Below are positions 1 to 64,000 of a stretch of DNA of 64,000 nt, in pieces. The translations under genes and the position numbers were made by a program. The stretch is taken from contig NZ_CP100464.1 of assembly GCF_024228675.1 (NCBI RefSeq), positions 62,001 to 126,000 on the forward strand, read 5' to 3'. The stretch is from Salinigranum marinum. GTDB lineage: Archaea; Halobacteriota; Halobacteria; Halobacteriales; Haloferacaceae. The stretch's first letter is position 1; every line of letters begins with the position of its first letter. The notes under the pieces were generated by a model. It saw nothing but the letters and a program-made list of their open reading frames with translations, did no database searches and was not told the DNA's origin.

Positions 1-57
1 TCACGAGCACCGTCGAGTGTTGTAGTTCCATTACATTACCTAGTTTGCTTCCAAACC

Positions 58-66
58 TATATATAG
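58..66 (+). promoter_or_regulatory. TATA-like box before HxlR gene
   Basis: A TATATATAG run lies about 28-36 bases before the ATG at 94. This is the normal archaeal TATA distance from a transcription start if the message is leaderless or has a very short leader. No clear Shine-Dalgarno sequence sits before the ATG, which agrees with a leaderless message. The transcription start is inferred. Confidence 0.45.
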
Positions 67-93
67 CTCAGGCAACAAGAGTGTGACCAGGTA

Positions 94-447
94 ATGGCCA
101 CCCAACCACCATCGTCTGAGACTGGCGAAGAGACCGAGGTCGAACGGCGGAATGCAGACGTCTGCAACGTCGTGGGCTCGATCGAGGAGATCGGGTCGAA
201 GTGGAAACTCATCGTCCTCAACGACCTGCGTGACGGCGAAAAGCGGTTCAACGAACTCAAGCGCTCGACGGGCGCGAGCTCCTACACGCTCTCTCGTGTG
301 CTTGATGACCTGGAGGAGGACGGGTTCATCAAGAACCGCAAGGAGTTCGAATCGCCGGTCGCGAGTTATTACACGCTGAGCGAGAAGGGGAATGCCCTCT
401 GTCCCGTATTCGAGACGCTCGATGCCTGGGGCGAGGACTGGTTGTAG
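94..447 (+). CDS. HxlR-family winged-helix transcriptional regulator
   Basis: A 117-aa protein with the whole HxlR layout: a Cys near residue 27, the IGSKWKLIVLNDL helix, the RFNELKRS turn, a recognition helix around residues 62-80 ending LDDLEEDGFI, a short beta wing, then YYTLSEKG and a closing LDAWGEDW helix. HxlR proteins bind DNA as dimers, often respond to redox state or small electrophiles, and usually control a neighbouring gene. The nearest neighbour is the convergent channel gene (559-1215), so the target is not obvious. The 448-558 gap between the two holds nothing I recognise. Confidence 0.9.
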   Translation: MATQPPSSETGEETEVERRNADVCNVVGSIEEIGSKWKLIVLNDLRDGEKRFNELKRSTGASSYTLSRVLDDLEEDGFIKNRKEFESPVASYYTLSEKGNALCPVFETLDAWGEDWL

Positions 448-558
448 GACGTGTGTAACCGACGGTGACCAGTCGAGGACGAAAGAACGACTCCGGCGAT
501 GTGAACGACGAGCGACCCACGTTTCATCTGTCTCTCCCTCTCGGAGCCGTCGAGCCTC

Positions 559-1215
559 TTACTTCCGTGTGAGCCCCAGTATCTGTGCTGTCGGGAGTGA
601 CCACCCGAAAATGAGTGCCGCGATTCGTGTTCCAACGACCATCGCTGCACACACCACTGCAGCGATTCCGTTCGAGCCGCCGGCAGTGACGACGACCCAG
701 TATGTGCTGCCACCCAGCACGGCACAGCTGGCGTAGAAATCGTCGAGCAGGATGAACGGCGAGCGATCCAGCAGAATATCCGCAACGGCACCACCCCCGA
801 CCGCGTTGATCGTCGCGATTGCGACGACACCGAAGGCGGGGATGCCGGCCTGCGTTGCAACGATGGCGCCGGTCGTGGTGAACGCTGCGAGCCCGATCGC
901 GTCCGAGAGCTGTGTCAGTGGATGCGTGTCGGCTGATTCGAGTGCAGCACTCACTCCAAGAGCCAGTCCGACACCGAGCAATCCGAGGCCGATTTCGACG
1001 GGTGAGCTGAGTGCGAGCGGAACTCGATTGACGAGGATATCGCGGGTCATCCCGCCGGCGAACGCCGTGGCGAGGCCGACCACTGTGACGCCGAACATAT
1101 CGAACTCTTCGCGTATTGCCTTGGTTGCGCCAACCAGCGCGAAGGCGACGAGCCCGATCGTGTTCATCACGGCGAATGGATCAACGAACAGTGCGTCGAC
1201 GAACTCCTGCGTCAC
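559..1215 (-). CDS. TRIC-type cation channel / UPF0126 membrane protein
   Basis: A 218-aa protein with about seven hydrophobic segments and the family's repeated glycine pattern: LVGATKAIREEFDMFGVTVVGLATAFAGGMTRD in the first half and an equivalent GIPAFGVVAIATINAVGGGAVADILL stretch in the second. The conserved GGxxRD/GGxxxD motifs and the internal two-fold repeat define the UPF0126 (YicG-like) family, related to TRIC potassium channels; some members move glycine. It should lie in the cytoplasmic membrane. It is followed on the same strand after 15 bases by the RPA gene upstream, but a functional link is unlikely. The substrate cannot be read from the sequence. Confidence 0.85.
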   Translation of the reverse strand: MTQEFVDALFVDPFAVMNTIGLVAFALVGATKAIREEFDMFGVTVVGLATAFAGGMTRDILVNRVPLALSSPVEIGLGLLGVGLALGVSAALESADTHPLTQLSDAIGLAAFTTTGAIVATQAGIPAFGVVAIATINAVGGGAVADILLDRSPFILLDDFYASCAVLGGSTYWVVVTAGGSNGIAAVVCAAMVVGTRIAALIFGWSLPTAQILGLTRK

Positions 1216-1230
1216 TGGTTCAAGACTGGA

Positions 1231-2784
1231 TCACAGGTCTGATGAGCGCTTCGCCTCCATCGCTTCGACAGCCTCGACAAGTCCGCGGACGTCATCGCCG
1301 TACGCCACCGTCGCCTCCTCAACGAACGGGGCTGTCCCTTCTTCGAATACCTCGAGACGCTCGCGGGTCTGGCTGGCCGTCTCGGCGACCCACGCGTCTC
1401 GGGTCGCCTCATTGACCTCGGTGATCGACTCGGGTTCGATGGCCACGTTCGTCCGGTCGCCCCGCTCGTAGGTCCGCAGCTTCCCGACGACCGCGACGTA
1501 CAATGGTGGCTCAGCTGCTCGCAATACTCCCATCGCTTCGGGCTGGTACTGGCCTGCATACACGTACACAGGCGAGTTGGCAGCGAACACCTTACCCTGC
1601 CAGTACTCGGCGTCAGAGCCGACGTCGGCGGTCTCTGCGAGCGTCCCCACGACGAACACGCGGTTGACGCCCACCCCGGTCGGGGTCAGACCGAAGACGG
1701 GGGCTCGCTCCTCATCGGATTCCTGGAACGTCTCCGTCGTCCCGTTGAGTTCCTCGGCGAACAGCCGCCGTGCCGGCTGGCGGGCCGTGAGCGCCGGCTC
1801 GACCGCGTCGGCGTCGAATCCGGGGACGTCAGTCGTCTCTTCGGAGTCGTTCACCAAGAAGTACGTGCCCACGACGCTCCCACTTAGCCGGTACCGCCGG
1901 CCGAGCAGCTGCGCGGTGATCTCCTCGGCGACCACGTCCGTCGAGAGCGCGTCCATGGCCATGTCGGTCGCGTCCTCCAGTGAGATGCCGGTCACCGCCT
2001 CGGTGGCAGCGGCGTCGAACAGCGCGCTCAGCGAGCGCTCACCGTCGTCGAGGATCGCCTTGATGCGGAGGTCGAACTCACCGTCACGCTGGCCGTGCTC
2101 CGCACACCGACCGTTGCGGAGGACGCGAGTGCAGTCATCGACCCCACAGCGCTTGACCAGCCCCGACCCCTCCAGGATGTCGACGATGCTTCCGACCACC
2201 GCAACGCTCCCGTCGCTTGCCACCACGACGTCGTCGGAGGGGCTTATCGCCGTCGCGGAGTTACAGCTCACCGAGAACCGGCCCTGGTACTCGTCGGTCA
2301 CGACGCTCTCGAAGCGGTAGGCATCGCCCTCTTCCAGTTCGGGGAGATCGGCGCTCGTCCACTTGACGAATTTGAGGCGACCGGACTCGTCGCCGAGCAG
2401 CCCGACCTGAGCGATTTTCTCGCTCCGGGGCTCCCAGAGTTCGACGACCTCGGCGACGACGTCGATCCACTGATCGGCCTCGTCGACGTCGGCGAGCATC
2501 GTCCGGGAGAACCCACGAGAGCGCCCACCGTAGCCGGCCAACTGGGCGATGTCATCCGAGAGATCGGCTCGCTCGAGGTCGGCGTCAGCACACGCCTTGC
2601 GGACGAGGGTCCGGACGGCCTCGTCCGCCGGCACGCGGTAGGCACACAGGCGCTCCAACTGGGCGGCCACGTCCTCGGTGTCGAGGGCGAACGCGGGTTC
2701 GGTTCGGCTCTCGTCGAAAGCGACGAACGCGTCGGTGATAGTCTGGACACGGTCCTGCAGGTCGGGAGTGGTTGCACTGGACAT
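1231..2784 (-). CDS. RPA-like ssDNA-binding protein fused to RPA-associated domain
   Basis: A 517-aa protein. Residues about 105-180 form an OB fold (WIDVVAEVVELWEPRSEKIAQVGLLGDESG, then KFVKWTSADLPELEEGDAYRF), typical of haloarchaeal replication protein A. A second OB region from about 195 to 300 contains a zinc-finger set C213, C218, C227 and H230. The part from about 305 on (RRYRLSGSVVGTYFLV, then FVVGTLAETADVGSDAEYWQGKVF) looks like the separate RPA-associated protein encoded next to rpa in haloarchaea. Both are joined in one chain here. It should coat single-stranded DNA in replication or repair. Its place near a PrimPol-like gene suggests plasmid replication use (inference). Confidence 0.8.
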   Translation of the reverse strand: MSSATTPDLQDRVQTITDAFVAFDESRTEPAFALDTEDVAAQLERLCAYRVPADEAVRTLVRKACADADLERADLSDDIAQLAGYGGRSRGFSRTMLADVDEADQWIDVVAEVVELWEPRSEKIAQVGLLGDESGRLKFVKWTSADLPELEEGDAYRFESVVTDEYQGRFSVSCNSATAISPSDDVVVASDGSVAVVGSIVDILEGSGLVKRCGVDDCTRVLRNGRCAEHGQRDGEFDLRIKAILDDGERSLSALFDAAATEAVTGISLEDATDMAMDALSTDVVAEEITAQLLGRRYRLSGSVVGTYFLVNDSEETTDVPGFDADAVEPALTARQPARRLFAEELNGTTETFQESDEERAPVFGLTPTGVGVNRVFVVGTLAETADVGSDAEYWQGKVFAANSPVYVYAGQYQPEAMGVLRAAEPPLYVAVVGKLRTYERGDRTNVAIEPESITEVNEATRDAWVAETASQTRERLEVFEEGTAPFVEEATVAYGDDVRGLVEAVEAMEAKRSSDL

Positions 2785-3044
2785 TGCGGAACTCCGAGGA
2801 TTCGCGAACGGGACTCGCTGCCGAAGCCGGTCGTCGTCAGCACGACCGACTCGTCGCCCGCTCTCGCGATCTCCTCACACCCTTTGGGAGGGTAAATACA
2901 GACGGAAGGGCTGGAATGACACATAGCGACGCGGATTATAACATCGTCGGCAATGCAATCCTCAAAAGCGTAACTGGATGACTGGCCTATCAGCTGATAT
3001 AGAAACTGGGAGGTCAATAAGTGAATGAGTTAGTTAGGAGATAG

Positions 3045-3098
3045 GTTGTCTCAAATTAGGAAAGTGATTTATGAATCCCTTGCGTTGAATGAGACAAC
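3045..3098. promoter_or_regulatory. Inverted repeat flanking the promoter of the 3099 operon
   Basis: Nine-base arms GTTGTCTCA (3045-3053) and TGAGACAAC (3090-3098) enclose an AT-rich stretch with a TATA-like element (TGATTTATGAA near 3064). The right arm touches the ATG at 3099, so the message is likely leaderless. The arrangement fits an operator for autoregulation by the wHTH protein encoded immediately downstream. Binding is inferred. Confidence 0.55.
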
Positions 3099-4049
3099 AT
3101 GATTAGTAAGAGTCAATTTCGGCTCTTGTCATATCTAATAGATAAATCAGAACGAGAGGTACCAATCAGTACGCTCGCTGATCGACTTGGATGGAATGCT
3201 GGACACACATCTCGGGTCGTCTCCGAATTGGAAGCACGAGGGTGTGTGCGAACCACTAGTGTAGGGCGTCAAAAGCTGGTCACACTTAGTGAAATTGAGC
3301 CAGTCGAACAACTCGAAGCCCTGATAACCGAGTACGGCCACGTTGACTTCGCTGAACTCGTTGCTGGGTCTGGGCTTCAACTGCTCTATTACCTGGATCG
3401 CAGACGAACGGCAACTGAGCTTACTGAATTAAGCGATCTCAGCCGAGCCACTGTATATCGTCGATTAAACGACTTACAGGCAGTGGGAGTAATCGGGAAG
3501 TCTAAGTCACACTACCTGCTCAACGAGCCGTTTTCGAGCCTATCATCAATCGCGCGAGGACTGGCCCACCACGAGCATCGACGCGAAGCGGAACGCTACG
3601 CAGACGGAGTGAATATTCTCTGGGAAACTCACGAAGAATATCTTATTGCGTGCGATAGTGAGATCAGCGACGATGGATTCCATTTGACCGGCCCCTCACT
3701 CTTCGCTGAGTACGGTATTCCTCTCCTCACACGTAGTCGTCAGCACTACTTCCGTTCCGACCGAATCACAGCGGTCTCTCCGGCAGAGTTGGTGTGTCAC
3801 ACGTTATTGATCGATGACGGGTCACGTTATCGAACCTACAGTCTGCTCTTGATCCAGAAAGAGGCAATCGAACAAGCACCGCTAAAGGAGTGTGCAGAAT
3901 ACTACGATCCCGAAGCAGACATTGATTTGCTCGCAATCGTTGACAAACTCGTTGAGTACCTAGATAGCAAGGGAGCGGTGACTTCAGACCGACTTCCTGC
4001 TTGGGAAGAGTTCAAAAGTACAGCAACAGACTACGAGATTAACGTATGA
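3099..4049 (+). CDS. Double winged-helix regulator, possible AbiEi-like antitoxin
   Basis: A 316-aa protein. Residues 1-70 form a MarR-like winged helix (PISTLADRLGWNAGHTSRVVSELEARGCV) and residues about 88-145 a second one (RRTATELTELSDLSRATVYRRLNDLQAVGVIGKS). The C-terminal 170 residues hold a mixed alpha/beta domain of unknown role. The stop overlaps the start of the nucleotidyltransferase gene (ATGA at 4046), so the two are translationally coupled. This pairing of a wHTH protein with a nucleotidyltransferase is that of AbiE-type toxin-antitoxin modules, where the first protein also represses the operon. The inverted repeat around the promoter supports autoregulation. Antitoxin role is inferred from context. 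Confidence 0.7.
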   Translation: MISKSQFRLLSYLIDKSEREVPISTLADRLGWNAGHTSRVVSELEARGCVRTTSVGRQKLVTLSEIEPVEQLEALITEYGHVDFAELVAGSGLQLLYYLDRRRTATELTELSDLSRATVYRRLNDLQAVGVIGKSKSHYLLNEPFSSLSSIARGLAHHEHRREAERYADGVNILWETHEEYLIACDSEISDDGFHLTGPSLFAEYGIPLLTRSRQHYFRSDRITAVSPAELVCHTLLIDDGSRYRTYSLLLIQKEAIEQAPLKECAEYYDPEADIDLLAIVDKLVEYLDSKGAVTSDRLPAWEEFKSTATDYEINV

Positions 4050-4885
4050 GTTCTCGGGCTCGGTTCGGTCGTAACTATATTGAAACAGAATTGAATCGGA
4101 TCGCTGAGCATCTTCAGACGGACGTTGATGCGTATCTCATCGGCGGAGGGGCGATGTCGCTTCGTAATCTCAAAGACACGACAAAAGACATTGACCTCGT
4201 TGTGTCAAATGAAGAGGCATTCGGTCGCCTCATGGGAACGCTTCAGGAACTAGGCTACGAGGAAGTCACCGACCTCGGAGACGAGTATGATAAGCTGGGG
4301 GCTCGCCACTGCGTACGGAACGAGGAGGGTTGTCAACTCGACCTGTTCCACCGCCAAATTGCGGACAAACTATTCTTCAGTGATGGAATGCAGGAACGGA
4401 GTGAGGGATTCTTGTCGACGCAGTACCTTTCTGTAGGGCTTGTTTCACTTGAGGATATATTCCTGTTCAAATCTGTCGCAGAGCGACCTGACGACATCGG
4501 TGACATGGCAACACTAATTCAAACTAGCTTAGATTTCGAGGCAATCAAACGAGAGATCGCAACACAAGTAGATCTTGTCGGCGGTGAACGTTTCGTCACA
4601 ATAATCTCAGAGTCACTGGAGAGACTGGACGAGCAGGAAGGTATCCAGACACCACTCGATGACACAATTCACGAATACTACGAGCGATATATGAATGGAT
4701 ACGAGCTCCGAATGCATCTGCATGAAGAGAATCCAAAGACAATCACTGAGTTAGCTGCTGAGTTAGATATCTCTGAGTCAGAAGTAAAGCGTCGGTTCGA
4801 GTACTTAGAGCAATACGGCTTCGCTGAGCGAACGAGTGAAGGGATCCGTGATACAGGGGATCGAGATAGATTCAAGCGTTCGTAA
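4046..4885 (+). CDS. Nucleotidyltransferase-fold protein (AbiEii/DUF6036-like toxin candidate)
   Basis: A 279-aa protein. Residues about 24-50 carry the Pol-beta-type nucleotidyltransferase signature: AYLIGGGAMSLRNLKDTTKDIDLVV, with GGGAM followed by the D-x-D pair, and a third acidic residue in CQLDLFHRQ near residue 100. The middle is helical, and the last 60 residues hold a helix-turn-helix (TITELAAELDISESEVKRRFEYLEQYGFAERT). In AbiEii-type toxins this fold transfers nucleotides to tRNA or other targets; here the C-terminal HTH is an extra that may let it bind DNA. It is coupled to the wHTH gene upstream. A housekeeping role is possible but the context favours a toxin-antitoxin or abortive infection pair. 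Confidence 0.7.
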   Translation: MSSRARFGRNYIETELNRIAEHLQTDVDAYLIGGGAMSLRNLKDTTKDIDLVVSNEEAFGRLMGTLQELGYEEVTDLGDEYDKLGARHCVRNEEGCQLDLFHRQIADKLFFSDGMQERSEGFLSTQYLSVGLVSLEDIFLFKSVAERPDDIGDMATLIQTSLDFEAIKREIATQVDLVGGERFVTIISESLERLDEQEGIQTPLDDTIHEYYERYMNGYELRMHLHEENPKTITELAAELDISESEVKRRFEYLEQYGFAERTSEGIRDTGDRDRFKRS

Positions 4886-4935
4886 TGGATAGCGGAAGTA
4901 GTCACGAACGCAGCAACTGGCCAACTATGAGCGAT

Positions 4936-6639
4936 TCAAGAGAACCATCGGCGAAGCCGACGAGACAACCCGAAAGATGATCCCGTGTCTGGTTCGGATG
5001 TCTCCATATCGGTATCTTGAGCGTCCTCGTTTTCATCGGTAGGAGTTGGCTCGTGTTCGTTGATTCCCCGACCGTTCGAGGACGTCCCGGAGAAACCATC
5101 GACAACAGCTTCAATAAGGGTATCATCCCAAAATTGGGAATCGCCCTGGACCGCGTTTCCCGCGCCAGCATCGGTGACACCCTCTTCCTTCGGGCGAGCG
5201 CTGTCGTCAGGCTCGTCGATTCCGAGAACGGCCCGATACTGTCGAAGCTGGGCTTCGAGTTCCGCGATGCGCTCGCGTTTGGCGTCAAGTTCACGCTGCT
5301 GGCGCTGTACCTGTGCGGCCAGCCGCCGGGCGTCCTCGACCGCCCCGGCGTCGATCGGTGGCGACTCGCTGGACTGATCCGCCCCAAAGGAAGGAGAGGT
5401 GCTGGACTCGCCCGGTGACCGATGCCTGTCGCCGGATCCGGACGAGGTGGACGGTGACGGGGGCGTGTAGTAGTCGTCGACGGTCAGGAGTGTCCGGGCG
5501 AGACAGACCGCGCCGTAGGTCGCCCCATTGGCGAAGTGAACCTTGTCCCACTTCCCCCGCATGAGCCCCGAGTCGCGGAACAGACGATCCATCCGGTCGG
5601 GGTCGCCGCCGGTCCAGAACGCCAGGTAGAAGCACAGGCCCATATCGGCCTCCGACTGCGAGGGATACCGGCTATCCCGGCCGCTCCAGAGCTCCGAGCG
5701 GCCGTCGTAGAGCGCCTCAATGACATCACCACTCTTCGAGTCCATCGCGCGCTCCAGGACCGTCTCGTCGTCTAGATCGACGCCAGGACCCGCGATGTCG
5801 TCCATCGAGGTCGGCAGCGGTGAGGGAAGTGCCGAGGGACTCAGTCCGTGTAGAGCGGCCTCGAGACCCGGTTCCTCGATAGTCGGGAAGTCCAGTCCGT
5901 AGCGGGCGTATAGCCCTGAATCCGATCCAAGTGCCGTAGCTGTCTCCGAGGCCTCAGTCTCGTCGGTTGCCTCCCCGGTTGCTGGCTTGCCGGCTTGGTC
6001 TCCATGCTCGTCCGCTGACGAGTCGGAACGACCACCACCCTCGGCAGCCGCCTCGAGATCGACCGGCGCTGTCTCCGTGTCGGGGGGTGACTGGACGTAC
6101 TCGTAGTGGACTCCGAGCAGCGCATCCTGACGCCGTTGAACGGACGTGGGCGTCCCCTCGATGTGGTCGGTCGTGACGGTGAAAAAGCGAGCCTCGTCGT
6201 ACATCTCGACGTCACCGCGCCGATTCCGACCTGGTGGGAGTTCGCCCTCGACGATGACATGAACGCCCCGCCCCGAGGGCGAGACTTCGCTGTAGGAATC
6301 CAGCCGGTCGACGATGTCTTGGGCCCACGATGTAAGCTCGCCCGTCGTGGAATCCCGACAGTCATCCAGATCCACACCACCGATGGGCGTCGCGGGCGCG
6401 AACACGAAGCCGAGCCCATCGGTCCGGACGCGGTCGCTCTCGTGAAACGCGAGTGCGCTCTCCAGATCCCGCCAGTGGCCGGCCTCTGTCGCGCTGGCGT
6501 TCGGCGTCCCGTTCGTGTGGTAGGGCTTGATCGGGACTTTAGTCGCCTTCCCGTCACGTTCTGTCTCTTGCCAGCAGATCCACTGCTCGAGGTCGGCTAA
6601 CTTCTCGGGAATCAGACTGGCGTCGATATCGCTACTCAT
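4936..6639 (-). CDS. PrimPol-like primase/polymerase domain protein
   Basis: A 567-aa protein. The N-terminal 200 residues match the haloarchaeal/phage NrS-1-type primase-polymerase domain: LADLEQWICWQ, KVPIKPY, then LGFVFAPATPIGGVDLDDC with the catalytic D-x-D, SPSGRGVHVIV with the conserved S-x-x-x-G-H-like turn, and MYDEARFFTVT. A helical section about residues 250-380 (SGDVIEALYDGRSELWSGRDSRYPSQSEADMGLCFYLAFWTGGD) is the usual NrS-1-like C-terminal helical region. Residues about 420-480 form a coiled coil, and the tail is acidic. There is no helicase domain. It probably primes plasmid or phage-type replication. It sits upstream of a small coupled ORF and next to the coupling ATPase. Confidence 0.8.
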   Translation of the reverse strand: MSSDIDASLIPEKLADLEQWICWQETERDGKATKVPIKPYHTNGTPNASATEAGHWRDLESALAFHESDRVRTDGLGFVFAPATPIGGVDLDDCRDSTTGELTSWAQDIVDRLDSYSEVSPSGRGVHVIVEGELPPGRNRRGDVEMYDEARFFTVTTDHIEGTPTSVQRRQDALLGVHYEYVQSPPDTETAPVDLEAAAEGGGRSDSSADEHGDQAGKPATGEATDETEASETATALGSDSGLYARYGLDFPTIEEPGLEAALHGLSPSALPSPLPTSMDDIAGPGVDLDDETVLERAMDSKSGDVIEALYDGRSELWSGRDSRYPSQSEADMGLCFYLAFWTGGDPDRMDRLFRDSGLMRGKWDKVHFANGATYGAVCLARTLLTVDDYYTPPSPSTSSGSGDRHRSPGESSTSPSFGADQSSESPPIDAGAVEDARRLAAQVQRQQRELDAKRERIAELEAQLRQYRAVLGIDEPDDSARPKEEGVTDAGAGNAVQGDSQFWDDTLIEAVVDGFSGTSSNGRGINEHEPTPTDENEDAQDTDMETSEPDTGSSFGLSRRLRRWFS

Positions 6640-6910
6640 GATGCTCGTCTCTGGTGGGTGAACCTGTGCCGGTCACGCCCGATTCGAGGCGTCGATAAAT
6701 CGCCGTGCATCGCTGTGCGCCGAGCCAGGCAGTTGGTGCGTGTCCGTGCGCTCGAAATCGCCAGCCAGTGCGTCCCCGGTACGGACGTGCGAGTTTTCCC
6801 CTCCCAAACTCTAGTATAGGTATCGAGCCGACTGGCCCAGCAGGGACAGAGCGGGCTTGATAGCAGCTATCGAGCGCACCGTGCGCCCAACAACTAACCC
6901 AGATTGTCAC
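6632..6910 (-). CDS. Small coupled ORF between coupling ATPase and primase
   Basis: The 92-codon frame starts with GTG at 6910, overlapping the stop of the upstream ATPase gene (GTGA), and ends 8 bases inside the start of the primase gene. A GAGGTC element lies before the start. The predicted protein is unusually basic for a haloarchaeon (many Arg, few Asp/Glu) and shows no motif I recognise. The neat end-to-end overlap is the only support. It may be a real small gene or a chance frame. Confidence 0.3.
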   Translation of the reverse strand: MTIWVSCWAHGALDSCYQARSVPAGPVGSIPILEFGRGKLARPYRGRTGWRFRAHGHAPTAWLGAQRCTAIYRRLESGVTGTGSPTRDEHHE

Positions 6911-9900
6911 CGGTCGACCTCCCCATCAGTCCGGTCAACCATTCGGACGAGGTTCCGGCCCCCGACGAACCGCCACTCCCGGGGGTTCTCGAATGCCTGC
7001 TCGGAGAGACGTGCATAGTTCTCGACATCTCGATGTGGCACCGTCTGAAGTCGTCCAGCATCGGCCAAAACCCTGATAATTTCGTGTGCAACGTCGGTGT
7101 GAGGCACCACCCACATCTTCCGAACGCCGTCGAAGCTCGCGAGGTCGTCGTAGTGTTTGATCATCAGGTCGGGACGGATATTGGTCACTACCTCGGCGAT
7201 AACCGCCAGCGTCCGTCCGTCACCGTCGCCAGGGAGGAACGCAGCGACGTCGAAAATCATCCCGCCGGCCATCGGCTCGTAGTACGTTTCGACCAGTAAG
7301 CCCTGATTCCGGAGATGGCGAGCGGTGTACTCGACGTACACCTTGTGAACAGTCTTCTCGAACGGGTCACCATTGTTGCGGCCCGAATAGATCGTCCGAT
7401 CGACAGCGTCCTGCCCTGCCGGGGTGACGTAGTAGTACTTCCGCGTGTTGACCGACTGGAGTTCGAGGTAGCCCATCTCGACGAGCCGGTCCTCGTCGAT
7501 CTCGCCGTCGACGCCGTTCCGGATCGTCGTCATCGACTGGGTGAGGTCGTACCCCTCCAGTTCTCCGTTGAGTCCTTTGATGACATCTCGGAGGAACTGT
7601 TGCTCCGCTAGAGTTAGCGAGTGAGACTCCTTCGCGGCTGGGGTTCCCTGTGCCGGTCCATCTGTAGTGGCACTCCCGTCGTCTGTCGACGGGTCCGCGG
7701 CGGAGTCTGTGGACGCATCAGGTGGAGGTGTCGACGGACTGGGGGTGGCTGTCCCCGTCCCGAGAACGGTTCCGTACTCGTTCGATGCGCCACCACTGTG
7801 ATCGTCCGCTCTCTCGCCGTGAGACAGATCGTCCTCGCTGGCTGGAGAGCCAGCCAGAGACGCCGTCGGGTCAGTCGATGAATCCGCCTCGGTCGAGTGG
7901 GATGGTGTAGTATCGTTCGAGTGAGAGCTATCAGAGGTCGTCGAATCCGAAGCCGACTCCGATCGAATAGCGTCACTGTTCAACGAGCCGGTCCCATATC
8001 GGGCGGCACGTTGTGCGGCGTCGGGCGGGCTGTTCACGCCCGGTACGAGACAATAGCTGAACCGGGTTCGAGACCACTGGAGCGCGTCCGCTTCCCTGTA
8101 GGTCACATCTGCATCCGGGCTGTAGGTCCCGGCGTCGACAGGAGCATCACTGTCGCTGTGCCCTAATGGGATAGGAAGCGGCTTGAGCGTGACCAGTTCG
8201 GGCGTGTCGGTCATGAACCCTGTATCTGGAAGCTGTGCCAGCCATTCTCCTCGAGGAAGGGAAGCAACTCGGTTCGACAGTTCGATCGTGTCGAGTTCCT
8301 CGTGGAACAGGGTCGTCGCGAGCTCGTCGTCGACGGCGAGTTTCCCGATTAGCTTGGTATTGATATTGCGGAGAATTTCCTTGTATGCCCGCGTGTCCAG
8401 TGCGTCGCGTTTCACCTGCTCGGGGAAGTGGACGATCAGCTCGAACGCAAGTGCGAACTCGCGAGCGTCGGGGATCATCTCGTCACGAACGAGACTGGCC
8501 TGCATGATTGGCGCCGCCTCGTCGATGATCAGGTTCACACAGTAGCCTTCGGCAGAGTCAGTGACGTCACGGGTCATCCGTTTGCGGAGTCGGACCCACG
8601 ACCAGAGGTAATCCAGCAGCAAAACCGTAAACAGATTGCTCGACGCAGGGCGGAGCTCCCCCGTGTCGATGAGCACTACCTTCTTCGAGTCGAGCAGTTC
8701 GTGCAGATCGAACAGCATCTGATTCTCAACATAGGCGTCGATATCGTCGTTCCACTCGGGGACGAAATTGAGCATCCGCCAGATAAAGTCCCGTTCCTTG
8801 AGCTTGGTGATCCGGTTCATCACCGCGTCGATCGAGGTGGCAAACCGGCGTTCTTCGGCGTGGAAGTGACGCGTGAGGGTCGCGTGGAGTTCAGGATCGC
8901 TCACCTCGGGGATCCGGTGGTCGGTCTGCATCCGGGTGGCCGCCGCGAGCAAATCGCTGATCGCGAAGGCGTCCTCCCCGTGAACCGGATCGAAGAGTGC
9001 GACGATGAGGTTCGAGAGGATCTCCTGAGCGACGAACGCCTGATTGTGCTGTTCTTCGCCCAAGACATACGTTAGTAACTCGTTGTACCGATCGACCTTC
9101 TCCTGAACCGCGGACTCTCTCGAGAGACCGGCAGCGAGTTGTGGCCGGATGTCGAAGAACGGGAACGCGGGGAGTTCACCGTTCGGACCCGGGACGGGCA
9201 GGTGAACGATATCGTCGAGATCGCCGAATCGGTGGAAGTGAGCGCGTTTGTATTCCGCGCACATGCTGCCACCCTTCTTGTCGAAGATGAAGATCGGTCC
9301 GTCAAGTTCGTCGTACGCGGTGAGTCCGTCGTTGATCATCGCTGTCGTCTTCCCGCTGCCCGTCGTCGCCGCTCGGATAATGTGATGGACGAGCTGACCC
9401 GCGGTGAGTCGAATGGGAATATTCGGGCGGGAGGGGGACGCCGTTTCAGCCTCTCCGATACACATTCCGGTATTGAACTGTCCGAGGAGTTCTTCGTCCG
9501 TAGCGGTGAGCGGCGAGCGAACGTCTGGCGCCCCGCCTGAGGCTCCCCGGCTCGGCTTCGGCAGGGCGCCCGTACTGGGGACCGTCACGAAGTTCGCGAG
9601 TTCGTCGGGACTCGCGACGATGATCGGCGTTGCGTCGGTAAATCGGTCCCTAAACCCGGCCCTTCCGAAGGTAGCCTCGGTGAGACACTGGTATTCGCGA
9701 TCGCTCGGACCGAGTGCATCTCCCTCGATTCCGTAATACGGTCCACTCAGAGCCGTGAACGCGCCCGTAATCCCGTTGATGACTGCCGTGTCGCCAGCGG
9801 CTCGAAGTGAGACGTCGAAGGTCACGGCAGGTTGCTTGAGGTCGATCTGTCCCATCCGGCTGTGCTGCGTCGACTGGCCGCTCGCATCCGGCCCGCTAAT

Positions 9901-10974
9901 CGTGCCACCGATCTGTTCAGGTGTATCGGGACGATGTCGCTGCCGACGTTCCTCTTCGGATGTCCCGAGGAGGGTCGCCGCGAACTCCTGCTTGAACGCA
10001 CTCCACATCCCGGTCGTCCCCATCTTGAGGTTCCGCTTGTGGTGTTCGGCCTCCTTCGTCCAGTCGTGCTTCGGGGAGAAGATGACCTGATAGACGAACG
10101 GCTCGTCGGTCCCGAGCGCCTGTTCGAGGAGCACTGTCAGCGGCGATCGATATGCATCCTCGCTGTCGAGGGTCACCTCACTGAATCGCGAGAGAAGCGT
10201 CATCCAGTCGTTGTTCTTCGTCTCGACGCCGCTCCACCGTGCCATTGCAGGGGTCATCTGAGCCTGCTCAACCACTACTGAGTCGGTCGACGGGACTGCC
10301 TCGTCGAGTACCTCGAATCCGTCGAGTTGGCCGAGTTCGTCGATTCCCTCGAATGCCGCGAGCTGATTGGTTCCCGGCGGTGGTGCTCCAGGCGGGTCGA
10401 ACACGTCGACAACTGAAAACGGGACAATCTCGAATCGGAACGCTTCGGGATACATCGCCCGGACGTTCGCCGCGAGATGTTCGAACGCTTCGGGCTCGTA
10501 CGGCCGGACGCCGAGGTAGAAATCGAACCGCTGAGTCGACCGCGGTTTGTGAATCAGGAACTCGAAGGTGAGGTGTGTATTGATGAACGAGACGCGCCGT
10601 TCAAGTCCGAACGGGAGTCGACGTCCGCTCCCCGCCCGATACAGCCCGTAGAGCGCCTTGACGACGTGTCCGGGCGTGACCTGTGCACGTGCTGGCGTGA
10701 TCTTGATGAACGGCCTCGTCGTTGATTCAGGAACGGACTCGATTTCTTCCTCCTGAAACGTATCGGACTCGTCGTGAGTCACACTCACGTCCGATTCTGA
10801 CCGTAACTGTGCGTCGACAGCGTTGCCGTCGACGCTCGAATCAGATTCCTGTAACCGAGCAGCGAGTGCAGCTCTGATTTCGTCGTCCTCTACAGTTGGG
10901 AGGCGACCTTGACGACTCGTCGTCTCCCTTCGAGATCTTCGAGAAGGCGGTGCTTGAGGGTCAGCATCGCTCAC
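6907..10974 (-). CDS. VirD4/HerA-like conjugative coupling ATPase
   Basis: A 1355-aa protein. After an acidic disordered N-terminus comes an alpha/beta region, then a P-loop ATPase with Walker A ATTGSGKTTAM around residue 540 and Walker B LIIDEAAP near 815, spaced as in the FtsK/HerA/VirD4 group. About residues 990-1130 are a Ser/Thr/Asp-rich linker. A C-terminal winged helix (FLRDVIKGLNGELEGYDLTQSMTTI) and a last 120-residue domain (EVVTNIRPDLMIKHYDDLASFDGVRKMWVV) that resembles a restriction-nuclease-like fold follow. VirD4-type proteins bring DNA to the secretion channel. No obvious N-terminal membrane anchor is seen, unlike bacterial VirD4. The gene is separated from the VirB4 operon by cargo genes. 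Confidence 0.75.
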   Translation of the reverse strand: MSDADPQAPPSRRSRRETTSRQGRLPTVEDDEIRAALAARLQESDSSVDGNAVDAQLRSESDVSVTHDESDTFQEEEIESVPESTTRPFIKITPARAQVTPGHVVKALYGLYRAGSGRRLPFGLERRVSFINTHLTFEFLIHKPRSTQRFDFYLGVRPYEPEAFEHLAANVRAMYPEAFRFEIVPFSVVDVFDPPGAPPPGTNQLAAFEGIDELGQLDGFEVLDEAVPSTDSVVVEQAQMTPAMARWSGVETKNNDWMTLLSRFSEVTLDSEDAYRSPLTVLLEQALGTDEPFVYQVIFSPKHDWTKEAEHHKRNLKMGTTGMWSAFKQEFAATLLGTSEEERRQRHRPDTPEQIGGTISGPDASGQSTQHSRMGQIDLKQPAVTFDVSLRAAGDTAVINGITGAFTALSGPYYGIEGDALGPSDREYQCLTEATFGRAGFRDRFTDATPIIVASPDELANFVTVPSTGALPKPSRGASGGAPDVRSPLTATDEELLGQFNTGMCIGEAETASPSRPNIPIRLTAGQLVHHIIRAATTGSGKTTAMINDGLTAYDELDGPIFIFDKKGGSMCAEYKRAHFHRFGDLDDIVHLPVPGPNGELPAFPFFDIRPQLAAGLSRESAVQEKVDRYNELLTYVLGEEQHNQAFVAQEILSNLIVALFDPVHGEDAFAISDLLAAATRMQTDHRIPEVSDPELHATLTRHFHAEERRFATSIDAVMNRITKLKERDFIWRMLNFVPEWNDDIDAYVENQMLFDLHELLDSKKVVLIDTGELRPASSNLFTVLLLDYLWSWVRLRKRMTRDVTDSAEGYCVNLIIDEAAPIMQASLVRDEMIPDAREFALAFELIVHFPEQVKRDALDTRAYKEILRNINTKLIGKLAVDDELATTLFHEELDTIELSNRVASLPRGEWLAQLPDTGFMTDTPELVTLKPLPIPLGHSDSDAPVDAGTYSPDADVTYREADALQWSRTRFSYCLVPGVNSPPDAAQRAARYGTGSLNSDAIRSESASDSTTSDSSHSNDTTPSHSTEADSSTDPTASLAGSPASEDDLSHGERADDHSGGASNEYGTVLGTGTATPSPSTPPPDASTDSAADPSTDDGSATTDGPAQGTPAAKESHSLTLAEQQFLRDVIKGLNGELEGYDLTQSMTTIRNGVDGEIDEDRLVEMGYLELQSVNTRKYYYVTPAGQDAVDRTIYSGRNNGDPFEKTVHKVYVEYTARHLRNQGLLVETYYEPMAGGMIFDVAAFLPGDGDGRTLAVIAEVVTNIRPDLMIKHYDDLASFDGVRKMWVVPHTDVAHEIIRVLADAGRLQTVPHRDVENYARLSEQAFENPREWRFVGGRNLVRMVDRTDGEVDR

Positions 10975-11138
10975 AGTTCGCTACCTCTCGGCGCAACTGT
11001 CGGTTGCGGCTTCCTCGGTTCGGCTGGTGGTCTGTCCCTCGGCACTGACGGATCGTGGGCACAATCACAACTCATGGAATCGGTAGAGGGATGGTGTCTG
11101 TGAACGAGAATTCGACGCAAGGCGGCTGTCTGGCGTAT

Positions 11139-11528
11139 TCACCCGGCGATGAATTCAAGGACAGAGATGAGCGCACCCAGTCCGAAGTACGCAACGACCA
11201 TCGCCCCGCCACCGATGGTGAGCTTCATCCCAGTCTCTGAGCGCTGGGAATTGTTGCGAGCAGTCAGCCACACGATGAATCCCAGCACTAACACGGTGAG
11301 TCCCGCGTACTGAAGCGTGATGTAGAGGACGTTGTACAGGTTGCCGAGGATCGCCTCCCACCCGTCAGTCGAACCGCCGCCGCCCCCGGTCGGCTGCGCA
11401 GCTGCCACCCCGGTGAAGAGCGCCAGTCCGAGGAGAACGGCGATGGAGATGGTCTCGAAGCTCACGACTGCCTTTAGACGAGCGAGGGGAGCCTGATCAT
11501 ACTCGGTGACGTGTTTTGCTGTCATCAC
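11139..11528 (-). CDS. VirB2/TrbC-like two-helix membrane protein, paralogue 1
   Basis: A 129-aa protein. Residues about 22-47 form a signal peptide-like helix ending VAAAQ, followed by a glycine-rich loop (GGGGG). Two membrane helices follow: YAGLTVLVLGFIVWLTA and a glycine-rich TIGGGAMVVAYFGLGALISVLEFIAG, joined by a short charged loop. Size, signal peptide and helix pair are those of VirB2/TrbC-type pilins, though this is inference from layout. Two other proteins in the window (19443-19946 and 23655-23933) share the same helix pattern with an aromatic/Trp at the end of helix 1, Arg-rich loop, GG at the start of helix 2 and a D/E-LL-x-YV-x-G-like end. All three genes have the same palindrome upstream. 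Confidence 0.6.
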   Translation of the reverse strand: MMTAKHVTEYDQAPLARLKAVVSFETISIAVLLGLALFTGVAAAQPTGGGGGSTDGWEAILGNLYNVLYITLQYAGLTVLVLGFIVWLTARNNSQRSETGMKLTIGGGAMVVAYFGLGALISVLEFIAG

Positions 11529-11586
11529 GAGTCAGCCGTTGGCGAGAGGAGGTATTTGTTGTTTCAATTATACGTATAGCGCACCT

Positions 11587-11601
11587 GTACGCACTGCGTA
11601 C
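11587..11601. promoter_or_regulatory. Palindrome copy 1 upstream of pilin-like gene
   Basis: GTACGCACTGCGTAC is a perfect palindrome about a central base. It lies 59 bases before the start of the gene ending at 11528. A further GTACGC half-site follows directly. Identical palindromes occur at 19992-20006 and 24070-24084, each upstream of a paralogue of the same membrane protein. This is best read as an operator shared by a small regulon. Confidence 0.7.
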
Positions 11602-11700
11602 CTGTACGCGAAACGCAACATCCGTGAGCTTATCATGGAGGTGCGGTCGTTGTGGGTCGTAATTGGGTCATACTTAAGACAGTCTACAACTCTGATGCAA

Positions 11701-11733
11701 TCGACTGGTAGCCGCGGTCCCCCGACTGGTAGC
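11701..11733. repeat. Spaced 12-bp direct repeat before the 11812 gene
   Basis: CGACTGGTAGCC occurs at 11701-11712 and 11722-11733, 21 bases apart start to start, or two helical turns. This spacing puts both copies on one face of the helix and suggests a regulator site for the small gene that starts at 11812. The role is inferred. Confidence 0.4.
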
Positions 11734-11811
11734 CCAAACATAGGTAGACCGCAATATGGAATCCAAGAATCCATCTGACGACCTCACGTTCTCGCGGAGG
11801 CTGTCGAACCG

Positions 11812-12075
11812 ATGAGCAGGAAGTCGATCCCCGTCAGCGAAAAGACGCGTGATCGCCTGCTCGCGTACAGCAATCGAAAGCTCCTCGAAGACCAGTCCTA
11901 CGACGACGCCGTGAACGAACTGCTGGACTGGCTCGAATTCCCCACGGCGGATGAGATCTACGAGAACTACGACGTCATCTGGGATGTCGTTCCTCGATTA
12001 AGAGAAAGTGAGACAGAACAGAATGGATTCGTCCCGTCCGTACGGGCCGAACCGGCCGTCGTTCGCGACGATTGA
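11812..12075 (+). CDS. Small VapB-like/DUF7557-type protein
   Basis: An 87-aa acidic protein beginning SRKSIPVSEKTRDRLLAYSNRKLLEDQSYDDAVNELLDW. This N-terminal strand followed by two helices is the pattern of haloarchaeal antitoxin-like proteins of the ribbon-helix-helix or VapB-like kind. The remaining 45 residues are not conserved in any way I recognise. No PIN-domain toxin gene follows, and the next 500 bases (12076-12609) contain no gene that I can support, so the protein appears as an orphan. It may act as a regulator. Confidence 0.6.
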   Translation: MSRKSIPVSEKTRDRLLAYSNRKLLEDQSYDDAVNELLDWLEFPTADEIYENYDVIWDVVPRLRESETEQNGFVPSVRAEPAVVRDD

Positions 12076-12609
12076 CTCGGTGAGCGTGGGGACTCGGGCA
12101 GATGAGTGAGAACTGCGTTAATGACGTCAAAGTTCAGTGGATCATCGTGTACGGACCGGGCGAAACGACCTCTTTGTCCGGTTGAGGTGACGCTGACGTT
12201 CGTCAGTTATCCGCACCGTGGTTCGCTTCGTCGAGGCCAATATTACAGGATGTATGCACCAGGGGTCTGGATCGTTTCTCTGCGGTAATTGGTCGGAAGA
12301 TTGGATATATCTCGATGAATCGGTCACCTCAGTCGGGACGTCTCACCCGACTAAGCATGTCCCAATCTATGCACATTGCGGCTCGTGACGACCTGACGAT
12401 GTGCATACGTCTCCATTGGTGAATACATGGACGCCGGACCCCTGGAGGTTAGGTTCAAACGCGATATTGGATGGCCATCGATTATTCTAAAAATCTCTCC
12501 AAGAGCAAACAACCGGCATCGATGGGGATTGAGCCAGTCGGAGTGGTGACCGCCGTTGCTGGGGAACGCAGTCCGTGAAATAGAAGACCTGTGCGTAGAG
12601 TGACGTGCC
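12076..12609. other. Gene-free stretch
   Basis: Between the small VapB-like gene and the end of the helicase gene I see only short, unconvincing frames. No tRNA, insertion sequence end or strong repeat was found by eye. Confidence 0.4.
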
Positions 12610-15600
12610 TTAGCGGTCGTCGTAGTCGCGGTACGGGCAGTCCCAGCGGAAGTCGCACTCGGCGCACGTCGCCTCGTCGGGGAGGTCCTCGTCCTCCATC
12701 TCCGACCAGGAGTTCGTCCGCCGGGCGTGTTCGAGGTCGTGGATGGTCGCCTCGAAGTGGTCGATCGCGTCCTCGACCTCGGCGCTGGTGAAGTCCAGTT
12801 CGAGGCACGTGTCCTCGGGGTCGTCCTCACCGAGGAAGTACAGCAGCGCGCTGTCGGGGAGTTCGCCCTCTTTCTCAGCGTACAGGCCCGCGTACACGAG
12901 GAGCTGTTCGCGGTAGTCGGCGAGGTACCCGTCGCCGGGTTCGGGTCGCTGGCTCGCCTTGTAGTCGCAGAGCTTCGTCCGACCGTCGTCGTCGGTGATC
13001 ACGTCGGCGACCCCCGTCAGGAGGAACGCACCGGCGTTCCGGCGAAGCTTACACTCGGTGTCGACCACCTTCGGGTAGAGGTCGGGCCCGATGGTCCGGT
13101 TGAACCGAGCCACGTGCTCGAACACCGCGTCGACCGCCCGACTCCCCATCGGCATGATCCGCTGGTCGCGGAGCGCCTCGACGACACTGTCGAACTCCTC
13201 TCGAAGGGCCTTCGTGCTCGGTGGTGACCCGCCCGCGACGCCGTCGACGTCGCCGTTGTAGTAGCGGTGCGCCCAGTCGAGGGTCTGGTGGACCGCCATC
13301 CCGGCGAACAGTTGGGTGCCGCTCCCGGCCGCGAAGCCGTGTTCCTGCAGCATCCCGTACTGCCGTTTGCACCGGTTGAACGACAGTCCGTCACCGACGA
13401 TGCTGTACGTCCGCCGCACGTCGTCGTCCGTCACGGGCCCGACGGTCGCGCCTGCAGGCGCCAATGAGGTGCCCCGGTCCAGTCGTTGGTCGTCGGAGAA
13501 CCACGACTCCTCGAGTGGGATGCCAGCGTCCGCTCCGAGCGACGGCACCACGGTGCGGCCGTCGGCGGGCCGGAGGTAGTAGTTGGCTCCCAGGAGGACG
13601 AGGTTGTCCTTCGCCCGCGAGTGAGCGACGTAGAACTGGCGAATCAGGTCTCGTTCGGCACGGGTTGGGACGTCGACTGGCGGCGTTCGCTCGGTGAACG
13701 GACTGAACACGTCCGCGATTTTCGGCAGCGGGTCGCCGTCGTCGTCGCGATCGAACGTGTCGTCGGGCAACCGTCCGAGTGAGGCAACGAAGACCACAGG
13801 GAACTCCAGCCCTTTCGCCTGGTGTACCGTCATCACCTGGACGTGCCCGTCGGGGAGCGCGTCGTGTGGGTCCTCGGGGTCGTCGAGGGCGACCGTGTCG
13901 AGGTACCGACAGAAGGTCCAGTAGAAATCACTCAGGAACCCAACGGAGACGGTGTCGTAGTCGTCGTGGGGAGTCCGAGTGAGCTGGCGGTTCTGCGTGA
14001 GGCCGCGCGCGATGCCCTCGAACGACTCGGTGAGCTGGCTCAGCTTTCCGAGGCGTTTCGTTCGGTCGACGTCCGGGTCGGTTTCCGTCCACGTCGAGAA
14101 CGGTTTGTGCGACCGCAGCCGGTTGTAGAGGTCGACCAACGAGAGGTTCACGACCTCGCCGTCCGGTGTGTCGGCCACGCGGCGAGCGACCTCCTCGATG
14201 TACGCCTCGAGTTCGGTCGCGTCGTGGCGGTCGATCACGCGGTCGAGCGTGTCGCACCACTCCGGGAGCTTGTTCCCGACGCCGTCGTAGGGGAACACGG
14301 AGTCGTCGGCCCACTGGAGTTCGGGGTCGAGACACCGAGCCAGCGCCGCGAGCATCGCCTGGATCTCCTCCTGCTGGAGGAACCCCTTGTTGCGCGGGTT
14401 GTGCACGGGGATGCCACGCGCCTCGAGGGCACGGACACACTCACCGACGAATGTTCGACTCTCGTAGTACGGCCAGTACTCGCGCGTACTGTGTGCCAGC
14501 AGTGCGACCTGGCTGAAGTCCTGAATGTACCCCGACGTGTACGCGTCTTCGACTTGGGCCGCGAACGCCGTTGCGGCCTCTGCCTTCGTGTCCTCCTTGA
14601 GGAGGTGCACACTTGAGTGGTCGACAGGGCTTCGGAACGCCTCCATTGGCCGCTTTCCGGGAGCTCGGGCTCCCGGCGCCGTCATCACCGGGTGCTCCCC
14701 GATGTGACGGTTCGCCCACGCGACGATTTCTGGTCGCGAGCGGTAGTTCCAGTGGAGCTGTGCCGTCTCCACCCGCTCGACGTCGATGCCGAGGTAGTCC
14801 GCGATCCGCTCGGGGAACTCGATCAGACAGTCGACGGTCCCGCCGCGGAACCGGTAGAGCGCTTGGTCGTCGTCGCCGACCACCATCAGCGTCGGCTCCT
14901 CGTCGGCCATCAGCTCCGCCAAGCGGAAGTAGATGGCCTCTTGGAGCGGGTTCGCGTCCTGATACTCGTCGACAGCGATACACTGCAGTGGGGGATGGTC
15001 GCGGTCGGGGTCGCCCCCCACGAAGCGCCGTCCGGCTTCAGTCTCGAGGAACTCGAGGAACCGCTCCTGCAGTCGCGCGAAGTCACAGCGCGACTCGTCG
15101 CGGAGCGTCTCGAGGTAGGCTCGGTACCCCTCCGCGAGCCGTTGAAACTCGGGGCGGTCCGAGGCGGCCAGCGCATCGACGTCAACCCGCAACTGCGAGA
15201 TGCGGTTGAACAGTTTCTTCGCGAGTGTGGCAGCTGTTCCCTTCGAACAGGTGCCGTCGTCGTTGAGGCCTCGGATGGTTCCTGCGAAGGTACCAGCGTC
15301 ACCGTCGGCGAGCACGTCGACGTACTCGCTGTGGCGCGCGATGAACATCGCCTGGGCGTCCGCGTCGAGGAGCTCGACGTTCTGGTAGTCCTCGTAGCGG
15401 AACTCCCGCATGATATCGCCCCACAGTCGGTGGCCCGTGCCGACGTACATCTCGTCGACCGAGAGGACGTCGGCGTAGCCGAGGGCGGTCAGCAGGGCTT
15501 CCAGACGCTGTTCGAGCGCCTTCGCGGCCTTCTTGGTGTACGTCGTGACGATGATGGCGCCCGGTGGGATGCCGTCCACGAGCAGTCCCTTCGCCGCGGT

Positions 15601-15816
15601 CGTCACGGTCACGGTACTTTTGCCGGACCCGGGGCCGGCGGTGAGATGGTACGGCCCTCCGGCGTTGAGGATGGCCGCCCGTTGGTCGTCGTCGAACGAC
15701 CAGTCCGGGTTTCCAGTCTGGGCCCTTCGGACCGCTTCGACGATCTCGAGGAACTCCTCCGCGTCGAGATCGCCTGGCGGTGTTTCAGGCCCAGGTCGTG
15801 GGTGTGGTTCTGTCAC
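12610..15816 (-). CDS. UvrD-type helicase fused to Fe-S PD-(D/E)XK nuclease
   Basis: A 1068-aa protein from GTG 15816, chosen because GGGGG stands about eight bases upstream and because longer starts would overlap the neighbour at 15923. Superfamily 1A helicase motifs are in order: DDQRAAILNAGG (Q motif), TAGPGSGKST (Walker A), IAVDEYQDANPLQ (motif II), VGDDDQALYRFRGG (III), QLHWNYRSRPEIV (IV), VMTVHQAKGLEFPVVFV (V) and LIRQFYVAHSRAKDNL (VI). The last 300 residues are a RecB-like nuclease with GVADVI, KLCDYKAS and a QLLVYAGLY motif. One Cys before it (SFNRCKRQ) and three at the very end (CAECDFRWDC) match the AddB/Cas4 type of 4Fe-4S cluster. It likely resects or destroys DNA ends in repair or defence. 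Confidence 0.9.
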   Translation of the reverse strand: MTEPHPRPGPETPPGDLDAEEFLEIVEAVRRAQTGNPDWSFDDDQRAAILNAGGPYHLTAGPGSGKSTVTVTTAAKGLLVDGIPPGAIIVTTYTKKAAKALEQRLEALLTALGYADVLSVDEMYVGTGHRLWGDIMREFRYEDYQNVELLDADAQAMFIARHSEYVDVLADGDAGTFAGTIRGLNDDGTCSKGTAATLAKKLFNRISQLRVDVDALAASDRPEFQRLAEGYRAYLETLRDESRCDFARLQERFLEFLETEAGRRFVGGDPDRDHPPLQCIAVDEYQDANPLQEAIYFRLAELMADEEPTLMVVGDDDQALYRFRGGTVDCLIEFPERIADYLGIDVERVETAQLHWNYRSRPEIVAWANRHIGEHPVMTAPGARAPGKRPMEAFRSPVDHSSVHLLKEDTKAEAATAFAAQVEDAYTSGYIQDFSQVALLAHSTREYWPYYESRTFVGECVRALEARGIPVHNPRNKGFLQQEEIQAMLAALARCLDPELQWADDSVFPYDGVGNKLPEWCDTLDRVIDRHDATELEAYIEEVARRVADTPDGEVVNLSLVDLYNRLRSHKPFSTWTETDPDVDRTKRLGKLSQLTESFEGIARGLTQNRQLTRTPHDDYDTVSVGFLSDFYWTFCRYLDTVALDDPEDPHDALPDGHVQVMTVHQAKGLEFPVVFVASLGRLPDDTFDRDDDGDPLPKIADVFSPFTERTPPVDVPTRAERDLIRQFYVAHSRAKDNLVLLGANYYLRPADGRTVVPSLGADAGIPLEESWFSDDQRLDRGTSLAPAGATVGPVTDDDVRRTYSIVGDGLSFNRCKRQYGMLQEHGFAAGSGTQLFAGMAVHQTLDWAHRYYNGDVDGVAGGSPPSTKALREEFDSVVEALRDQRIMPMGSRAVDAVFEHVARFNRTIGPDLYPKVVDTECKLRRNAGAFLLTGVADVITDDDGRTKLCDYKASQRPEPGDGYLADYREQLLVYAGLYAEKEGELPDSALLYFLGEDDPEDTCLELDFTSAEVEDAIDHFEATIHDLEHARRTNSWSEMEDEDLPDEATCAECDFRWDCPYRDYDDR

Positions 15817-15922
15817 GGTCGAACTGCCCCCATGTCGGGGGCGAGGCCCGCCGTCCGAGTCGAACGGACGTACTCCAAGCGGGTGGAAGGGTGACGGCAC
15901 CACTGCTGGATGCTCTCGCCGT

Positions 15923-16294
15923 CTACTCGACCACCCGCCAGTCATTCGTATCGCAGCAGGCACACGGCCTCGTGTCCGGCGCGTCTCGTCGGACTACGCC
16001 GCATCGTCGGCACTCCAGATTAGGACGCTTCGAGCGGAACGTGATTTCCTCGCCACGCGCGTACACGACAGTGGCGAGATGTGTGTCGCAGCGGAGGAGA
16101 ACGAGCGTCGTCCCCGCTACCTGTATGAGACGGGCCTCGGAGTACCGCTTGCCTTTGATGTCAACTCGGATTCCTTGGTGGAACCGGAACGCGAGTTCCG
16201 TGGCAAAGAAGTCCCCACGGCCGGTACGCTGAATAAACCGCTGGAGGGCGTGGTCCGAGACCTGGACTGTCGATCGACTGGTGTTGACGCTCAT
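15923..16294 (-). CDS. Small zinc-ribbon protein of unknown function
   Basis: A 123-aa protein. The N-terminal part (VQVSDHALQRFIQRTGRGDFFATELAFRFHQGIRV) followed by strands YSEARLIQVAGTTLVLLRCDTHLATVVYARGEE resembles the small RelE/BrnT/DUF4258-like fold. The C-terminus has a zinc ribbon, CRRCG then CACC, near residues 95-114. It is on the same strand as and 106 bases upstream of the helicase-nuclease gene, so may be co-transcribed with it. The function is unknown; an RNA- or DNA-binding accessory role is possible. Confidence 0.65.
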   Translation of the reverse strand: MSVNTSRSTVQVSDHALQRFIQRTGRGDFFATELAFRFHQGIRVDIKGKRYSEARLIQVAGTTLVLLRCDTHLATVVYARGEEITFRSKRPNLECRRCGVVRRDAPDTRPCACCDTNDWRVVE

Positions 16295-16593
16295 TGGGTC
16301 CCTCCCGCCTCGTCGGCGATGAGGTTCCCAGCGAACGCGAGCGATACCTCTATGTGGGTGTGGACGGTAGTCCTCATTGCTAGCTTCCGATTGCGGGCCG
16401 CGCCAACGGCCCGCGATTTTTGCGTGGGCACGCCAATGCCCACATGCCGACTCACTTCATCAGTCCACTCGGCGCGCCTCGATCCGGTCCGAGGGTACCC
16501 CGAATAGCCAACTGCTCCTCACACATGCCTATTGGCCCATTAGACATATAAACCTCTCGGTCGTTTCGACCTTGATGTGGGTCTCGAACCACT

Positions 16594-16767
16594 CTAGGAA
16601 TCTTCGAACTGAGCATGAGGACTAGTCCTGTGATGACTGCTACGATGGACGGCTAGCTAGAGATTGATTCTGTGCTTGTGATGAGCAACTAGAGGAACAT
16701 GGATCTAGAGACTAACTCTGTGTGCTGTGGTGACTGCTTGTGATGAGCAATTAGCTAGAGGAACTAG
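16594..16767. repeat. CTAG-rich, repeat-containing intergenic region
   Basis: Eight CTAG tetranucleotides fall within 174 bases, although CTAG is normally avoided in haloarchaeal DNA. The same part has a 16-base direct repeat, TGCTTGTGATGAGCAA, at 16673-16688 and 16735-16750, each followed by TAG and AGAGGAAC-like bases. The whole gap 16295-16919 is AT-rich and otherwise without genes; its right end should hold the promoter of the GHKL ATPase gene. A second CTAG-rich patch is at 48404-48503. Confidence 0.6.
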
Positions 16768-16919
16768 TTCTCTAAGAGGACAGATGCTAACAGAAGTACG
16801 CCTAATGGAGTTTTGTACAATACATTTATTAGCCCTGAGAGACGCTTCTCAACTAACGACTGCATATAGAACGAATGTATTGTCTCTAATAGACCATCAC
16901 AAGAAGCCACAACAGGTAA

Positions 16920-19220
16920 ATGAGTCAGAAAAACGATCCAGCTGGCCTTCCGGAAACGGTCGAGTACCCACCCCTCCCAAACATTTACCGAGCGTTTGCT
17001 GCTGGGGCCTCCCCTTATGCTATTCTGACCGAAACGATCGATAACTCGATTGACTTTGTGAGACGTCAGGCATTAGATGGTGCAAAATATCCAGATTCAC
17101 TCGAGGTTTCTATTGAATATGTCGTTGAGGCGGATGAGAATGCAGCAGAAAAACAAGATATTGGTGACTATTCAGCTACTAATCACCAGACACATGGCAA
17201 AATCGTTATTACGGACAACGCGGGGGGTGTCCCGCCGAATCAGCTAGCGAAATTTTTCCAACTAGGTCATACTGACGCCCCACCGGAAGGAATCGGCCGC
17301 TTCGGGGTCGGTGCGAAGCGGTTGATCGGTATCGGAGACCGGATTAAATACGAATCCCATGCGAATGGGTACCAGATTGCTGCTGGATTCGAGGTTGATG
17401 CTCGAGATCTCGAATCGCCCGACAACACAGTGTCCGATAATGAGGTATACAGCTCTGAAGTCTACGAGGTTGAGGATCTTGACGAGGGCCATACGCGGAT
17501 TATTGTCGAAGACTTAAATAAAAACGCGTGGGCGAATTTACTGGGTCGGAATGAAGAAGGGGAGATCGATCGTTCGGCCTCCGATTCACTGTGGCGGCTC
17601 GGTGAAACGTACGAACATTTCTTGGCTGATGGTATTTCAGTGAGTGCCCCGACGAGTTCGGATGACCGGCAGATCGATTTCGATCTTGAATGGAGCGATC
17701 CAGAGCACGATGTCCCCGTTGAGGCACCCGAAGCGATCGAACTCAGCCGGTTGCCCTTCGATGGTCTCCACCCACGACGGTATGCACACATGCCGTTTGC
17801 GAACAGTGATGAGGTCTCTATCGAGGAGGCCCTTCGAGTGGATATCACGGTCGGGCTGATGCCCGCGTCCGATCCCGAGAACGCAGGCCTGACAGTCACG
17901 ATGAACAATCGGAACGTCTTGTTCCGTGATACCGATAACGACCTCTTTTCATCTCGTTTCCTGGGTAAATTCCGCGAATCACAGGGGCATGGGCGACTCC
18001 ACTGTGTAATCGAACTGTACGGTCCCGCAGAGGACATGCCGTGGTCGGATACGAAAAACGGGCTGGACGGGACTCAGGATATCACCGATCACCTCCTGAA
18101 CATCGCAGAAAACGCGCTCTCGGAATACCGTCGTCAAAATTATGAAAATCTTCCAAAATGGATCCTTGCGGCGTATGGCGGTCAATGGCTATCTCGGTAT
18201 GATGGCGATGTGCTCGCAGAGATACCAGACGGAGTCGAGGAAATCGACAAATCAGGCTCCAAAATCAACAGTCCGCGGTTCAATAGTAAACCCGGTGTCA
18301 GTAAGCGGAACAAGTATTATCGGCTGTACCCCGAACGCGACGAACTGATCAAAACAGTCCGACTGCATACCGAGCTTCGTATTCAGTCGCGAGAGAGTAT
18401 CTCAAAGAAGGCTCTTCCTGCGTACGATCGGTATTTTGAGGTTGAACAGGCCGATTCGTCGACTGAGTTTGTCGAGGTTGAGGACGCTCCGAAGATTGAC
18501 GAGTTTGAGATTCCGACGGACTCGGACGAGCCTCTTGTGCTAATCGCGAATCTCGAGGACCTCGCCGCCAGGCACGCAAACGAAGGTCGCACTCTGACCG
18601 AGGAGACGAAGGGAGTCCCCGACTGGATTCTCCCACGGTATCACGTACTGTTAGAGAATATGGGCTTATCTCCGGACAACGCCACGTCGATCGATCAATT
18701 CGATTTCCTTGACTGGCAGGCACCGCCTTCTTCCTCGGAAGGACCGAGCGACGACACTGAGACGGATGGTGCGAACTCAATCGATGGAAGTCAGACCTCG
18801 AAAGCAACGGCTGCCCCGGCTACGGGAACCCCAACAGAAAGGGATACCATAACTCGATCAGGGCGACAGACATCGAACGAACGTCAACGTCGAGTAGAAG
18901 ATTTTGATAAAACTGATCAAGTTGAATTCCAGAGGACGTTCGAATCGGGAGACACGACAGGCGTTGATGTGGCGTCGTCGGATGAGCAGATACCTCCTGC
19001 CTCGACCTCACAGCCGCATCTTGACGAAAGTGATCTCTCTGAACTGCGAGAGGCGTTGGGAATGGATGACGATGCAACTGGGGATGAACTGCTTGCGGCC
19101 ACGCTTGAAGCACTTGAGGAACGAGAGCATCTCCGTGAGAGTCTCCAGCAACTCAGCGAAGTAGTGAACTTGGAGAGACTGTTAGATAATCCACCGGAAC
19201 TTTCCGATTCAAAGGAATAA
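16920..19220 (+). CDS. MORC-like GHKL ATPase
   Basis: A 766-aa protein. The GHKL ATP-binding site is complete: ETIDNSID (residues 38-45, with catalytic E and Mg-binding N), ITDNAGGVPPNQL near 100 and GIGRFGVGAKRLIGIG near 123. Next comes an S5-like domain (about 255-390, with ITVGLMPASDPENAGLTVTMNNRNVLFRD). The middle is basic, and after about residue 590 the chain is Ser/Thr/Asp-rich with a C-terminal coiled coil (LREALGMDDDATGDELLAATLEALEEREHLRES). This order is that of MORC/Hsp90-like ATPases found in bacterial and archaeal defence islands, where they are thought to clamp DNA. It has its own AT-rich promoter region. A defence role is inferred from family and neighbourhood. Confidence 0.75.
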   Translation: MSQKNDPAGLPETVEYPPLPNIYRAFAAGASPYAILTETIDNSIDFVRRQALDGAKYPDSLEVSIEYVVEADENAAEKQDIGDYSATNHQTHGKIVITDNAGGVPPNQLAKFFQLGHTDAPPEGIGRFGVGAKRLIGIGDRIKYESHANGYQIAAGFEVDARDLESPDNTVSDNEVYSSEVYEVEDLDEGHTRIIVEDLNKNAWANLLGRNEEGEIDRSASDSLWRLGETYEHFLADGISVSAPTSSDDRQIDFDLEWSDPEHDVPVEAPEAIELSRLPFDGLHPRRYAHMPFANSDEVSIEEALRVDITVGLMPASDPENAGLTVTMNNRNVLFRDTDNDLFSSRFLGKFRESQGHGRLHCVIELYGPAEDMPWSDTKNGLDGTQDITDHLLNIAENALSEYRRQNYENLPKWILAAYGGQWLSRYDGDVLAEIPDGVEEIDKSGSKINSPRFNSKPGVSKRNKYYRLYPERDELIKTVRLHTELRIQSRESISKKALPAYDRYFEVEQADSSTEFVEVEDAPKIDEFEIPTDSDEPLVLIANLEDLAARHANEGRTLTEETKGVPDWILPRYHVLLENMGLSPDNATSIDQFDFLDWQAPPSSSEGPSDDTETDGANSIDGSQTSKATAAPATGTPTERDTITRSGRQTSNERQRRVEDFDKTDQVEFQRTFESGDTTGVDVASSDEQIPPASTSQPHLDESDLSELREALGMDDDATGDELLAATLEALEEREHLRESLQQLSEVVNLERLLDNPPELSDSKE

Positions 19221-19285
19221 GTCGTACTATTTCGTGTTAGTTGTCGAACGAGACCGCGAGCGCTGAAGAGAATGAACCCGCGAGG

Positions 19286-19310
19286 CGGTGTACTCCTTGC
19301 AAGTACACCG
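19286..19310. other. Perfect 9-bp inverted repeat
   Basis: CGGTGTACT (19286-19294) and AGTACACCG (19302-19310) are separated by seven bases. The repeat lies 65 bases after the GHKL ATPase stop and before the convergent membrane gene. It may be a terminator hairpin or a regulator site; no T-run follows it directly. Confidence 0.4.
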
Positions 19311-19442
19311 TAGGGTGCGCAACAATAGAGACTGAGCCTCGAGCTGGGCACGGCTCTACTCAATTTGTACTGGCTATTCACAACTCTGATAGATGAGCCG
19401 AAGTCTCTACTTAGCTCAGTTTCTCTAAAAAAGTTCCACGAA

Positions 19443-19946
19443 TTATACGGAGGCAAAGACAGTAGCGAAGACGGTGAAGAGCGTCCCTCCCATCGAGACG
19501 CTGATCATCGTCAGCCCGTACATCACGCCTCGATAGCCCCGAGATCGTGTCTGACCAGTTGGCCCACCAGCGCCCCAGAGAGCTGCGCCAAGGGAGAAGC
19601 ACGCCAACCCGAGGAACGAGAGCATCCCAGAGGCTGCTTGAGCGAGAGGGAGGAGGTCACCGGCACCTCCTGCCTCGTATGGCCATCTTGGTGGGAGAAA
19701 ATTCGACCCCGCCATCACATATCCGACGAGATCGTAGAACGAACCAAGCCCAAAGATTGCAACCAGCGCAGCGCACGATCCGATCACCATCCCTCGAAAT
19801 CTCGTCGAGCGACGTGTGTTTGCTCCGGCGGTCCAGTAGCCGATGATGCCCACGACCAGCGCACAGAGTGCGAGATATCTCGCGGTTAGTTCGGCAACCA
19901 CATAGAGTCGAAACGCGATATCAACGAACGCAGAGACAGACGGCAT
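19443..19946 (-). CDS. Four-helix membrane protein, pilin-like paralogue 2
   Basis: A 167-aa protein with four membrane helices, about residues 18-40, 50-77, 98-124 and 138-166. The first helix pair (LALCALVVGIIGYWTAG, Arg-rich loop, GMVIGSCAALVAIFGLGSFYDLVGYVMAG) aligns well by eye with the pairs of the proteins at 11139-11528 and 23655-23933. The second half looks like a diverged second copy of the same module. No cleavable signal peptide is obvious. The gene has the 15-bp palindrome 46 bases upstream of its ATG. It probably belongs to the secretion/conjugation apparatus. Confidence 0.55.
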   Translation of the reverse strand: MPSVSAFVDIAFRLYVVAELTARYLALCALVVGIIGYWTAGANTRRSTRFRGMVIGSCAALVAIFGLGSFYDLVGYVMAGSNFLPPRWPYEAGGAGDLLPLAQAASGMLSFLGLACFSLGAALWGAGGPTGQTRSRGYRGVMYGLTMISVSMGGTLFTVFATVFASV

Positions 19947-19991
19947 ATCGATGTCTCACACTTGTCTTGACTCATCATGTGTACTCTGGAA

Positions 19992-20006
19992 GTACGCACT
20001 GCGTAC
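19992..20006. promoter_or_regulatory. Palindrome copy 2 upstream of pilin-like paralogue 2
   Basis: GTACGCACTGCGTAC, identical to the site at 11587. It stands 46 bases before the start of the membrane gene ending at 19946 and 13 bases beyond the end of the GTPase gene. A flanking TGTACTCTGGAA resembles the ACTTCTGGAAGTA flank of copy 3, so the operator may extend beyond the 15 bases. Confidence 0.7.
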
Positions 20007-20018
20007 ACTCTGTTATTC

Positions 20019-21284
20019 TCAGTCGTCTTCTGTTCGAGCCTCGAGGGCTTCCTTCGCTTGGTCACGGAGGGAATTTGGTGAGACTGTTTCGTCATCAAAA
20101 AAGTAGCGCTCAGCAGATCTACCAAGAGCCCAGGTCGTCGTGAATGCAACACTGGCAGAAACAGCAGCCCCTGCGACCGGGACAAATTCGAATAGCGTTC
20201 GAGCGACCGAACGAGCAACGAAACCAGTGACTGCGGTGCCACCCATCGCACTCACATACTCCGTTGCTGTTTCTGCTTTGATTTCCCGGCACGAGAAACC
20301 TCCAATGAGTCCAATCAACATGAACTGAAGTCCGAGCAGTACAGGAAGGTCGGCAATTGGCGTCGGGGCCCCACCAATACCACCGGCTAATGTAGCAAAC
20401 CTATTCGTGGTACTACGTGAAAACTGTCGCATCAATTCTTCTCGTTTTTGTGCTTGAAAAAATTGAAGCTGGGCACTTTCTGGAAGATGGCTACCAAGCA
20501 TCCATGATAACGTTCGAACGTTCCAGTAAGGTTCTTGCAACAAGAATGTAGGCACAACTCCGATGTGTTCCTCAGAATTAAACTCGTAACCGTACAGCGG
20601 TTGCGTGGACTCGAATGGTTCTTTCGATTCTTCGCCGATGACTTCGGCTACGAAATCAAGATTTCGTTTTATTTTACCTGCAACCTCTGGGTGTTCTTCT
20701 GGGGGCCACTGGTTGGGAGCAGCATGGGTATCGACTTTATTCAGACAATAGAGAACCGGTGGGAATAACGACGGTCCAAACTCTGCTCGGAGTTTCTTGA
20801 CCGTGTCAAAGTCCTCTTTTCCAGCTCGGACTTGGTCGGGACTCATGACGTGAAGGATTACATCTGGGTCATACTCTTTTAGATCCTCTTTGACAAGTTC
20901 GACCGTATCTGCTGGCACATCACCGTCGGGCGAGACGCTCTCAAATAGACCACGAGAGTCGATTATGTCCCAACTTGCGTACCTTTCACCAAATGAAATA
21001 TGATACGGAGTGGATTTTGGCGTCGTCGGCTCGACAGAGTCAATTTCAGCAACCTTCTTGTTCGCTAGCGCGTTTATTAATGATGACTTCCCGACACCAG
21101 ATCGTCCCATAATGTACAGCACAGGCGCACGAGATTTGTCAATTAGATTTTCCATATCGGAAATTGCGGTTCCTATCGCTGTATCCATGAGATTCTTTGA
21201 ACGCTCGTCGCTCATCGGAGCAGCTTCGGCGATTTGTGAGAGTTGGTCGGTGAACCCACGGAATTTCTCGGGGTCAATAGCCAT
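20019..21284 (-). CDS. GTPase with C-terminal membrane domain (DUF697/YcjF-like)
   Basis: A 421-aa protein. The G domain has G1 GRSGVGKSSLIN near residues 59-70, a Thr-rich switch I (VEPTTPKSTPYH), G3 DSRGLF, and G4 NKVD near 190. From about residue 285 there is a helical, partly hydrophobic region (RFATLAGGIGGAPTPIADLPVLLGLQFMLIGLIGGF and FEFVPVAGAAVSASVAFTTTWALGRSAERYFF), the pattern of DUF697 proteins that insert in or bind membranes. Such GTPases act in membrane stress or, near defence genes, in dynamin-like membrane protection. The neighbours are cargo genes within the secretion region; the true role is unknown. Confidence 0.8.
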   Translation of the reverse strand: MAIDPEKFRGFTDQLSQIAEAAPMSDERSKNLMDTAIGTAISDMENLIDKSRAPVLYIMGRSGVGKSSLINALANKKVAEIDSVEPTTPKSTPYHISFGERYASWDIIDSRGLFESVSPDGDVPADTVELVKEDLKEYDPDVILHVMSPDQVRAGKEDFDTVKKLRAEFGPSLFPPVLYCLNKVDTHAAPNQWPPEEHPEVAGKIKRNLDFVAEVIGEESKEPFESTQPLYGYEFNSEEHIGVVPTFLLQEPYWNVRTLSWMLGSHLPESAQLQFFQAQKREELMRQFSRSTTNRFATLAGGIGGAPTPIADLPVLLGLQFMLIGLIGGFSCREIKAETATEYVSAMGGTAVTGFVARSVARTLFEFVPVAGAAVSASVAFTTTWALGRSAERYFFDDETVSPNSLRDQAKEALEARTEDD

Positions 21285-21373
21285 ATCCTTAGCCAGATGA
21301 ATATCTTCAAAAATCTATTCCTCTCATTATCATCTGGGAGTTCAAGCAGCTCAGATCACTATACTCAAGCAAC

Positions 21374-23668
21374 TCAACCCTGACGTCGATGAAAGATCCG
21401 TATCCAGAACATCGCGAAAACTCCTAGCGCAAGCCACTCAGTGAATAGCGCTACGTTCGAGACGGCATCGTTCAGATACCCGACGATCTGGATGGCTCCT
21501 ACAACTATGGGCTTAGTTGAGACAGCAAGCGCCTGCGTGCTCAGGTAATACCGGTCAGTGCTCGCACGCCAATCGTCACCTTGGAACCGCGCTCGGACGA
21601 TCGGGTTCGTGATTTCGGCCGTTGCGGTGCCGCTTGAATCGGTCGTCACGACTGAGGCCTGTGTCCCTTCGAGGTAGATTGAGCGGCCGCTAATTGGGGT
21701 ACCGAACTCGTCGCGGAGGGAAATCTCCGCGGTACTGGCTGCGTCGTCGATGGTCACGTTGAGAACGGACCGCTCATACCGAGTGACGGTCTGCGTCGTC
21801 TCAATCGGGAAGCCCCATACGTCGATCGCCCCTACGGAGACAGATTCACCAGTCACGGTGTCGGTGCTCTTGAGGATGCCCGCGTACTGGTCGTACAGCG
21901 GACTTGGTTCCGTGTTCTCCGTCGCAACGATCGTGTCGGGTAGCGGTGTGGCCGCGACCGATCCAGTCTCGACGACGTGAGTGGTCTCCCACCAGATGTG
22001 TTGTGCCGCGGATTGTTCCGCCTGCACTTCGACTGTCGCTGGACTCATCCGGTATCGGAGCATCACTGGATACCGTGCCCCAACCGAGTGTGAGGCGTTC
22101 AGCTCAGATGTTCTCTCGCGAGTCCGTTCCTGCACGTGTGTATTCCGCGCGACTGAAAAGAACCGCCACGGAGCGGTCACGTACATCGTCTTCTCGCCGA
22201 TGTGAACCTCGACGTACTCCCACCCTGCAGTGCCGGCAGCAAGACCCTGCTCACCCGTCCAGGTGACCGCGACGATGTCCTCCCCGGGTCGGTCGAAGAC
22301 CCGCACGTCGATTTCGAGGTCATCAGAGTTGACCGTCTCGATTGGGACGGATCGATTGATCGTCATTGCCCGTGACTCCTGTTCGAGACGGTCCCATTCC
22401 GAGCATCGGCTGCTCGACACACCATAGTGTTTCTCCAGTTCGATCTCGATTCGCAACTGAGCGGTCATCGTATGCTCACCGACGGGGAGCGGTCGGGGCT
22501 CGGAGTCTGGCGAGGTGTGGTTGAGCGTCGTCCACTCTCCCGGTCCCCATCGCTGCATCCTGATATCGTCTGCAGTGACGTTCACCACCGAGGCGTTGGA
22601 ATCGATCAGCCGGTAGTCCGCCCACCGCGTGAGTGGATACGTACTATTGCCAATCGTACAGGAGTCGGATTCCGAGTAATCGGACGGGACCTCGATACGA
22701 TAGTCCCAGGGGACGTGGGTGTTCACTTGCCCGCTGTGGGTGACGTACCGACCTCGATACCAGACACCGGGAGTGACGTCGATGAATCCGACGTAGGCGT
22801 CACGGACCAGTGCGTGAGAGCCACTTCGCCAGACGAGCGATGTTGAGGCCCCGTCGACCGTGGTGAACACTTCGGTCCCGTTGTCTATCGGGACGATCGC
22901 TGTGTCCCGAGCAGTTGCCTCACTGGGTGCGAGTTCCGAATACCGGAGCAGGGAATGGACGATTTCTCGTTTCCGTTCAATGACCGTCTGATACTCGGCG
23001 GTGTGGACCAGTGCCGTCTCCGGGTTCGTGACGTTCAGCGTGTTCCCCGTCCGTTCGACCTTGGCATCGTAGATGGGGTCCCACCAGCCGTTCGGATTGC
23101 GAACTTCGACTGTATACTTGCCCTCAGAGTCTGTCGCTCGCGCGGAGTCAGCCCCGTAGATGGGGATGATTCGGAGCTCTCGCTGTCCCCACTTGCGATT
23201 CCACTCCTCGAGCGTATACCATCGATCCTGATACGGAACGGTGACTCGACCGTGGAGCCCCGTCTGATACATATCTGATTCAGTGGCGATGACGAGCGCG
23301 TCGCGGGGTCGGATGCTGTCGTCTTGGAGTTGGACAGGCTGTGTGACGACGGTCCGGTTGACCTCTCGAATAGCCCCGTTCTCGTATTCGTAGAGCAGGA
23401 CCGTACTCGAACCCCTTCCAGGGTCGACGTCGTTGCTGGCAAGCACCCGAAACGTCTCGTTGTAGATTCTGTCGACGCCCGGCTCCGGTGGTGGAACTCC
23501 TCCTTCGTCGGCTGCTGCGGTGACGAGGGCGCTCGTAACACACAGGATAATCACTCCGACGGTGACGATTCGCGAGAGTCGTTCAGACTGAAAGAGCCTC
23601 CAAAAGTTACGTCGAGGGGAGACAGAATCGGAGTCACTGACTCGCCGAGGAGTGTCACCCGAGGACAT
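21374..23668 (-). CDS. Large exported, membrane-anchored protein of the secretion region
   Basis: A 764-aa protein. A helix at about residues 33-53 (IVTVGVIILCVTSALVTAAADEG) exports the chain; the next 680 residues are rich in beta strands, Thr and Tyr and should lie outside the cell; a last membrane helix (LFTEWLALGVFAMFWIRI) anchors the C-terminus. Near residue 680 an Ig-like segment (ISLRDEFGTPISGRSIYLEGTQASVVTTDSSGTATAEI) resembles bacterial Big-type domains. The start overlaps the end of the pilin-like gene upstream by 14 bases, so the two are one operon. It may be the surface or adhesin part of the conjugation machine. I do not recognise a named family. Confidence 0.6.
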   Translation of the reverse strand: MSSGDTPRRVSDSDSVSPRRNFWRLFQSERLSRIVTVGVIILCVTSALVTAAADEGGVPPPEPGVDRIYNETFRVLASNDVDPGRGSSTVLLYEYENGAIREVNRTVVTQPVQLQDDSIRPRDALVIATESDMYQTGLHGRVTVPYQDRWYTLEEWNRKWGQRELRIIPIYGADSARATDSEGKYTVEVRNPNGWWDPIYDAKVERTGNTLNVTNPETALVHTAEYQTVIERKREIVHSLLRYSELAPSEATARDTAIVPIDNGTEVFTTVDGASTSLVWRSGSHALVRDAYVGFIDVTPGVWYRGRYVTHSGQVNTHVPWDYRIEVPSDYSESDSCTIGNSTYPLTRWADYRLIDSNASVVNVTADDIRMQRWGPGEWTTLNHTSPDSEPRPLPVGEHTMTAQLRIEIELEKHYGVSSSRCSEWDRLEQESRAMTINRSVPIETVNSDDLEIDVRVFDRPGEDIVAVTWTGEQGLAAGTAGWEYVEVHIGEKTMYVTAPWRFFSVARNTHVQERTRERTSELNASHSVGARYPVMLRYRMSPATVEVQAEQSAAQHIWWETTHVVETGSVAATPLPDTIVATENTEPSPLYDQYAGILKSTDTVTGESVSVGAIDVWGFPIETTQTVTRYERSVLNVTIDDAASTAEISLRDEFGTPISGRSIYLEGTQASVVTTDSSGTATAEITNPIVRARFQGDDWRASTDRYYLSTQALAVSTKPIVVGAIQIVGYLNDAVSNVALFTEWLALGVFAMFWIRIFHRRQG

Positions 23669-23933
23669 AGGTCAGGAGGTCGAGGACGGCCGTCCACGCG
23701 GTTCCCACGACGAACAAGCCTCCACCTGAGAGAGTCATGCGACGTCCCCACGATCGGCGCTGCAGGCCGTGACTCCCCAGCCACGCTATCAGACCCAATA
23801 GGAACAGACAGAGGCCTGCGTACACGAACACTCGCGGGGTCCACTCTGGGAAATCAAGCATCGAGCTGAAATCGACGCTACCTTCGAGAAGAATTGTGGC
23901 TATCTGTGAACCGATGGTGGATTTCGGATTCAT
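23655..23933 (-). CDS. VirB2/TrbC-like two-helix membrane protein, paralogue 3
   Basis: A 92-aa protein from ATG 23933, chosen because a strong GGAGGTG ribosome site lies about six bases upstream. Helix 1 is VFVYAGLCLFLLGLIAWLGS, then an Arg-rich loop, then MTLSGGGLFVVGTAWTAVLDLLTYVLG. These match the helix pairs of the proteins at 11139-11528 and 19443-19946. It has no clear cleaved signal peptide. It is coupled by overlap to the large exported protein gene. A longer frame reaches to 24053, but it would put the start almost on the palindrome and has a basic, unlikely N-terminus. Confidence 0.6.
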   Translation of the reverse strand: MNPKSTIGSQIATILLEGSVDFSSMLDFPEWTPRVFVYAGLCLFLLGLIAWLGSHGLQRRSWGRRMTLSGGGLFVVGTAWTAVLDLLTYVLG

Positions 23934-24069
23934 AGGGTAGCACCTCCAGTCCTCGATGAGGGATACGATTCCTCGTGGAGTGGTTGACGAGGACGCTCGA
24001 TAACGATCATCTGCGCTGAGCGAGGACACCGGCCGACAAAACGACTCCAACATTGCGCGAGACGTACGT

Positions 24070-24084
24070 GTACGCAGTGCGTAC
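24070..24084. promoter_or_regulatory. Palindrome copy 3 between the divergent secretion operons
   Basis: GTACGCAGTGCGTAC is the reverse complement of copies 1 and 2. It lies between the minus-strand pilin-like operon (start 23933) and the plus-strand VirB4 operon (first ORF at 24143). A single regulator bound here could control both directions. An ACTTCTGGAAGTA palindrome follows at about 24100-24112. Confidence 0.7.
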
Positions 24085-24142
24085 TGGTGCGTAGTACGTA
24101 CTTCTGGAAGTAAGAAGTCACTCTACTGGCCAGAGTAGAGAG

Positions 24143-24283
24143 ATGAACCATCTTTCAGAACGACACGACCCGCTACTGTTCGCGGAGCGGGACGAGCTGC
24201 GCCAATGCATCAACCTGGTTTCGGTCGTGGCTGAGCTTGCCAGGTCTCGACCGAGTGCTATACTGCTGGTGAAAGATGCCTGA
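24143..24283 (+). CDS. Small first ORF of the VirB4 operon
   Basis: A 46-codon frame with GAGAG before its ATG, ending eight bases inside the next gene (ATGCCTGA). The sequence starts MNHLSERHDPLLFAERDEL and has no motif I recognise. Support comes from the tight overlap, which continues through the entire operon downstream to 33117. It may be a leader or a small structural protein. Confidence 0.5.
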   Translation: MNHLSERHDPLLFAERDELRQCINLVSVVAELARSRPSAILLVKDA

Positions 24284-24716
24284 GATCGAGATCCAGTTCG
24301 CCAGCCCAGAGGAGTACGAGTTGCTCCGGACCATCCGCGACAAGTACGGCGTCCTCTGGCGAGGGATGCTCATTCAGGGCGCAACGCAACTCGAGGGGGC
24401 ACGTCTCCCGCGAGCTCTCTCGCCGCACCACGAGCGATCCACTGACTCGTGTACCGCGGATCGAGGAGCCGGTGAGCCAATCTTTCAGGTGACCGATGAT
24501 GCGGCTGATGAGACCAAGTCTGTAACCTATCAGAGACGGCTCTCGGTGGATGAAGACGAGTCGAGTGGACCGGTCGACCACGGCGAGACGTCGTCTGAAG
24601 ACGGACGAACAGACTTCGATCTGAGTACGTCACGGAGCCAAGACCGCGATCTGGCCCCTAACTACGGAGATATCGACCCAGCATCTGATCCCGGACACCG
24701 GTGGGTGCTTGAGTGA
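24276..24716 (+). CDS. Small acidic protein with YGV-WRGMLIQGA motif, long form
   Basis: A 146-aa protein. The first 45 residues (EIEIQFASPEEYELLRTIRDKYGVLWRGMLIQGATQLE) form a strand plus two helices. The rest is acidic and probably disordered. The next gene encodes a short protein with the same motif, YGVNWRGMLIQGAERLE. The pattern might be a ribbon-helix-helix-like fold, but this is a guess. It belongs to the overlapping secretion operon. Confidence 0.6.
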   Translation: MPEIEIQFASPEEYELLRTIRDKYGVLWRGMLIQGATQLEGARLPRALSPHHERSTDSCTADRGAGEPIFQVTDDAADETKSVTYQRRLSVDEDESSGPVDHGETSSEDGRTDFDLSTSRSQDRDLAPNYGDIDPASDPGHRWVLE

Positions 24717-24718
24717 TT

Positions 24719-24895
24719 ATGAAGTCCACACGTATCGAAATCAACGACGACGACCAATTCGCCGTTCTCGAAGCGATTCGGACGTATTACGGCGTCAACT
24801 GGCGAGGGATGCTGATTCAGGGCGCTGAACGGCTCGAAGCCGGCCGGGTGTTTCCAAGCGAATTGGAATGCGACGCTCACGGGGAGGACAAGTGA
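24719..24895 (+). CDS. Small protein with YGV-WRGMLIQGA motif, short form
   Basis: A 58-aa protein from ATG 24719; a GTG two codons earlier (24713), overlapping the previous stop, is also possible. It is nearly all motif: STRIEINDDDQFAVLEAIRTYYGV, then NWRGMLIQGAERLE. It is a tandem paralogue of the protein before it, without the acidic tail. Its stop abuts the ATG of the next gene (TGAATG). The pair may be DNA-binding or assembly regulators of the operon; function unknown. Confidence 0.6.
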   Translation: MKSTRIEINDDDQFAVLEAIRTYYGVNWRGMLIQGAERLEAGRVFPSELECDAHGEDK

Positions 24896-25336
24896 ATGCC
24901 TGACCCGGTTCCGGTCGCGAGCAACCTGCTGGAATCGAAATTCCTCGGGTTCTCCGTCCGTCGCCTCGCCGAGTCGATGGCCTTCCCCGTCGCTCCCTGC
25001 GCACTCCTCTACACCATCGGGTTCCCGATTCTGGTCACGTTTCCCCTGTTCGTGATCGGTGTCGGCGTCGGCGCGCTGATATTCGTGAAGACACCGCCCG
25101 GTCAGCGTCCGCTCCGGTACGCACACGCGGTCGTTCGGTACCGCTCCAGCAGCAACGTCTACGTCTGGACGCCGTCGACAGCGCTCGAACACGGCCTCAC
25201 ACACGGGGCCCGTCAGGACGTCTGGCTTACCCAGCCTCCGCATCCAGGCCTCGCGTCCCCCACTCAGATCACGCATCGATCTCAGCCGGGAGCAACACCT
25301 CCTCGAGAGAAACGGAGGCCCGGTGATGGAGTCTAA
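24896..25336 (+). CDS. PrgI/VirB3-like membrane protein
   Basis: A 146-aa protein. Its N-terminal 90 residues follow the PrgI/VirB3 pattern: a start segment SNLLESKFLGFSVRRLAES, two adjoining membrane helices (MAFPVAPCALLYTIGFPILV and FPLFVIGVGVGALIFV), then KTPPGQRPLRYAHAVVRYRSSSNVYVW. PrgI/VirB3 proteins are encoded directly before VirB4 and bind it at the inner membrane, which is the arrangement here. The C-terminal 50 residues are polar and disordered. The gene overlaps the next by 11 bases. Confidence 0.65.
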   Translation: MPDPVPVASNLLESKFLGFSVRRLAESMAFPVAPCALLYTIGFPILVTFPLFVIGVGVGALIFVKTPPGQRPLRYAHAVVRYRSSSNVYVWTPSTALEHGLTHGARQDVWLTQPPHPGLASPTQITHRSQPGATPPREKRRPGDGV

Positions 25337-26834
25337 CCGACGGTCGACGCTCAACCTCGTGAACTTCGAGAACGTACGTGACGGTGGTATCATCGAGACG
25401 CCGACCGCTTACGCGATGCTCGTCGAAATCGAGCCGCGCGAATGGCTCACGCTTTCGGAGGAACGCCGGTCGGGCGTGTACATCTCGTTCCTGACGTTCC
25501 TGCGCGGTCTGCAGTTCCCGACGCAGTTCCTAACGATGACGACAGAATTCGACGGCGAGCGATACTTCGCGCAGTTCGTCGGCCCCGATGCTCCTAATGC
25601 ACCTAGCGGTGAGAGCACTCGAATTTCGGACTCCGAGCCGATGTCGGAACCGGACGAATCCCCTGCCGGCGAAGCAATCTCGGCAACCGACGGTGGAATC
25701 GCCACTACCACGGACGCTGTCGCGGACTCACCCCTGTTGGAGTACGGACGACTGGCCCACGCCGAGTGGCTGTCTCAAACGCTCTCGATGGCGAACGTGC
25801 GCGACCGACGGTTCTTCGTCGCAGTCGCCGTCCGGAAGGGCGAGAACGATACCGACGATGGAAGCCCGTTCGACGTGATTCGAGATGCACTCCCCATCTC
25901 ACGGGGTCGGACCGTCGACACCGAGGACTTCTATCTGGACGAAGTGTGGGCGCGTGCACAACGCGTTGCCTCTCAACTCCCCCGCACGCAGGTCGAGACG
26001 ACGATTCTCGACTCACGTGAAGCTGTCCTTGACGTCCTGTATCGGGTCTACCGTGGACACGAACCGCCGATTTCGTTTACTCACGGGATGCTGACTCGTG
26101 CAGACGAATCGGTCCTGACCAACCCACGTACCGGTGAGGACCTCGACTTAGACGGCGTCTTCGAGGCGGCTGACCATCAAGATGACGTCGATCAGGAGAC
26201 CAAATCCGAACCAAGGCCCGATAATATCGGGGGACTCCCCTATGATGGCCGGGTCGAAGCCGAATATATCGAGACTGTCGACCGCTCACAGATCCTGCAG
26301 TGGTACGTCCGCAACGTCGGACCCATCGGGAGCAGCGATCGGTATCACTCACCAGGCTCAGTGTACTTCGGAACTGCCGCGTTCGTCGTGAGTCTCCTGT
26401 GTGCGATTGCTGCAGTCGGATTGTTCCTCGGAAGTGGGCCAGGTACCCAGTCGACAAACGCATCGTGGCTGGTGCTGCGCGAACTCTCGTTCGGGCTCGC
26501 TGCCGGTAGTTTGCCGCTGTTCCTTCTCAGTCTCGTCATCCTCCTCCCGTCGAATTGGGTGGCGAAACTCCTGGGTCTCGTGGGAGCTACCATCACGGGA
26601 GCGGCTATCGTCCTGTTTCAGGACGCCTACCCTGACCGGTGGACGACATTACCGACCGACCAGACGGCGGTCGTCGTCGTGGTGTACGCGCTCGGCGTGT
26701 TCGTACTCGTCGCTGCGGTCGCGTTGGCTGTCCGGTCACGACGCAGCATCCTCAACGCAGTCGACGACTCGGTCGACGAGGGCCGGTACGTCGACGAATA
26801 TAACCCCGGACTCACGGAGGCGACCGATGTCTGA
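25326..26834 (+). CDS. VirB4 N-domain-like membrane protein
   Basis: A 502-aa protein from ATG 25326; a GTG one codon earlier is possible. Residues about 15-190 resemble the beta-rich N-terminal part of VirB4/TrbE: IIETPTAYAMLVEIEP, then FLTFLRGLQFPTQFLTMT and LEYGRLAHAEWLSQTLSMANVRDRRFFVAVAV. There is no P-loop. Near residues 345-470 lie four membrane helices (VYFGTAAFVVSLLCAIAAVGLF; LSFGLAAGSLPLFLLSLVILL; LLGLVGATITGAAIVLF; TAVVVVVYALGVFVLVAAVALAV). It therefore looks like a membrane partner in which the VirB4 N-domain has become a separate protein. The VirB4 ATPase follows. Confidence 0.55.
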   Translation: MESNRRSTLNLVNFENVRDGGIIETPTAYAMLVEIEPREWLTLSEERRSGVYISFLTFLRGLQFPTQFLTMTTEFDGERYFAQFVGPDAPNAPSGESTRISDSEPMSEPDESPAGEAISATDGGIATTTDAVADSPLLEYGRLAHAEWLSQTLSMANVRDRRFFVAVAVRKGENDTDDGSPFDVIRDALPISRGRTVDTEDFYLDEVWARAQRVASQLPRTQVETTILDSREAVLDVLYRVYRGHEPPISFTHGMLTRADESVLTNPRTGEDLDLDGVFEAADHQDDVDQETKSEPRPDNIGGLPYDGRVEAEYIETVDRSQILQWYVRNVGPIGSSDRYHSPGSVYFGTAAFVVSLLCAIAAVGLFLGSGPGTQSTNASWLVLRELSFGLAAGSLPLFLLSLVILLPSNWVAKLLGLVGATITGAAIVLFQDAYPDRWTTLPTDQTAVVVVVYALGVFVLVAAVALAVRSRRSILNAVDDSVDEGRYVDEYNPGLTEATDV

Positions 26835-26892
26835 CCACGGCGTTTCTGTCCAGTTTCGTAACCGACTATTCCGTTTGGAGGTATCCCGATGA
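26827..26892 (+). CDS. 21-codon coupling ORF before VirB4
   Basis: The frame MSDHGVSVQFRNRLFRLEVSR starts eight bases inside the previous gene and stops with TGA overlapping the VirB4 ATG. It contains the GGAGGT ribosome site of VirB4. It may be a coupling leader rather than a functional peptide. Evidence is only the perfect end-to-end overlap. Confidence 0.35.
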   Translation: MSDHGVSVQFRNRLFRLEVSR

Positions 26893-29246
26893 TTTCCCGA
26901 CTCACACGTGCCTTCCGGACTAACGCCTCAGAAGACGGACTCGAATACGTCCCCATCGACGGACTGACCGGCGAGGAGACACAGCACGCAATCGACTATC
27001 TGCATCTCCTCGACCGTGAGACGACGACGGCCAACATCGAGTGGGCCGCTTACCAACTCCAGGCCGACGAGGTCGGGCTCGCGAACGCGATGGAGACGCT
27101 CGAAGAACGGGGCGAACTCGACAAACGGGTGATCGCGCCTCGGCTCGTCGAAGATCATCCACAGTTCCAGATCCGTGACGATACCGTCTCACAGATCCTG
27201 ACCGTGACTTCACTTCCGCGGAAGGTCGGACTCGGCTGGCTGGTCCCACTCACGCTCGCGGACGTCGACCTCAGGTTGACGTTCCACGTCCAACCGCGGG
27301 AACCGAAGGACGTCCGTCGTCAACTCCAGAAGCGCTACACACAGGCGGTGACGTCGCTCGCGCTGAAACAGAAGCGTGGGCGGACAGACACGTACCAAGA
27401 CCAACTCGACCGTGAGGACCTCGAACGCCTCCTCCAGCGGACGATCCGGGGCACCACGAAGCTGTACGACGTTGCGATTTACCTCGAACTGGTTGCCGAC
27501 TCCCGAGAGGATTTAGAAGGAATGCTCGATCGGATTCAGGCGATCCTCGCCGAGCAGGACGTCGAACTGAGTCCGGTGAAGCACCAGCAACTCGAAGCGA
27601 TGGATGCTATCGCCCCGGTCGTGACCGACCCCATCGACAACACGCACCCGATCCAACTCGAAGCACTCGGAACCTTCTTCAATCTCGTCGAACCGTCGAT
27701 TTACGACCCAGAAGGAGTCCTCTTCGGCTTCGACGACACGAAGCGGCCGGTCATTCTGAACCGCTACGCGCTGTCGGGACACTCGATGGCAATCTCTGGG
27801 AAGACAGGATCGGGTAAGAGCTACTTCCGGAAACTGGAGATCTACCGCCGACTGCTCGCAGATCCAAACGTTCAGTGTATCCTGTTCGACCCGGCTGGCG
27901 ATGACTACCCGCGGTTCGCACGGTCGCTCGGCGGTGAGGTGATCCGCTTCGGCGGCGACTACACGGTGAACCCACTGGACATCTCACCGCCCGCAGATGC
28001 CGAGTCTCAAGGTGGAGACGACACGTACGCGCTCACGATCCGATCGGTTATCGAGATGCTTCACACCCACTTCGACCAGCGTGACGGGATGTCCGCGGGC
28101 GAGGAGGGGATTCTCATTCAGGCGGCCCACTACGCGTACATCTCGAAGGGAATCGTTTTGGGTGACTACGAGACGTATGGACGAGAATCACCGACACTGG
28201 ACGACCTCATCAGAGGTGTCCACGTGATCGCTGCCGGTGGGCTCGAAGCCGCGCTTGAAAACGAGATCATCGACGAAGCGGAGTTCGAACTGTTCCAGTC
28301 GCATGGCGTGGCTGGCGTTCAATCGGAGGCTGAAGCGAGGAGAACCAGCGATGGTCGAATCTCCATCTCGGATACGATCGTCACGCCGACGGAGCACCAC
28401 CAAGAGCTAGCGCGGAACTTGCAGCCGAAGTTCGAGTCGTTCAAACCCGGTGGCATCAACCACAACCTGAACGGGCAGACGAACCTCGACCTCTCCTCGC
28501 GGCTCGTGGTGATGGACATGAGTTCGTTCGCCGACACAGGAGAGATGCCACTCATCCTTCACGCGATGCTCTCGTGGGCGTACCTCGAAGCCAAGCGCTC
28601 TCCGTACAAGGTAGACGTCACGTTCGACGAGGCGCACTATCTGCTTGGAAGACCTGCTGCACGGGATCTCATCAACCTCTATATCAGACACGCTCGTCAC
28701 TACGAGGCTGGCCTGACGCTCATGAGTCAGACGGCCCATGAGTTCGTGCGGACGAACGAGCGCCGCGAGGTCTACGAGAACTGTGACGTGAAGTGCCTGT
28801 TCTACGCCGAGTCCGTCTCCGACGACACGAAGGAGTATTACGGGCTCTCGACCGACGAGATTCGATTCATCCAGTCGGCCGCCCGCGGGCAGGATTCGGA
28901 CTACTCGGAGTGCCTGCTCGCGACGAGTGTCCACGGACGACGGCGGCTCGAAATCCGCAGTGGTCCTTTCGAGCATTACGTCCTCGACGATTCGCTTGAC
29001 CCGTGGGAGTGGCTCGCCGAGGTGGAAGGGGTCGAGCCCCGACCTGAACAGGTTGGTGATGTGCTCCCGGACGACCTCGAACTCACCGACCTCCCGCACG
29101 TGATGAACCGGGATATGGATCTCGAGATGGCGATGCGAGAGAATCCCGAAGGCGGGGTTCATGTCGACCGGGAGGCGGTTGATGAGGGTCCCGTGGGTAT
29201 CGATTCGATGTCGGGTGAGCTGTCATCTCAGGAGGACGGAGTCTGA
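26889..29246 (+). CDS. VirB4-type secretion ATPase
   Basis: A 785-aa protein preceded by a strong GGAGGT. The N-terminal third has the VirB4 features: LTVTSLPRKVGLGWLVPLTLADVDLRLTFHVQP, then the helical EDLERLLQRTIRGTTKLYDVAIYLELVADSREDLEGMLDRIQAIL. The ATPase core has Walker A SGKTGSGKSY at about residue 302, LFDPAGDDYPRF, Walker B VDVTFDEAHYLL near 575 and LMSQTAHEF with the sensor Gln. VirB4 powers DNA or protein transfer and pilus assembly by type IV secretion systems. It is the most certain member of the operon and identifies the whole region as conjugation-like. Confidence 0.9.
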   Translation: MISRLTRAFRTNASEDGLEYVPIDGLTGEETQHAIDYLHLLDRETTTANIEWAAYQLQADEVGLANAMETLEERGELDKRVIAPRLVEDHPQFQIRDDTVSQILTVTSLPRKVGLGWLVPLTLADVDLRLTFHVQPREPKDVRRQLQKRYTQAVTSLALKQKRGRTDTYQDQLDREDLERLLQRTIRGTTKLYDVAIYLELVADSREDLEGMLDRIQAILAEQDVELSPVKHQQLEAMDAIAPVVTDPIDNTHPIQLEALGTFFNLVEPSIYDPEGVLFGFDDTKRPVILNRYALSGHSMAISGKTGSGKSYFRKLEIYRRLLADPNVQCILFDPAGDDYPRFARSLGGEVIRFGGDYTVNPLDISPPADAESQGGDDTYALTIRSVIEMLHTHFDQRDGMSAGEEGILIQAAHYAYISKGIVLGDYETYGRESPTLDDLIRGVHVIAAGGLEAALENEIIDEAEFELFQSHGVAGVQSEAEARRTSDGRISISDTIVTPTEHHQELARNLQPKFESFKPGGINHNLNGQTNLDLSSRLVVMDMSSFADTGEMPLILHAMLSWAYLEAKRSPYKVDVTFDEAHYLLGRPAARDLINLYIRHARHYEAGLTLMSQTAHEFVRTNERREVYENCDVKCLFYAESVSDDTKEYYGLSTDEIRFIQSAARGQDSDYSECLLATSVHGRRRLEIRSGPFEHYVLDDSLDPWEWLAEVEGVEPRPEQVGDVLPDDLELTDLPHVMNRDMDLEMAMRENPEGGVHVDREAVDEGPVGIDSMSGELSSQEDGV

Positions 29247-29338
29247 TGGCGGTTTCACGTCTGAACCACCCCTCCTCTGCAGGAAGAGTCGAATCTCTAT
29301 TTCGGATGGTCTGGATGACGGGTGAGCGTCGTGGCTGA
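29246..29338 (+). CDS. 30-codon ORF between VirB4 and VirB6-like genes
   Basis: The frame starts at ATG 29246, sharing its A with the VirB4 stop (TGATG), and has GGAGGA ten bases upstream. It ends inside the start of the VirB6-like gene. The peptide begins MAVSRLNHPSSAGRVESLF. Its ribosome site is better than that of the next gene, so it may couple translation of VirB4 to VirB6. Whether the peptide has a role is unknown. Confidence 0.4.
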   Translation: MAVSRLNHPSSAGRVESLFRMVWMTGERRG

Positions 29339-31292
29339 TCTCCTAGACCTCGGTTGGCTCCCTGACGCAATCGTCCGGGCAATCGTCGAATTTCTCCGAT
29401 CGCTGTTGGTCGGCGCGATGAACGGGATGTTCAATTTCGGACTGAAGCCGCTCCTTACGATCAACCCGGCCATCATGACCGATGCCGAGATGGTCGCTGC
29501 CTGGGACAGCGTCTTCGAGCTCTCGATTGCCCTGCTCCCGATTCTCATCGCGGCGGGGCTGATCGTGATGCCGTTCAGCGAAGATCAGGAGGGGACGCTC
29601 TGGCACATGGTCGCCCGAATCGTGGCGGTCGTCGTGTTCATCGCGATCTCGAAACCGCTGTTCGCGTTCATGATCGAGGCGTCGAACGGCGTGACCAACG
29701 CCCTCGCTCCGGCGACGTTCAAACTCGCGTTCGACGCCGACCTCGGCGGGAGTTGGGGGTCGACACTCGGGACGGGCATTCAGCTCATCGCGCTCGCTGT
29801 GGCGGTGCCGTTGATGTTGATCGCGACGATCCTTGCGTCGCTCCTCTTGGTCCTCAGGCAGTTCCTCGTCGTCACGGTCGCCGTGGGTGCGCCCTTCTTC
29901 GCCGTCCTCTGGTACGCGAACTGGGGACCGATGAAGGCGATCAGCAACTTCGCGTCGACGTGGCTCCGGATGGGAATCTATGCGCTACTCGTTGGGCCGA
30001 TCATCGCGCTCGTGATGCGAGTGTTCGACGTAATCGCGACCGGTGGGATTGCAGTCTCCGGAGATATCGCGTCCTTCTACACGGCCTCGGCGCTGGCGTT
30101 GATATTCCCGATCATCCTGTTCGTCGTGGTCTGGAAGACGATCGGCTGGGCAGGCCAGCCACTCGGCGTCGACGCTGCGTTCACGATGACCGTCGCCGCT
30201 GCGATCGCTGCGACGGGAGTCGGTGCGGTCGCTGTCGGTGCTGGGGCAGGGTCAGGTGCGGTGAGCAGCGCATCGAGTTCGTCAGGTGGGGGAGGTAGCG
30301 GCTCTACTGGTGGGCTCGGCAGTGGTGGTGGCGGGTCGTCGAGTGGCACTGCGACCGATCCATCTGCCGGAACAGCCAACTCGAGCGTCGGTGGGACGAT
30401 GCGAAACAGTATCTCAGACGCACTCAGTGCACGAGAGCCACCTACTGAAGAGAGCGTGGATACGGCACCGGGGGCTCTTTCGATCAATAATGACTCCACA
30501 CGGCGGAAGACGGCAGGTGTTCCTGGCGTTCAGACAGCCAGAACGACTGCGAGTAGGTCTAGTGCGGCAATGAAGAAATTGGGATCTAAAGTGAAGGGCG
30601 CTGGAGTGATTGGTGCTCGGAAAGCAGTTGGATCTGAGAGTATTGATGCACATCGGAGAACGATTTCTCAGAAGATGGACGCTGCCGCCGAGGCTGATGC
30701 GAATCACGATTTCTTGACTGAAGCGTACCAGAATGGTGAGTTCGATGTCGCCGAGGCTGCTGACCGCGAAATACTAACCGGCTCTGAGCGACCTGCAAAG
30801 GGGCTCTCGACTGTCGTTTCAGATGCTGAGGGGAATGCAATCTACGAAACCGTCACGGGTGAGAAGGCGATGATAAATCTCAACGACAGAGCACAGCAGC
30901 TCGGGGAAGAGGCACACACACTCAGAGAGGACGCTTCGAAATCGGCTCGAAGCATTGACCGGATCAGAACGGCCCAAGCTGCCGCGAAGACTCCAGGTCG
31001 AGTTGCTGTTTCGACCGGCAGGTTTGGCAAGCGGGTTGGGAGAGCTGGGGTTCAAACGGGGACAGCGAGCGGAATTATCTTCGCCGGTGCGATGACTCGA
31101 AGCCCGTACGCAGCCCATCAAATTGGCAAGCGGGGCGGGAAACACCTCATCGGCCCCGGGACAAGCCCCCAGCTGGACGACTCCTCCGACGATCCCGACA
31201 TCGACTGGTCGACCCAGCGCGATGGCCCTGGACAAGCCATGGATCCTCCCTGGGATGACGATGCTGGGGGAGAGGCATCCGAGACCATGTGA
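29322..31292 (+). CDS. VirB6/TrbL-like polytopic membrane protein
   Basis: A 656-aa protein from GTG 29322. Residues about 1-300 contain at least six membrane helices, including LLPILIAAGLIVMPF, MVARIVAVVVFIAISKPLFAFMI and ALALIFPIILFVVVWKTIG, with a conserved-looking central loop around VRQFLVVTVAVGAPFFAVLWYANWGPMKAI. A Gly/Ser-rich stretch at about 310-350 leads to a 300-residue polar tail with coiled-coil character (INLNDRAQQLGEEAHTLREDASKSARSIDRI). This is the layout of VirB6/TrbL proteins, the channel platform in the membrane. It follows VirB4 and overlaps the next small gene by four bases. Confidence 0.75.
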   Translation: MSVVADLLDLGWLPDAIVRAIVEFLRSLLVGAMNGMFNFGLKPLLTINPAIMTDAEMVAAWDSVFELSIALLPILIAAGLIVMPFSEDQEGTLWHMVARIVAVVVFIAISKPLFAFMIEASNGVTNALAPATFKLAFDADLGGSWGSTLGTGIQLIALAVAVPLMLIATILASLLLVLRQFLVVTVAVGAPFFAVLWYANWGPMKAISNFASTWLRMGIYALLVGPIIALVMRVFDVIATGGIAVSGDIASFYTASALALIFPIILFVVVWKTIGWAGQPLGVDAAFTMTVAAAIAATGVGAVAVGAGAGSGAVSSASSSSGGGGSGSTGGLGSGGGGSSSGTATDPSAGTANSSVGGTMRNSISDALSAREPPTEESVDTAPGALSINNDSTRRKTAGVPGVQTARTTASRSSAAMKKLGSKVKGAGVIGARKAVGSESIDAHRRTISQKMDAAAEADANHDFLTEAYQNGEFDVAEAADREILTGSERPAKGLSTVVSDAEGNAIYETVTGEKAMINLNDRAQQLGEEAHTLREDASKSARSIDRIRTAQAAAKTPGRVAVSTGRFGKRVGRAGVQTGTASGIIFAGAMTRSPYAAHQIGKRGGKHLIGPGTSPQLDDSSDDPDIDWSTQRDGPGQAMDPPWDDDAGGEASETM

Positions 31293-31534
31293 ATTTCTCC
31301 GAGAAGCTCCAGCGTCGGTTTGTTCACCTGAGCCGACTCTCAGGGCGAGACGTTATATCTCAGTACCGGCATGAAACGAATGTAGACCATCGCGAGCGAG
31401 TCTATCATCGCCGTTCTCGATGGCTGGAATCCGCGGCTCGCATGACCAAACATCCTGGCGTGACTCGATTGCGCCGACCGCTACGCTCGCCCCATCACGG
31501 ACTCTTGGAGGTCTTCCTTCGGGTGATACGATGA
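31289..31534 (+). CDS. Small basic protein of the secretion operon
   Basis: An 81-aa protein from GTG 31289. It overlaps the VirB6-like stop by four bases and the ATG of the AAA+ gene by four (ATGA). It is rich in Arg and His (RRFVHLSRLSGRD, HRERVYHRRSRWLES), which is rare in haloarchaea. Its frame exactly fills the gap. No known motif is visible; binding to DNA or to an acidic partner is possible. Confidence 0.5.
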   Translation: MNFSEKLQRRFVHLSRLSGRDVISQYRHETNVDHRERVYHRRSRWLESAARMTKHPGVTRLRRPLRSPHHGLLEVFLRVIR

Positions 31535-33117
31535 GCCTTCTCGACACTGCGCTCGCTGTCATCGCTTTCCTTGGATTCTTCGCCATAGTGGAGTACGCGA
31601 CTTACCAGGTCATGCAACGAGAACACCGGAAGCGGGACATCTACCGGTTGTTTTTCATGCTCGGGTGGACCGGGCTGGCGTTCGCTCACATGTGGGTGAT
31701 CGCACCCTTCCTCAATCTACCTCCAACAGCCGCAGTTGGACTGGGATTTGGTCTTCTCTTCGTGTTCATCGCAGGCAGCCTCGGTGTCCCGGGTCTGAAA
31801 TCGGTAGGGGGAATTGGACTGTATCCATTCGCACAGGTGTACGAACTGTTCGTGGTGCTGTTGCTCCTTGCTGAGGGCGTGACGATGGCTGCTTCCCTTG
31901 TACCGATCTCGCAGCTGGGTTTCTTGACCAACGTCAGTCCGAGTAGTCCGCAAATCCAAGCGGCACTCGGACTGGGAATCGCGGCGTCGTTCGTCGCGCT
32001 GACGTTCTACGACCCACGAGGAGAGAACGGCTATTATTACGCTACTGGAGAGTACTACCAACCGTCTGTCGATTACGAGAAGCTTCGCGAGATTATGGAT
32101 GATGGACGAACGGAATCTGATGATTCAGTGACTCAGGTGGCTAATTCGGAATCCCCTAAGAAAATTACTGATACGAGCCCTCCGGAAGCTTCACGAACAC
32201 CAGCGAAAGCGCCCGACAATCCGGAGTTCCAGTACGACTGGACACGCTCTAACGTCGGCTTCGACGACATCGGCGGCTACTACGATATCAAGGAACGACT
32301 CGCAGAGGAGGTTCTCCAACCAGTGCGAGCCGAAGCACGCGGTGACGACCGTTACGATCGCTTCGGCGTCGCTCCATCGCGTGGACTGCTCTTCTACGGC
32401 CCACCAGGGACCGGGAAGACTCTGTTCGCACGGGCACTCGCTGGCGAACTCGACGTCCCGTTCGTCGAACTTGGACCAGCGGACGTGACCAGTAAATGGA
32501 TCAACGAGGGGCCTCAGCGGGTTCGTCAACTGTTCGAGGAGGCAGCGTCGATAGGTCCCTGCGTCATCTTTCTCGACGAGGCCGAGCATCTCTTCGGCGG
32601 CCGTGACGTCGGTGCTGGCAGCGCACACGCTGAGGACCGGAAGATCACCAGCGAACTGCTCGTTCACCTCACGGCTGCGGACCGAACAGCAATCGTCGTC
32701 GGGGCGACGAACCGACCGGAAGACATCGACCCAGCTATTCTTCGACCGGGTAGATTGGCCACACATGTCGAGATTGCGCACCCTGGAGAGGAGAGCCGTC
32801 ATGCCATATTCCAGGCGAAACTAGGGGGGGTTCCACACGAACTCTCAGGGGACGACATGGCACTACTGGCGACCCGGACGGAAGGGTTCAGTGGTGCCGA
32901 TATTGAGGACGTGGTTGGGAAAGCAAAACGAAGTGCAGCGAAGCGTGATGCATCGGTGATTTCACTCCAAGACTTCCCGAATACCGACGAACTTGCAACG
33001 TTTGCGAAGCGTTCTCTCACGATGGAATCGGCGGAGTGGAAGCCGGAGGAGAAGGAACAGACCTCATCGTCCACCGAGAATCAGTTCGATGATGATTCCA
33101 CCGTCGGGTTTCAATAA
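31531..33117 (+). CDS. Membrane-bound AAA+ ATPase of the secretion operon
   Basis: A 528-aa protein from ATG 31531. The N-terminal 165 residues hold five or six membrane helices (TALAVIAFLGFFAIVEYATY, GLAFAHMWVIAPFL, AAVGLGFGLLFVFIAG, FVVLLLLAEGVTMAASL, GLGIAASFVALTFY). After a polar linker comes a classical AAA+ module: FDDIGGYYDIKERL, Walker A GPPGTGKT near residue 294, Walker B CVIFLDEAEHLFGG, sensor GATNRP and the arginine-bearing ILRPGRLATHVE. This resembles the Cdc48/FtsH/SpoVK class, but no protease domain follows. It is the last gene of the operon. It may remodel or extract subunits of the secretion complex; I know of no standard VirB counterpart. Confidence 0.8.
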   Translation: MSLLDTALAVIAFLGFFAIVEYATYQVMQREHRKRDIYRLFFMLGWTGLAFAHMWVIAPFLNLPPTAAVGLGFGLLFVFIAGSLGVPGLKSVGGIGLYPFAQVYELFVVLLLLAEGVTMAASLVPISQLGFLTNVSPSSPQIQAALGLGIAASFVALTFYDPRGENGYYYATGEYYQPSVDYEKLREIMDDGRTESDDSVTQVANSESPKKITDTSPPEASRTPAKAPDNPEFQYDWTRSNVGFDDIGGYYDIKERLAEEVLQPVRAEARGDDRYDRFGVAPSRGLLFYGPPGTGKTLFARALAGELDVPFVELGPADVTSKWINEGPQRVRQLFEEAASIGPCVIFLDEAEHLFGGRDVGAGSAHAEDRKITSELLVHLTAADRTAIVVGATNRPEDIDPAILRPGRLATHVEIAHPGEESRHAIFQAKLGGVPHELSGDDMALLATRTEGFSGADIEDVVGKAKRSAAKRDASVISLQDFPNTDELATFAKRSLTMESAEWKPEEKEQTSSSTENQFDDDSTVGFQ

Positions 33118-33153
33118 ACCATAGTGAGTCGGTACAAAATCGAACATCGAAAT

Positions 33154-33184
33154 GTTACCCCACACTCCACACTGTGGGGGTAAT
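33154..33184. repeat. Inverted repeat with GTTACCCCACA arm, left copy
   Basis: GTTACCCCACA (33154-33164) faces TGTGGGGGTAAT (33173-33184), a near-perfect inverted repeat with one extra C. It lies 37 bases after the AAA+ gene, so it could be a terminator. The same GTTACCCCACA arm occurs at 38757 beside the integrase gene, so it may also be the left end or attachment site of an integrated element. Confidence 0.5.
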
Positions 33185-33358
33185 TAGAGAACGTTCAATC
33201 TAATCCGATTTCACGCGCAGTTAGTGTCGCGGAGAGGACGGTTGAGGAGTTCGTGAATTGTTCTTCCGATAAAAGTCATTTTACACCAATTCACGGACTT
33301 CCCACTTGGAGAGCCGCCGTCGGCCCCAACTAACCCCTCAAAGGAATCTCGATGAGTA

Positions 33359-33766
33359 CTACACCGGACGAGGAGCGTTTTCGTACCGTTCGATTTCGGG
33401 GGTTTTCTCGACGCGAGCGTAGATCTCTCGAAGCGTATCCTCGGCACGAAGCAGTTTGTGCTCCTCGAGGAACCGTCGACCGAACTCGCTGAGCCCGTAG
33501 AATTTGTAGGGGAGGTCGTTCCGCCGTCGATCATCGGGAAGAAGAACCTCTTCGACGATGCCGATATCGACGAGTCGCTCGAGGTGCTGGCGAATCGTTG
33601 TCTGACTCTTGCTCGGGTTAACGTAGTCTAGTTCCTTCAGCGTCGGCAGTCCCGACGGGTGCCCGAGGATGTCCTGAATGAGCGAGAACCGTGTCTCTTG
33701 CGTGACGACGTTGAGGCGCTCACGAACGGAGTCGAGTTCGCTCGGGGTCTGGTCGGGAGTGCTCAT
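33359..33766 (-). CDS. ArsR-like winged-helix regulator
   Basis: A 135-aa protein. It begins SELDSVRERLNVVTQETRFSLIQDILGHPSGLPTLKELDYVNPSKSQTTIRQHLERLVDIGIVEEV, with a winged helix and recognition helix at about residues 48-66, then a wing DRRRNDLPYKFYGLSEFGRRFLEEH and a C-terminal dimer helix. This fits haloarchaeal ArsR/HTH_20-type repressors. It is divergent from the broken gene at 33888, which it may have controlled. The small effector, if any, is unknown. Confidence 0.8.
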   Translation of the reverse strand: MSTPDQTPSELDSVRERLNVVTQETRFSLIQDILGHPSGLPTLKELDYVNPSKSQTTIRQHLERLVDIGIVEEVLLPDDRRRNDLPYKFYGLSEFGRRFLEEHKLLRAEDTLREIYARVEKTPEIERYENAPRPV

Positions 33767-33887
33767 AACCGGTGGTTTGTTCGGTTCGCTCTAAGGCGTT
33801 TCGCTGAAATACGAATCAGTTGGAGACGATATGCTTACTGCATCAGTCGTCACATCGAAGCACGGAGGTCGGGGTAGCATCGGATAT

Positions 33888-34426
33888 ATGAGTGAGGACT
33901 CGATCACAGTCGAGGAACTTGCCGAGAGAGCCGACGAGTACCTCCACGAGACCTCACTGACGCCCGAGGAGTACGAGGCACTCAAACACAGCGTCGCAGA
34001 ACTAGCTCCAATCTTCTCGACCGATTGGGCCTACTTCATCCTCGGGAGCTATGGGCAGTCGGAGATCCGACGACTGCAGCTCGTCAAAGACCGACTCAAC
34101 CGACGCCTCGACGCGTACGCCTTCCTGATTTTCGACTTCTCGCCGACTACACCGACTTCATCGTCGGTGTCGCGGAGCACTCTCGGGGAGGGTTCCTCGT
34201 CGAGCAGGGGTACTTCACCGCTCTCGAACCGTACTTCGCGAAGACGCACGTCCTCAACCGCGAGTATGCAGCCCTCGATGCAGAGGCGATCGACACGGAC
34301 GTCGACGTCGACAACCCGTACAGCGGGATGCAGACCTCGATCTTCGAGATGCTCGACGAGGTCGGTCGGGTCTGTCAGTGGACCACCGAGGACAACCTTG
34401 TCGACTGTGCAGAAGACCTTCCGTGA
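33888..34426 (+). pseudogene. Frameshifted gene of a haloarchaeal plasmid family
   Basis: From ATG 33888 the frame reads SEDSITVEELAERADEYL through AELAPIFSTDWAYFILGSYG, QLVKDRLNRR and LDAYAFLIFD, then runs into Ser/Thr-rich nonsense. A second frame, shifted by one position, takes over near 34133 with LLADYTDFIVGVAEHSRGGF, then EQGYFTALEPYF and ends with NLVDCAEDLP. Both parts are acidic and coherent, so one gene has been broken by a frameshift, possibly with a small deletion. A sequencing error could also explain it. The function of the family is not known to me. Confidence 0.7.
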
Positions 34427-34448
34427 ATCGAGAGCATGAGATCACCAG

Positions 34449-34703
34449 TTACGGCTGAAAGTCTAATATCGAATATTCAACCTCGAGAGTCTGAAGAGGA
34501 TGTCGTCGGGGGTACTCACCGTTGATGATCGGCTGCAGGGCCGCTTCGTACTCCTCGATCTCGCTGTCTCGTCCGACGATGTCGTCTGGAACGTACTCGA
34601 CTTTGAGTGTCACTGAAGTTCGTGAGGTTCGTGCATTCTCTACTGGGCGACGATTCAACAACTCGGCTGGGTTGTTGCTCTGAGTCAGACATACATTCTC
34701 CAC
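34449..34703 (-). pseudogene. orc1/cdc6 N-terminal remnant
   Basis: The frame contains VEYVPDDIVGRDSEIEEY followed by EAALQPIINGEYP, the hallmark start of Orc1/Cdc6 proteins just ahead of the P-loop. After INGEYP a one-base shift restores PDDILF, where a whole protein would read on to LYGxxGxGKT. The rest of the gene, including Walker A, is missing. It is a decayed copy of a replication initiator, perhaps of a former replicon captured with the integrase element. The intact Orc1/Cdc6 is at 39681-41153. Confidence 0.7.
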
Positions 34704-34919
34704 GTGAGCCCTTGGAATGCTCCTGCAGAGTTTCAGTAGGTGAAAAACATCCCTCCCCTACACGATAGCCTTCGGTAGTATTCCCAACTTACCTCCGCTG
34801 TGCTGCACTCGCATGAGTATCCAGACAGTGGCAAACAGTTTTCCAACACGATGGCTGATTCATAATACATTCATCAAATGCGATAATTATATGCCAGCTA
34901 GTTGCATATATTAGTGTGT

Positions 34920-35141
34920 ATGGGTAACAGACGACGAAGAGACAAGGCTCACGATATCGGTGACTCGATGCCTGGAACCGAAGGTCACAGTGAGGGAACC
35001 TTCCATGACCGTTATGACACGCAGACGTTCGATCCTTCTGAAGACGACGTAATGTCAGAGGCAGAAGTTGAGGCGTATCTCGATCAGTCCTCGAAGAAGG
35101 AGAAACAGCGCTCGAAAAACACCAAGCGACAGCGTGAGTAG
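34920..35141 (+). CDS. Small charged protein of unknown function
   Basis: A 73-aa protein from ATG 34920, in an AT-rich promoter setting (the preceding 60 bases include ATAATTATATG). It begins MGNRRRRDKAHDIGD and ends in a Lys/Arg-rich helix (SSKKEKQRSKNTKRQRE), with an acidic middle (DVMSEAEVEAYLDQ). It ends one base before the convergent helicase gene. No known motif is visible. Confidence 0.5.
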   Translation: MGNRRRRDKAHDIGDSMPGTEGHSEGTFHDRYDTQTFDPSEDDVMSEAEVEAYLDQSSKKEKQRSKNTKRQRE

Positions 35142-35142
35142 C

Positions 35143-37491
35143 CTACCGCTGCTCGAGTTGTGACCGCGAAACCCTTTTCATCAGCTCATTGGTCTCGAGA
35201 TGTTCCCTCAATGCGGCATAGACGTCAGCACAACTCTCGGCGTCGCTTCGGTGGGGAGATCGTGTTGAAAGTGTCTCCCAGTTTCCAATAAGGACACAGC
35301 GACGCCGAGCCCGTGTGAGTGCGACGTTCAACCGACGTGGGCCCTCATCGGGGAACTCAAGGAACCCCGAATTGCCGTCCTCATTACTCCGAACAAAGGA
35401 CACAATTATTGCCTCACGCTCACCGCCTTGGAAGGAGTCAACCGTATCGACAGTCGTTCGATGTATGCCCTCGATATCGAGCCGCTCCAATGCACTCTTG
35501 ACGGTCCCTTTCTGCGCTGCGTACGCCGTAATGACACCGATATCACTAGGTTTGACACCACTTTGCACGAGTAATTTCACATGATCTGCGACGAGTTGCG
35601 CCTCAGTGGGGTTCTGCCTTGATTTTGTCTCCTTATCCCAGACTTCGCGACCGTCGATATCGACGCCCATCAAGGGTGTCAATCCGTCAATTCGCCAGTC
35701 TCTGTTTCGCTCCCCATGTTCGAGGATGCCATCATAGAACGCCTTGTTGGGGAATGTGGCGATCGCCTCGTTCATCCGGTACTGTCGACGAAGCAGGACG
35801 GCGATGTCGTCGTCATAAACATCGAGTAGATGCTCGAACAGTGAGATATGCATCGCCTCCTCCTTCGAGTGCTCATCAGCACAGTACGGTGGTAGCTGCT
35901 TGTGGTCTCCCGCGAGGATGATTTTGTTTGCTGCATTGACCACGATAGCCGTCGATGGACGACTGGCCTGTGTAGCTTCGTCGACGATGGCGACGTCGAA
36001 CTCATTTCGATCGAAACGGGCTGCACCGCTGGTCGTTGAAGCAACCACCTGTGCGAAATCAATATTCTCACCGACGTATTCTCGTTTGACCACTGAATTC
36101 CGTGAATTCGAACCAACACGAGCGATCCGAAATACCGGATCCTCCGAGTCTTCGGGTGGTTGAGCGAGTGCATGGAGCGTTCCTTCCTCTGGGTCATCGA
36201 TGGTACTGTCGCCCACAAGGAGGTTGTCCACAGCTTGATTCGAATGAGCTGTCACGAGCACTCGCTCACCACTGTCAACGGTATGTTTGATGACAGCCGT
36301 TAAGGTCCTCGTCTTACCGGTTCCTGGCGGTCCGTGAATACAGAGGAGGTCCTCCGCCGCATCTGCCCAGTTAAGAGCTGTTTGCTGCCATTTATTCAGC
36401 GAAATTTCAGGGGTGATGGTGTTGAACGCAGTCCGTTTAAACCGTGGTGATCGATCGCCAGTCAGAAGACCTCGTTTGATCTTCGTGGCTTGGAGTTGCT
36501 TCAGCGCCGTCAGACGGCGTTCATAGGGGACAGGATTCAACAGTGCAAACGCCCAGAGCACTTCCGACTCGGAGTCAAACGCACGCTTGACCGCGCTTTG
36601 ATTATCGGTCGTCGACCAATCGATATTGAAGCCGATCTCGTTACCTGCGGTGAACACGACACGGGCTTCAAGGGGGAATCCTGCGTGGCGGGTATCCGAA
36701 TCAAGGATCACATCTGTCTTCGGATAGATACCGTAGTCCGCGGTGATATCAACGTTCTCAGCATCATTCCTATCGTCACTCACGTCTTTTTGACAGACGT
36801 ACAGCGTGCCATGTTCGCGAGAGGGCTGAGTTCCGATCGGAACCAGACCGGAGACCGCTTGATTGCGACGTTCGAGTTGATACCGGTCGTTGTCGGTGAA
36901 CGTTTCCCAACCCGCTTCTCGCTCGGTCTCCCGTTCAGTCTCGACAAATGCATACATCTCATCGAACCAAGCATTCTGCTCACTCTGGGGGATCGGGGTC
37001 GTCGCCCTTACCAAGGGCGGAGGAAGCGGTGTGTCTGCGTCTGGTACCTGGGGTGGCTGCGCCGGGGGGTGATCTGGATGCCAAAAACGCATCCGTTTCG
37101 AGAGATATGTCTGTTCAATCTCTTTGACAGCAGACGACCGTAGTTTTCGAAATATTTTGCAATGATATGAGACGCTGGGAGATTCTTCGATGGTAGAATA
37201 CAACACATATTCACCGGTTGGCATTGGATCATCGGCTCCGTGAAGCGGGATAACGTAGTGGGAGTTGTACTCAGGATGTTCGAGGTGAGAATACTGACTG
37301 AAGAACTCTCCGATCTCCTCAACGGAAACCGGAATGTCCGTCTCCCACTCTTTGCGAACTTGGTATTGTCCTTGATTAATCTCCAGTAGAGACATCGCAG
37401 CGGGATCTGTACTCTCGGCGATCGTCTGGACCCACTCCTTCACAGAACGAATGTCAAAACGTGTAAGCATATAGGTTGTCCATTTGTACAT
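35143..37491 (-). CDS. UPF1/DNA2-like superfamily 1B helicase
   Basis: A 782-aa protein; a start at Met8 (37470) is also possible. The C-terminal two-thirds carry all SF1B motifs: NKWQQTALNWA (Q), HGPPGTGKTRTLTAV (I), VAIVDEATQASRPSTA (II), ILAGDHKQLPPY (III), LLRRQYRMNEAIATFPNKAFYDG (IV), VDTVDSFQGGEREAIIVSFVRS (V) and LNVALTRARRRCVLIGN (VI). The N-terminal 330 residues are specific to this subfamily and have no nuclease signature. Related stand-alone helicases occur in plasmids and defence islands and may unwind RNA or DNA. It is upstream of the integrase on the same strand. Confidence 0.85.
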   Translation of the reverse strand: MYKWTTYMLTRFDIRSVKEWVQTIAESTDPAAMSLLEINQGQYQVRKEWETDIPVSVEEIGEFFSQYSHLEHPEYNSHYVIPLHGADDPMPTGEYVLYSTIEESPSVSYHCKIFRKLRSSAVKEIEQTYLSKRMRFWHPDHPPAQPPQVPDADTPLPPPLVRATTPIPQSEQNAWFDEMYAFVETERETEREAGWETFTDNDRYQLERRNQAVSGLVPIGTQPSREHGTLYVCQKDVSDDRNDAENVDITADYGIYPKTDVILDSDTRHAGFPLEARVVFTAGNEIGFNIDWSTTDNQSAVKRAFDSESEVLWAFALLNPVPYERRLTALKQLQATKIKRGLLTGDRSPRFKRTAFNTITPEISLNKWQQTALNWADAAEDLLCIHGPPGTGKTRTLTAVIKHTVDSGERVLVTAHSNQAVDNLLVGDSTIDDPEEGTLHALAQPPEDSEDPVFRIARVGSNSRNSVVKREYVGENIDFAQVVASTTSGAARFDRNEFDVAIVDEATQASRPSTAIVVNAANKIILAGDHKQLPPYCADEHSKEEAMHISLFEHLLDVYDDDIAVLLRRQYRMNEAIATFPNKAFYDGILEHGERNRDWRIDGLTPLMGVDIDGREVWDKETKSRQNPTEAQLVADHVKLLVQSGVKPSDIGVITAYAAQKGTVKSALERLDIEGIHRTTVDTVDSFQGGEREAIIVSFVRSNEDGNSGFLEFPDEGPRRLNVALTRARRRCVLIGNWETLSTRSPHRSDAESCADVYAALREHLETNELMKRVSRSQLEQR

Positions 37492-37590
37492 TCTTACAAA
37501 TTATAATATTTGCTACTGAATTCACTGACATAATAGCTTCCTTCATACGGATAATGAGGAGAGTGGAATTTCGCACTGGTTCTATATCTT

Positions 37591-38589
37591 CTAAATGAAT
37601 CCATTATTCGACGTGGGAGTAGTTGGAGGCGATAGTCGATGATACCCCTCTGCCTTGGCAAGTGCGAGATAGGCAGCGTCGATATCGCATCCGGAGAGAT
37701 GGACGTAGCGGGCAGGTACCTTCGAGCCCTGGACCCAGCCAAACCAGCCACAGAGTTGCGCTTCAGTTAGCCAGTTCGCGAGTTGTGTGGCGCGGCTGTG
37801 CCTGAAGTGATGTGGATTCACTGGCTTCTCGATACCAGCTCGTTTGCGGGCACGTTCGAGAAGGCGAAGCCGGATGTAGTTATATCCGATCTGTTCATCC
37901 GGAGTTCCTTGGTCGACCTTGCACCAGAGGGGTTGCTGTGAGCGCGGATCTGGATGGGTTTCGAGCCATCGAGTGACATGAGGTTCGGATTCGATAAGCA
38001 GGAGACGTCTCGCCCCAGTCTTCCCCATGACGACGACACGCTTCCCGATGAGTCCGTCTTCGATATCTCCGACACGAAGATCGATGAATTCGCCTATTCG
38101 AGCACCCGTTTCCCAAAGGACAGCAATAAATGCTCGATCTCGATCGTTCACACAATGCTCAATCATAGCAGCGACATCGTCTGGCGTAAGCAGATGCCGC
38201 GGGAGTAGTCGGCGATAGGATTCGGGCCCCCGTCGAATCCACTTCGTCTCTTCAGGATCCTCACCATCGTTGAGCCACCGATAGAACTGCTTGAGACCCT
38301 GCTTATAATCCCCAATCGTGGACTGTTCGGATCCACGGATATGGAACCATTCTACGAGGTTCTCGATATCAGTGCGATCAAGCTGATCGAATCGGTCGTC
38401 TCCGAGATGTTCCGCGATAACTTTGAGATGAGCAGTAAGTTTCTGACGCCGCGCAGCTCCGATTCCAGTGAGCAGGCAAGCGCGGTGATACTCTCCAATC
38501 AAGCGTTTATTGACTTCATGGATCTTCGGAGATCGTTCAATACTTTGCAATATCCGTGCCACACAGGCATCATAGTCCATTGTCGGCAT
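37591..38589 (-). CDS. Tyrosine recombinase (XerC/D-like integrase)
   Basis: A 332-aa protein. The N-terminal SAM-like core-binding domain covers residues 1-115 (LKVIAEHLGDDRFDQLDRTDIENLVEWF, QSTIGDYKQGLKQFYRWLND). The catalytic domain has Arg in TGARIGEFIDLR, Lys in the beta hairpin VVVMGKTGARR, HHFRHSRAT with His and Arg, and the nucleophile Tyr in PARYVHLSG. All active-site residues are present, so the enzyme should be active. A GTTACCCCAC inverted repeat lies 170 bases upstream of its start and a related one at 33154, which may be the sites on which it acts or acted. Confidence 0.9.
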   Translation of the reverse strand: MPTMDYDACVARILQSIERSPKIHEVNKRLIGEYHRACLLTGIGAARRQKLTAHLKVIAEHLGDDRFDQLDRTDIENLVEWFHIRGSEQSTIGDYKQGLKQFYRWLNDGEDPEETKWIRRGPESYRRLLPRHLLTPDDVAAMIEHCVNDRDRAFIAVLWETGARIGEFIDLRVGDIEDGLIGKRVVVMGKTGARRLLLIESEPHVTRWLETHPDPRSQQPLWCKVDQGTPDEQIGYNYIRLRLLERARKRAGIEKPVNPHHFRHSRATQLANWLTEAQLCGWFGWVQGSKVPARYVHLSGCDIDAAYLALAKAEGYHRLSPPTTPTSNNGFI

Positions 38590-38756
38590 GACAGCCTACA
38601 AGATATGCGCTGTGGCTATCTCAATAATCGAGGTTCCGTTTTAGGGCCGCGACTGATCCACTACTGAACAGCAACTATAGAGAAATAAACGACGAGAGAG
38701 ACTGAGGAGAGCGTTCACACATCGAGACTGGTGAGTAATACTCGGCGTAACCTCAA

Positions 38757-38797
38757 GTTACCCCACAAATTCATGTATTATGGATTCGTGGGGTAAC
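38757..38797. repeat. Inverted repeat with GTTACCCCAC arms, right copy
   Basis: GTTACCCCAC (38757-38766) and GTGGGGTAAC (38788-38797) are perfect 10-bp arms, extended imperfectly inwards to 16 bases. The right arm ends one base before the ATG at 38799. The location between the integrase and the next gene, and the similarity with the site at 33154, fit an attachment site. An operator for the 38799 gene is the alternative. Confidence 0.5.
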
Positions 38798-38798
38798 T

Positions 38799-39188
38799 AT
38801 GAACGAGGAGCCACCTGAGAAACCACCGGCACCAGACCTACCGAAGTATCTTCGTGAACCACTCGAGAAACAGTCACCAGAGCGGCTGGAGACGGTTGCG
38901 ACATACGCGACCGAGCTCGCCGAGTGGAAACGACACCAACGCCAGCAAGAACTCGAACGGCGACGAGCGGAGGACGAGGTTGACGATGAAGAACTCCAGA
39001 AACTCGAGGACTGCGGGATCTCTACAGATCCAGAGGAGTACGAGGACGTCCCGAGTAGCGGAGCGTACATCACGATCAAAACGACCAAACAGACGGCCGA
39101 AAAATCGTACCGGTACCTGTACTGGCAGTGGCGGGAGGGAGACACGTGGAAAAACGAGTACATCGCACCAGTTAACCCGAAACAATAA
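38799..39188 (+). CDS. Haloarchaeal hypothetical protein beside integrase
   Basis: A 129-aa protein. The N-terminal part is acidic and proline-rich (EEPPEKPPAPDLPKYLREPLEKQ), followed by a long helix (RLETVATYATELAEWKRHQRQQELERRRAEDEVDDEELQKLED), and a C-terminal strand-rich part GAYITIKTTKQTAEKSYRYLYWQWREGDTWKNEYIAP. The last part has the look of a small nucleic-acid-binding domain. I have the impression that such proteins are common next to haloarchaeal integrases, but cannot name a function. Confidence 0.6.
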   Translation: MNEEPPEKPPAPDLPKYLREPLEKQSPERLETVATYATELAEWKRHQRQQELERRRAEDEVDDEELQKLEDCGISTDPEEYEDVPSSGAYITIKTTKQTAEKSYRYLYWQWREGDTWKNEYIAPVNPKQ

Positions 39189-39266
39189 GCCACGGAGGAA
39201 GCACAACCGACTCATCGACCGGGAGATCAACAGCTAAGAGATCTACCAACGAATCATGGCTGGCAT

Positions 39267-39552
39267 CACATCGATACAGGGGTCTGTTTTGATTGGCAGA
39301 CGGTGTGGCGAACACATCGATACAGGGGTGTATTAGAGATCTCGACACTGCCCCTGAACACTTCGATAGAGGGGTGTGTCGTGTCGCACTGTTTACCCGA
39401 AAACACATCGATAGAGGGGTGTTCTTGACGAGCCGAGGAGGTACAATCGCGTTTTCCGTATTCATCGAACTCGTTTCTGACTTGAAGTAGATCGCTCGAA
39501 ATTCAGAGATAGAACTCGATTGGAGGCGAATCACACATCGATAGAGGAGTGT
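39267..39552 (+). repeat. Origin-type repeats downstream of orc1/cdc6
   Basis: Five copies of the repeat ACACATCGATAGAGGGGTGT in one orientation: 39267-39285 (partial, ACAGG variant), 39312-39331 (ACAGG variant), 39358-39377 (TTCG variant), 39403-39422 (exact) and 39533-39552 (GGAGT variant). They surround the 3' side of the orc1/cdc6 gene. With the G-run at one end they resemble haloarchaeal origin recognition boxes. Confidence 0.75.
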
Positions 39553-39680
39553 GACGCGCGTCTGACAGAGAGCGGACAGTCATCAAATACCGAAACGATA
39601 GCAATCGCTCCTTCACATCGGGAGAGAAATCCATGTAGTGGATCCCATCCGGATGATCCACACGTACAAAAAGAATCTTC

Positions 39681-41153
39681 TTACATCGCGTTCCGGATCT
39701 GGGCCTTGACGACGCTTTCTATCTCCGACTGTGAAACCGTGTCGATCCGAGAGTCTTCGCGAAGCGTTTCGAGAATCGTCTCGGGTCGTTCTGCGAACCG
39801 GAACTCGAGGAACATGCCCGAGCTGGGACCGTGGCTGCGACGCTCGAATTCAACAAGCGAGTACGTCGTCAGCTCCTTCATTTTGTTGACATATGTCTCT
39901 TGGTGGTACTGATCGGCGTCGATGGCGTCGGTGAGGAATTGGTACACTCTGTACCCAGTGGTACTTCGGGCTGTACTGTCGGAGGTCTGAGCGGCGACCG
40001 CCGCGGTCGCGAAGAGGCAGAGTTTCTTTTGCGTACTGATGCCCCGAACTACCTCGAGGACGCGGTTCTTTTCGACTTTGTCCTGTGCTTTTCGGACGTG
40101 GATTTCTCGGATACGGTCGTTTCCTTCGCGTTCAGCGAGTTCGCCAGCCACTCGCATCAGGTCGATTGCCTTTCGGGCGTCACCATGCGTCTGAGCTGCA
40201 AACGCCGATGCGAGCGGTATCACGTCATCTTCGAGAACATCCTCGAAGAACGCGTCCTGGCGACGGCGCAGGATCGCCTGGAGTTGATTCGCGTCATAGT
40301 CATCGAAGTGGACGTCCTCGGGAGTGAACGAACTCAGCGCGCGGCTTCCGACCGATTCCATCATTTTCGTGTCGTTGGAAATAGCGACGACGGAGATGTG
40401 AGCGCTGAGATCATCGTTGGCGCCGGCTCGCGAGAGCTGGTAGAGAAGTCTCGAAAAGGCTGGTTCTTTCTTATCGCGACGGCCAACGAGCATATCGAGT
40501 TCGTCGAGCACGAACACCGCCGAGTCGAAGTTCTCGTTGACGATCCGGTAGAGTTCGTCCCACTTCTCCTTGGTCGCCACCCCGTGTTTGGGGACTTCGA
40601 CCTCGACGCCGGCCTCGTTGGCAGCTTGTTTCGCGAGTTCGTACACGGCGACTCCCAGCGTGTCGAGGTCCTGGCAGTTCACCTCGATGGTGCCAAAGCG
40701 GATATCTCGAGTTTCACAGATGCGGCTGATGTTGTGACAGACGGCCTTCGTGATGAGTGACTTTCCAGTCCCCGACGGACCGTACAAGAAGAGGTTCGGG
40801 GGTTTGTTGTCTCCGAGAGCCACACGGAGCATCTTGGTCACCTCTTGCAGTTGGTCGTCACGACCAACGATTCGGTCCTCTTCGACGACGTGTGTCGGGT
40901 CGAGAAGGGCTCGTTCGCGGATGAGGCGGTTCTGTTCGTCGAATTCGAGCAACATATCCTCGATCGACTGTGACCCCTCCCCGGAGCTGTCTCGCTCCGG
41001 TCGTTCGGAGCTGTCATCATCAACTTCCGAAAACTCGTCCCCGACCTCAGCCTCGTGATCGGTACCCGCCGACGAGAGATCGGCCTGCGTCGTCTGCTCG
41101 TCCTCCGTCGAATCCCCCTCTTGAGAAGATCCCTCGGAGTCTTCGGTAGCCAT
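39681..41153 (-). CDS. orc1: Orc1/Cdc6 replication initiator
   Basis: A 490-aa protein from ATG 41153; a start nine codons earlier (41180) is possible. An acidic disordered N-terminus (about 75 residues) precedes the AAA+ part: RALLDPTHVVEEDRIVGRDDQLQEV, Walker A LYGPSGTGKSLITKAV near residue 130, Walker B VFVLDELDMLVGRRDK, sensor 1 VVAISND, and GDARKAIDLMR (sensor 2). A C-terminal winged helix follows (VYQFLTDAIDADQYHQETYVNKMKELTTYSLVEFE). It should bind the flanking repeats and load the MCM helicase. The repeats on both sides identify this as the replicon's own initiator. Confidence 0.92.
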   Translation of the reverse strand: MATEDSEGSSQEGDSTEDEQTTQADLSSAGTDHEAEVGDEFSEVDDDSSERPERDSSGEGSQSIEDMLLEFDEQNRLIRERALLDPTHVVEEDRIVGRDDQLQEVTKMLRVALGDNKPPNLFLYGPSGTGKSLITKAVCHNISRICETRDIRFGTIEVNCQDLDTLGVAVYELAKQAANEAGVEVEVPKHGVATKEKWDELYRIVNENFDSAVFVLDELDMLVGRRDKKEPAFSRLLYQLSRAGANDDLSAHISVVAISNDTKMMESVGSRALSSFTPEDVHFDDYDANQLQAILRRRQDAFFEDVLEDDVIPLASAFAAQTHGDARKAIDLMRVAGELAEREGNDRIREIHVRKAQDKVEKNRVLEVVRGISTQKKLCLFATAAVAAQTSDSTARSTTGYRVYQFLTDAIDADQYHQETYVNKMKELTTYSLVEFERRSHGPSSGMFLEFRFAERPETILETLREDSRIDTVSQSEIESVVKAQIRNAM

Positions 41154-41190
41154 GTCACGAACCTTACTCGCATGGGACAAAAGTGTTCCC

Positions 41191-41931
41191 CACCCCTATC
41201 GATGTGTGAATGGGAGAATTAATCCCGTCTAACGACAGTCTGACGGCTTTCTCGGTCGGTCTTAGTCGGTCATCCCGCCACGGGTGACGAAGTGTTATGG
41301 AGAGATTCCGCCTCGAAGAGACAGACACCCCTCTATCGATGTGTTCGATGTCTCGAAGGGGTGGGGGGTAATCGAGGATCGCGACCGTCTCGGGAGAGCT
41401 ATGACAACCCACGAGAGGCCCGGAATCACGGGGATAACGCCACGATAGGACGGATTTGGAGAGTTCCATCAGGCGGTGAAAGCAGCGTCCTTCCTCTTCT
41501 TCTTCTAGCTTGCTAGAACAAACACTCACACACACCTCTATCGATGTGTTCGATGTGTTCTCGACACTCTCAGTTGTGTCCTCTTTACGAGGACGGGTTC
41601 GTGCACCGCTTCCGTCTTCTCTCTGACGTGGGGAAGTGTCGGATCCGGGTGTCTCACGGGCTATCGCGGCTGCCTATACCTGTGGATCATTTCGACCCTG
41701 CTCGATTGGTTACCCTACCCCTCCGCGTGAACAGATAGAACACATCGATAGAGGGGTGTCTGTGTCAGCAGGAACACGACGACGGTGTGGGATCAGTCCG
41801 TGTATCGAGTCCAATGACTCGGTGGGGAGTGGACTCAACCCGAAGCTTTTCGGGTAGAATCCCTCTACTCCCGTCACGTTTCGTATTCACTCTACCATTC
41901 AGGGTGCCGTTACACATCGATAGAGGGGTGT
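41191..41931. repeat. Origin-type repeats upstream of orc1/cdc6 (putative oriC)
   Basis: Copies of the same 20-bp repeat as at 39267 occur inverted at 41191-41207 (shorter), 41325-41344 (exact complement) and 41530-41549, then in direct orientation at 41740-41759 and 41912-41931 (both exact). A half copy is at 41937-41948. The gap 41154-41973 holds no gene. Opposed repeat groups beside orc1/cdc6 with unwinding-prone sequence between are the usual haloarchaeal origin layout. The unwinding element itself is not obvious to me. Confidence 0.75.
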
Positions 41932-41973
41932 CCGAAACACTTCGATACCACCGAGTCACCGTACCATCTCGAC

Positions 41974-42993
41974 TCAGTTCTCGACGAACGCTAAGTCGTC
42001 TGGTGTATACGAGTACAGTGGGCAGTCGTTCATGTCACAGTACGCCGAAAGCTCTTCAGGTGGTATCGTCTCACCGTTGAACTCCCCATCGAACGCGACA
42101 TGGATCTCGTCGCTGGTCTGATCGACAACGACCGCGACGTTGGGATCGTCGTGGTTAGTGTTGATGACCCGATCTCCGAGTACGAACGGGTTCGATGCGG
42201 CCTCTACATTCGTGTTTTTGTACGTGTAACACCTGATGTTCTGATTGTGGCAGTAGGAGGCGAGCTTTGCGGGGTGAATGGTCCGCCAGTCACCGGGGCC
42301 CTCGTCGAGAATCGAGGGGAACGTCACCTGGATCGCCTCGCCTTCCATGGTCTGGCCCATGATGTTCGCCTCGTGCTCCGGCGGAAGCACGTCGATCACG
42401 ACACCGACAGACGGGTCGCCATCGGCTTTTTTAATGACCCGATCACCCGGCGTGAACGGACTCGACGGCAGCTGATTCATATGAGCCGTGTTCGGACCCA
42501 AATCGATGAGTTCGTTCATCGGCCGGACCGAAAGATGATCCAACTTGCCCTGGGTGTCACCGGTATACTCGGACTCTGCTGTCACCTTCGACTCCAGCGT
42601 ACGCGTACGGACCCACCCGAGAAGTACGAGCGCGTCTTCGTTGTCACGATGCCACGCCATGACGATGATATCGTCGTCCGGGTCGCTCTCGTAGAGACGC
42701 TGCGCAAGGAACGCTGAAACGTCCCGCGACGTCTTGACGTCGACGGTGTAACCGAAAATCTCGAAGTCGTGACCAGAGAAACTCTCGGGATTACACAAGC
42801 GCAGGGCTTCGTCGTTCTGCCAGTGCCACATCTCCACCGGGAGGTACTCGCGACAAAACGCCTCGAAGGCGCGTTCTCCGAGATTTCCGATACGCATAAG
42901 ATCGATATTGCCGTTTCCGGTTTCGGTGACCTGTTTGAGCGCTTGATGATGAGCACGTTCGCGATCGACCTCATCCGGGCGGTAGCGGTACAT
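41974..42993 (-). CDS. PD-(D/E)XK-like protein with duplicated GDRVI domain
   Basis: A 339-aa protein. Residues about 35-95 look like a restriction-type nuclease core: NLGERAFEAFCREYLP (Glu), then GHDFEIFGYTVDVKTS with D and the D-x-K pair. Two copies of a small beta domain follow, FTPGDRVIKKADGDPSVGVVIDVL near residue 180 and FVLGDRVINTNHDDPNVAVVVDQ near 270, each followed by a second motif with LASYC or LSAYC. The repeated domain resembles KOW/SH3-like modules. It lies against the origin repeats, so it might act in plasmid maintenance, exclusion or defence. Function is not established. Confidence 0.6.
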   Translation of the reverse strand: MYRYRPDEVDRERAHHQALKQVTETGNGNIDLMRIGNLGERAFEAFCREYLPVEMWHWQNDEALRLCNPESFSGHDFEIFGYTVDVKTSRDVSAFLAQRLYESDPDDDIIVMAWHRDNEDALVLLGWVRTRTLESKVTAESEYTGDTQGKLDHLSVRPMNELIDLGPNTAHMNQLPSSPFTPGDRVIKKADGDPSVGVVIDVLPPEHEANIMGQTMEGEAIQVTFPSILDEGPGDWRTIHPAKLASYCHNQNIRCYTYKNTNVEAASNPFVLGDRVINTNHDDPNVAVVVDQTSDEIHVAFDGEFNGETIPPEELSAYCDMNDCPLYSYTPDDLAFVEN

Positions 42994-43164
42994 TCGGGTG
43001 AAGGCGATGTTGATATCGACATGAACGTTCGCCCGTGATTCTCAGCTAATAGAATAACCGGGGAGATCAAAGGTTCGGTGGGACTCTCGCCTTGACCAGT
43101 TTGCCAGCTTACGCTCCTGACTCTGAGTATCAGTAAAAGACAAAAATACTTCGTAGAATGATCT

Positions 43165-43779
43165 CTACCGACCTGAGGAATCTATTAAATCACTCATTAC
43201 CGTCACAATCAAATCCTCAGAGAGGTTGAGGCTATCGAGATATTCGAACAACTCGTCAGCGCTAGGTTGCACCCTGTTCTCAGACTCCCGAAAGTCATTG
43301 AGTCGAATCTCGTGGGGGGATTCAGAATCATTCCTCGATAGTGACTCATTGTTATGGACTAGTCGATCGGCGATTCTCTCGATCGTCTCAATGGCTTCTG
43401 AAACGTCCATTCCATCAGCTGACCTGACGATGGACCGACGCGTCGTCACCTGCGGCGAACGTTCACTCATCTCGCCACTCTCGCCAGCGACACTGCGGAA
43501 AAGCAGGTCCAGAAACAGCGTGTGTATCAGCTTCTGTTTGAGCTCAGGGACGGACTTTTCGTCAACTCCCAGTCGTTGCAGATCGAACTGGTTGAATAGT
43601 TGCTGAGCAGTCCGAATCGTCTCAATGAATTCTTCCTCTCGGCGGATTTCTTCATTCGCGAGCCCTGGATCGCCAGATACCATCGCCGCAACGTTTCTCG
43701 CTGGTTGCTCGTCAAGACCGTATTCTTTCAATATTGAAACCCACTCGTGGTGAAGTTCCATGGTTATTTTTTGAATCAT
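43165..43779 (-). CDS. Helical hypothetical protein
   Basis: A 204-aa acidic protein predicted to be largely helical (HHEWVSILKEYGLDEQPARNVAAMVSGDPGLANEEIRREEEFIETIRTAQQLF). The C-terminal part (SADELFEYLDSLNLSEDLIVTVMSDLID) is a possible small helical bundle. I recognise no domain. It is about 190 bases from the end of the hypothetical gene upstream (after the origin gene) and is preceded by a strong hairpin at 43933-43969. Confidence 0.55.
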   Translation of the reverse strand: MIQKITMELHHEWVSILKEYGLDEQPARNVAAMVSGDPGLANEEIRREEEFIETIRTAQQLFNQFDLQRLGVDEKSVPELKQKLIHTLFLDLLFRSVAGESGEMSERSPQVTTRRSIVRSADGMDVSEAIETIERIADRLVHNNESLSRNDSESPHEIRLNDFRESENRVQPSADELFEYLDSLNLSEDLIVTVMSDLIDSSGR

Positions 43780-43932
43780 CTGAAATCACCTCTCAATCTC
43801 GGAACTAGTCGCGACTCCGTTATCCCCAAGTCTGGTTGACATCCGACTCCCTTACTCGGATCATGCTTGTTGACAATTGTTCCTGAGAGGCAACGTAGTT
43901 CAGCTACACCTCTCCACCACGAATGCAGTGGG

Positions 43933-43969
43933 ATCGAAAACCTCTCGCATAGGGAGAGGGGTTTTCGAT
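43933..43969. terminator. Strong hairpin between two minus-strand genes
   Basis: ATCGAAAACCTCTC (43933-43946) pairs with GAGAGGGGTTTTCGAT (43954-43969), leaving only a two-base bulge and a short loop. It lies between the 44144-44932 gene and the 43165-43779 gene, both on the minus strand. It may terminate or attenuate transcription, or be part of a small RNA. Confidence 0.45.
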
Positions 43970-44143
43970 TTCCATCTGACCTAGTTTCGTTTTCATGGGT
44001 GCTCTTACCCCTCCGTTTTATCTCGTCAAGACGCACACGCCGGTGCCGAACTCTATCGGTGGGAAATAACGATCGATGACAATCTGAGGAGAGCCCTGAC
44101 AACTCGGGACAAAGACCCGATCTGCGGATTTCCTGAGGAGCCA

Positions 44144-44932
44144 TTACCATGACACCCCCGGTCGAACCGAGAGTTCGAACTCGATTCGTCCATCTCCGGA
44201 TAGTTCTAATTTGATCTCCGGGCTTCCCTTCTCAGCGAGAGCGGTAAGCCCGTTCCGAGGGAGGCACTCGATACAGGCGTACTTCGCGCACTTCCACAAG
44301 AACCCCTCTACTTCGTATTCGAGCTTTCTTTCTGTAGTGGTCTCACGCAGTTCCATCCGTTCGCCCGTGACAGACCCCGAGACGTCCACACCACGTTTCT
44401 TGTTCGGCCAACCCGGATTCTCTGTGATGTCAATCTCGAGTTCGACGGTTGGATTGTCAATGGAGACGTGCTGATTCATCTTGCTGTAGAGGTGAGCTTC
44501 TCGCGAGACATCGACATGCTCGTGGTCTGTGACACAGAGGCTCTCGTAGTCGAGGTGAGATGTAAGATAGTCTCGTTTACTCGTTACGTGAGCACTCGTC
44601 GGTTCGACGCTCGGATTCTGTACGAGTTCTTTGACGAACTCAACCATTTGGGGGTCCCTCACTAGAACAAACCGAGTCACTTCGTTGATCAGTGGGATCT
44701 GGTAAAGTACTCCAAGATATATCAGTGGAGGTCCGATGTTTCTTCCGGAGATGTCTCCACTTGTGATCTCACCCTCGTTCCACTCGCTGTTGATCGCTTT
44801 TGCCCACTCGTTCTTTCGGAACGTGGCTCTCTCCGGCATCTGTTCCAGCGCTATTCGTCGCAGTTTGCTCTTGCGCACGGTGTCAAATGCGTACGTGCCG
44901 AACTCGGACAGGCCATCAGTTCCCTCAGACAT
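44144..44932 (-). CDS. Hypothetical protein with N-terminal helix-turn-helix-like part
   Basis: A 262-aa protein. Residues about 12-60 (TYAFDTVRKSKLRRIALEQMPERATFRKNEWAKAINSEWNEGEITSGDISGRNIGPPLIYLGVL) resemble a winged helix. Near residue 218 a cluster FLWKCAKYACIECLPRNG contains three cysteines. The last 35 residues are beta strands. No family is recognised. A TATA-like run (TTTATATACA on the minus strand) lies about 76 bases before its start, so it may be a single-gene transcript. Confidence 0.5.
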   Translation of the reverse strand: MSEGTDGLSEFGTYAFDTVRKSKLRRIALEQMPERATFRKNEWAKAINSEWNEGEITSGDISGRNIGPPLIYLGVLYQIPLINEVTRFVLVRDPQMVEFVKELVQNPSVEPTSAHVTSKRDYLTSHLDYESLCVTDHEHVDVSREAHLYSKMNQHVSIDNPTVELEIDITENPGWPNKKRGVDVSGSVTGERMELRETTTERKLEYEVEGFLWKCAKYACIECLPRNGLTALAEKGSPEIKLELSGDGRIEFELSVRPGVSW

Positions 44933-45528
44933 GGACCTCCGACCACACTCCCATCATGTCAGCGTGATTGATGAGGAACGGATATAATATTCTCTGTTCT
45001 TCGAACAAGTGTATATAAATGGACGGTCTTGATGAGGTGAATCAGATACGAGCAGACAGAACTATCTCTATTGGCGGTTGTCTGAGTTCATCATGGCACG
45101 GTTGATTAGACCTGCTCTGGCGTGTTCAATGACCCTTCGAGACGTTTGAGTGGGCACACAACGTGTCGACCTCACGGACGCGAATAGGGACATCCCTTGA
45201 CACAGAGACGACTCACTAGCATGAAGGCAGGCCAGTTCGGCCGTATCGACGTATGTGCTAACCTTCCGCCGGATTGAGGGCGTCGCAGTACAGGTCACTC
45301 TCGGTGAGATCTGGACAACTAATGGGGGACAGAAGTCTTAACCAATATCTCGCGGCGTAATGAGCGTCTGTAGGTTAACTCTCGTTAGAGCGCGTGATCC
45401 GTCGAAGCAGCGTTCAGGGGTAACGCTTCACGGACGGTTGGCACACTGAGCGTGATAGAGGCCCTACACCAAGAGAAACCAGAACGGAATCGGTGCAGAC
45501 TGGGACGTGGGGTCCTCCGCGACTTGAT
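44933..45528. other. Gene-free stretch
   Basis: This 600-base gap upstream of the 44144 gene and beyond the E1-type gene contains a TATA-like element near 45009 and short frames only. One 76-codon frame at 45068-45298 shows no recognisable motif and a biased composition. I see no tRNA or insertion sequence end. Confidence 0.4.
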
Positions 45529-47178
45529 CTAACCGCCACCAGCGAAGAATAGCTGTAGAAAGAGCATCCCGACAGCTATGGCGAGGAATACGAACACCAG
45601 TACCCAAGGGTCAGTGAGAACTCGTCTCAACGTCAGCTTGGACTCGGACGACGGAGTCCGGGGTAACGACGCGGAGACTTCATCATCGTCCCTCCGTACA
45701 TCCTCACGCTCGGTGGACGGGCTACTGTTCTCCAGCATCTGGCTTCCATGACCGTCAGCTTCTGTGACTGTCTGCGCGTTCTCGAGAGAGACTGCTGTTT
45801 CTGGGTTGGACATCAGTGCCCCCTCGTCAACAACAGGACGGCCATGGCCGAGTACGCCCTCTACCCCGCACGTCACGCACGCCGCGTTCGGGTGGGTGGT
45901 GACCGAGACCAGTTCGTCGGAACGTCCATCGAAGCGAAGGTAGTCTGCTGGGTGATCGTACTCAGTGACTACCTTCGTCACGGTGCGCGTAATGGCGGAG
46001 GCGACAACACCGTTGAGCGGGGCGATGGCAGGTTGTGGGGCTCGAACGTCAGCGTCGACGTACCCCCGCTGAATCTCCTCCTGGAGCTCGGCGTCGCCGA
46101 GTTGCTCGATCCGCAACTGTTCGGCATCACGGCGACCTAGACAGTCGAAACAGGCGGTCGCACCAGGGGCAACGAGCTGAACCAGGCCCCGTTCTTCGGC
46201 GATGCGATCGTCCGTTCCGTCCGTCTTGATCGCGGTCCCTCCATCGACGTAGGTGAGGAGGTGTCTGACGGCGAACTCGTTGAGGAAGAGACGCGCACCG
46301 AGACTATCGACAGCACCGACCAGCACGCGACAGGACCACAGCTCGGACACAGAGAGGTCCTGAACTCGGCACCGGCGAGTGATGACCTCAATACCAGTGT
46401 CGATCCGTTGGAGGTGGTCACCGACAACGTCTACCTTCGGTCGACCGATGTCTTCCTCATACGCCCCGTAGATGCGGGGGAGATTCGACCGCTCCACGCA
46501 ATCGTGGTCGACCAGCAAGAAGTTGCACACACCAAGCCGCGCGAGTTCGGTTGCGACGACCGAACCGAGCCCACCGAGACCGACGACGGCAATCTTGCTG
46601 TCAGCTAGTCGCTGCTGTCCCTCGAGGGATAGAGCCCTGATCGACCGATCGTACCGTTCCGTGTCGACCGTACTAGTCGGCGCGTCTCTCGTCATGCAGT
46701 CGAGCGGTGGCGAGAGCTTCCAGTCCCCACTGATGGTGACCGGGAGCGGTCGTCGCTCTCCTGCTCCGAAATCTTCGTACACCGCTGTGGCCATCCCATG
46801 GGAGCCAATGACTGCGAAGGCGAGGGTAGATTCGGGGCAGAGCCCACCGAGCCACTCCGCCATGGCGGTCATGATCTCGTCGTCACGTTCGCTGAACTCG
46901 GGATCGCGACTCCAAGGGTGGCTGTGGACCAGAACTGGCACTTGGCCTCTGTTGAGACACTGACCGAGACGGTCGCGCTCGCGCTTGAGCGCTGGGCGAA
47001 CGGCGTCAGCCTCTTGCACGGCACACGCGGCGTCGTCGAAGACGTGCACCGCTCGACCGAGCAAGTCGCCGTTTGCTTGACGTGTGCAGTACAATAGTGC
47101 ACACCGCTCTAGTCTATCGTCACGGATCAGTTCCTCTCGCAGTGTCTGGACTTGGCTCGTGGTGAGTATCAGTTGCAT
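45529..47178 (-). CDS. JAB peptidase-E1 (ThiF) fusion with C-terminal membrane helix
   Basis: A 549-aa protein. Residues 1-155 are a JAB/MPN metallopeptidase: Glu24 and VHSHPWSRDPEFSERDD with H85, H87, S96 and D99 as zinc and catalytic residues. Residues about 175-450 are a ThiF/E1 adenylating domain: YDRSIRALSLEGQQRLADSKIAVVG, LGGLGS, VDHDCVERSNLPR, and two CxxC zinc pairs (CFDC, CVTC). The MoeB-type Cys position appears to read PQPAIAPLNG, without Cys. After an acidic linker a single helix (WVLVFVFLAIAVGMLFLQLF) anchors it in the membrane. It should both activate and deconjugate the ubiquitin-like protein encoded upstream. It is the last gene of a three-gene operon, 21 bases after the E2-like gene. 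Confidence 0.88.
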   Translation of the reverse strand: MQLILTTSQVQTLREELIRDDRLERCALLYCTRQANGDLLGRAVHVFDDAACAVQEADAVRPALKRERDRLGQCLNRGQVPVLVHSHPWSRDPEFSERDDEIMTAMAEWLGGLCPESTLAFAVIGSHGMATAVYEDFGAGERRPLPVTISGDWKLSPPLDCMTRDAPTSTVDTERYDRSIRALSLEGQQRLADSKIAVVGLGGLGSVVATELARLGVCNFLLVDHDCVERSNLPRIYGAYEEDIGRPKVDVVGDHLQRIDTGIEVITRRCRVQDLSVSELWSCRVLVGAVDSLGARLFLNEFAVRHLLTYVDGGTAIKTDGTDDRIAEERGLVQLVAPGATACFDCLGRRDAEQLRIEQLGDAELQEEIQRGYVDADVRAPQPAIAPLNGVVASAITRTVTKVVTEYDHPADYLRFDGRSDELVSVTTHPNAACVTCGVEGVLGHGRPVVDEGALMSNPETAVSLENAQTVTEADGHGSQMLENSSPSTEREDVRRDDDEVSASLPRTPSSESKLTLRRVLTDPWVLVFVFLAIAVGMLFLQLFFAGGG

Positions 47179-47199
47179 AAAAAATTGGGAAGACCGCGC

Positions 47200-47616
47200 T
47201 CAGTCGTGGAGCGGGTTGTTCGAGTGTGGCGATTCAAGCGAAATCTCGAGGATGTCGAGCATCTTCACCAGGTTGTGACGAGACGGGTTCCAGCGAACGT
47301 GATGGATACAGTACTTCGTCCACCGTCGGCCACCGGCCTCAACGGTGTGGTACATCGTGTGAGGTACCTCCCCCCTGAAACGCATGCCAGCGGAGATGTA
47401 CACGTCTGGCTGAGTCCTTGGGTACGTCTCATGCAGGTTGAAGAGTACGTCACCTCGGCGAGAACCATTGGTGTTCTCCCATCCGCGTGGGAACTGGAAC
47501 TGGCCAAGCGTGACGACGGGACTCTTTGTGAGGTCGTACGACAGACTCGCCTGTTGACGGGCCCCGACAGCCGCTTCAAGCGACCGGATGTCTCCGACCG
47601 CACGTGCCCGGTTCAT
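47200..47616 (-). CDS. E2-like ubiquitin-conjugating protein
   Basis: A 138-aa protein with the core E2 order: a strand pair before LHETYPRTQPDVYIS (the E2 YPxxPP-like step), PHTMYH in place of the HPN region, then GGRRWTKYCIHHVRWNPSRHNLVKMLDILEISL. Cys103 is followed at +6 by WNP, as the catalytic Cys of Ubc proteins is followed at +8 by WSP, and then by the usual last helix. This fits the prokaryotic E2 families described from genome comparison. It lies 7 bases after the Ubl gene and 21 before the E1/JAB gene. Assignment is by motif and context; no search was done. Confidence 0.7.
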   Translation of the reverse strand: MNRARAVGDIRSLEAAVGARQQASLSYDLTKSPVVTLGQFQFPRGWENTNGSRRGDVLFNLHETYPRTQPDVYISAGMRFRGEVPHTMYHTVEAGGRRWTKYCIHHVRWNPSRHNLVKMLDILEISLESPHSNNPLHD

Positions 47617-47623
47617 TCACCGT

Positions 47624-47884
47624 TCACCCGAACACGTAAGAGTCCGCGAGCGGCTGCGCTTGGAGTTCAGCTCCCTCGTCGACCTCTGTGGCCACGACGT
47701 CGTCGTCGTTGAGGGCTTCGAACCCCTGGGGTGTGCGGTAGGTCAGGATCTCGTCTTCGCTGAGACCCACTTGGGCCTTCAGGTCGGCGGCTGTCGTATC
47801 GGGACCGGCAGTAACCCGCCTTCCCTCAACGACAACGTCGATGTTCTTTGCCGGTTCATCTTCGAACAGTTCTCCGAGGCTCAT
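47624..47884 (-). CDS. Ubiquitin-like beta-grasp protein
   Basis: An 86-aa protein from ATG 47884; a GTG at 47920 and an ATG at 47974 are possible earlier starts with a Pro/Ser-rich extension. The core reads NIDVVVEGRRVTAG, TTAADLKAQVGLSEDEIL, TYRTPQGFEALNDDDVV and EVDEGAELQAQ, the strand-strand-helix-strand-strand order of ubiquitin. The chain ends SYVFG with a single C-terminal glycine. This terminus would be adenylated by the E1 domain and passed to the E2-like protein. It is the first gene of the operon. The fold call rests on pattern and context. Confidence 0.65.
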   Translation of the reverse strand: MSLGELFEDEPAKNIDVVVEGRRVTAGPDTTAADLKAQVGLSEDEILTYRTPQGFEALNDDDVVATEVDEGAELQAQPLADSYVFG

Positions 47885-48138
47885 GTTTGGGCTCGTTGGT
47901 GCGGACGTTGATTCGGCCACCCGATCAGGTGGAATCGGGAACGGGCCGGAGGGAATCAGAACCAGTGTCCGCATTGACTGGTCTCGTCTTGATCCCCACC
48001 ACACGCTTCGGCCGGGATTGTGGAGTAGTCTTCTTCGAAGCTGTTCAAAGTACCTACTAAGAGGAAGTTGGTTTATCACGGGTTGTTCGAACGGATTCGA
48101 AGAAAATGCTATTCAAAAAGAACACCACATGGATACTG

Positions 48139-48273
48139 ATGGCGGAGAAGAACTCCAACAAGGTCAAGAAGGCGGCTCGCGAGACGATGAAGAAACTGAC
48201 GAACGAGGAGTACGACAACGAGTCCGAGCGTTACAAGGACAGGAAGAGTAAGAAGTACACGACTGGCCCGTAA
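48139..48273 (+). CDS. 44-aa lysine-rich small protein
   Basis: A short frame reading MAEKNSNKVKKAARETMKK, then LTNEEYDNESERYKDRKSKK and ending YTTGP. The composition is coherent (Lys, Glu, Asn, no rare residues) and differs from other frames here. A longer start at 48106 would add eleven residues. The ribosome site is weak. It is divergent from the ubiquitin-like operon, from which it is separated by about 250 bases. A real small protein is likely but its function is unknown. Confidence 0.45.
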   Translation: MAEKNSNKVKKAARETMKKLTNEEYDNESERYKDRKSKKYTTGP

Positions 48274-48403
48274 CTGTCGATTCCGAGTCCTTGGACGCTT
48301 GAGACTCCCGAACCTCACCAACTCGATTTTTTTCGAAGAGTGTAGCCACTACTTGCCAGTGACCGGTACTCGACAGGCATGAGTCAGGCCTCTGTCGTCG
48401 TCT

Positions 48404-48503
48404 CTAGCTAACTGACCTAGTTCTTTCCTGACCTAGTGTACCTAGCCATCTCCCCTAGCATGTCCCTAGTTCTCCTCAGTAGCCTTCGGTGCTAGCTCTC
48501 TAG
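48404..48503. repeat. CTAG-rich intergenic patch
   Basis: Eight CTAG sites in 100 bases, most preceded by CC or T and followed by CC, CT or TT. Like the patch at 16594-16767, it contrasts with the usual rarity of CTAG in haloarchaeal DNA. The gap 48274-48803 otherwise has a run of ten G at about 48709 and no gene I trust. Confidence 0.6.
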
Positions 48504-48803
48504 CTAAACGAGTCATAGAGGGCTTTAATCGACCGTATTCGGCATTTTCTACGAAATGTTTCATCAACCGAATTCGTACACGTATCTGCCTCGGAGTGGT
48601 CCGGGGAATCAACACCGGCGAGAACAGTTCGCACGCTCACGGTATAATCGTCTTAAGAGGATGGGTTGGGGCGGATTCCAAGTATTGAATCTTGAGGCGG
48701 GTGCCGATCGGGGGGGGGACATCTCTGGGAAGTCGTCTCTACCGAGTTCTGAATCTCAACCACTCACGGGATGTTTTATGAATAAATAATTCAAAACAAG
48801 TCC

Positions 48804-49802
48804 ATGGCAGGCTACACGTACGGGCCGTCTGAGAACGAGTTAGTGATTAATATCACGTCTCAGATTCTGGCTCGCCTCAGCTCGTCGTTTTCCACAACTG
48901 CTGCTCTTGCCCCCACCCGTCGAGACGAAAACGTCCTCGGCTACGATGTAGACGTACTGGATCTACTCGGTATTGTACTACAATTCAAGCGGCCGAGTGT
49001 AGTGCATCATCGGACGCTCCCCTCAAAAATTTCGCAGTCAACCCCGTCCGCTCGCTTCCAGAGTAACATCCAACAGTGGATAACACTGCTGGCGAACTTC
49101 GACAGGGGCCAAGCCCTCTACGCAATTCCTCCAGTTCATACAGGTAACGAACTGCACAAAGCTCTTGACAAGACTGTGTTCGTCGATGCTCATGGGGTGC
49201 TCCCCGGCACCTCGCTTCTCTATTGCCCAAACCAATGTTGCACTCCTGGTGGGAAGACACTCGTTGAAGGGAAGATCAAAGACAGGCACTCGTTCGATGG
49301 TCCAAAGTATGTGATTCCACCGGCGTTCGTCTATTGCTGGGAAGACGTTTCAACCGGGCTTGTAGAGGGGAATCTTGGGCTCAAGTTCTATGAAGCAGAC
49401 CCGAATATGGTGGGGCAAGAAGATCTACCAGCCGCAGAGAGGCGCCGAGTGACGGCGCAACTCAGAGACCTTCGCGATCGACTTGACAACTACGCAAAGG
49501 GAAACAGAGAAGCGGTGCTTGAGCGGGTCGAAATGATGCTCCGCTACTGGCGAAAACAACATCAAGAAGTAGACGTAGGGCAGCTCCAACCAACAGCCAC
49601 CCTCTTCGAACAACTGCGGGCTGCTGACGCCCTCCCTGTTGATGACAACCGAAAGTTCGCTGTCGACGAAGCAATCAGTGAAGTCTGTAATGAAGTACGA
49701 AGCGAAGCAAGCTTAAGCCCGGAAGATGGATCAGAGTTCCACCCCGCGACACACGCACTTCAGACAGCAGAGGCCGAACTCTGTATGCTCGGTAGTAAAT
49801 AA
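48804..49802 (+). CDS. Hypothetical protein with nuclease-like N-terminal motif
   Basis: A 332-aa protein. The N-terminal segment ENELVINITSQILARL, SFSTTAALAPTRRDENVLGYDVDVLDLLGIVLQFKRP has a D-x-n-Q-x-K arrangement like that of PD-(D/E)XK or Vsr-type nucleases. Near residue 138 are YCPNQCC cysteines. A coiled-coil segment lies near 210-250 (AERRRVTAQLRDLRDRLDNYAKGN). It stands alone between the ubiquitin-like operon and the 7-deazaguanine cluster. A restriction role is possible but weakly supported. Confidence 0.5.
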   Translation: MAGYTYGPSENELVINITSQILARLSSSFSTTAALAPTRRDENVLGYDVDVLDLLGIVLQFKRPSVVHHRTLPSKISQSTPSARFQSNIQQWITLLANFDRGQALYAIPPVHTGNELHKALDKTVFVDAHGVLPGTSLLYCPNQCCTPGGKTLVEGKIKDRHSFDGPKYVIPPAFVYCWEDVSTGLVEGNLGLKFYEADPNMVGQEDLPAAERRRVTAQLRDLRDRLDNYAKGNREAVLERVEMMLRYWRKQHQEVDVGQLQPTATLFEQLRAADALPVDDNRKFAVDEAISEVCNEVRSEASLSPEDGSEFHPATHALQTAEAELCMLGSK

Positions 49803-49965
49803 TACAAGTTGGCTATTAATCCGGTGAATATCCACACTTTGCTCTATTGAAATCCTGTTACTCAGACAGTATTCTCTACGAGATTGCCGGTACATCGACC
49901 CCTCTGTATGCAGCAGACTTCGCTTGTCAGTGTCTGAGGGTTTCAATAAACCCGAAGGTCCAATC

Positions 49966-50661
49966 TTAAACCTCGGGCATATAAGACGGGCGCTCAGCGT
50001 ACGGAATCGGGTCTTCAACACCTGCTCTCTCGAATGCCTGGAGTCGGAACGCACAGGAATCACAGGTCCCACACGCTGGTTCCTCTTCTCGGTAGCACGA
50101 CCACGTGTGTTCGTACGGGACGCCGAGTTCGAGTCCACGTTCGGCGATATCTGTCTTCGACCACTCGACGAACGGTGCCTCTAAGCTGATCTCGGTCTCT
50201 GGTTTCGTTCCGACGTCGATCACCTGCTGGAACGCCTCAAAGAACGCCGGTCGACAGTCAGGGTACCCGGAGAAGTCTTCCGAGTGTGCTCCGATGAAGA
50301 TCGCCGATGCATCCTGTGCTTCGGCGTAGGACGTTGCCATCGAGAGCAGGTTCGCGTTCCGGAACGGCACATACGACGTCGGGATTTCGTCACTTTCCAT
50401 ATCTGCGTCTTCGACCTCAATCTCGTCATCGGTGAGGGACGACGCACCGATACGAGCGAGGTGTTCCGTCTCGACGTGGAGGAAATCTTTGGCATCGACG
50501 ACCTCGGCGAGTTTCTGTGCACACTCGAACTCCTTTGTCTCCGTGCGTTGGCCGTACGAGGTATGTATGAACAGGGGGTCATACCCTCGCTCCATCGCTT
50601 CGTAGACTGCTGTTGCGCTGTCCATTCCGCCGGATACCAGAATTACTGCGTTGTCGTTCAT
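49966..50661 (-). CDS. queC: QueC, 7-cyano-7-deazaguanine (preQ0) synthase
   Basis: A 231-aa protein from ATG 50661, which overlaps the folE stop (ATGA). The PP-loop is VSGGMDSATA at residues 9-18; SYGQRTETKEF, YVPFRNANLLSMA and IGAHSEDFSGYPDCRPAFFEAFQQ are QueC hallmarks; and four Cys of the zinc site are in WSCYREEEPACGTCDSCAFR. QueC makes preQ0 from 7-carboxy-7-deazaguanine with ATP and ammonia. It is the last gene of the folE-queD-queE set. Haloarchaea use preQ0 for archaeosine in tRNA; this set, beside DpdA, more likely feeds DNA modification. Confidence 0.95.
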   Translation of the reverse strand: MNDNAVILVSGGMDSATAVYEAMERGYDPLFIHTSYGQRTETKEFECAQKLAEVVDAKDFLHVETEHLARIGASSLTDDEIEVEDADMESDEIPTSYVPFRNANLLSMATSYAEAQDASAIFIGAHSEDFSGYPDCRPAFFEAFQQVIDVGTKPETEISLEAPFVEWSKTDIAERGLELGVPYEHTWSCYREEEPACGTCDSCAFRLQAFERAGVEDPIPYAERPSYMPEV

Positions 50662-51269
50662 GATCTCGTGTTCTTGTCTATCGCTCGCTCGAACTGCCGT
50701 TTCACCGCGTCCGTGACCTGACCCTCGACCGCCCGGGTCGTCGTCTCCGTTGCCCGTTCGACACCGCGCATCGCCTCGCACAAATGCGTCGCCGTCAGTT
50801 CAACGATGACGCCCGTCGCCCCGATTTCTGTTCGGAGCCCTTCAGCGATGTCTCGCGTCAACGATTCTTGCATCGTTAGTCGTCGGGACTGCCAGCGGAT
50901 GTACCGTGGAAGCTTCGAAAGTCCGACGACCGCTCCATTGGGAACGTACGCAACGTGTGCAGTACCGTAATACGGTAATAGGTGGTGTTCGCAGAGGCTA
51001 TACACTGGGATACCTGTCTTGATGACTGTACTGGTATCCTCACTCGGAAAGGTCCGCATGGTCGGTTTTGCGACCTCGCGATGGCCCTCGGTCAGCGTCT
51101 CGAACGCTTGTGGGACTCGACGCTGCCACGTGTCCTGGAGATGCTCTTGATCGGAGTCAGCGCCAACTGCCTCCAACAGGAGTCGTGTTCCTTCCTGTGC
51201 TTTCTCCCAATCGATTTCACTGAACGATTCGGAAGTCGATTGGAGTTCCCCATTAGTATCTCCTGGCAT
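50658..51269 (-). CDS. folE: GTP cyclohydrolase I (FolE)
   Basis: A 203-aa protein from ATG 51269; a longer frame reaches 51365 but would overlap queE. Family motifs are clear: PVYSLCEHHLLPYYGTAHVAYVP with zinc-binding Cys and His, GLSKLPRYIRWQSRRLTMQE, and THLCEAMRG with the second Cys. The reaction makes 7,8-dihydroneopterin triphosphate from GTP, the first step to preQ0. It sits between queE (2 bases) and queC (overlap). Most archaea use the unrelated MptA or FolE2 type for this step, so the presence of type I here is noteworthy and would fit transfer of the whole set. Confidence 0.93.
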   Translation of the reverse strand: MPGDTNGELQSTSESFSEIDWEKAQEGTRLLLEAVGADSDQEHLQDTWQRRVPQAFETLTEGHREVAKPTMRTFPSEDTSTVIKTGIPVYSLCEHHLLPYYGTAHVAYVPNGAVVGLSKLPRYIRWQSRRLTMQESLTRDIAEGLRTEIGATGVIVELTATHLCEAMRGVERATETTTRAVEGQVTDAVKRQFERAIDKNTRS

Positions 51270-51271
51270 GA

Positions 51272-52057
51272 TTAGGTTCCTGGGGCGTCGTTCCAGAGAT
51301 CGACGTGCAGACGTGGCGTGTACCGGTAGCCGTGCTCCAGAGCCAGTTCTGCAGTAATCTCGCACGTCTCTTCGAGACGCTCACGGGTCATCCCTTCAGG
51401 CATGAGGAGGATGTCGTGATTCTCGATTTGAGCACTGCTCGTGGACCGAAGTGTCTCAACGAGTTCTTCGATTTCTTGCATGTCCTCTCGCCCGGTCACC
51501 ACGAACTTCAGCTGGAAGTCGTATGCCTCGACCAGTGAGGCGAGCGAGTCGTAGTCGAGACGGTCTTGCTCGTGACGCTCCTCCCACACACCGACGTCAG
51601 CGTTGCCGCCAGCCGGTGGTTGTGCTTCACTCGGTGTCGATGACGCGAGTTTCGGACTGACCGAAACGAGGTCGATCGGTGCCTTACGGAAAATCGTTCC
51701 GTTCGTTTCGACCGTCGTGTGATAGCCTTGATCGGACAGGTTGGTGAGTAACGATTCGATGCCGTCGTGCATCATGGGCTCGCCACCTGTCACGACGACG
51801 TGGTCGCTTTCGTGCTTGGTTACCTCGGTGACAATATCCGTCACATCGAACCAGCCGTGCGTCGGCTCCCACGAGGTGTGATACGAATCGCAGAACCAGC
51901 ATCTAAGGTTGCAGCCGGAGGTGCGAACGAACGTGCTTGGGACACCTGCGAGTTTGCCCTCTCCCTGGAGTGAGTGGAACAGTTCGTTGATTGGAAGAGC
52001 ATCGTTGCCGGCCTCTGCGGGAGAATCAAGCGCTCTCGCGTCTGCATTGACGGGCAT
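51272..52057 (-). CDS. queE: QueE, 7-carboxy-7-deazaguanine synthase (radical SAM)
   Basis: A 261-aa protein. The LFHSLQGEGKLAGVPSTFVRTSGCNLRCWFCDS segment has the CxxxCxxC cluster motif, followed by the cis motif VVVTGGEPMMH, TVETNGTIFR and VSVSPKLAS, the QueE set. It turns 6-carboxy-tetrahydropterin into 7-carboxy-7-deazaguanine. The insertion ASSTPSEAQPPAGGNADVGVWEER after the substrate loop is long but common in haloarchaea, as far as I recall. It lies 5 bases after queD. Confidence 0.93.
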   Translation of the reverse strand: MPVNADARALDSPAEAGNDALPINELFHSLQGEGKLAGVPSTFVRTSGCNLRCWFCDSYHTSWEPTHGWFDVTDIVTEVTKHESDHVVVTGGEPMMHDGIESLLTNLSDQGYHTTVETNGTIFRKAPIDLVSVSPKLASSTPSEAQPPAGGNADVGVWEERHEQDRLDYDSLASLVEAYDFQLKFVVTGREDMQEIEELVETLRSTSSAQIENHDILLMPEGMTRERLEETCEITAELALEHGYRYTPRLHVDLWNDAPGT

Positions 52058-52062
52058 ATGGA

Positions 52063-52527
52063 TTAGAAGCCCGAACAGAGTTCGCTCGTTTCAGCCACCG
52101 CTACAGACACGTCCGAGATGGTGTCGGGAAGGAGCTCCAGCATCCGATTTTCGAGCACCACTGCCATCACCTCCGCTGTCGGTGGGTGGTCGAGCACGAC
52201 GACGGCGTCTCCGTCACCTGACTGGTCGAACGCCTCGATGAGTGGGTCGCCTCTCTCCAGGAGGAACCGGTGATCCCACTCATCTATTATCGAGGTAATA
52301 TCGCCCTTGTCAACGACCCACCCCTCCTCAGTCAGGCTGCCAGTGACTGAGACCGTGACCTCGTAGTTGTGGCCGTGCGGTCGTGAACACTTCCCGTCGT
52401 GATGGAGGAGGCGGTGACCCGAACTGATACGAATCGGACGGTCACGCCCGACGTGGAGTGTCCGCTCTCCAGCGTTAGAGAGCGCCGACCGATCTGTCTC
52501 GTCTTCTTGCAGTACACCCTGAGTCAT
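52063..52527 (-). CDS. queD: QueD, 6-carboxy-tetrahydropterin synthase
   Basis: A 154-aa protein. SSGHRLLHHDGKCSRPHGHNYEVTV contains the zinc His residues and catalytic Cys; DKGDITSIIDEWDHRFLLERGDP gives the catalytic Asp-His pair; PPTAEVMAVVLENRM and AVAETSELCSGF complete the family. QueD makes 6-carboxy-tetrahydropterin from dihydroneopterin triphosphate. It is the first of four genes, queD-queE-folE-queC, that encode the whole preQ0 route. The operon promoter should be in the gap up to 52616 or before the small gene there. Confidence 0.93.
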   Translation of the reverse strand: MTQGVLQEDETDRSALSNAGERTLHVGRDRPIRISSGHRLLHHDGKCSRPHGHNYEVTVSVTGSLTEEGWVVDKGDITSIIDEWDHRFLLERGDPLIEAFDQSGDGDAVVVLDHPPTAEVMAVVLENRMLELLPDTISDVSVAVAETSELCSGF

Positions 52528-52615
52528 ACCCGGGTATTATCCAGGTACTACTAAAGCGATGTGCCTTGGACTGAAAGTGAAATCCGTCTCGAGAACCGGT
52601 ACGGGAGCAGTTCGG

Positions 52616-52891
52616 TCACTCTGACTGACAGCGAACCGGACCGGAATTCCCTTCTTGCTTGTCGGCTGTGACTTCACACCGGAAGTAGTCCCCATTCGGG
52701 TAGATGAGAAATCGGTCCTCGTCGTCGTTCTCGATACGCTCTACCCCCGTGATAGACCAGTCTGCATCTTCGATACCATACCACGTGTAGTATTCCGACT
52801 CACCTGCGACGGCGAAATCGAGCGTACCCGTTCCACTTCCGAGGATGTGTTCAACTCGTTCGAGCACGACGTCGTCGGCGATCACTGGCAT
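52616..52891 (-). CDS. Small hypothetical protein upstream of queD
   Basis: A 91-aa protein from ATG 52891; an alternative start nine codons earlier is at 52918. It reads MPVIADDVVLERVEHIL, LDFAVAGESEYYTWYGIEDADWSITGVERIENDDEDRFLIYPNGDYFRC. The chain looks like a small beta barrel and is acidic in the haloarchaeal manner. It is divergent from the dpdA gene (start 53000). No family is known to me. It is on the same strand as and 88 bases before queD and may be part of the operon. Confidence 0.55.
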   Translation of the reverse strand: MPVIADDVVLERVEHILGSGTGTLDFAVAGESEYYTWYGIEDADWSITGVERIENDDEDRFLIYPNGDYFRCEVTADKQEGNSGPVRCQSE

Positions 52892-52999
52892 AGTACGAGA
52901 TGCCTCGCCTTCGTACATAAACCTGGAGACCAGTTTCGCTCTGGTTTGAGAGGATTCATTACCCAGAACGATTTACCACGTGTCGGTGACTATCTACCT

Positions 53000-55219
53000 G
53001 TGAGGTTCTACGTGCCCGAGTGGGATGATCGGGTCGATGCCGATTACGACTTCCTGCACGACGAGCACTCGACGCTCGGGACTGACGAGCGCGACCTTGC
53101 GTACATTTGGGACCTTTTCGATCGACAGACGACCCCGATCGACGGTGTGCTCCTCTCCCGAGAACAGGCCGAAGAAAGCGCAACGAAAGCAGAGCGCTTG
53201 ACCGAGAACGGGATCTATAACGCTCCGAAACTCGATATTCCGACATGGCTGCCGACGATCAGTGATTGCGGTGCGTGGGGATACAAATCGCTCCCGTTCC
53301 CTCCCTACGACAACGCCGAGATGCTTGATTTCTACGAGCAACTCGGTGTGACGACCGGTGTCACGATCGATCACCTCGTGCTCGGCGCTGGCCACACTGC
53401 ACGGCTATACCTGAATAAGCGGGCGTTCAGTGGTGAGTTCAGTAAATCGGATTTGCAAGCCGAGTTGACGGATGCGGTCGACGTGATGGTCGATACCTGG
53501 CCGAACGGGGACCAGAGTTCGGCTCGAACGTGGCCGTCGTACGTCGAGTCTGAAGAACCCTCCATCTACGGCGTAACTGACGTCCACCCGTTCACCGAGG
53601 ACGACTTCGCAGGGGATGTCGATGCGATCCTCGACCGCCTTCGTGACGACCCGAGGGCAGTCTACCGGGACGACGATATGCAGTATCGGTACGATCTGAC
53701 GCTCCGAAACGCTCGAGACATGGCCGAGCGCTACGAGGCAGGCGACTACTCGTTCCGTCTAATGGCGGCCGTCCAAGGATGGGATCCGGAATCGTACGTC
53801 GAAGCGACGAAAGAGGTCTTGAACCTCGGGTATCAATACGTCGGTATCGGCGGCGTTGCGGGGAGTCGCGAGGAAGACGTCGAAGAGATCGTTACAGCAA
53901 TCGGAAACGAAATCAAGACCTTCGAACGAGAGCTGGGGACCCGCGTCGATACACACGTCTTCGGGTTCGCCAAGACCGGTGCCTTCGAGACGATCGGTCG
54001 GACTGGGATGACGAGTTTCGACAGCGCGAGTATGCTCCGCGCCGCGTGGACTGGTGGGCAGAACTATCATCTCGACAGCGACGACCGATACGACGCCGTT
54101 CGCGTCCGATATCCGACTCACCGTGATGATCTCCCGACGAGTATTCAGAAAGCACTCCGCGGACAGGAGATGCTCTATGCGCTCCGGGCGTTCGGTCGCA
54201 ACGAATCTATCGCCGACGCGCTCTGGACGTGGTACGACCGTGCGGAACAGGCACTGGCGGGTATCGAACCGTATCTCCGTGAACATCGACACGACGATCG
54301 CTTCGATGTCCCCTACATTCAGGACACAGAGGAGGCATTCCGCTCGGGATACGAACACGGACGGGCATTCAGAGCGAGTTTCGGAGATCCGCTGAGTACG
54401 AAACTGGTCAAACTGCTCCGAGACGACGATCCGGAGGATCCGATTGCGTTTGCCGAGTACGAGGACCACCTTCGGACTGCCACTGATATCTTCGAGGACT
54501 GGACGCCGACCCGCGTTGAGGACATCACAAACCGGGAGACGGATGCGGTCGGGACATTAGAAGCTCTCTGGCCGCTCGTCGAAGCGTATGCCACGTGGCC
54601 CCCGATCGACGACGGTGACCTCCTCGACGAGTACCGGGAACTGCTCAACGCACGGCCATGGGAGCGGTGTGACTGTCCTATCTGCGAAGAGTTCGGGATC
54701 GAGGTCGCGATATTCCGTGGGAACAATCGGAACCGACGTCGTGGATTCCACAACACACGGCGATTCTACGACCAGTTCGAGCGAGAGCTCCCGAAACTAC
54801 TCGTCGTGACGCGTCCGTCGACCTCACTAATGGGTGCTGGAACTGTCGAAGACTACCTCCGAGATGATCGACCTGCGTTCTGGAACGCAGTTCATGACCT
54901 TCCAGTCGCAGAAATCGGGACGATGACCGCAAATGGGTTCCACGAATGGTGGGCCGACAGGCCTGGAATCGTCTCCTTCGAACCCGGTCGACTGGCCGAC
55001 GAACTCATCTCTGCGGGAGAACGGTATCAAGACGTATTCATCGACGGCCGACACTGGACTCCCGATGAATCGGTTCGCGAGCGACTCGCGGAGGTGGACT
55101 GCACCTTGCACGTGTGTGATGAACCGAGCGAGCTTCGATCCAGTGTACTGAACCGACTCAGATACGGGGAACAGTTTCTTCCCCAGTATCTCGTTCAATC
55201 GGGATTGACGGAGTACTGA
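53000..55219 (+). CDS. dpdA: DpdA, TGT-like DNA base-exchange enzyme
   Basis: A 739-aa protein from GTG 53000, chosen because MRFYVPEWDDRVDADYDFLHDEH is the typical DpdA beginning and a GGTGA lies upstream; a longer frame would overlap the divergent small gene. The TGT-fold residues are SDCGAWGY (88-95) with catalytic Asp, FPPYDNAEMLDFYEQLGV, GYQYVGIGGVAGS, HVFGFAKTG and SFDSASML with the nucleophile Asp. Zinc ligands are C557, C559, C562 and H584 (CDCPIC, then HN), the TGT pattern CxCxxCx21H. DpdA exchanges guanine in DNA for preQ0. The preQ0 operon is divergent from it, and the DUF6884 gene follows 3 bases on. Confidence 0.87.
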   Translation: MRFYVPEWDDRVDADYDFLHDEHSTLGTDERDLAYIWDLFDRQTTPIDGVLLSREQAEESATKAERLTENGIYNAPKLDIPTWLPTISDCGAWGYKSLPFPPYDNAEMLDFYEQLGVTTGVTIDHLVLGAGHTARLYLNKRAFSGEFSKSDLQAELTDAVDVMVDTWPNGDQSSARTWPSYVESEEPSIYGVTDVHPFTEDDFAGDVDAILDRLRDDPRAVYRDDDMQYRYDLTLRNARDMAERYEAGDYSFRLMAAVQGWDPESYVEATKEVLNLGYQYVGIGGVAGSREEDVEEIVTAIGNEIKTFERELGTRVDTHVFGFAKTGAFETIGRTGMTSFDSASMLRAAWTGGQNYHLDSDDRYDAVRVRYPTHRDDLPTSIQKALRGQEMLYALRAFGRNESIADALWTWYDRAEQALAGIEPYLREHRHDDRFDVPYIQDTEEAFRSGYEHGRAFRASFGDPLSTKLVKLLRDDDPEDPIAFAEYEDHLRTATDIFEDWTPTRVEDITNRETDAVGTLEALWPLVEAYATWPPIDDGDLLDEYRELLNARPWERCDCPICEEFGIEVAIFRGNNRNRRRGFHNTRRFYDQFERELPKLLVVTRPSTSLMGAGTVEDYLRDDRPAFWNAVHDLPVAEIGTMTANGFHEWWADRPGIVSFEPGRLADELISAGERYQDVFIDGRHWTPDESVRERLAEVDCTLHVCDEPSELRSSVLNRLRYGEQFLPQYLVQSGLTEY

Positions 55220-55222
55220 CTG

Positions 55223-55930
55223 ATGCGATTTCTTATTATCGACCAGTGTTCTGGAAGCAAGGAGGTACCCAACAACGCATCGGAGTTCAGTGCCGCTGAC
55301 ATCGATGAACACGGTCGAGAAGGATTGCTTGCTCGCGACGGGGTCCCAGCGATTCCAGCGAGACAACTGTATACGGGACGTCAGCAAGGGTACATCGACT
55401 CGGCTGTCGACCGACTTCGAGCCGCGGGAGACACTGTCGACCGGTTGTACATCAGTGCTGGCTTCGGTTTAGTCGATGAGGAAACTGAACTACCCCCCTA
55501 CAACGTGACGTTCGCTGGGATGAACTCGTCCGCTATCGACGAACGAGCGACTCGACTGGGGATTCCAGCTGACGTTCGAGAGGCCGTGCAAGCAACCCCC
55601 CCGTATGACATCGTCGTCTTGGCACTCGGGAGTGACTACTATCGTGCCTGTGCTGTCGAGAGTGTGCTTGATGCGATTCCATCTGAGACTCTTGGAGTCA
55701 TTTTCAATCAGGAAGCACTTGCAACCGAGAGGGAACACATTGTCTCAATTCCCGCCAGGACAACCGAGGCGAAGGAACATGGTGCGATTGTCGTTGCATT
55801 AAAAGGGAAATTTCTCCAGAACTTGGCCGATCATCGAAGCAGAGGGGCAGCTATGGAGAAACTGTCGGATCTCGTCGAATACTGTACGACAGAACCGACG
55901 ACACAAACAGGACTCAGCGAATACGACTAG
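55223..55930 (+). CDS. DUF6884/YaaA-like protein, DpdC candidate
   Basis: A 235-aa protein. Near the start DQCSGSKE, then PARQLYTGRQQGYIDSAV, YISAGFGLVDEETELPPYNVTFAGM and VVLALGSDYYRAC follow the DUF6884/YaaA-like order. In bacterial dpd clusters the DpdC protein, from the YaaA/DUF328 superfamily, processes preQ0 in DNA to a further 7-deazaguanine. The position three bases behind dpdA fits such a role, but this protein could instead do another step or only bind DNA. The C-terminal 40 residues are helical. Confidence 0.72.
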   Translation: MRFLIIDQCSGSKEVPNNASEFSAADIDEHGREGLLARDGVPAIPARQLYTGRQQGYIDSAVDRLRAAGDTVDRLYISAGFGLVDEETELPPYNVTFAGMNSSAIDERATRLGIPADVREAVQATPPYDIVVLALGSDYYRACAVESVLDAIPSETLGVIFNQEALATEREHIVSIPARTTEAKEHGAIVVALKGKFLQNLADHRSRGAAMEKLSDLVEYCTTEPTTQTGLSEYD

Positions 55931-56066
55931 GCGACTTGGGTACAATCCCAAGGTAGCGATTGTGTTCCAGATCGGTCGTCGGATAGAATCGTTTTACAGA
56001 TACGACCAATTTGCCATATAGTCTTAAGGACAGTTGTTAAGACAATCGGCCCTAAATTCAGTGCAA

Positions 56067-56549
56067 ATGACAGCTAATGTCTTTTTGGTGCCGTGCGACC
56101 CGGGGAATTTCGATCGAACAGTCCTCTCGCAAGTAAATCTGACTGAGATTTCGAAGACCCCGGACCCGATTGCTGATCTGACTTCGGTACGATTCTGGGG
56201 AGCGAGGGACGGTGAGCGGAATAAGAATTATTTTGAAAAGATGAACCGCGGTGATCTTGTGCTGTTCTATCAAGATGGAGCGTACGTTGGCATCGGGAAC
56301 GTTGGACGAACATTTGTGGACGAGGAGAAGTGGGCTAGTACGACATTCTGGCAGAATGCGCCGTCAAAACTTATATACACTATTGAAGAGTTCACTGAAT
56401 TATCTATTCCACGGGGTGCAGTAAATCGCCTGTTTGATTACGGACCGGACTACTATCCGCAGGGACTGACACGGGTTGCTGATAACCGCGTCTCGAATAC
56501 AGTGAGAACGATTCGCCGTGCGCTAGAGATGTATAATGAGAAGCACTAA
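56067..56549 (+). CDS. EVE/PUA-like modified-base-binding candidate
   Basis: A 160-aa protein from ATG 56067. It has VFLVPCDPGNFDRTVL, VRFWGARDGERNKNYFEKMNRGDLVLFYQDGAYVGIGNVGRTF, then FWQNAPSKLIYTIEEF and the tail LFDYGPDYYPQGLTRVADNRV. The GDLVLFYQDGAYVGIGNV hairpin is the EVE/PUA-type pattern. EVE domains bind modified cytosine or similar bases and often feed a nuclease. This one is stand-alone. A place within a DNA-modification island suggests that it senses modified or unmodified DNA. The next gene downstream is a convergent GIY-YIG protein. Confidence 0.62.
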   Translation: MTANVFLVPCDPGNFDRTVLSQVNLTEISKTPDPIADLTSVRFWGARDGERNKNYFEKMNRGDLVLFYQDGAYVGIGNVGRTFVDEEKWASTTFWQNAPSKLIYTIEEFTELSIPRGAVNRLFDYGPDYYPQGLTRVADNRVSNTVRTIRRALEMYNEKH

Positions 56550-56586
56550 TCTCAGAGCTCAGTGCGTCTGAGGCAGTAGAACGTAT

Positions 56587-57333
56587 TTACTCGAAATCAC
56601 TCAGGTCCGATTGGTCGCTTAACCCTCGTAAGTGGGCGAATGCTTCTGGGTTATAAGGGAGTCCATCTGTGTTCAGCAGTATTTCTGGAAATAGTTCCCA
56701 AGTCAAGGCGATAAGCTGAAGCTCCAATTCTTCCAGAAATGGAGAGGCTCCCGTGCCCGGTGTGTATGGGCCAACACCGCCGACTTCCCAAGCTTTCATC
56801 CAAAGGTAGACTTCCTGGTTGAGACGACGGGATTTCGGCTCAAACAAAGTTCGTATCCATCGCCCCTTCGACGTATTTGTCACACTTCCATATGATTCCC
56901 AGGATGAATTGAAATATATCTGACTTAGTTCACCTAAATGAAATGCGGTTCCATACCCCCATCTCGCAAACCGAGACTTTCGATCCCGAACGGACTTCAG
57001 ATTCGGATTGAGTTTGTACCCATTAGACTCAAACTTCCCCGATTTCCCAATGTACAGAGGAGTTACATCTGCATTTGAATCGATCCAGTACATCACATAA
57101 ATGACCCCTTCGTAGCGTCGTCCTCGTTCGTGGAAGTCGCTTTCAACCTTCTCTGCCTCATCAATTACCAGTTGTTCCACCTCCCCACTCCGCTTGAGAA
57201 CGTCACGTTCATGTGAACCAGTACCAAATCGCTCTGTCTGGACAACAAGGTCTGAATTGGTTTCGAAGAGAGGAACACTATTATCAAACTCGTGGATATC
57301 AACCCACTGTTCCCAGACCTCAGCTTTACTCAT
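56587..57333 (-). CDS. GIY-YIG nuclease-like protein
   Basis: A 248-aa protein. Residues 76-100 contain GVIYVMYWI (GIY-like), then PLYIGKSGKF (YIG), with the usual spacing, followed by SRFARWGYGTAFHLGELS around 120-138 with the Arg expected on the next helix. The acidic residue in LNQEVYLWMKAWE could be the catalytic Glu. The first 70 residues are a unique helical part. The gene is on the opposite strand from its neighbours and lies between the DNA-modification genes. It may be a restriction nuclease that spares 7-deazaguanine DNA or attacks foreign modified DNA. Confidence 0.6.
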   Translation of the reverse strand: MSKAEVWEQWVDIHEFDNSVPLFETNSDLVVQTERFGTGSHERDVLKRSGEVEQLVIDEAEKVESDFHERGRRYEGVIYVMYWIDSNADVTPLYIGKSGKFESNGYKLNPNLKSVRDRKSRFARWGYGTAFHLGELSQIYFNSSWESYGSVTNTSKGRWIRTLFEPKSRRLNQEVYLWMKAWEVGGVGPYTPGTGASPFLEELELQLIALTWELFPEILLNTDGLPYNPEAFAHLRGLSDQSDLSDFE

Positions 57334-57566
57334 AAAGGAGACCTATCGAAGACCATGATAAAAGTTCTCAGCACGGTATCAGTGTAGATTTTCTAGTCGT
57401 TTTTATTAATTCGCTCCACCGTTCGATATTTGTTTCTGTTCATTTACATCGGGATAAAAATTGAAACATTGGATCAGTAGGCGGATGATTCATTCAACAA
57501 CTTCATAAATTGTTCCGATATTGAGTTCATATTTTTAATGATCCCAGCTAATCCGAGCGCGTCGCC

Positions 57567-58601
57567 ATGTTGTACCGACAACGAACACTCGACACTCCCC
57601 ACGGACCCTTGGAAACACCGGTTCTGTTTCCCGTGCGGAACATCGGGAAGCGGTCGAGTGACAACACCCCAGAGTACGCCGACAGTATCCCAGACCTCCG
57701 GACTGCGATGGTCAATGCCCGGTCAATCCGGCAACGCGACCCTCAGTGGGACCGTTTGCGGGCGGGCGCGACCCTCCGAGAAGAGATGGGGGTCCCGAGT
57801 AATACCATTCTCTTCGCGGACAGCGGAGGCTTTGACTTCCATGCCGCAACTGTCGATACCACCCCAGCACGAACCTTAGAAACCCAAAACCAACTCGACG
57901 CAGACATCTACGGAACAGTTGATCTGCCTCTCTCGCGAGAGAATCGTGCCGCTAAGAATCAACGTCGAATCGAACAGAGTACCAGATTCGCGATCGAAGC
58001 GAGCGACACACACGATGGGGACGCACTTCTCTTCGCGAGTGTCCATGGCTACGACCCAGAAACAGTCGGTAATGTGGTGCGCTATCTGGAGCGTCACGGC
58101 GACTTCGATGGGTATGCCCTCGGCAGTATGGTCCCGATTCGGACGGATTACGAGAAAGTAACTAAGCTGATACTTGCTGCCAGACGGGCGACTGACAAAC
58201 ACCTCCACGTATACGGGCTAGGAGGGATCGTTTATCAGCCACTATTACTATATCTTGGAGTCGACAGTTTCGACTCCTCAGCTTTTATCCGAAGCGCAGG
58301 AAATCGGAATTATCTCGTACCTGGATTCGGTGGTACGGAATTACACCAAATCGAGGAGTTAGAGCACCTCCCTTGCTCATGTCCGGTCTGTTGGTCCCGG
58401 TCACTCTCGACGATACGGGAGAATCGAGACCTCTTGACCGAACATAACCTCTGGTCACTGGTTACCGAACTCCGCAGATTCCGGTATATGGCGGCGAGTG
58501 GGGAAGACATCGAGTCGTATCTTGATCTTCGATTCAGCGGGAACGAAGTGACCCAGCGGGCGTACCGAATTGCCAAACAGCAAGTCCGGAGGCTCACATG
58601 A
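57567..58601 (+). CDS. Second TGT-fold enzyme, short form
   Basis: A 344-aa protein. It has DTPHGPLETPVLFPV at the start, LFADSGGFDFH (D85), TVDLPLSREN, ALGSMVPIRTDYEKV, HVYGLGG and LGVDSFDSSAF with the nucleophile Asp, then zinc ligands C270, C272, C275 and H293 (CSCPVC...H). These are the residues of TgtA/bTGT-like enzymes, while the length is shorter than archaeal TgtA, which has a PUA domain. The gene overlaps the wHTH gene after it (ATGA). Its partner genes and the absence of a PUA domain favour a DNA rather than a tRNA substrate; not proven. Confidence 0.8.
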   Translation: MLYRQRTLDTPHGPLETPVLFPVRNIGKRSSDNTPEYADSIPDLRTAMVNARSIRQRDPQWDRLRAGATLREEMGVPSNTILFADSGGFDFHAATVDTTPARTLETQNQLDADIYGTVDLPLSRENRAAKNQRRIEQSTRFAIEASDTHDGDALLFASVHGYDPETVGNVVRYLERHGDFDGYALGSMVPIRTDYEKVTKLILAARRATDKHLHVYGLGGIVYQPLLLYLGVDSFDSSAFIRSAGNRNYLVPGFGGTELHQIEELEHLPCSCPVCWSRSLSTIRENRDLLTEHNLWSLVTELRRFRYMAASGEDIESYLDLRFSGNEVTQRAYRIAKQQVRRLT

Positions 58602-59500
58602 GTGAGCGACCGACGGTGCGACCGGTGACCCTCGCCAGACTCGTCGAGGTGACGCACGTCTGCGAGGGTGCGAGTCACACGACAGTCGAAATCGAAGAAA
58701 ACCTCGACGTGAGCCATCGGCGAGCACGAGAGACCATCCTCGAAGCACTCCGAATCGGACTCCTTGGCGAGTACGATCCCGATGATGAGGACGAATCTGC
58801 GTGGTATATGACCACATCAGTCGGGATTGAGTTCCTGACTGCGGTGCGCGCCGAGGATTGGTCGCGGGTAAGTAGGATCCTCGAAACCCGGAGTCGCCAC
58901 TATAAGGCTCTCTTGAGAACGCTGGAAGCGACCGCACCTGCTGATCTCGACACGGTCCTTGAGGAACTAGAAACCCGAGAGGAACACACGGGTAGATCGT
59001 ACAATCAGACGAGTATCGAGGTACTCGGTGACTGGGCCGAGAGACTCGGGCGCGTCCAACGTAACGCGTTCACCGGATCGTACTATCCCGTCGAGCGGGG
59101 AAATTCTTCGGCGAACTTTCCGCATGTCCTGCTGTCGGTGTTCGACGATCTCGAACAGACTGCTGGAGTCTCACTCCGCCAGCGATATCTGTCGATTCCA
59201 AAACTCCGGGAGCACTTCTGTGAGCGCGTCGGTTGCCCGCGTCGGGCGTTCGACCAGGCGCTTCTGGCATTGGCGCAACAGAACGTCGGCAAGGTGGAAC
59301 TGTCGGGTGCCCCCTTCGATACCGGCGCGAAGGACGCAGCCCTCGGGATCAAAGAGATGACACTGGCCGAGAGCGGCGGCTTGGTTTCGACCTCACAGTC
59401 GACTGAGCAGGTGATGGCCGGTGTGGAACAGTTCGGCAAACAGTACTACTACCTCGCGATTCACGAGCGCGATCTCGTGTACACCACAGACGATGACTGA
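58598..59500 (+). CDS. wHTH protein of the TGT operon (DpdG-like?)
   Basis: A 300-aa protein. The N-terminal 75 residues form a winged helix (TLARLVEVTHVCEGASHTTVEIEENLDVSHRRARETILEALRIGLL). A second HTH-like unit lies near residue 205 (IPKLREHFCERVGCPRRAFDQALLALAQQNVGKVELS). It overlaps both neighbours by a few bases: TGT before and ATPase after. Bacterial dpd clusters contain proteins of this type and size (DpdG), but whether this is a true homologue needs a profile search. It may recruit the exchange enzyme or act with the ATPase. Confidence 0.5.
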   Translation: MSERPTVRPVTLARLVEVTHVCEGASHTTVEIEENLDVSHRRARETILEALRIGLLGEYDPDDEDESAWYMTTSVGIEFLTAVRAEDWSRVSRILETRSRHYKALLRTLEATAPADLDTVLEELETREEHTGRSYNQTSIEVLGDWAERLGRVQRNAFTGSYYPVERGNSSANFPHVLLSVFDDLEQTAGVSLRQRYLSIPKLREHFCERVGCPRRAFDQALLALAQQNVGKVELSGAPFDTGAKDAALGIKEMTLAESGGLVSTSQSTEQVMAGVEQFGKQYYYLAIHERDLVYTTDDD

Positions 59501-60659
59501 AACACCTTTCACAATCACGGATGAACCGCGCGATTACTCCCAGTTCGGACTCGAAGTGAACCCGTTCCCGTACAGTCCGGTTCCGGACGACGATCCCGAG
59601 CTGTACTGTGGACAGGAGCACGCCACCCGGGCGATCAGTGATACCGTTTCGACGATGCTGAGCACGGGTAAGTCGAAACACCTCGTCATCACTGGAAAGT
59701 ACGGCAACGGAAAGTCACACACGCTCAAGTACACCCGGTCGCTGGTCCGCGACCGCGACGATGTCGTCGTCGGGTACGTCGCCCAACCCGGAGAAGGGTT
59801 CCGTGACATCTACCACGAGTTCATGTACGACCTCGGGTTCGACCGGGTGCAGACACTTGCGTACGAGTTCTTGACCGTCGTCACACGAGACGTGACTGAG
59901 GAGGAACCGAGCGACGCCAAGGATACCAGACGACTCATCGACGACGGTGAAGTCCTACTCTCTGAACTCGTGCCGACCGCGATTCAGCGGTTGAACGACG
60001 TCACGAAGTTCGCGGACTTCTCTCGAGCGATCGTCCATATGATCTACGAAGACACCAATCTCTACTCGTGGCAGTGGCTCACCGCCGAAGGAATCCGATA
60101 CGAGCAACGCAAAGAGATGGAGATTCACAGCGCGTTAGACGACGACACCTCGAGCGTCCGTGCGTTCACTGCACTGAAGAACCTTCTTCTGGAGTTGGGC
60201 TATACGGGCGTCTTCGTCTTCGTCGACGAGTTCGAGAGCATCGCGCGACTATCGCCGAAAGACGAGCAGACGACGCTGAACAGTATCCGCCATCTCATGG
60301 ATCAGAACAGCCACGGGTTGTGTATCCTGTTTGGGTGTGCTCCTGAGGTATGGCAAGACGTAATGAGCGAGTACCACGCCTTTTCCGAGCGGATCGGTCA
60401 GGAGGTGGCACTTCGACCGTTGACCGACGAGCACATCGTCAATCTCGTCTCTTCGTATCTGGACTCAGCTAGGTCGGACAGTGGCGCTGGTATCGACCCG
60501 TTCGAGAGGGAGTGTCTCCAATTGATCCATCAGCGGTCTCAAGGAAACGTCCGCCAGGCCATTTCGTTGTGTAGTCGAGTCTTGGACGCGGCTGTAGATG
60601 ACGGTAAAGCGACAGTGGAGGGAGAGTACGTCCAAAACGTCTTGACAAATGGAGAGTGA
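59493..60659 (+). CDS. AAA+/ORC-like ATPase of the TGT operon
   Basis: A 388-aa protein from ATG 59493, overlapping the previous gene by eight bases (ATGACTGA). After YSQFGLEVNPFPYSPVPDDDP, as in ORC/TniB/ExeA-type ATPases, comes Walker A TGKYGNGKSHTLKYT near residue 70, Walker B VFVFVDEFESIARL near 250 and a C-terminal RSQGNVRQAISLC sensor 2. BREX BrxC/BrxD and DpdH-type ATPases share this look. It might regulate modification or restriction by sensing DNA. It ends the three-gene operon. Confidence 0.7.
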   Translation: MTETPFTITDEPRDYSQFGLEVNPFPYSPVPDDDPELYCGQEHATRAISDTVSTMLSTGKSKHLVITGKYGNGKSHTLKYTRSLVRDRDDVVVGYVAQPGEGFRDIYHEFMYDLGFDRVQTLAYEFLTVVTRDVTEEEPSDAKDTRRLIDDGEVLLSELVPTAIQRLNDVTKFADFSRAIVHMIYEDTNLYSWQWLTAEGIRYEQRKEMEIHSALDDDTSSVRAFTALKNLLLELGYTGVFVFVDEFESIARLSPKDEQTTLNSIRHLMDQNSHGLCILFGCAPEVWQDVMSEYHAFSERIGQEVALRPLTDEHIVNLVSSYLDSARSDSGAGIDPFERECLQLIHQRSQGNVRQAISLCSRVLDAAVDDGKATVEGEYVQNVLTNGE

Positions 60660-60715
60660 GGTGATAATTCGATTCGACAAAAGATAGTTGGCATCACACA
60701 CTCTCATAGGAGGCT

Positions 60716-61750
60716 ATGAGAGACTCGTGCCGACTGTTCTTAGCCGCCTGCAGCCGGGACAATAAGAAAATCCCGTATCAAAACTTCAAACGGTCAGTAC
60801 TGCAGGGCGTCTCCCCAAAAGACCATCCCTTGGTAGAGGAACTCGGATACACGCGACCAGTATCTGTGTGGGGCATTGCGAAGAGTTTCGAGTCAAATCA
60901 CTCGGCGTTAACCGAAGGTCAGGACTACGTTCTCTTCTACACGAAGAAGCGAATATACACCCACGCCGCTCGACTCCACAAGAAGGCTATAAGCGACGAT
61001 CTGGCTCGTGACGTGTGGGAGCGAAAAGACGAACGGCAGCTTAATAGGGACCCTGAGGAAGAGCGGTCGCTTCTTATGTTCTTCACCGACGTCTTCCGTG
61101 TAGACATTCCAGCCCCTGACCTCCACAAACTCTTGAACTATGACATCGATTATCTGCTGGGCGGCAGCAAGATGCCACGGGAATCTCGGCTGGCGGGTCT
61201 CCGTTCGAAATTCGGATCGGTACCGGCATACGTCGAGAGTTTCCGGAACGGTCCTCGTCGCGAATCGCCAACCAGTGTTGAGGCTCGGGTCGTCGAACTG
61301 TTAGAGCAAACGATCTCAGATCCGGAACTATCTACTGACGAACCACAGCGTTCCAAGCGAGAGGAGATCATCCGTTCCCAGGCGTTCCGAAAGGCAACAC
61401 GCTCCGCGTACGACGAAGCCTGTGCAATGTGTGGTTCGTCACGGATGTCACCTCATGGAACTCCTGAGGTCGAAGCAGCCCACATTTACCCGAAAGGAAC
61501 GGGAGGACCTGATATCGTCCAGAACGGGGTAGCACTGTGTAAGCTTCACCACTGGGCGTTCGACCGCGGCTGGATTGCGCTTTCGGACGATTATACTACC
61601 ACGGTTCGTGATGCGCCTAACTTTTCAGGTTATCATGAGTTCAAGCAGATGGAAGGAACGCAGATTTCTCTCCCCGAACCGCACTTACAGCCCCATACTG
61701 CGTTCCTTAAAGCACATCGGCAGTTCCATGGTTTCGAAGACTCATCCTGA
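60716..61750 (+). CDS. HNH endonuclease with N-terminal EVE/PUA-like domain
   Basis: A 344-aa protein. Residues about 230-300 are a typical HNH nuclease: CAMCGSS at Cys236, EVEAAHIYPKG with H256, then QNGVALCKLHHWAFDRGWIAL with Asn, zinc Cys and catalytic His278. Residues about 1-180 look like a single PUA/EVE-type fold: SVWGIAKSFESNHSALTEGQDYVLFYTKKRIYTHAARLHKKA. This reader-plus-cutter layout is known in type IV restriction enzymes that bind modified bases. Within a deazaguanine DNA-modification cluster it might cut DNA without the mark, or with foreign marks. Confidence 0.75.
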   Translation: MRDSCRLFLAACSRDNKKIPYQNFKRSVLQGVSPKDHPLVEELGYTRPVSVWGIAKSFESNHSALTEGQDYVLFYTKKRIYTHAARLHKKAISDDLARDVWERKDERQLNRDPEEERSLLMFFTDVFRVDIPAPDLHKLLNYDIDYLLGGSKMPRESRLAGLRSKFGSVPAYVESFRNGPRRESPTSVEARVVELLEQTISDPELSTDEPQRSKREEIIRSQAFRKATRSAYDEACAMCGSSRMSPHGTPEVEAAHIYPKGTGGPDIVQNGVALCKLHHWAFDRGWIALSDDYTTTVRDAPNFSGYHEFKQMEGTQISLPEPHLQPHTAFLKAHRQFHGFEDSS

Positions 61751-61874
61751 ATTTTAAATAACTTGTTGCTGGCCACTTGACGAGTTCACGTACTCGTTCG
61801 GACAGCGTAATCAGTTATCAGCACCCCTTAGGTTGAGTAACCTGAGACACAGCAACAGTCGAATCTCCAAAATA

Positions 61875-62531
61875 TCAACTGAGCCGTGACCGCTCCCATG
61901 TTTTTAAAAACAACCTCCCACTATCGGACACTGAAACTGCCTTCGACCGACCGTCCTTGGCAGTCGATACGAACCCTTCGCTCTCGAGACTACTGACGTG
62001 CCGGGCTATCGTGCTCTTCGAACGATCCAGTTCGGTGGCTATCTGACTGATCGACAGCGGCAATCGGAACTCGTTCAGATCTGCAAGTAGACCTGCCTCA
62101 GCGTCCGAAACGCTTCCACGCAGGGTCAACTTGGGGATTTGACGAACACTGCTATCGATATCACCGACTTGCAAAATTGTGTCGACGTAGTCGGCGCTGG
62201 CGAACGTCGCAACGGTCAACGGAAGGAGCAGCTCGCGAGCGCCGCCACCAAGAATGATAATCGTCTCCGCTTCCGCTACCTGTATGAGATCGATACAGTA
62301 CAACGTTGTCTCGACGAAGTCCGAGTACGGCAGGGTTTCGGACACCAGTTCGAGGTCGGGAACGACCTGCGTCAGGACATCCTTGACCTCTTCGTACGCG
62401 TCTTCTCCCCTCTCCGAACCGGTGGCAGGTTGAAGAAGAACGACCCGATCCTCCTCATCGAGGCCCTCGCTCAGAACTGGCCGCACGACGCGGCGACTGT
62501 CGAAGCCAAGGGGGGCTAGGTAGGTGCGCAT
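61875..62531 (-). CDS. CARF-wHTH regulator (Csa3-like)
   Basis: A 218-aa protein from ATG 62531; a start seven codons earlier is possible. The N-terminal 130 residues fit a CARF Rossmann-like domain: MRTYLAPLGFDSRRVVRPVLSEGLDEEDRVVLLQP at the start and IIILGGGARELLLPLTVATF. A winged helix follows (LPLSISQIATELDRSKSTIARHVSSLESEGFV). Csa3 proteins bind cyclic oligoadenylate and control CRISPR genes, yet there is no cas gene or CRISPR array in the window. It may control the neighbouring modification island instead. Repeats at 62564-62681, upstream of its start, may be its binding sites. Confidence 0.78.
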   Translation of the reverse strand: MRTYLAPLGFDSRRVVRPVLSEGLDEEDRVVLLQPATGSERGEDAYEEVKDVLTQVVPDLELVSETLPYSDFVETTLYCIDLIQVAEAETIIILGGGARELLLPLTVATFASADYVDTILQVGDIDSSVRQIPKLTLRGSVSDAEAGLLADLNEFRLPLSISQIATELDRSKSTIARHVSSLESEGFVSTAKDGRSKAVSVSDSGRLFLKTWERSRLS

Positions 62532-62563
62532 GTCTGGGAGAACGCGTCTCATTGACCCTTATT

Positions 62564-62681
62564 GTTCCGAATTAGTGCAACAGTCAGCACGATATTCGCA
62601 CGGACCGGTGCCACTTCCCAGTGAAAAGGGCCCACTGGGCCCCTGATTCGTTATCCCATCGTTCCGAATCACTGCAACTGT
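62564..62681. promoter_or_regulatory. Repeat and palindrome cluster upstream of CARF-wHTH gene
   Basis: A 21-base direct repeat, 18 of 21 bases identical, occurs at 62564-62584 and 62661-62681 (core GTTCCGAAT, then TGCAAC). Between them is a perfect palindrome GGGCCCACTGGGCCC at 62628-62642, and CCCAGTG/CACTGGG arms at 62617-62623 and 62633-62639. The 62532-62978 gap separates the CARF-wHTH gene from the divergent operon at 62979. Its right half is AT-rich (AAAATATATAAAC near 62798) and should hold the promoter of that operon. Confidence 0.6.
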
Positions 62682-62978
62682 TTCTGACTTGTCTCACCCT
62701 CGATAGTTATATTACTGTATATCGTGAATATGCGAGTAGTTCGCATCCTACTCTCGGGCGAGGCCATCACCCGGGCGGAGAGAGACTTCTATGTGAAAAT
62801 ATATAAACTATCCGATACTTTTATGTCAATCGCGATCAAAACAACACTTGGTCGCATCCCGTTCGAGGAGGCCTGACACGGCTGAATCGGCCGTAGCGAC
62901 GGCTACGGTCATCGGATGCGTACAGACGGCGTCCAATCCCACACCGACGCCGAATCAACTCCCAAGTGACCCCAGACG

Positions 62979-63845
62979 ATGACAGACCCACCCGATACGA
63001 GTACGCCCGCGATAGCGGAGTTCGTTGGCACACGAGATACGTTTCTCGTGATCCGCGACCCGCAACTCGCCAAGACCGGTTCGCAGGCACGCGCCCAACT
63101 CAGGTCGTTGCCGTTGCTTGCCCAGTTCGACCTCACTACCGTCGCCCATCCCGGGATCTACGACAACGGATTGCGACTGGTCGAGTACGAACTGGTCGCA
63201 AACGAATCACTACGAGAGGACGGTGTCGGCGACGTTGTATTTCCGCTCGTCCACTACGTCAGTCAAGAGATGCTGACTGGTGTGTTACAGGACGAGACGC
63301 GCACCCTTGATGATCAAGACGTCGTCCGCCAACTACTACGGGCCCGTCCAGATGACGTCCCATACGTTCTCGTCACAGACACGAAGTCGCCGATGATGCC
63401 TCGGCTTACGAAGAAACCGGGGAAGTCGTTCGTCGACGAGTTCGAGTGTACCGTCACGGATCACAAGGCGCTGTTGAAGCGTTACCTACAGCACAACGTC
63501 GATTCGGATCTCCCGCTATCGACCACGCAGAACCTGTACTTTCACCAGCTCTCTGCTCATCATAAGGCGGCGGGCTTGGATGCAGGATCGATCCCGGACC
63601 TGTTCGACTATACACAGGTCCCTGCGGACAGTCCCGCGTGGGACCCCCTGTACTACTTGATCCGCGAGGACGTCGAGAACGTCCTCGACGCGTACTCCGA
63701 GCGCATCAGAGAAGCGCTCAGGTCGTGGACTGAGCGGGGCCCGACCCAGGAGGTTGCCAACCGCATGCTCGACATGTTAGAGCGGGTGGAGTACGAAGAA
63801 ACACGATTAGACACCTACCGTTACCGCCACCAGGAGGGAACATGA
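62979..63845 (+). CDS. Hypothetical protein, first gene of an operon leaving the window
   Basis: A 288-aa protein from ATG 62979, acidic and soluble. The first half has Rossmann-like strands (DTFLVIRDPQLAKTG, then VPYVLVTDTK), the second is helical (WDPLYYLIREDVENVLDAYSERIREALRSWTERGPTQEVANRMLDMLERVEYEE). I do not recognise a family. Its stop overlaps the ATG of the next gene (ATGA), so it is coupled with it. The CARF-wHTH gene is divergent. It may be part of the DNA-modification or another defence system. Confidence 0.6.
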   Translation: MTDPPDTSTPAIAEFVGTRDTFLVIRDPQLAKTGSQARAQLRSLPLLAQFDLTTVAHPGIYDNGLRLVEYELVANESLREDGVGDVVFPLVHYVSQEMLTGVLQDETRTLDDQDVVRQLLRARPDDVPYVLVTDTKSPMMPRLTKKPGKSFVDEFECTVTDHKALLKRYLQHNVDSDLPLSTTQNLYFHQLSAHHKAAGLDAGSIPDLFDYTQVPADSPAWDPLYYLIREDVENVLDAYSERIREALRSWTERGPTQEVANRMLDMLERVEYEETRLDTYRYRHQEGT

Positions 63846-64000
63846 GCACGACATACACACCGGCAAGCACCAAGCCGGACAAGTGGCTCACCGGGTACAT
63901 CTCGGTGCGAGCACCGGAACTCAAACACATCTACGGCTCTCTTCAGGGACCAACCAGCGTCTCCGAGGTTACGAGCAAGTTCGGCCGTCCGACGACAGAG
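63842..64000 (+). CDS. Start of an unidentified gene, cut by window end
   Basis: From ATG 63842 the frame is open to the last base and gives 53 residues starting MSTTYTPASTKPDKW and continuing LTGYISVRAPELKHIY. The gene overlaps its upstream neighbour by four bases. No conclusion on function is possible from this piece. It could be a helicase or other partner in a larger operon, which would help to define the system to the left. Confidence 0.55.
   Translation, partial: MSTTYTPASTKPDKWLTGYISVRAPELKHIYGSLQGPTSVSEVTSKFGRPTTE

Follow-up and report, generated by a model that had tools for sequence, protein, structure and literature searches.

A three-gene operon on the minus strand of a Salinigranum marinum contig probably encodes a membrane-tethered archaeal sister type of the bacterial Bub (bacterial ubiquitination-like) systems, in which a ubiquitin-like protein (Ubl) would be conjugated through a thioester on an E2-like protein. 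The operon lies in the stretch of DNA analysed here, 64,000 nucleotides in length and referred to below as the window, and its three open reading frames, with intergenic gaps of 7 and 21 bases, were recovered by ORF reading exactly where an initial annotation of the same sequence had placed them (Table 1). The contig is non-chromosomal and measures 145,366 bp, in a genome of 4.9 Mb and four contigs. Since it also bears an Orc1/Cdc6 gene (39681-41180), it is likely a plasmid or minichromosome, in line with the plasmid-borne location proposed earlier.

Table 1. Coordinates of the operon and its parts in the window, and of regulator genes beside related operons.
Feature	Position	Strand	Remarks
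Ubl gene	47624..47884	-	86 aa, single beta-grasp domain, end ...SYVFG
Codons of Ubl terminal F85-G86	47627-47632	-	nothing after Gly to trim
E2-like gene	47200..47616	-	138 aa; Prok-E2_E match, BubB-like fold model
Codon of candidate catalytic Cys103 of the E2	47308-47310	-	followed by x5-W-N-P
JAB-E1-membrane fusion gene	45529..47178	-	549 aa; ThiF, Prok-JAB and BubCD matches
JAB (JAMM) domain, residues ~1-150	46729..47178	-	metal/catalytic E24, H85, H87, S96, D99
E1/ThiF domain, residues ~165-450	45829..46686	-	GLGGLG loop, D224, N232, R235, K248, D291
E1 zinc Cys 343, 346, 434, 437	within 45829..46686	-	two CxxC pairs (343/346, 434/437)
C-terminal membrane helix, residues 526-544	45547..45603	-	hydropathy call
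Winged-helix regulator genes of related loci	L035 4050-4481; L037 11943-12530; L038 11275-11736; L039 7492-8034; L040 11541-12131		

The bacterial Bub operons (BubB and BubCD, as cited in PMC13373217; PDB 9ea4, 9eae and 9d59), or 'type 6e' polyUbl operons (Iyer, 2006; PMC1779556), share with the window the order Ubl-E2-(JAB-E1), in which an E2 of the Prok-E2_E/BubB type stands between the Ubl and an E1 fused to an N-terminal JAB. They also share a Ubl with an F-G end and an optional tail, and a patchy, often plasmid-borne, spread. The joining of JAB and E1 in a single chain, which the initial annotation had regarded as unusual, is already known as the standard Bub architecture and is the rule in type 6e (PMC1779556; PDB 9ea4). 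What is new here is the Cys at the E2 site, an E1 with no conserved Cys beyond its zinc ligands, the conserved membrane link and the presence of Cys-less second E2s. Two aspects go beyond the initial annotation: the contrast between Cys here and Ser in bacterial operons, and the membrane genes present in trans.

Sequence searches of Pfam, PADLOC, NCBIfam and PDB gave nothing significant for the Ubl, whose identification therefore relies on its fold, its context and its F-G end. Its AlphaFold model (pLDDT 85.4), built like that of the E2 from an alignment of the window protein with those of related loci, has the beta-beta-alpha-beta-beta order. Foldseek searches with this model returned ubiquitin-fold proteins, including the multi-ubiquitin proteins of Citrobacter and E. 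coli, so that the beta-grasp protein ending in Gly proposed in the initial annotation was recovered by the fold check set for it. The Ubl of Bub/type 6e operons belongs to Multiubiquitin (PF14452) and has one to three beta-grasp units; this family was matched by only 3 of 11 Ubl rows, and the window's single-domain Ubl was not among these. F-G stands at or near the C-terminus in all 17 haloarchaeal Ubls listed, and was found as well in the bacterial Ubls compared, multiubiquitin proteins included. The tail beyond it ranges from 0 to about 30 residues and is longest in Haloglomus. At L049 8245-8556, a Ubl with a Gly/Arg-rich tail of about 30 residues beyond F-G is likely a precursor that requires proteolytic maturation.

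The E2-like protein barely passes the cut-off of the Pfam model Prok-E2_E (PF14462; 25.2 bits against 25, E 1.5e-5), and had no match in PADLOC or NCBIfam; single-sequence phmmer searches of the Ubl and of the E2 against the PDB yielded chance matches only. The AlphaFold model (pLDDT 90.6) is that of an E2, with C103-x5-WNP present as first described, and its top Foldseek match is BubB (9eae_C, E 7.6e-5, TM 0.72), far ahead of the eukaryotic E2s. A profile made from archaeal and bacterial E2s reached BubB in the PDB at 5e-7. The archaeal-only profile found the UEV of Vps23, a Cys-less E2 relative, at 6e-4 and did not find BubB, a result that counts against the reading preferred here.

At the active-site column, Cys occupies 17 of the 17 archaeal operons placed in the E1 tree (14 haloarchaeal and three from another class), being kept in one E2 of each haloarchaeal operon, and this conservation supports the E2 step that had been postulated. 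Among 12 aligned bacterial relatives the same column holds Ser in eight, His in three and Gly in one, the His assignments depending on this alignment, in which a Ser sits two residues earlier. Reading four more bacterial E2s by eye likewise revealed no Cys, which brings the bacterial count to 0 of 16 readable sites, a tally that leaves out the Bosea locus because its site is not assignable. The archaeal branch thus has the canonical E2 nucleophile where the bacterial branch has none. In Citrobacter BubB the residue is Ser, the bacterial Bub E2 having a Ser mechanism at this position, and a 2026 study by Ye and others is said to have described Bub conjugation as non-canonical chemistry. The E2-like domains of type 6e were earlier found to have 'lacked the conserved cysteine' and were deemed likely inactive (Iyer et al., 2006; PMC1779556).

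These data also bear on whether the window simply holds an ordinary Bub/6e operon that happens to reside in an archaeon, with an incidental E2 Cys and transfer by the bacterial non-cysteine route. The identical gene order and JAB-E1 fusion, BubB and BubCD as best structural neighbours, and the Ser found at the E2 site of two archaeal relatives outside the group (L041 and L055) would all be accommodated by such an explanation. We consider it rather unlikely, since a neutral position would drift, and the Cys is invariant across both archaeal classes and disappears along with the Ubl Gly where there is no E1. The latter case is provided by two related genomes (G207 and G218), in which the 14 kb examined revealed a Ubl-E2 pair but no E1. 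The C-terminus of that Ubl is VFR and its E2 partner lacks the Cys; this joint loss, a natural control although a single event, ties the Ubl Gly and the E2 Cys to the E1. In addition, the DUF6527 gene, sometimes with a phosphotransferase gene, that follows JAB-E1 in most of the bacterial operons read was not seen beside the haloarchaeal operons in gene lists and in Pfam scans of selected neighbours. Given that the E2 carries the Cys which type 6e lacks and that no DUF6527 partner was seen, the operon is reported as an archaeal sister type of Bub, Bub-like in anatomy, and not as a Bub member. E1-less Ubl-E2 pairs were read at L102 5946-6784 and L103 6493-7124, with neighbours of 156, 389 and 482 aa, and their surroundings look like a different, repurposed operon.

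The JAB-E1 protein matches ThiF (PF00899) at E 1.1e-41 and Prok-JAB at E 9.4e-5, the second under that model's cut-off, and among PDB entries it is closest to Citrobacter BubCD (9ea4, E 4e-22), with an alignment that runs from residue 3 to residue 397 (395 residues) and takes in both JAB and E1. The motifs by which the protein had first been recognised (HxHP...S..D, ThiF/E1 and two CxxC pairs) were all confirmed. The JAMM residues E24, H85, H87 and D99 are invariant, and S96 likewise save for one Thr, in the JAB-bearing proteins compared (13 haloarchaeal, three other archaeal and the bacterial relatives); in one haloarchaeal operon (G725) the E1 is without a JAB domain. Every E1 adenylation residue checked is invariant in the archaeal proteins where the domain exists. 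The CxxC zinc pairs of the archaeal E1 are absent from Citrobacter BubCD. A conserved catalytic Cys was sought in the E1 of the group, and none was found besides the four zinc ligands. An E1 thioester is therefore unlikely; the Ubl would instead pass straight from the adenylate to the E2 Cys, which is, as read from sequence, the only apparent thioester site of the system. The chromosome holds a separate ThiF-family gene, 34% identical over the E1 core to the JAB-E1 of the operon.

An E1 with no conserved catalytic Cys would also suit a sulfur carrier or modified peptide, in which JAB-E1 would activate a small ThiS/MoaD-like protein and the E2-like protein would be a structural partner, as ThiF, MoeB and UbaA, E1s of this lineage, serve sulfur transfer. 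This is very unlikely: no rhodanese domain and no biosynthetic genes were seen nearby, a conserved Cys E2 fold and a JAMM protease are foreign to such pathways, and the Ubl ends in FG, not GG.

The membrane helix of the window's JAB-E1 follows a polar linker of about 75 residues and the segment KLTLRR, and its Kyte-Doolittle mean of 2.79 is a hydropathy measure only; four sister proteins carry shorter hydrophobic tails (1.2-1.7), which constitute weaker evidence. These five loci with a fused tail form one clade (support 100/99). In seven of the nine loci without a fused helix, a small membrane-protein gene stands directly downstream of JAB-E1, starting between a 4-base overlap and 38 bases past the E1 stop. 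Against local gene content this placement has nominal P values of 1e-6 to 3e-4, which are only indicative because the gene caller was rough and the loci are related, so that independence is overstated. Two of the 14 loci (G293 and Haloglomus) have no membrane protein of either kind, fused or adjacent. With five fused tails and seven of nine adjacent genes, compared with bacterial loci in which the next gene is usually DUF6527 or a phosphotransferase, the membrane tie is a recurrent trait of the haloarchaeal type, and none was seen in the bacterial loci examined. The membrane anchor noted at first is therefore conserved, fused or as a neighbouring gene.

It could be argued that the helix or small membrane protein is itself the effector of a killing device, gated by Ubl conjugation in the style of abortive infection. 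Several of the trans membrane proteins that adjoin JAB-E1 have a common acidic C-terminus (for example, IEDxYRQ), a divergent winged-helix regulator gene lies beside the operon in five loci, and DpdA defence-type genes occur near two of the loci, all of which would agree with such a function. In the window's group, however, the enzyme carries its helix as a lone tail anchor, and no toxin family was matched, so the device is judged unlikely. The regulator genes, ArsR/MarR-like, stand beside the Ubl gene of operons without a fused helix (Table 1), and none was seen in the window. Right after the membrane-protein gene, L037 (8328-8630) and L069 (9294-9587) encode homologous Cys/His-rich proteins of 97-100 aa, which are candidate E3 or adaptor proteins.

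In the preferred scheme of E2-dependent conjugation, the Ubl would be made with an F-G end that is either free, as in the window, or extended by a short tail open to trimming by the JAB. Its C-terminal Gly would be adenylated by the ThiF/E1 domain, and the Ubl would move from the adenylate directly onto the E2, forming a thioester with Cys103; the E2 would then hand it to a target, from which the JAB, on the same chain as the E1, would take it off. The C-terminal helix, or in sister operons the membrane protein encoded by the neighbouring gene, would hold the machine at the inner membrane face, and for this reason the targets would probably be membrane or membrane-arriving proteins.

By using a class-wide search of 391 genomes, 10 were found, the window's included, to carry the JAB-E1 of this group (E 1e-59 or better). 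Within the window's family the distribution is patchy, with 6 of 170 genomes, every one of a different genus. Altogether the searches yielded 14 haloarchaeal loci from several families, some on plasmids and others on chromosomes, and all with the Ubl-E2-E1 order. The hosts include Haloferax marisrubri, Natribaculum luteum, Natrinema sp., Halobellus captivus, Haloglomus halophilum, Halolamina pelagica and Natronococcus sp. The search for the same gene order in other haloarchaea, suggested in the initial annotation, thus yielded 13 further loci, and because the order recurs in them with the motif residues kept, the Ubl-E2-JAB/E1 arrangement is not due to chance. The operon was not found in the window's three congeners, nor on any contig of a viral collection by the locus search with the C-terminal E1 alignment. 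The related-locus search gave no relative with the full JAB-E1 as query and six loci with the C-terminal E1 alignment. The annotation of two haloarchaeal plasmids still lists both the Ubl and the E2 gene as 'hypothetical protein'.

Variants of the arrangement were also identified. Three genomes from another class of the phylum have a Ubl-E2 fusion adjoining JAB-E1. The single chain of Ubl and Cys-type E2 was read at L061 6427-8500, L062 6592-8707 and L063 6144-8244, with a DUF5788 gene after JAB-E1 in at least one of these loci. Four close relatives (Haloferax, Natribaculum, Halorientalis and Halolamina) have the order Ubl1-E2a-Ubl2-E2b-JAB/E1, in which E2a is without Cys and the Halolamina Ubl2 is frame-shifted in the assembly, and the G179 operon has one Cys E2 and one Cys-less E2. 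By analogy, such pairs recall the E2/UEV pairs, and a second Cys-less E2 with a second Ubl often separates the archaeal type from Bub. Remnants of Ubl1/E2a were sought upstream in the window and none were found, just a divergent gene at 48106. In the tree of E1 domains, the archaeal and bacterial sequences are split with support of 99/97, the bacteria forming one group; the tree is midpoint-rooted and therefore does not give the direction of the Cys/Ser change. A bolder proposal, which we put forward tentatively, is that of a distinct class in which a tethered, E1-Cys-free enzyme loads an E2 Cys from the adenylate where bacterial Bub uses Ser; in several members a Cys-less E2 partner would be added, as UEV is to Ubc13 in eukaryotes, and in some a small zinc-finger protein that might serve as an E3.

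Other systems resemble the operon in part. In type II CBASS, Cap2/Cap3 likewise provide a ThiF-type E1, a JAB and an E2 Cys, but the E2 is fused to the E1, the JAB is separate and a CD-NTase is present, whereas the window's E2 is separate; the CBASS E1-E2 models match only the E1 part of JAB-E1 (residues ~166-406), and no CD-NTase was matched among the neighbouring genes scanned. Bil (BilABCD) also unites a Ubl, an E2 with a catalytic Cys, an E1 and a JAB in one operon. Its Ubl (BilA) is two-domain and its JAB (BilC) and E1 (BilD) are separate, whereas the window has one Ubl domain and a fused JAB, and the BilD profile matched the E1 part only, weakly (24.3 bits, 2.8e-6). The E1/E2/RING operon of Caldiarchaeum subterraneum is likewise an archaeal Ubl-E1-E2 set with a JAMM protease, but with eukaryote-like separate enzymes, a RING E3 and no JAB-E1 fusion, in a distant lineage (PMC5654768). 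The SAMP/UbaA system of Haloferax volcanii also has a ThiF-type E1 that activates a Ubl, and JAMM proteases, and differs in its GG end, stand-alone E1 and lack of E2 and JAB-E1 fusion; PMC11354881, citing Humbard (2010), states that SAMPs require no E2. Against the UbaA model NF047750, the window's JAB-E1 scored 74.7 bits, with a cut-off of 450.

Work on archaeal ubiquitin-like modification has haloarchaea as its model group, and the system there has been described as E2-free; a survey from 2010 had no E2-like protein to report from the archaea (PMC2948915). If haloarchaea that can be cultured, a Haloferax species among them, carry an E2-dependent operon, three questions become directly testable: how an E2 is loaded by an E1 without its own cysteine, how the E2 nucleophile changed between Ser and Cys inside a single pathway, and why the tagging of proteins is linked to the membrane.

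As regards the genomic setting, queC-, folE-, queE- and queD-like genes were read from the sequence from 49966 of the window onwards, together with a DpdA (NCBIfam, 278 bits, cut-off 200) and, beyond it, a TGT-like gene, a BrxC/D-like ATPase and an HNH protein. The region 49966-61750, which also encodes a DUF6884-like protein and in which the HNH protein is an endonuclease, is likely an archaeal Dpd-type 7-deazaguanine DNA-modification/restriction cluster beside the operon. The G179 operon has a DpdA relative (59% identity) some 7 kb away. Since a cluster of this type adjoins the window's operon and DpdA recurs near another, a role in virus defence, or more widely in conflict with viruses or plasmids, would be plausible. 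A 332-aa protein with no Pfam match is encoded on the plus strand (48804-49802), in the interval that separates the Ubl operon from the Dpd cluster.

Two other haloarchaeal arrangements were observed. On plasmid-size contigs of three genomes (L042 5687-17484, and similarly L043 and L044), a cluster encodes a PLD nuclease-like protein, small, possibly Ubl-like/E2-like proteins, a 588-aa JAB-E1, DEAD/MZB helicases and an RNase H-like protein, and is possibly a separate Ubl-linked mobile defence system. A plasmid system at L055 4563-7595 and L113 1062-4095 consists of an E2/UBC protein with a long N-terminal part that is helical and possibly Ubl, a JAB-E1 and a KTSC-domain protein; the E2 site is of the Ser type in L055.

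What the first reader, a model, noticed from the sequence alone, without database searches (positions are those of the whole stretch)
49966..55930. Plasmid-borne preQ0 synthesis set divergent from DpdA: 7-deazaguanine DNA modification
Seen: queD-queE-folE-queC in one tight operon and, divergently, a DpdA with TGT catalytic residues and CxCxxCx21H zinc site, followed by a DUF6884 protein. Known: DpdA exchanges guanine in DNA for preQ0, and bacterial dpd clusters often carry pathway genes. Haloarchaea already make preQ0 for tRNA archaeosine, so a second plasmid set means local supply for DNA. Inference: this DNA carries 7-deazaguanines.
Basis: partly seen in the sequence, partly recalled or inferred. 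Interest (0 to 1): 0.85.

Follow-up and report, generated by a model that had tools for sequence, protein, structure and literature searches.

The report
Two-transglycosylase archaeal DNA-modification defence system
A plasmid of a salt-loving archaeon carries a set of genes that, by homology, makes an unusual guanine-like base, swaps it into the cell's own DNA with the help of two different base-exchange enzymes, and attacks DNA that lacks the mark; the class was recently predicted from sequence (named BRIGADE), but as far as could be read here nobody has yet measured this mark in archaeal cell DNA, and why two exchange enzymes are kept is unknown.

Summary
queC, folE, queE and queD form one tight operon (49966-52527, -), divergent from a DpdA (53000-55219) and a DUF6884/DpdC protein. 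The genome has its own chromosomal queD-E-C, GCHY-1-type GTP cyclohydrolase, TgtA and ArcS-like protein, so the plasmid set is a second supply. It continues past the window end (to C4:143709) with a second, distinct TGT (57567-58601), a winged-helix protein whose predicted fold resembles SspB, a BrxC/D-type ATPase, a CARF regulator, a DpdH-like ATPase, two YprA/DruE-like helicases and a PLD nuclease. DpdA, DpdC, TGT2, winged-helix protein and ATPase occur together in all 30 haloarchaeal loci mapped (DpdA in 53 of 392 genomes, 37 of 96 genera). P288, marking the restriction half, occurs only in genomes with this core (37 of 37). No DpdB family member was found. The class matches BRIGADE, predicted in a 2025 preprint; the TGT2/winged-helix/ATPase module in place of DpdB, its presence in non-haloarchaeal relatives and analogous two-TGT bacterial loci are not in the text I could read. 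Most likely function: a restriction-modification system marking DNA with preQ0 or ADG. Modified DNA itself is unproven.

The parts
49966..50661 (-). QueC, 7-cyano-7-deazaguanine (preQ0) synthase, 231 aa
   Evidence: PF06508 1.8e-73; TIGR00364 above cut-off; SGGMDS motif
50658..51269 (-). FolE, GTP cyclohydrolase IA, 203 aa; only member of this family found in the genome
   Evidence: PF01227 6.2e-51; single hit in own genome; CEHH and HLCEAMRG metal-site motifs
51272..52057 (-). [quoted passage not shown]
   Evidence: Radical_SAM plus QueE models; 63% identical to the chromosomal copy
52063..52527 (-). QueD, 6-carboxytetrahydropterin synthase, 154 aa
   Evidence: PF01242 3.7e-20; CSRPHGH motif
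52616..52918 (-). P100, small conserved protein of unknown function, divergent from dpdA
   Evidence: 42-62% identical copies near dpdA in many relatives
53000..55219 (+). DpdA, DNA-guanine transglycosylase, 739 aa (GTG start)
   Evidence: NF041059 278 bits over cut-off 200; PDB 7UI4 1.4e-38; SDCGA, SFDSA, CDCPIC-x21-H
55223..55930 (+). DpdC-like protein (DUF6884), 235 aa; predicted to turn dPreQ0 into dADG
   Evidence: PADLOC DpdC 2.5e-10; DUF6884 in 27 of 27 relatives; model pLDDT 90, best fold YaaA/DUF328 Z 9.9; fused to DpdA in 11 of 30 loci
56034..56549 (+). EVE-domain protein, 171 aa; accessory, not found in the other mapped loci
   Evidence: PF01878 2.9e-4, just under its cut-off; no hit in relatives
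56587..57333 (-). Protein of unknown function, 248 aa; shared with one mapped relative (G324, 76%)
   Evidence: no Pfam hit
57567..58601 (+). TGT2, second transglycosylase, 344 aa: catalytic domain only, without the C-terminal part of archaeal tRNA TGT
   Evidence: PF01702 1.1e-29; TIGR00432 132 bits, far under its cut-off of 350; PDB 1IQ8 5.9e-19; catalytic and zinc residues invariant; own clade
58598..59500 (+). WH300, winged-helix protein, 300 aa; predicted fold resembles SspB
   Evidence: model pLDDT 81; SspB 6JUF prob 1.00, TMq 0.41; Z 10.7 over 161 residues; present wherever TGT2 is
59493..60659 (+). ATP388, BrxC/BrxD-type AAA ATPase, 388 aa
   Evidence: PF10923 7e-18; Walker A GKYGNGKS and VDEFE
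60716..61750 (+). HNH nuclease related to the phosphorothioated-DNA restriction enzyme family, 344 aa; accessory
   Evidence: NF045808 3.4e-23, under cut-off; HNH_2; absent from the other mapped loci
61875..62552 (-). Csa3-type CARF plus HTH regulator, 225 aa
   Evidence: PF22662 7.6e-14 and HTH families; found beside the restriction half in relatives
62979..63845 (+). P288, first gene of the restriction half, no known family
   Evidence: in 37 of 392 genomes, all with genes of the modification core
63842..64000 (+). P312 (cut by window end); the arm continues on the contig with a DpdH-like ATPase (C4:126777), P284, two YprA/DruE-like helicases (C4:130728 and 136287) and a PLD nuclease (to C4:143709)

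Best explanation
This is a plasmid-borne restriction-modification system of the Dpd superfamily, a member of the class named BRIGADE (Type II-like). FolE, QueD, QueE and QueC make preQ0 locally from GTP. DpdA exchanges guanine in DNA for preQ0. The DpdC-like protein, often fused to DpdA, probably converts it to 7-amido-7-deazaguanine. DpdB is absent; its place is probably taken by the TGT2-WH300-ATP388 operon, in which a winged-helix protein grips or opens DNA, a BrxC/D-type ATPase supplies the ATP step, and a second transglycosylase either modifies a second site or strand or works as DpdA's partner. The CARF-regulated arm (P288, P312, DpdH-like ATPase, P284, two YprA helicases, PLD nuclease) attacks DNA without the mark. 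Shown by sequence: gene identities, intact catalytic residues, co-occurrence, the second preQ0 set. Inferred: DNA as substrate, the ADG product, each partner's role, restriction of unmodified DNA.
For: DpdA is a DNA-guanine transglycosylase by family, solved homologue and tree. DpdC: family, fold and fusion evidence; fused as DpdA-DpdC in haloarchaea and in the opposite order in cyanobacteria and Paenibacillus. The five core genes are together in all 30 mapped loci. Co-occurrence over 392 genomes: DpdA/TGT2 in 51 of the 54 genomes with either, Fisher 2e-60; TGT2/WH300 in 52 of 54. P288, marking the restriction half, occurs only with the core, 37 of 37, 4e-38. queC/D/E lie near DpdA in 13 of 30 loci and duplicate chromosomal genes here. 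TGT2 and WH300 sit side by side in five non-haloarchaeal genomes of the phylum, with ATP388 next in four, at 31-44% identity; in three of them DpdA lies 17-24 kb away. No DndB-family DpdB in the genome. Both helicases score best to DruE, with DpdJ lower, and a PLD follows.
Against: No chemistry: no 7-deazaguanine has been measured. TGT2's substrate is unknown; it is nearest in sequence to archaeal tRNA TGT, not to DpdA. The match of WH300 to SspB is structural only, on a moderate model, and one winged helix of it matches MarR-type regulators at slightly higher Z. The effector arm is missing or different at some loci. The Fisher values ignore shared ancestry.
Confidence: 0.85

Rival explanations
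1. The transglycosylases and preQ0 genes are a second tRNA archaeosine (or other RNA) pathway carried on the plasmid, not a DNA-modifying one.
For: TGT2 is nearest to archaeal tRNA TGT among solved structures and scores 132 bits to the TgtA model.
Against: The chromosome already has TgtA, an ArcS-like protein and its own preQ0 genes. TGT2 aligns only to the catalytic domain of the 582-residue archaeal enzyme and lacks the rest. DpdA is an equivalog of the DNA enzyme. The cluster runs into helicases and a PLD nuclease.
Confidence: 0.04
2. DNA is modified, but for protection against other restriction systems or for plasmid maintenance (as in phages), and the downstream helicase/PLD genes are a separate defence system that merely sits next to it.
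For: 17 of 53 DpdA genomes have no P288 hit. Phages use 7-deazaguanines to resist restriction (PMC6884629). Another defence-like operon lies just upstream.
Against: P288 is never found without genes of the core (37 of 37). Several relatives lacking P288 in the stretch read still carry a YprA-type helicase or PLD near DpdA. Bacterial dpd clusters pair the same two halves (PMC11888242).
Confidence: 0.1

Closest known systems
BRIGADE systems (Bell et al. 2025 preprint, PMC12458937)
   Same: Predicted 7-deazaguanine gene cluster, two YprA-family helicases, PLD nuclease, halophilic archaea; both helicases here resemble DruE more than DpdJ, as expected for Type II.
   Different: The readable text names no transglycosylase, no DpdB status, no SspB-like protein and no BrxC/D-type ATPase. 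The two helicases here are 36% identical, not 'nearly identical'. A related TGT2/WH300/ATPase module with DpdA also occurs outside haloarchaea. The supplement could not be read.
Dpd system of Salmonella Montevideo and other bacteria (dpdA-K)
   Same: DpdA, DpdC (DUF6884), preQ0 genes nearby, DpdH-like ATPase, YprA-family helicase, PLD nuclease.
   Different: No DpdB; a second TGT, a winged-helix protein and a BrxC/D-type ATPase instead; two helicases; a CARF regulator; archaeal host.
BREX-related capture (BRC) systems with TGT (PMC12839542)
   Same: Combine a TGT with a BREX-type ATPase and a multi-winged-helix DNA-binding protein.
   Different: BRC has PglZ, DUF6079 and HerA/FtsK, and no DpdB or DpdC; no PglZ or HerA family was seen among the scanned proteins of this cluster, and DpdC is present.
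SspB of the SspABCD phosphorothioate modification system
   Same: WH300's predicted fold resembles SspB.
   Different: No sequence match to SspB was found; the modifying enzymes here are transglycosylases.
Archaeal tRNA-guanine transglycosylase (TgtA/arcTGT)
   Same: Catalytic domain, catalytic Asp residues and zinc site shared with TGT2.
   Different: TGT2 is a separate clade, lacks the C-terminal part, and in haloarchaea has His at position 160 where TgtA has Gln.

Membership tests
BRIGADE | 7-deazaguanine biosynthetic cluster in the locus | tested here: met
   queC, folE, queE, queD plus dpdA
BRIGADE | two YprA-like helicases (Type II: both ARMADA-like) | tested here: met
   two helicases (1842 and 1818 aa) with a DUF1998-type Cys motif; both score best to DruE models, DpdJ lower. 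ARMADA-likeness is inferred from the DruE affinity; no helicase tree was built
BRIGADE | Type II: the two helicases nearly identical | tested here: inconclusive
   36% identity over 1883 columns; the preprint may mean near-identical architecture
BRIGADE | PLD or PD-(D/E)xK nuclease nearby | tested here: met
   657-aa protein next to the helicases, PLDc_2 1.2e-6
BRIGADE | halophilic archaeal host | tested here: met
   nearest named relatives are Halobacteria
Dpd (bacterial dpdA-K) | DpdA | tested here: met
   NF041059 above cut-off; 7UI4 1.4e-38
Dpd (bacterial dpdA-K) | DpdB (DndB/DGQHR family) | tested here: not met
   no PF14072 match in the whole genome
Dpd (bacterial dpdA-K) | DpdC | tested here: met
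   PADLOC DpdC 2.5e-10; DUF6884 in 27 of 27; YaaA fold
Dpd (bacterial dpdA-K) | restriction genes DpdD-K | tested here: inconclusive
   weak DpdH (2.8e-6), DpdJ-related helicases, PLD without a DpdK hit; DpdD, E, F, G and I not seen among the scanned proteins
Dpd (bacterial dpdA-K) | dPreQ0 or dADG in DNA | not testable with these tools
   needs mass spectrometry
BRC (BREX-related capture) | PglZ and HerA/FtsK with TGT | tested here: not met
   no PglZ or HerA family among the scanned cluster proteins

The most novel reading that the evidence does not exclude
The conserved TGT2-WH300-ATPase operon is a second, previously undescribed DNA base-exchange machine that replaces DpdB: two DNA transglycosylases of different origin act together (on two strands or half-sites, or as a heterodimer), with an SspB-like protein and a BREX-type ATPase opening the DNA.
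Probability: 0.4. Interest if true: 0.8.

Novelty: new variant of a known kind. Interest (0 to 1): 0.62.

Why it matters
7-Deazaguanines in DNA are reported from bacteria, phages and archaeal viruses (PMC13329287); a cellular archaeal case would be a first as far as the papers I could read. The locus occurs in culturable haloarchaea, so it is directly testable. It shows a modification module that does without DpdB and keeps two transglycosylases wherever it is found, which raises a clear mechanistic question. It also means that some archaea, which already make preQ0 for their tRNAs, still keep a separate supply beside the DNA-modifying genes.

Tried and rejected
Only-copy hypothesis: rejected, a chromosomal set was found. 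The 854-aa DpdA start: rejected for 739 aa. TGT2 as a copy of TgtA or of DpdA: rejected by the tree, though E. coli Tgt and the Paenibacillus TGT have long branches there. TGT2 in viral contigs: no confirmed relative; GenBank phages: weak TGT hits only. DpdA in GenBank phages: one weak hit. Sequence search of solved structures for WH300, ATP388 and the DpdC profile: nothing significant. Circularity of the contig: no end overlap found, undecided. The key Dpd papers (Thiaville 2016, Gedara 2023, the 2024 review) were not held, so their content is cited only through other papers or from my own knowledge. Supplements of the BRIGADE preprint could not be read.

Full report
OBSERVATION. The window is bases 62001-126000 of a 145,366-base contig (C4) of a haloarchaeal genome of 4.9 Mb. 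The four preQ0 genes form a tight operon on the minus strand, with gaps of -4, +2 and +5 bp, divergent from dpdA. Family matches are strong for each, and the expected motifs are present: SGGMDS in QueC, CEHH and HLCEAMRG in FolE, the radical-SAM cysteines in QueE and CSRPHGH in QueD. DpdA passes the NCBI equivalog cut-off and matches the solved bacterial DNA-guanine transglycosylase 7UI4 in three stretches that hold both catalytic Asp motifs and the zinc site. The real start is probably GTG at 53000, because relatives begin there and a conserved small gene lies opposite the upstream extension.

SECOND SUPPLY. The same genome has queC, queE and queD together on the chromosome, a GCHY-1-type GTP cyclohydrolase, TgtA, and an ArcS-like protein found with the TGT model. 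Plasmid FolE is the only member of its family found. So the plasmid genes are not the cell's only source of preQ0. Among 30 related loci, 13 carry queC/D/E in the stretches read and two more carry queD alone.

WHAT ELSE IS THERE. Downstream of dpdA is a DUF6884 protein. The GATOR-GC paper names DUF6884 as the DpdC domain (PMC11888242). PADLOC DpdC models match, all 27 members of an alignment match DUF6884, and a confident model (pLDDT 90) has E. coli YaaA, a DUF328 protein, as its only strong structural match (Z 9.9 over 183 residues, next 7.7). It is fused to DpdA in 11 of the 30 haloarchaeal loci, and in the opposite order in cyanobacterial and Paenibacillus loci. Next come TGT2, WH300 and ATP388, overlapping by 4 and 8 bp. 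TGT2 is a TGT catalytic domain without the rest of the archaeal tRNA enzyme, with the catalytic and zinc residues kept. On a tree it forms a clade of its own (support 100/98) apart from TgtA and from DpdA, although some other branches are long. WH300 has no sequence family; its model (pLDDT 81) is built of winged helices and matches SspB over 161 residues, while one winged helix alone matches MarR-type regulators slightly better. ATP388 is a BrxC/BrxD-family ATPase. Beyond the window lie P312, a DpdH-like ATPase, P284, two helicases of the YprA type and a PLD protein. A Csa3-type CARF regulator lies inside the cluster.

DISTRIBUTION. Over 392 genomes of the order, DpdA was found in 53, TGT2 in 52 and WH300 in 54, in 37 of 96 genera each, almost always together. 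All 30 loci mapped hold DpdA, DpdC, TGT2, WH300 and ATP388; in a few the TGT2-WH300-ATPase block is inverted or several kb away. P288, the first gene of the restriction half, was found in 37 genomes, every one with genes of the core. The Fisher values (1e-38 or smaller) overstate the evidence because genomes share ancestry, but the breadth over genera makes chance untenable. Outside the haloarchaea, five genomes of the same phylum carry TGT2 followed by WH300, and four of these also ATP388, at 31-44% identity; in three, DpdA lies 17-24 kb away on the same stretch. A named scan gave many culturable haloarchaea, among them Haloferax gibbonsii, Haloarcula vallismortis and several Halorubrum.

NO DpdB. 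The DndB family, to which bacterial DpdB belongs, has no match in the whole genome. The BREX paper states that in bacteria DpdB supplies an ATPase activity for insertion and is dispensable in some clusters (PMC12839542). The natural inference is that ATP388, with WH300, takes that role. This is not shown.

TWO TRANSGLYCOSYLASES ELSEWHERE. Paenibacillus sp. 37 plasmid pART37 has queE-queD-queC, a VUT-family transporter, a DpdC-DpdA fusion, a second TGT, a DpdH-like ATPase, DpdJ and DpdK in a row. Two cyanobacterial plasmids have a DpdC-DpdA fusion and a second TGT between two helicases. Other haloarchaea have a different pair of TGTs with an HSP90-like ATPase and a DUF6884 protein. On the tree these second TGTs do not form one clade, so a second TGT seems to have been recruited more than once. 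That recurrence is the strongest hint that the second enzyme matters.

COMPARISON WITH WHAT IS KNOWN. Bell et al. (preprint, PMC12458937) defined BRIGADE from helicase phylogeny: a Dpd-like 7-deazaguanine cluster, two YprA helicases and a PLD or PD-(D/E)xK nuclease, exclusively in halophilic archaea, with Type II having two ARMADA-like helicases. Both helicases here score best to DruE models, with DpdJ lower, so the locus fits Type II, although the two are only 36% identical. The class is therefore already predicted; the preprint says it remains to be characterised. Its main text does not mention TGT or transglycosylase at all; what its supplement holds is unknown to me. A large dpd survey required both dpdA and dpdB, covered bacteria, and so would have missed this form (PMC11888242). 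A survey of archaeal immunity does not mention dpd in its main text (PMC12988326). Archaeal viruses with DpdA and 7-deazaguanines are known (PMC8651126, PMC6884629).

MECHANISM. Shown by sequence: an intact preQ0 pathway, an intact DNA transglycosylase, a DpdC-type protein, a second intact transglycosylase, a tightly linked winged-helix protein and ATPase, and a restriction-like arm that is found only with the core. Inferred: DNA of the host carries preQ0 or ADG; unmarked DNA is attacked. Whether TGT2 works on the other strand, on a second motif or as a DpdA partner is open. One lead: the residue equivalent to Gln203 of bacterial TGT (equivalence from my own knowledge) is His in haloarchaeal TGT2 and in both TGTs of the other haloarchaeal pair, Gln in TgtA and in haloarchaeal DpdA, and His in 7UI4.

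VERDICT. The interesting new element is the DpdB-less, two-transglycosylase modification core.

Noticed in passing
window 45529-48079 (-): Operon of a JAB plus E1 (ThiF) fusion, an E2-like protein and a small possibly ubiquitin-like protein: a ubiquitin-like conjugation, defence-type operon (PADLOC E1-E2 models) just upstream of the preQ0 genes.
   Followed up: partly
L176:6383-11725 (G033) and L177:8286-13627 (G149): A different haloarchaeal locus with two TGT proteins (about 670 and 413-437 aa), an HSP90-like ATPase and a DUF6884/DpdC-like protein; in G033 a DpdH-like ATPase follows. Possibly a second two-TGT DNA-modification system.
   Followed up: partly
L143:11411-30948: Paenibacillus plasmid dpd locus with a DpdC-DpdA fusion and a second TGT, with no gene annotated as DpdB.
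   Followed up: partly
L140:1074-9403 and L141:9933-18450: Cyanobacterial plasmids with a DpdC-DpdA fusion and a second TGT flanked by two DEAD/DEAH helicases; their second TGT has lost the zinc-site cysteines.
   Followed up: partly
window 61875-62552 (-): Csa3-type CARF-HTH regulator in a cluster without CRISPR genes, conserved beside the restriction half; it may put the arm under control of a nucleotide signal.
   Followed up: partly
window 56034-56549 and 60716-61750: An EVE protein and an HNH nuclease of the phosphorothioate-restriction type sit inside this copy only; they may read modified bases or be unrelated insertions.
   Followed up: no
window 52616-52918 (-): Conserved 100-aa protein divergent from dpdA in many relatives; function unknown.
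   Followed up: no
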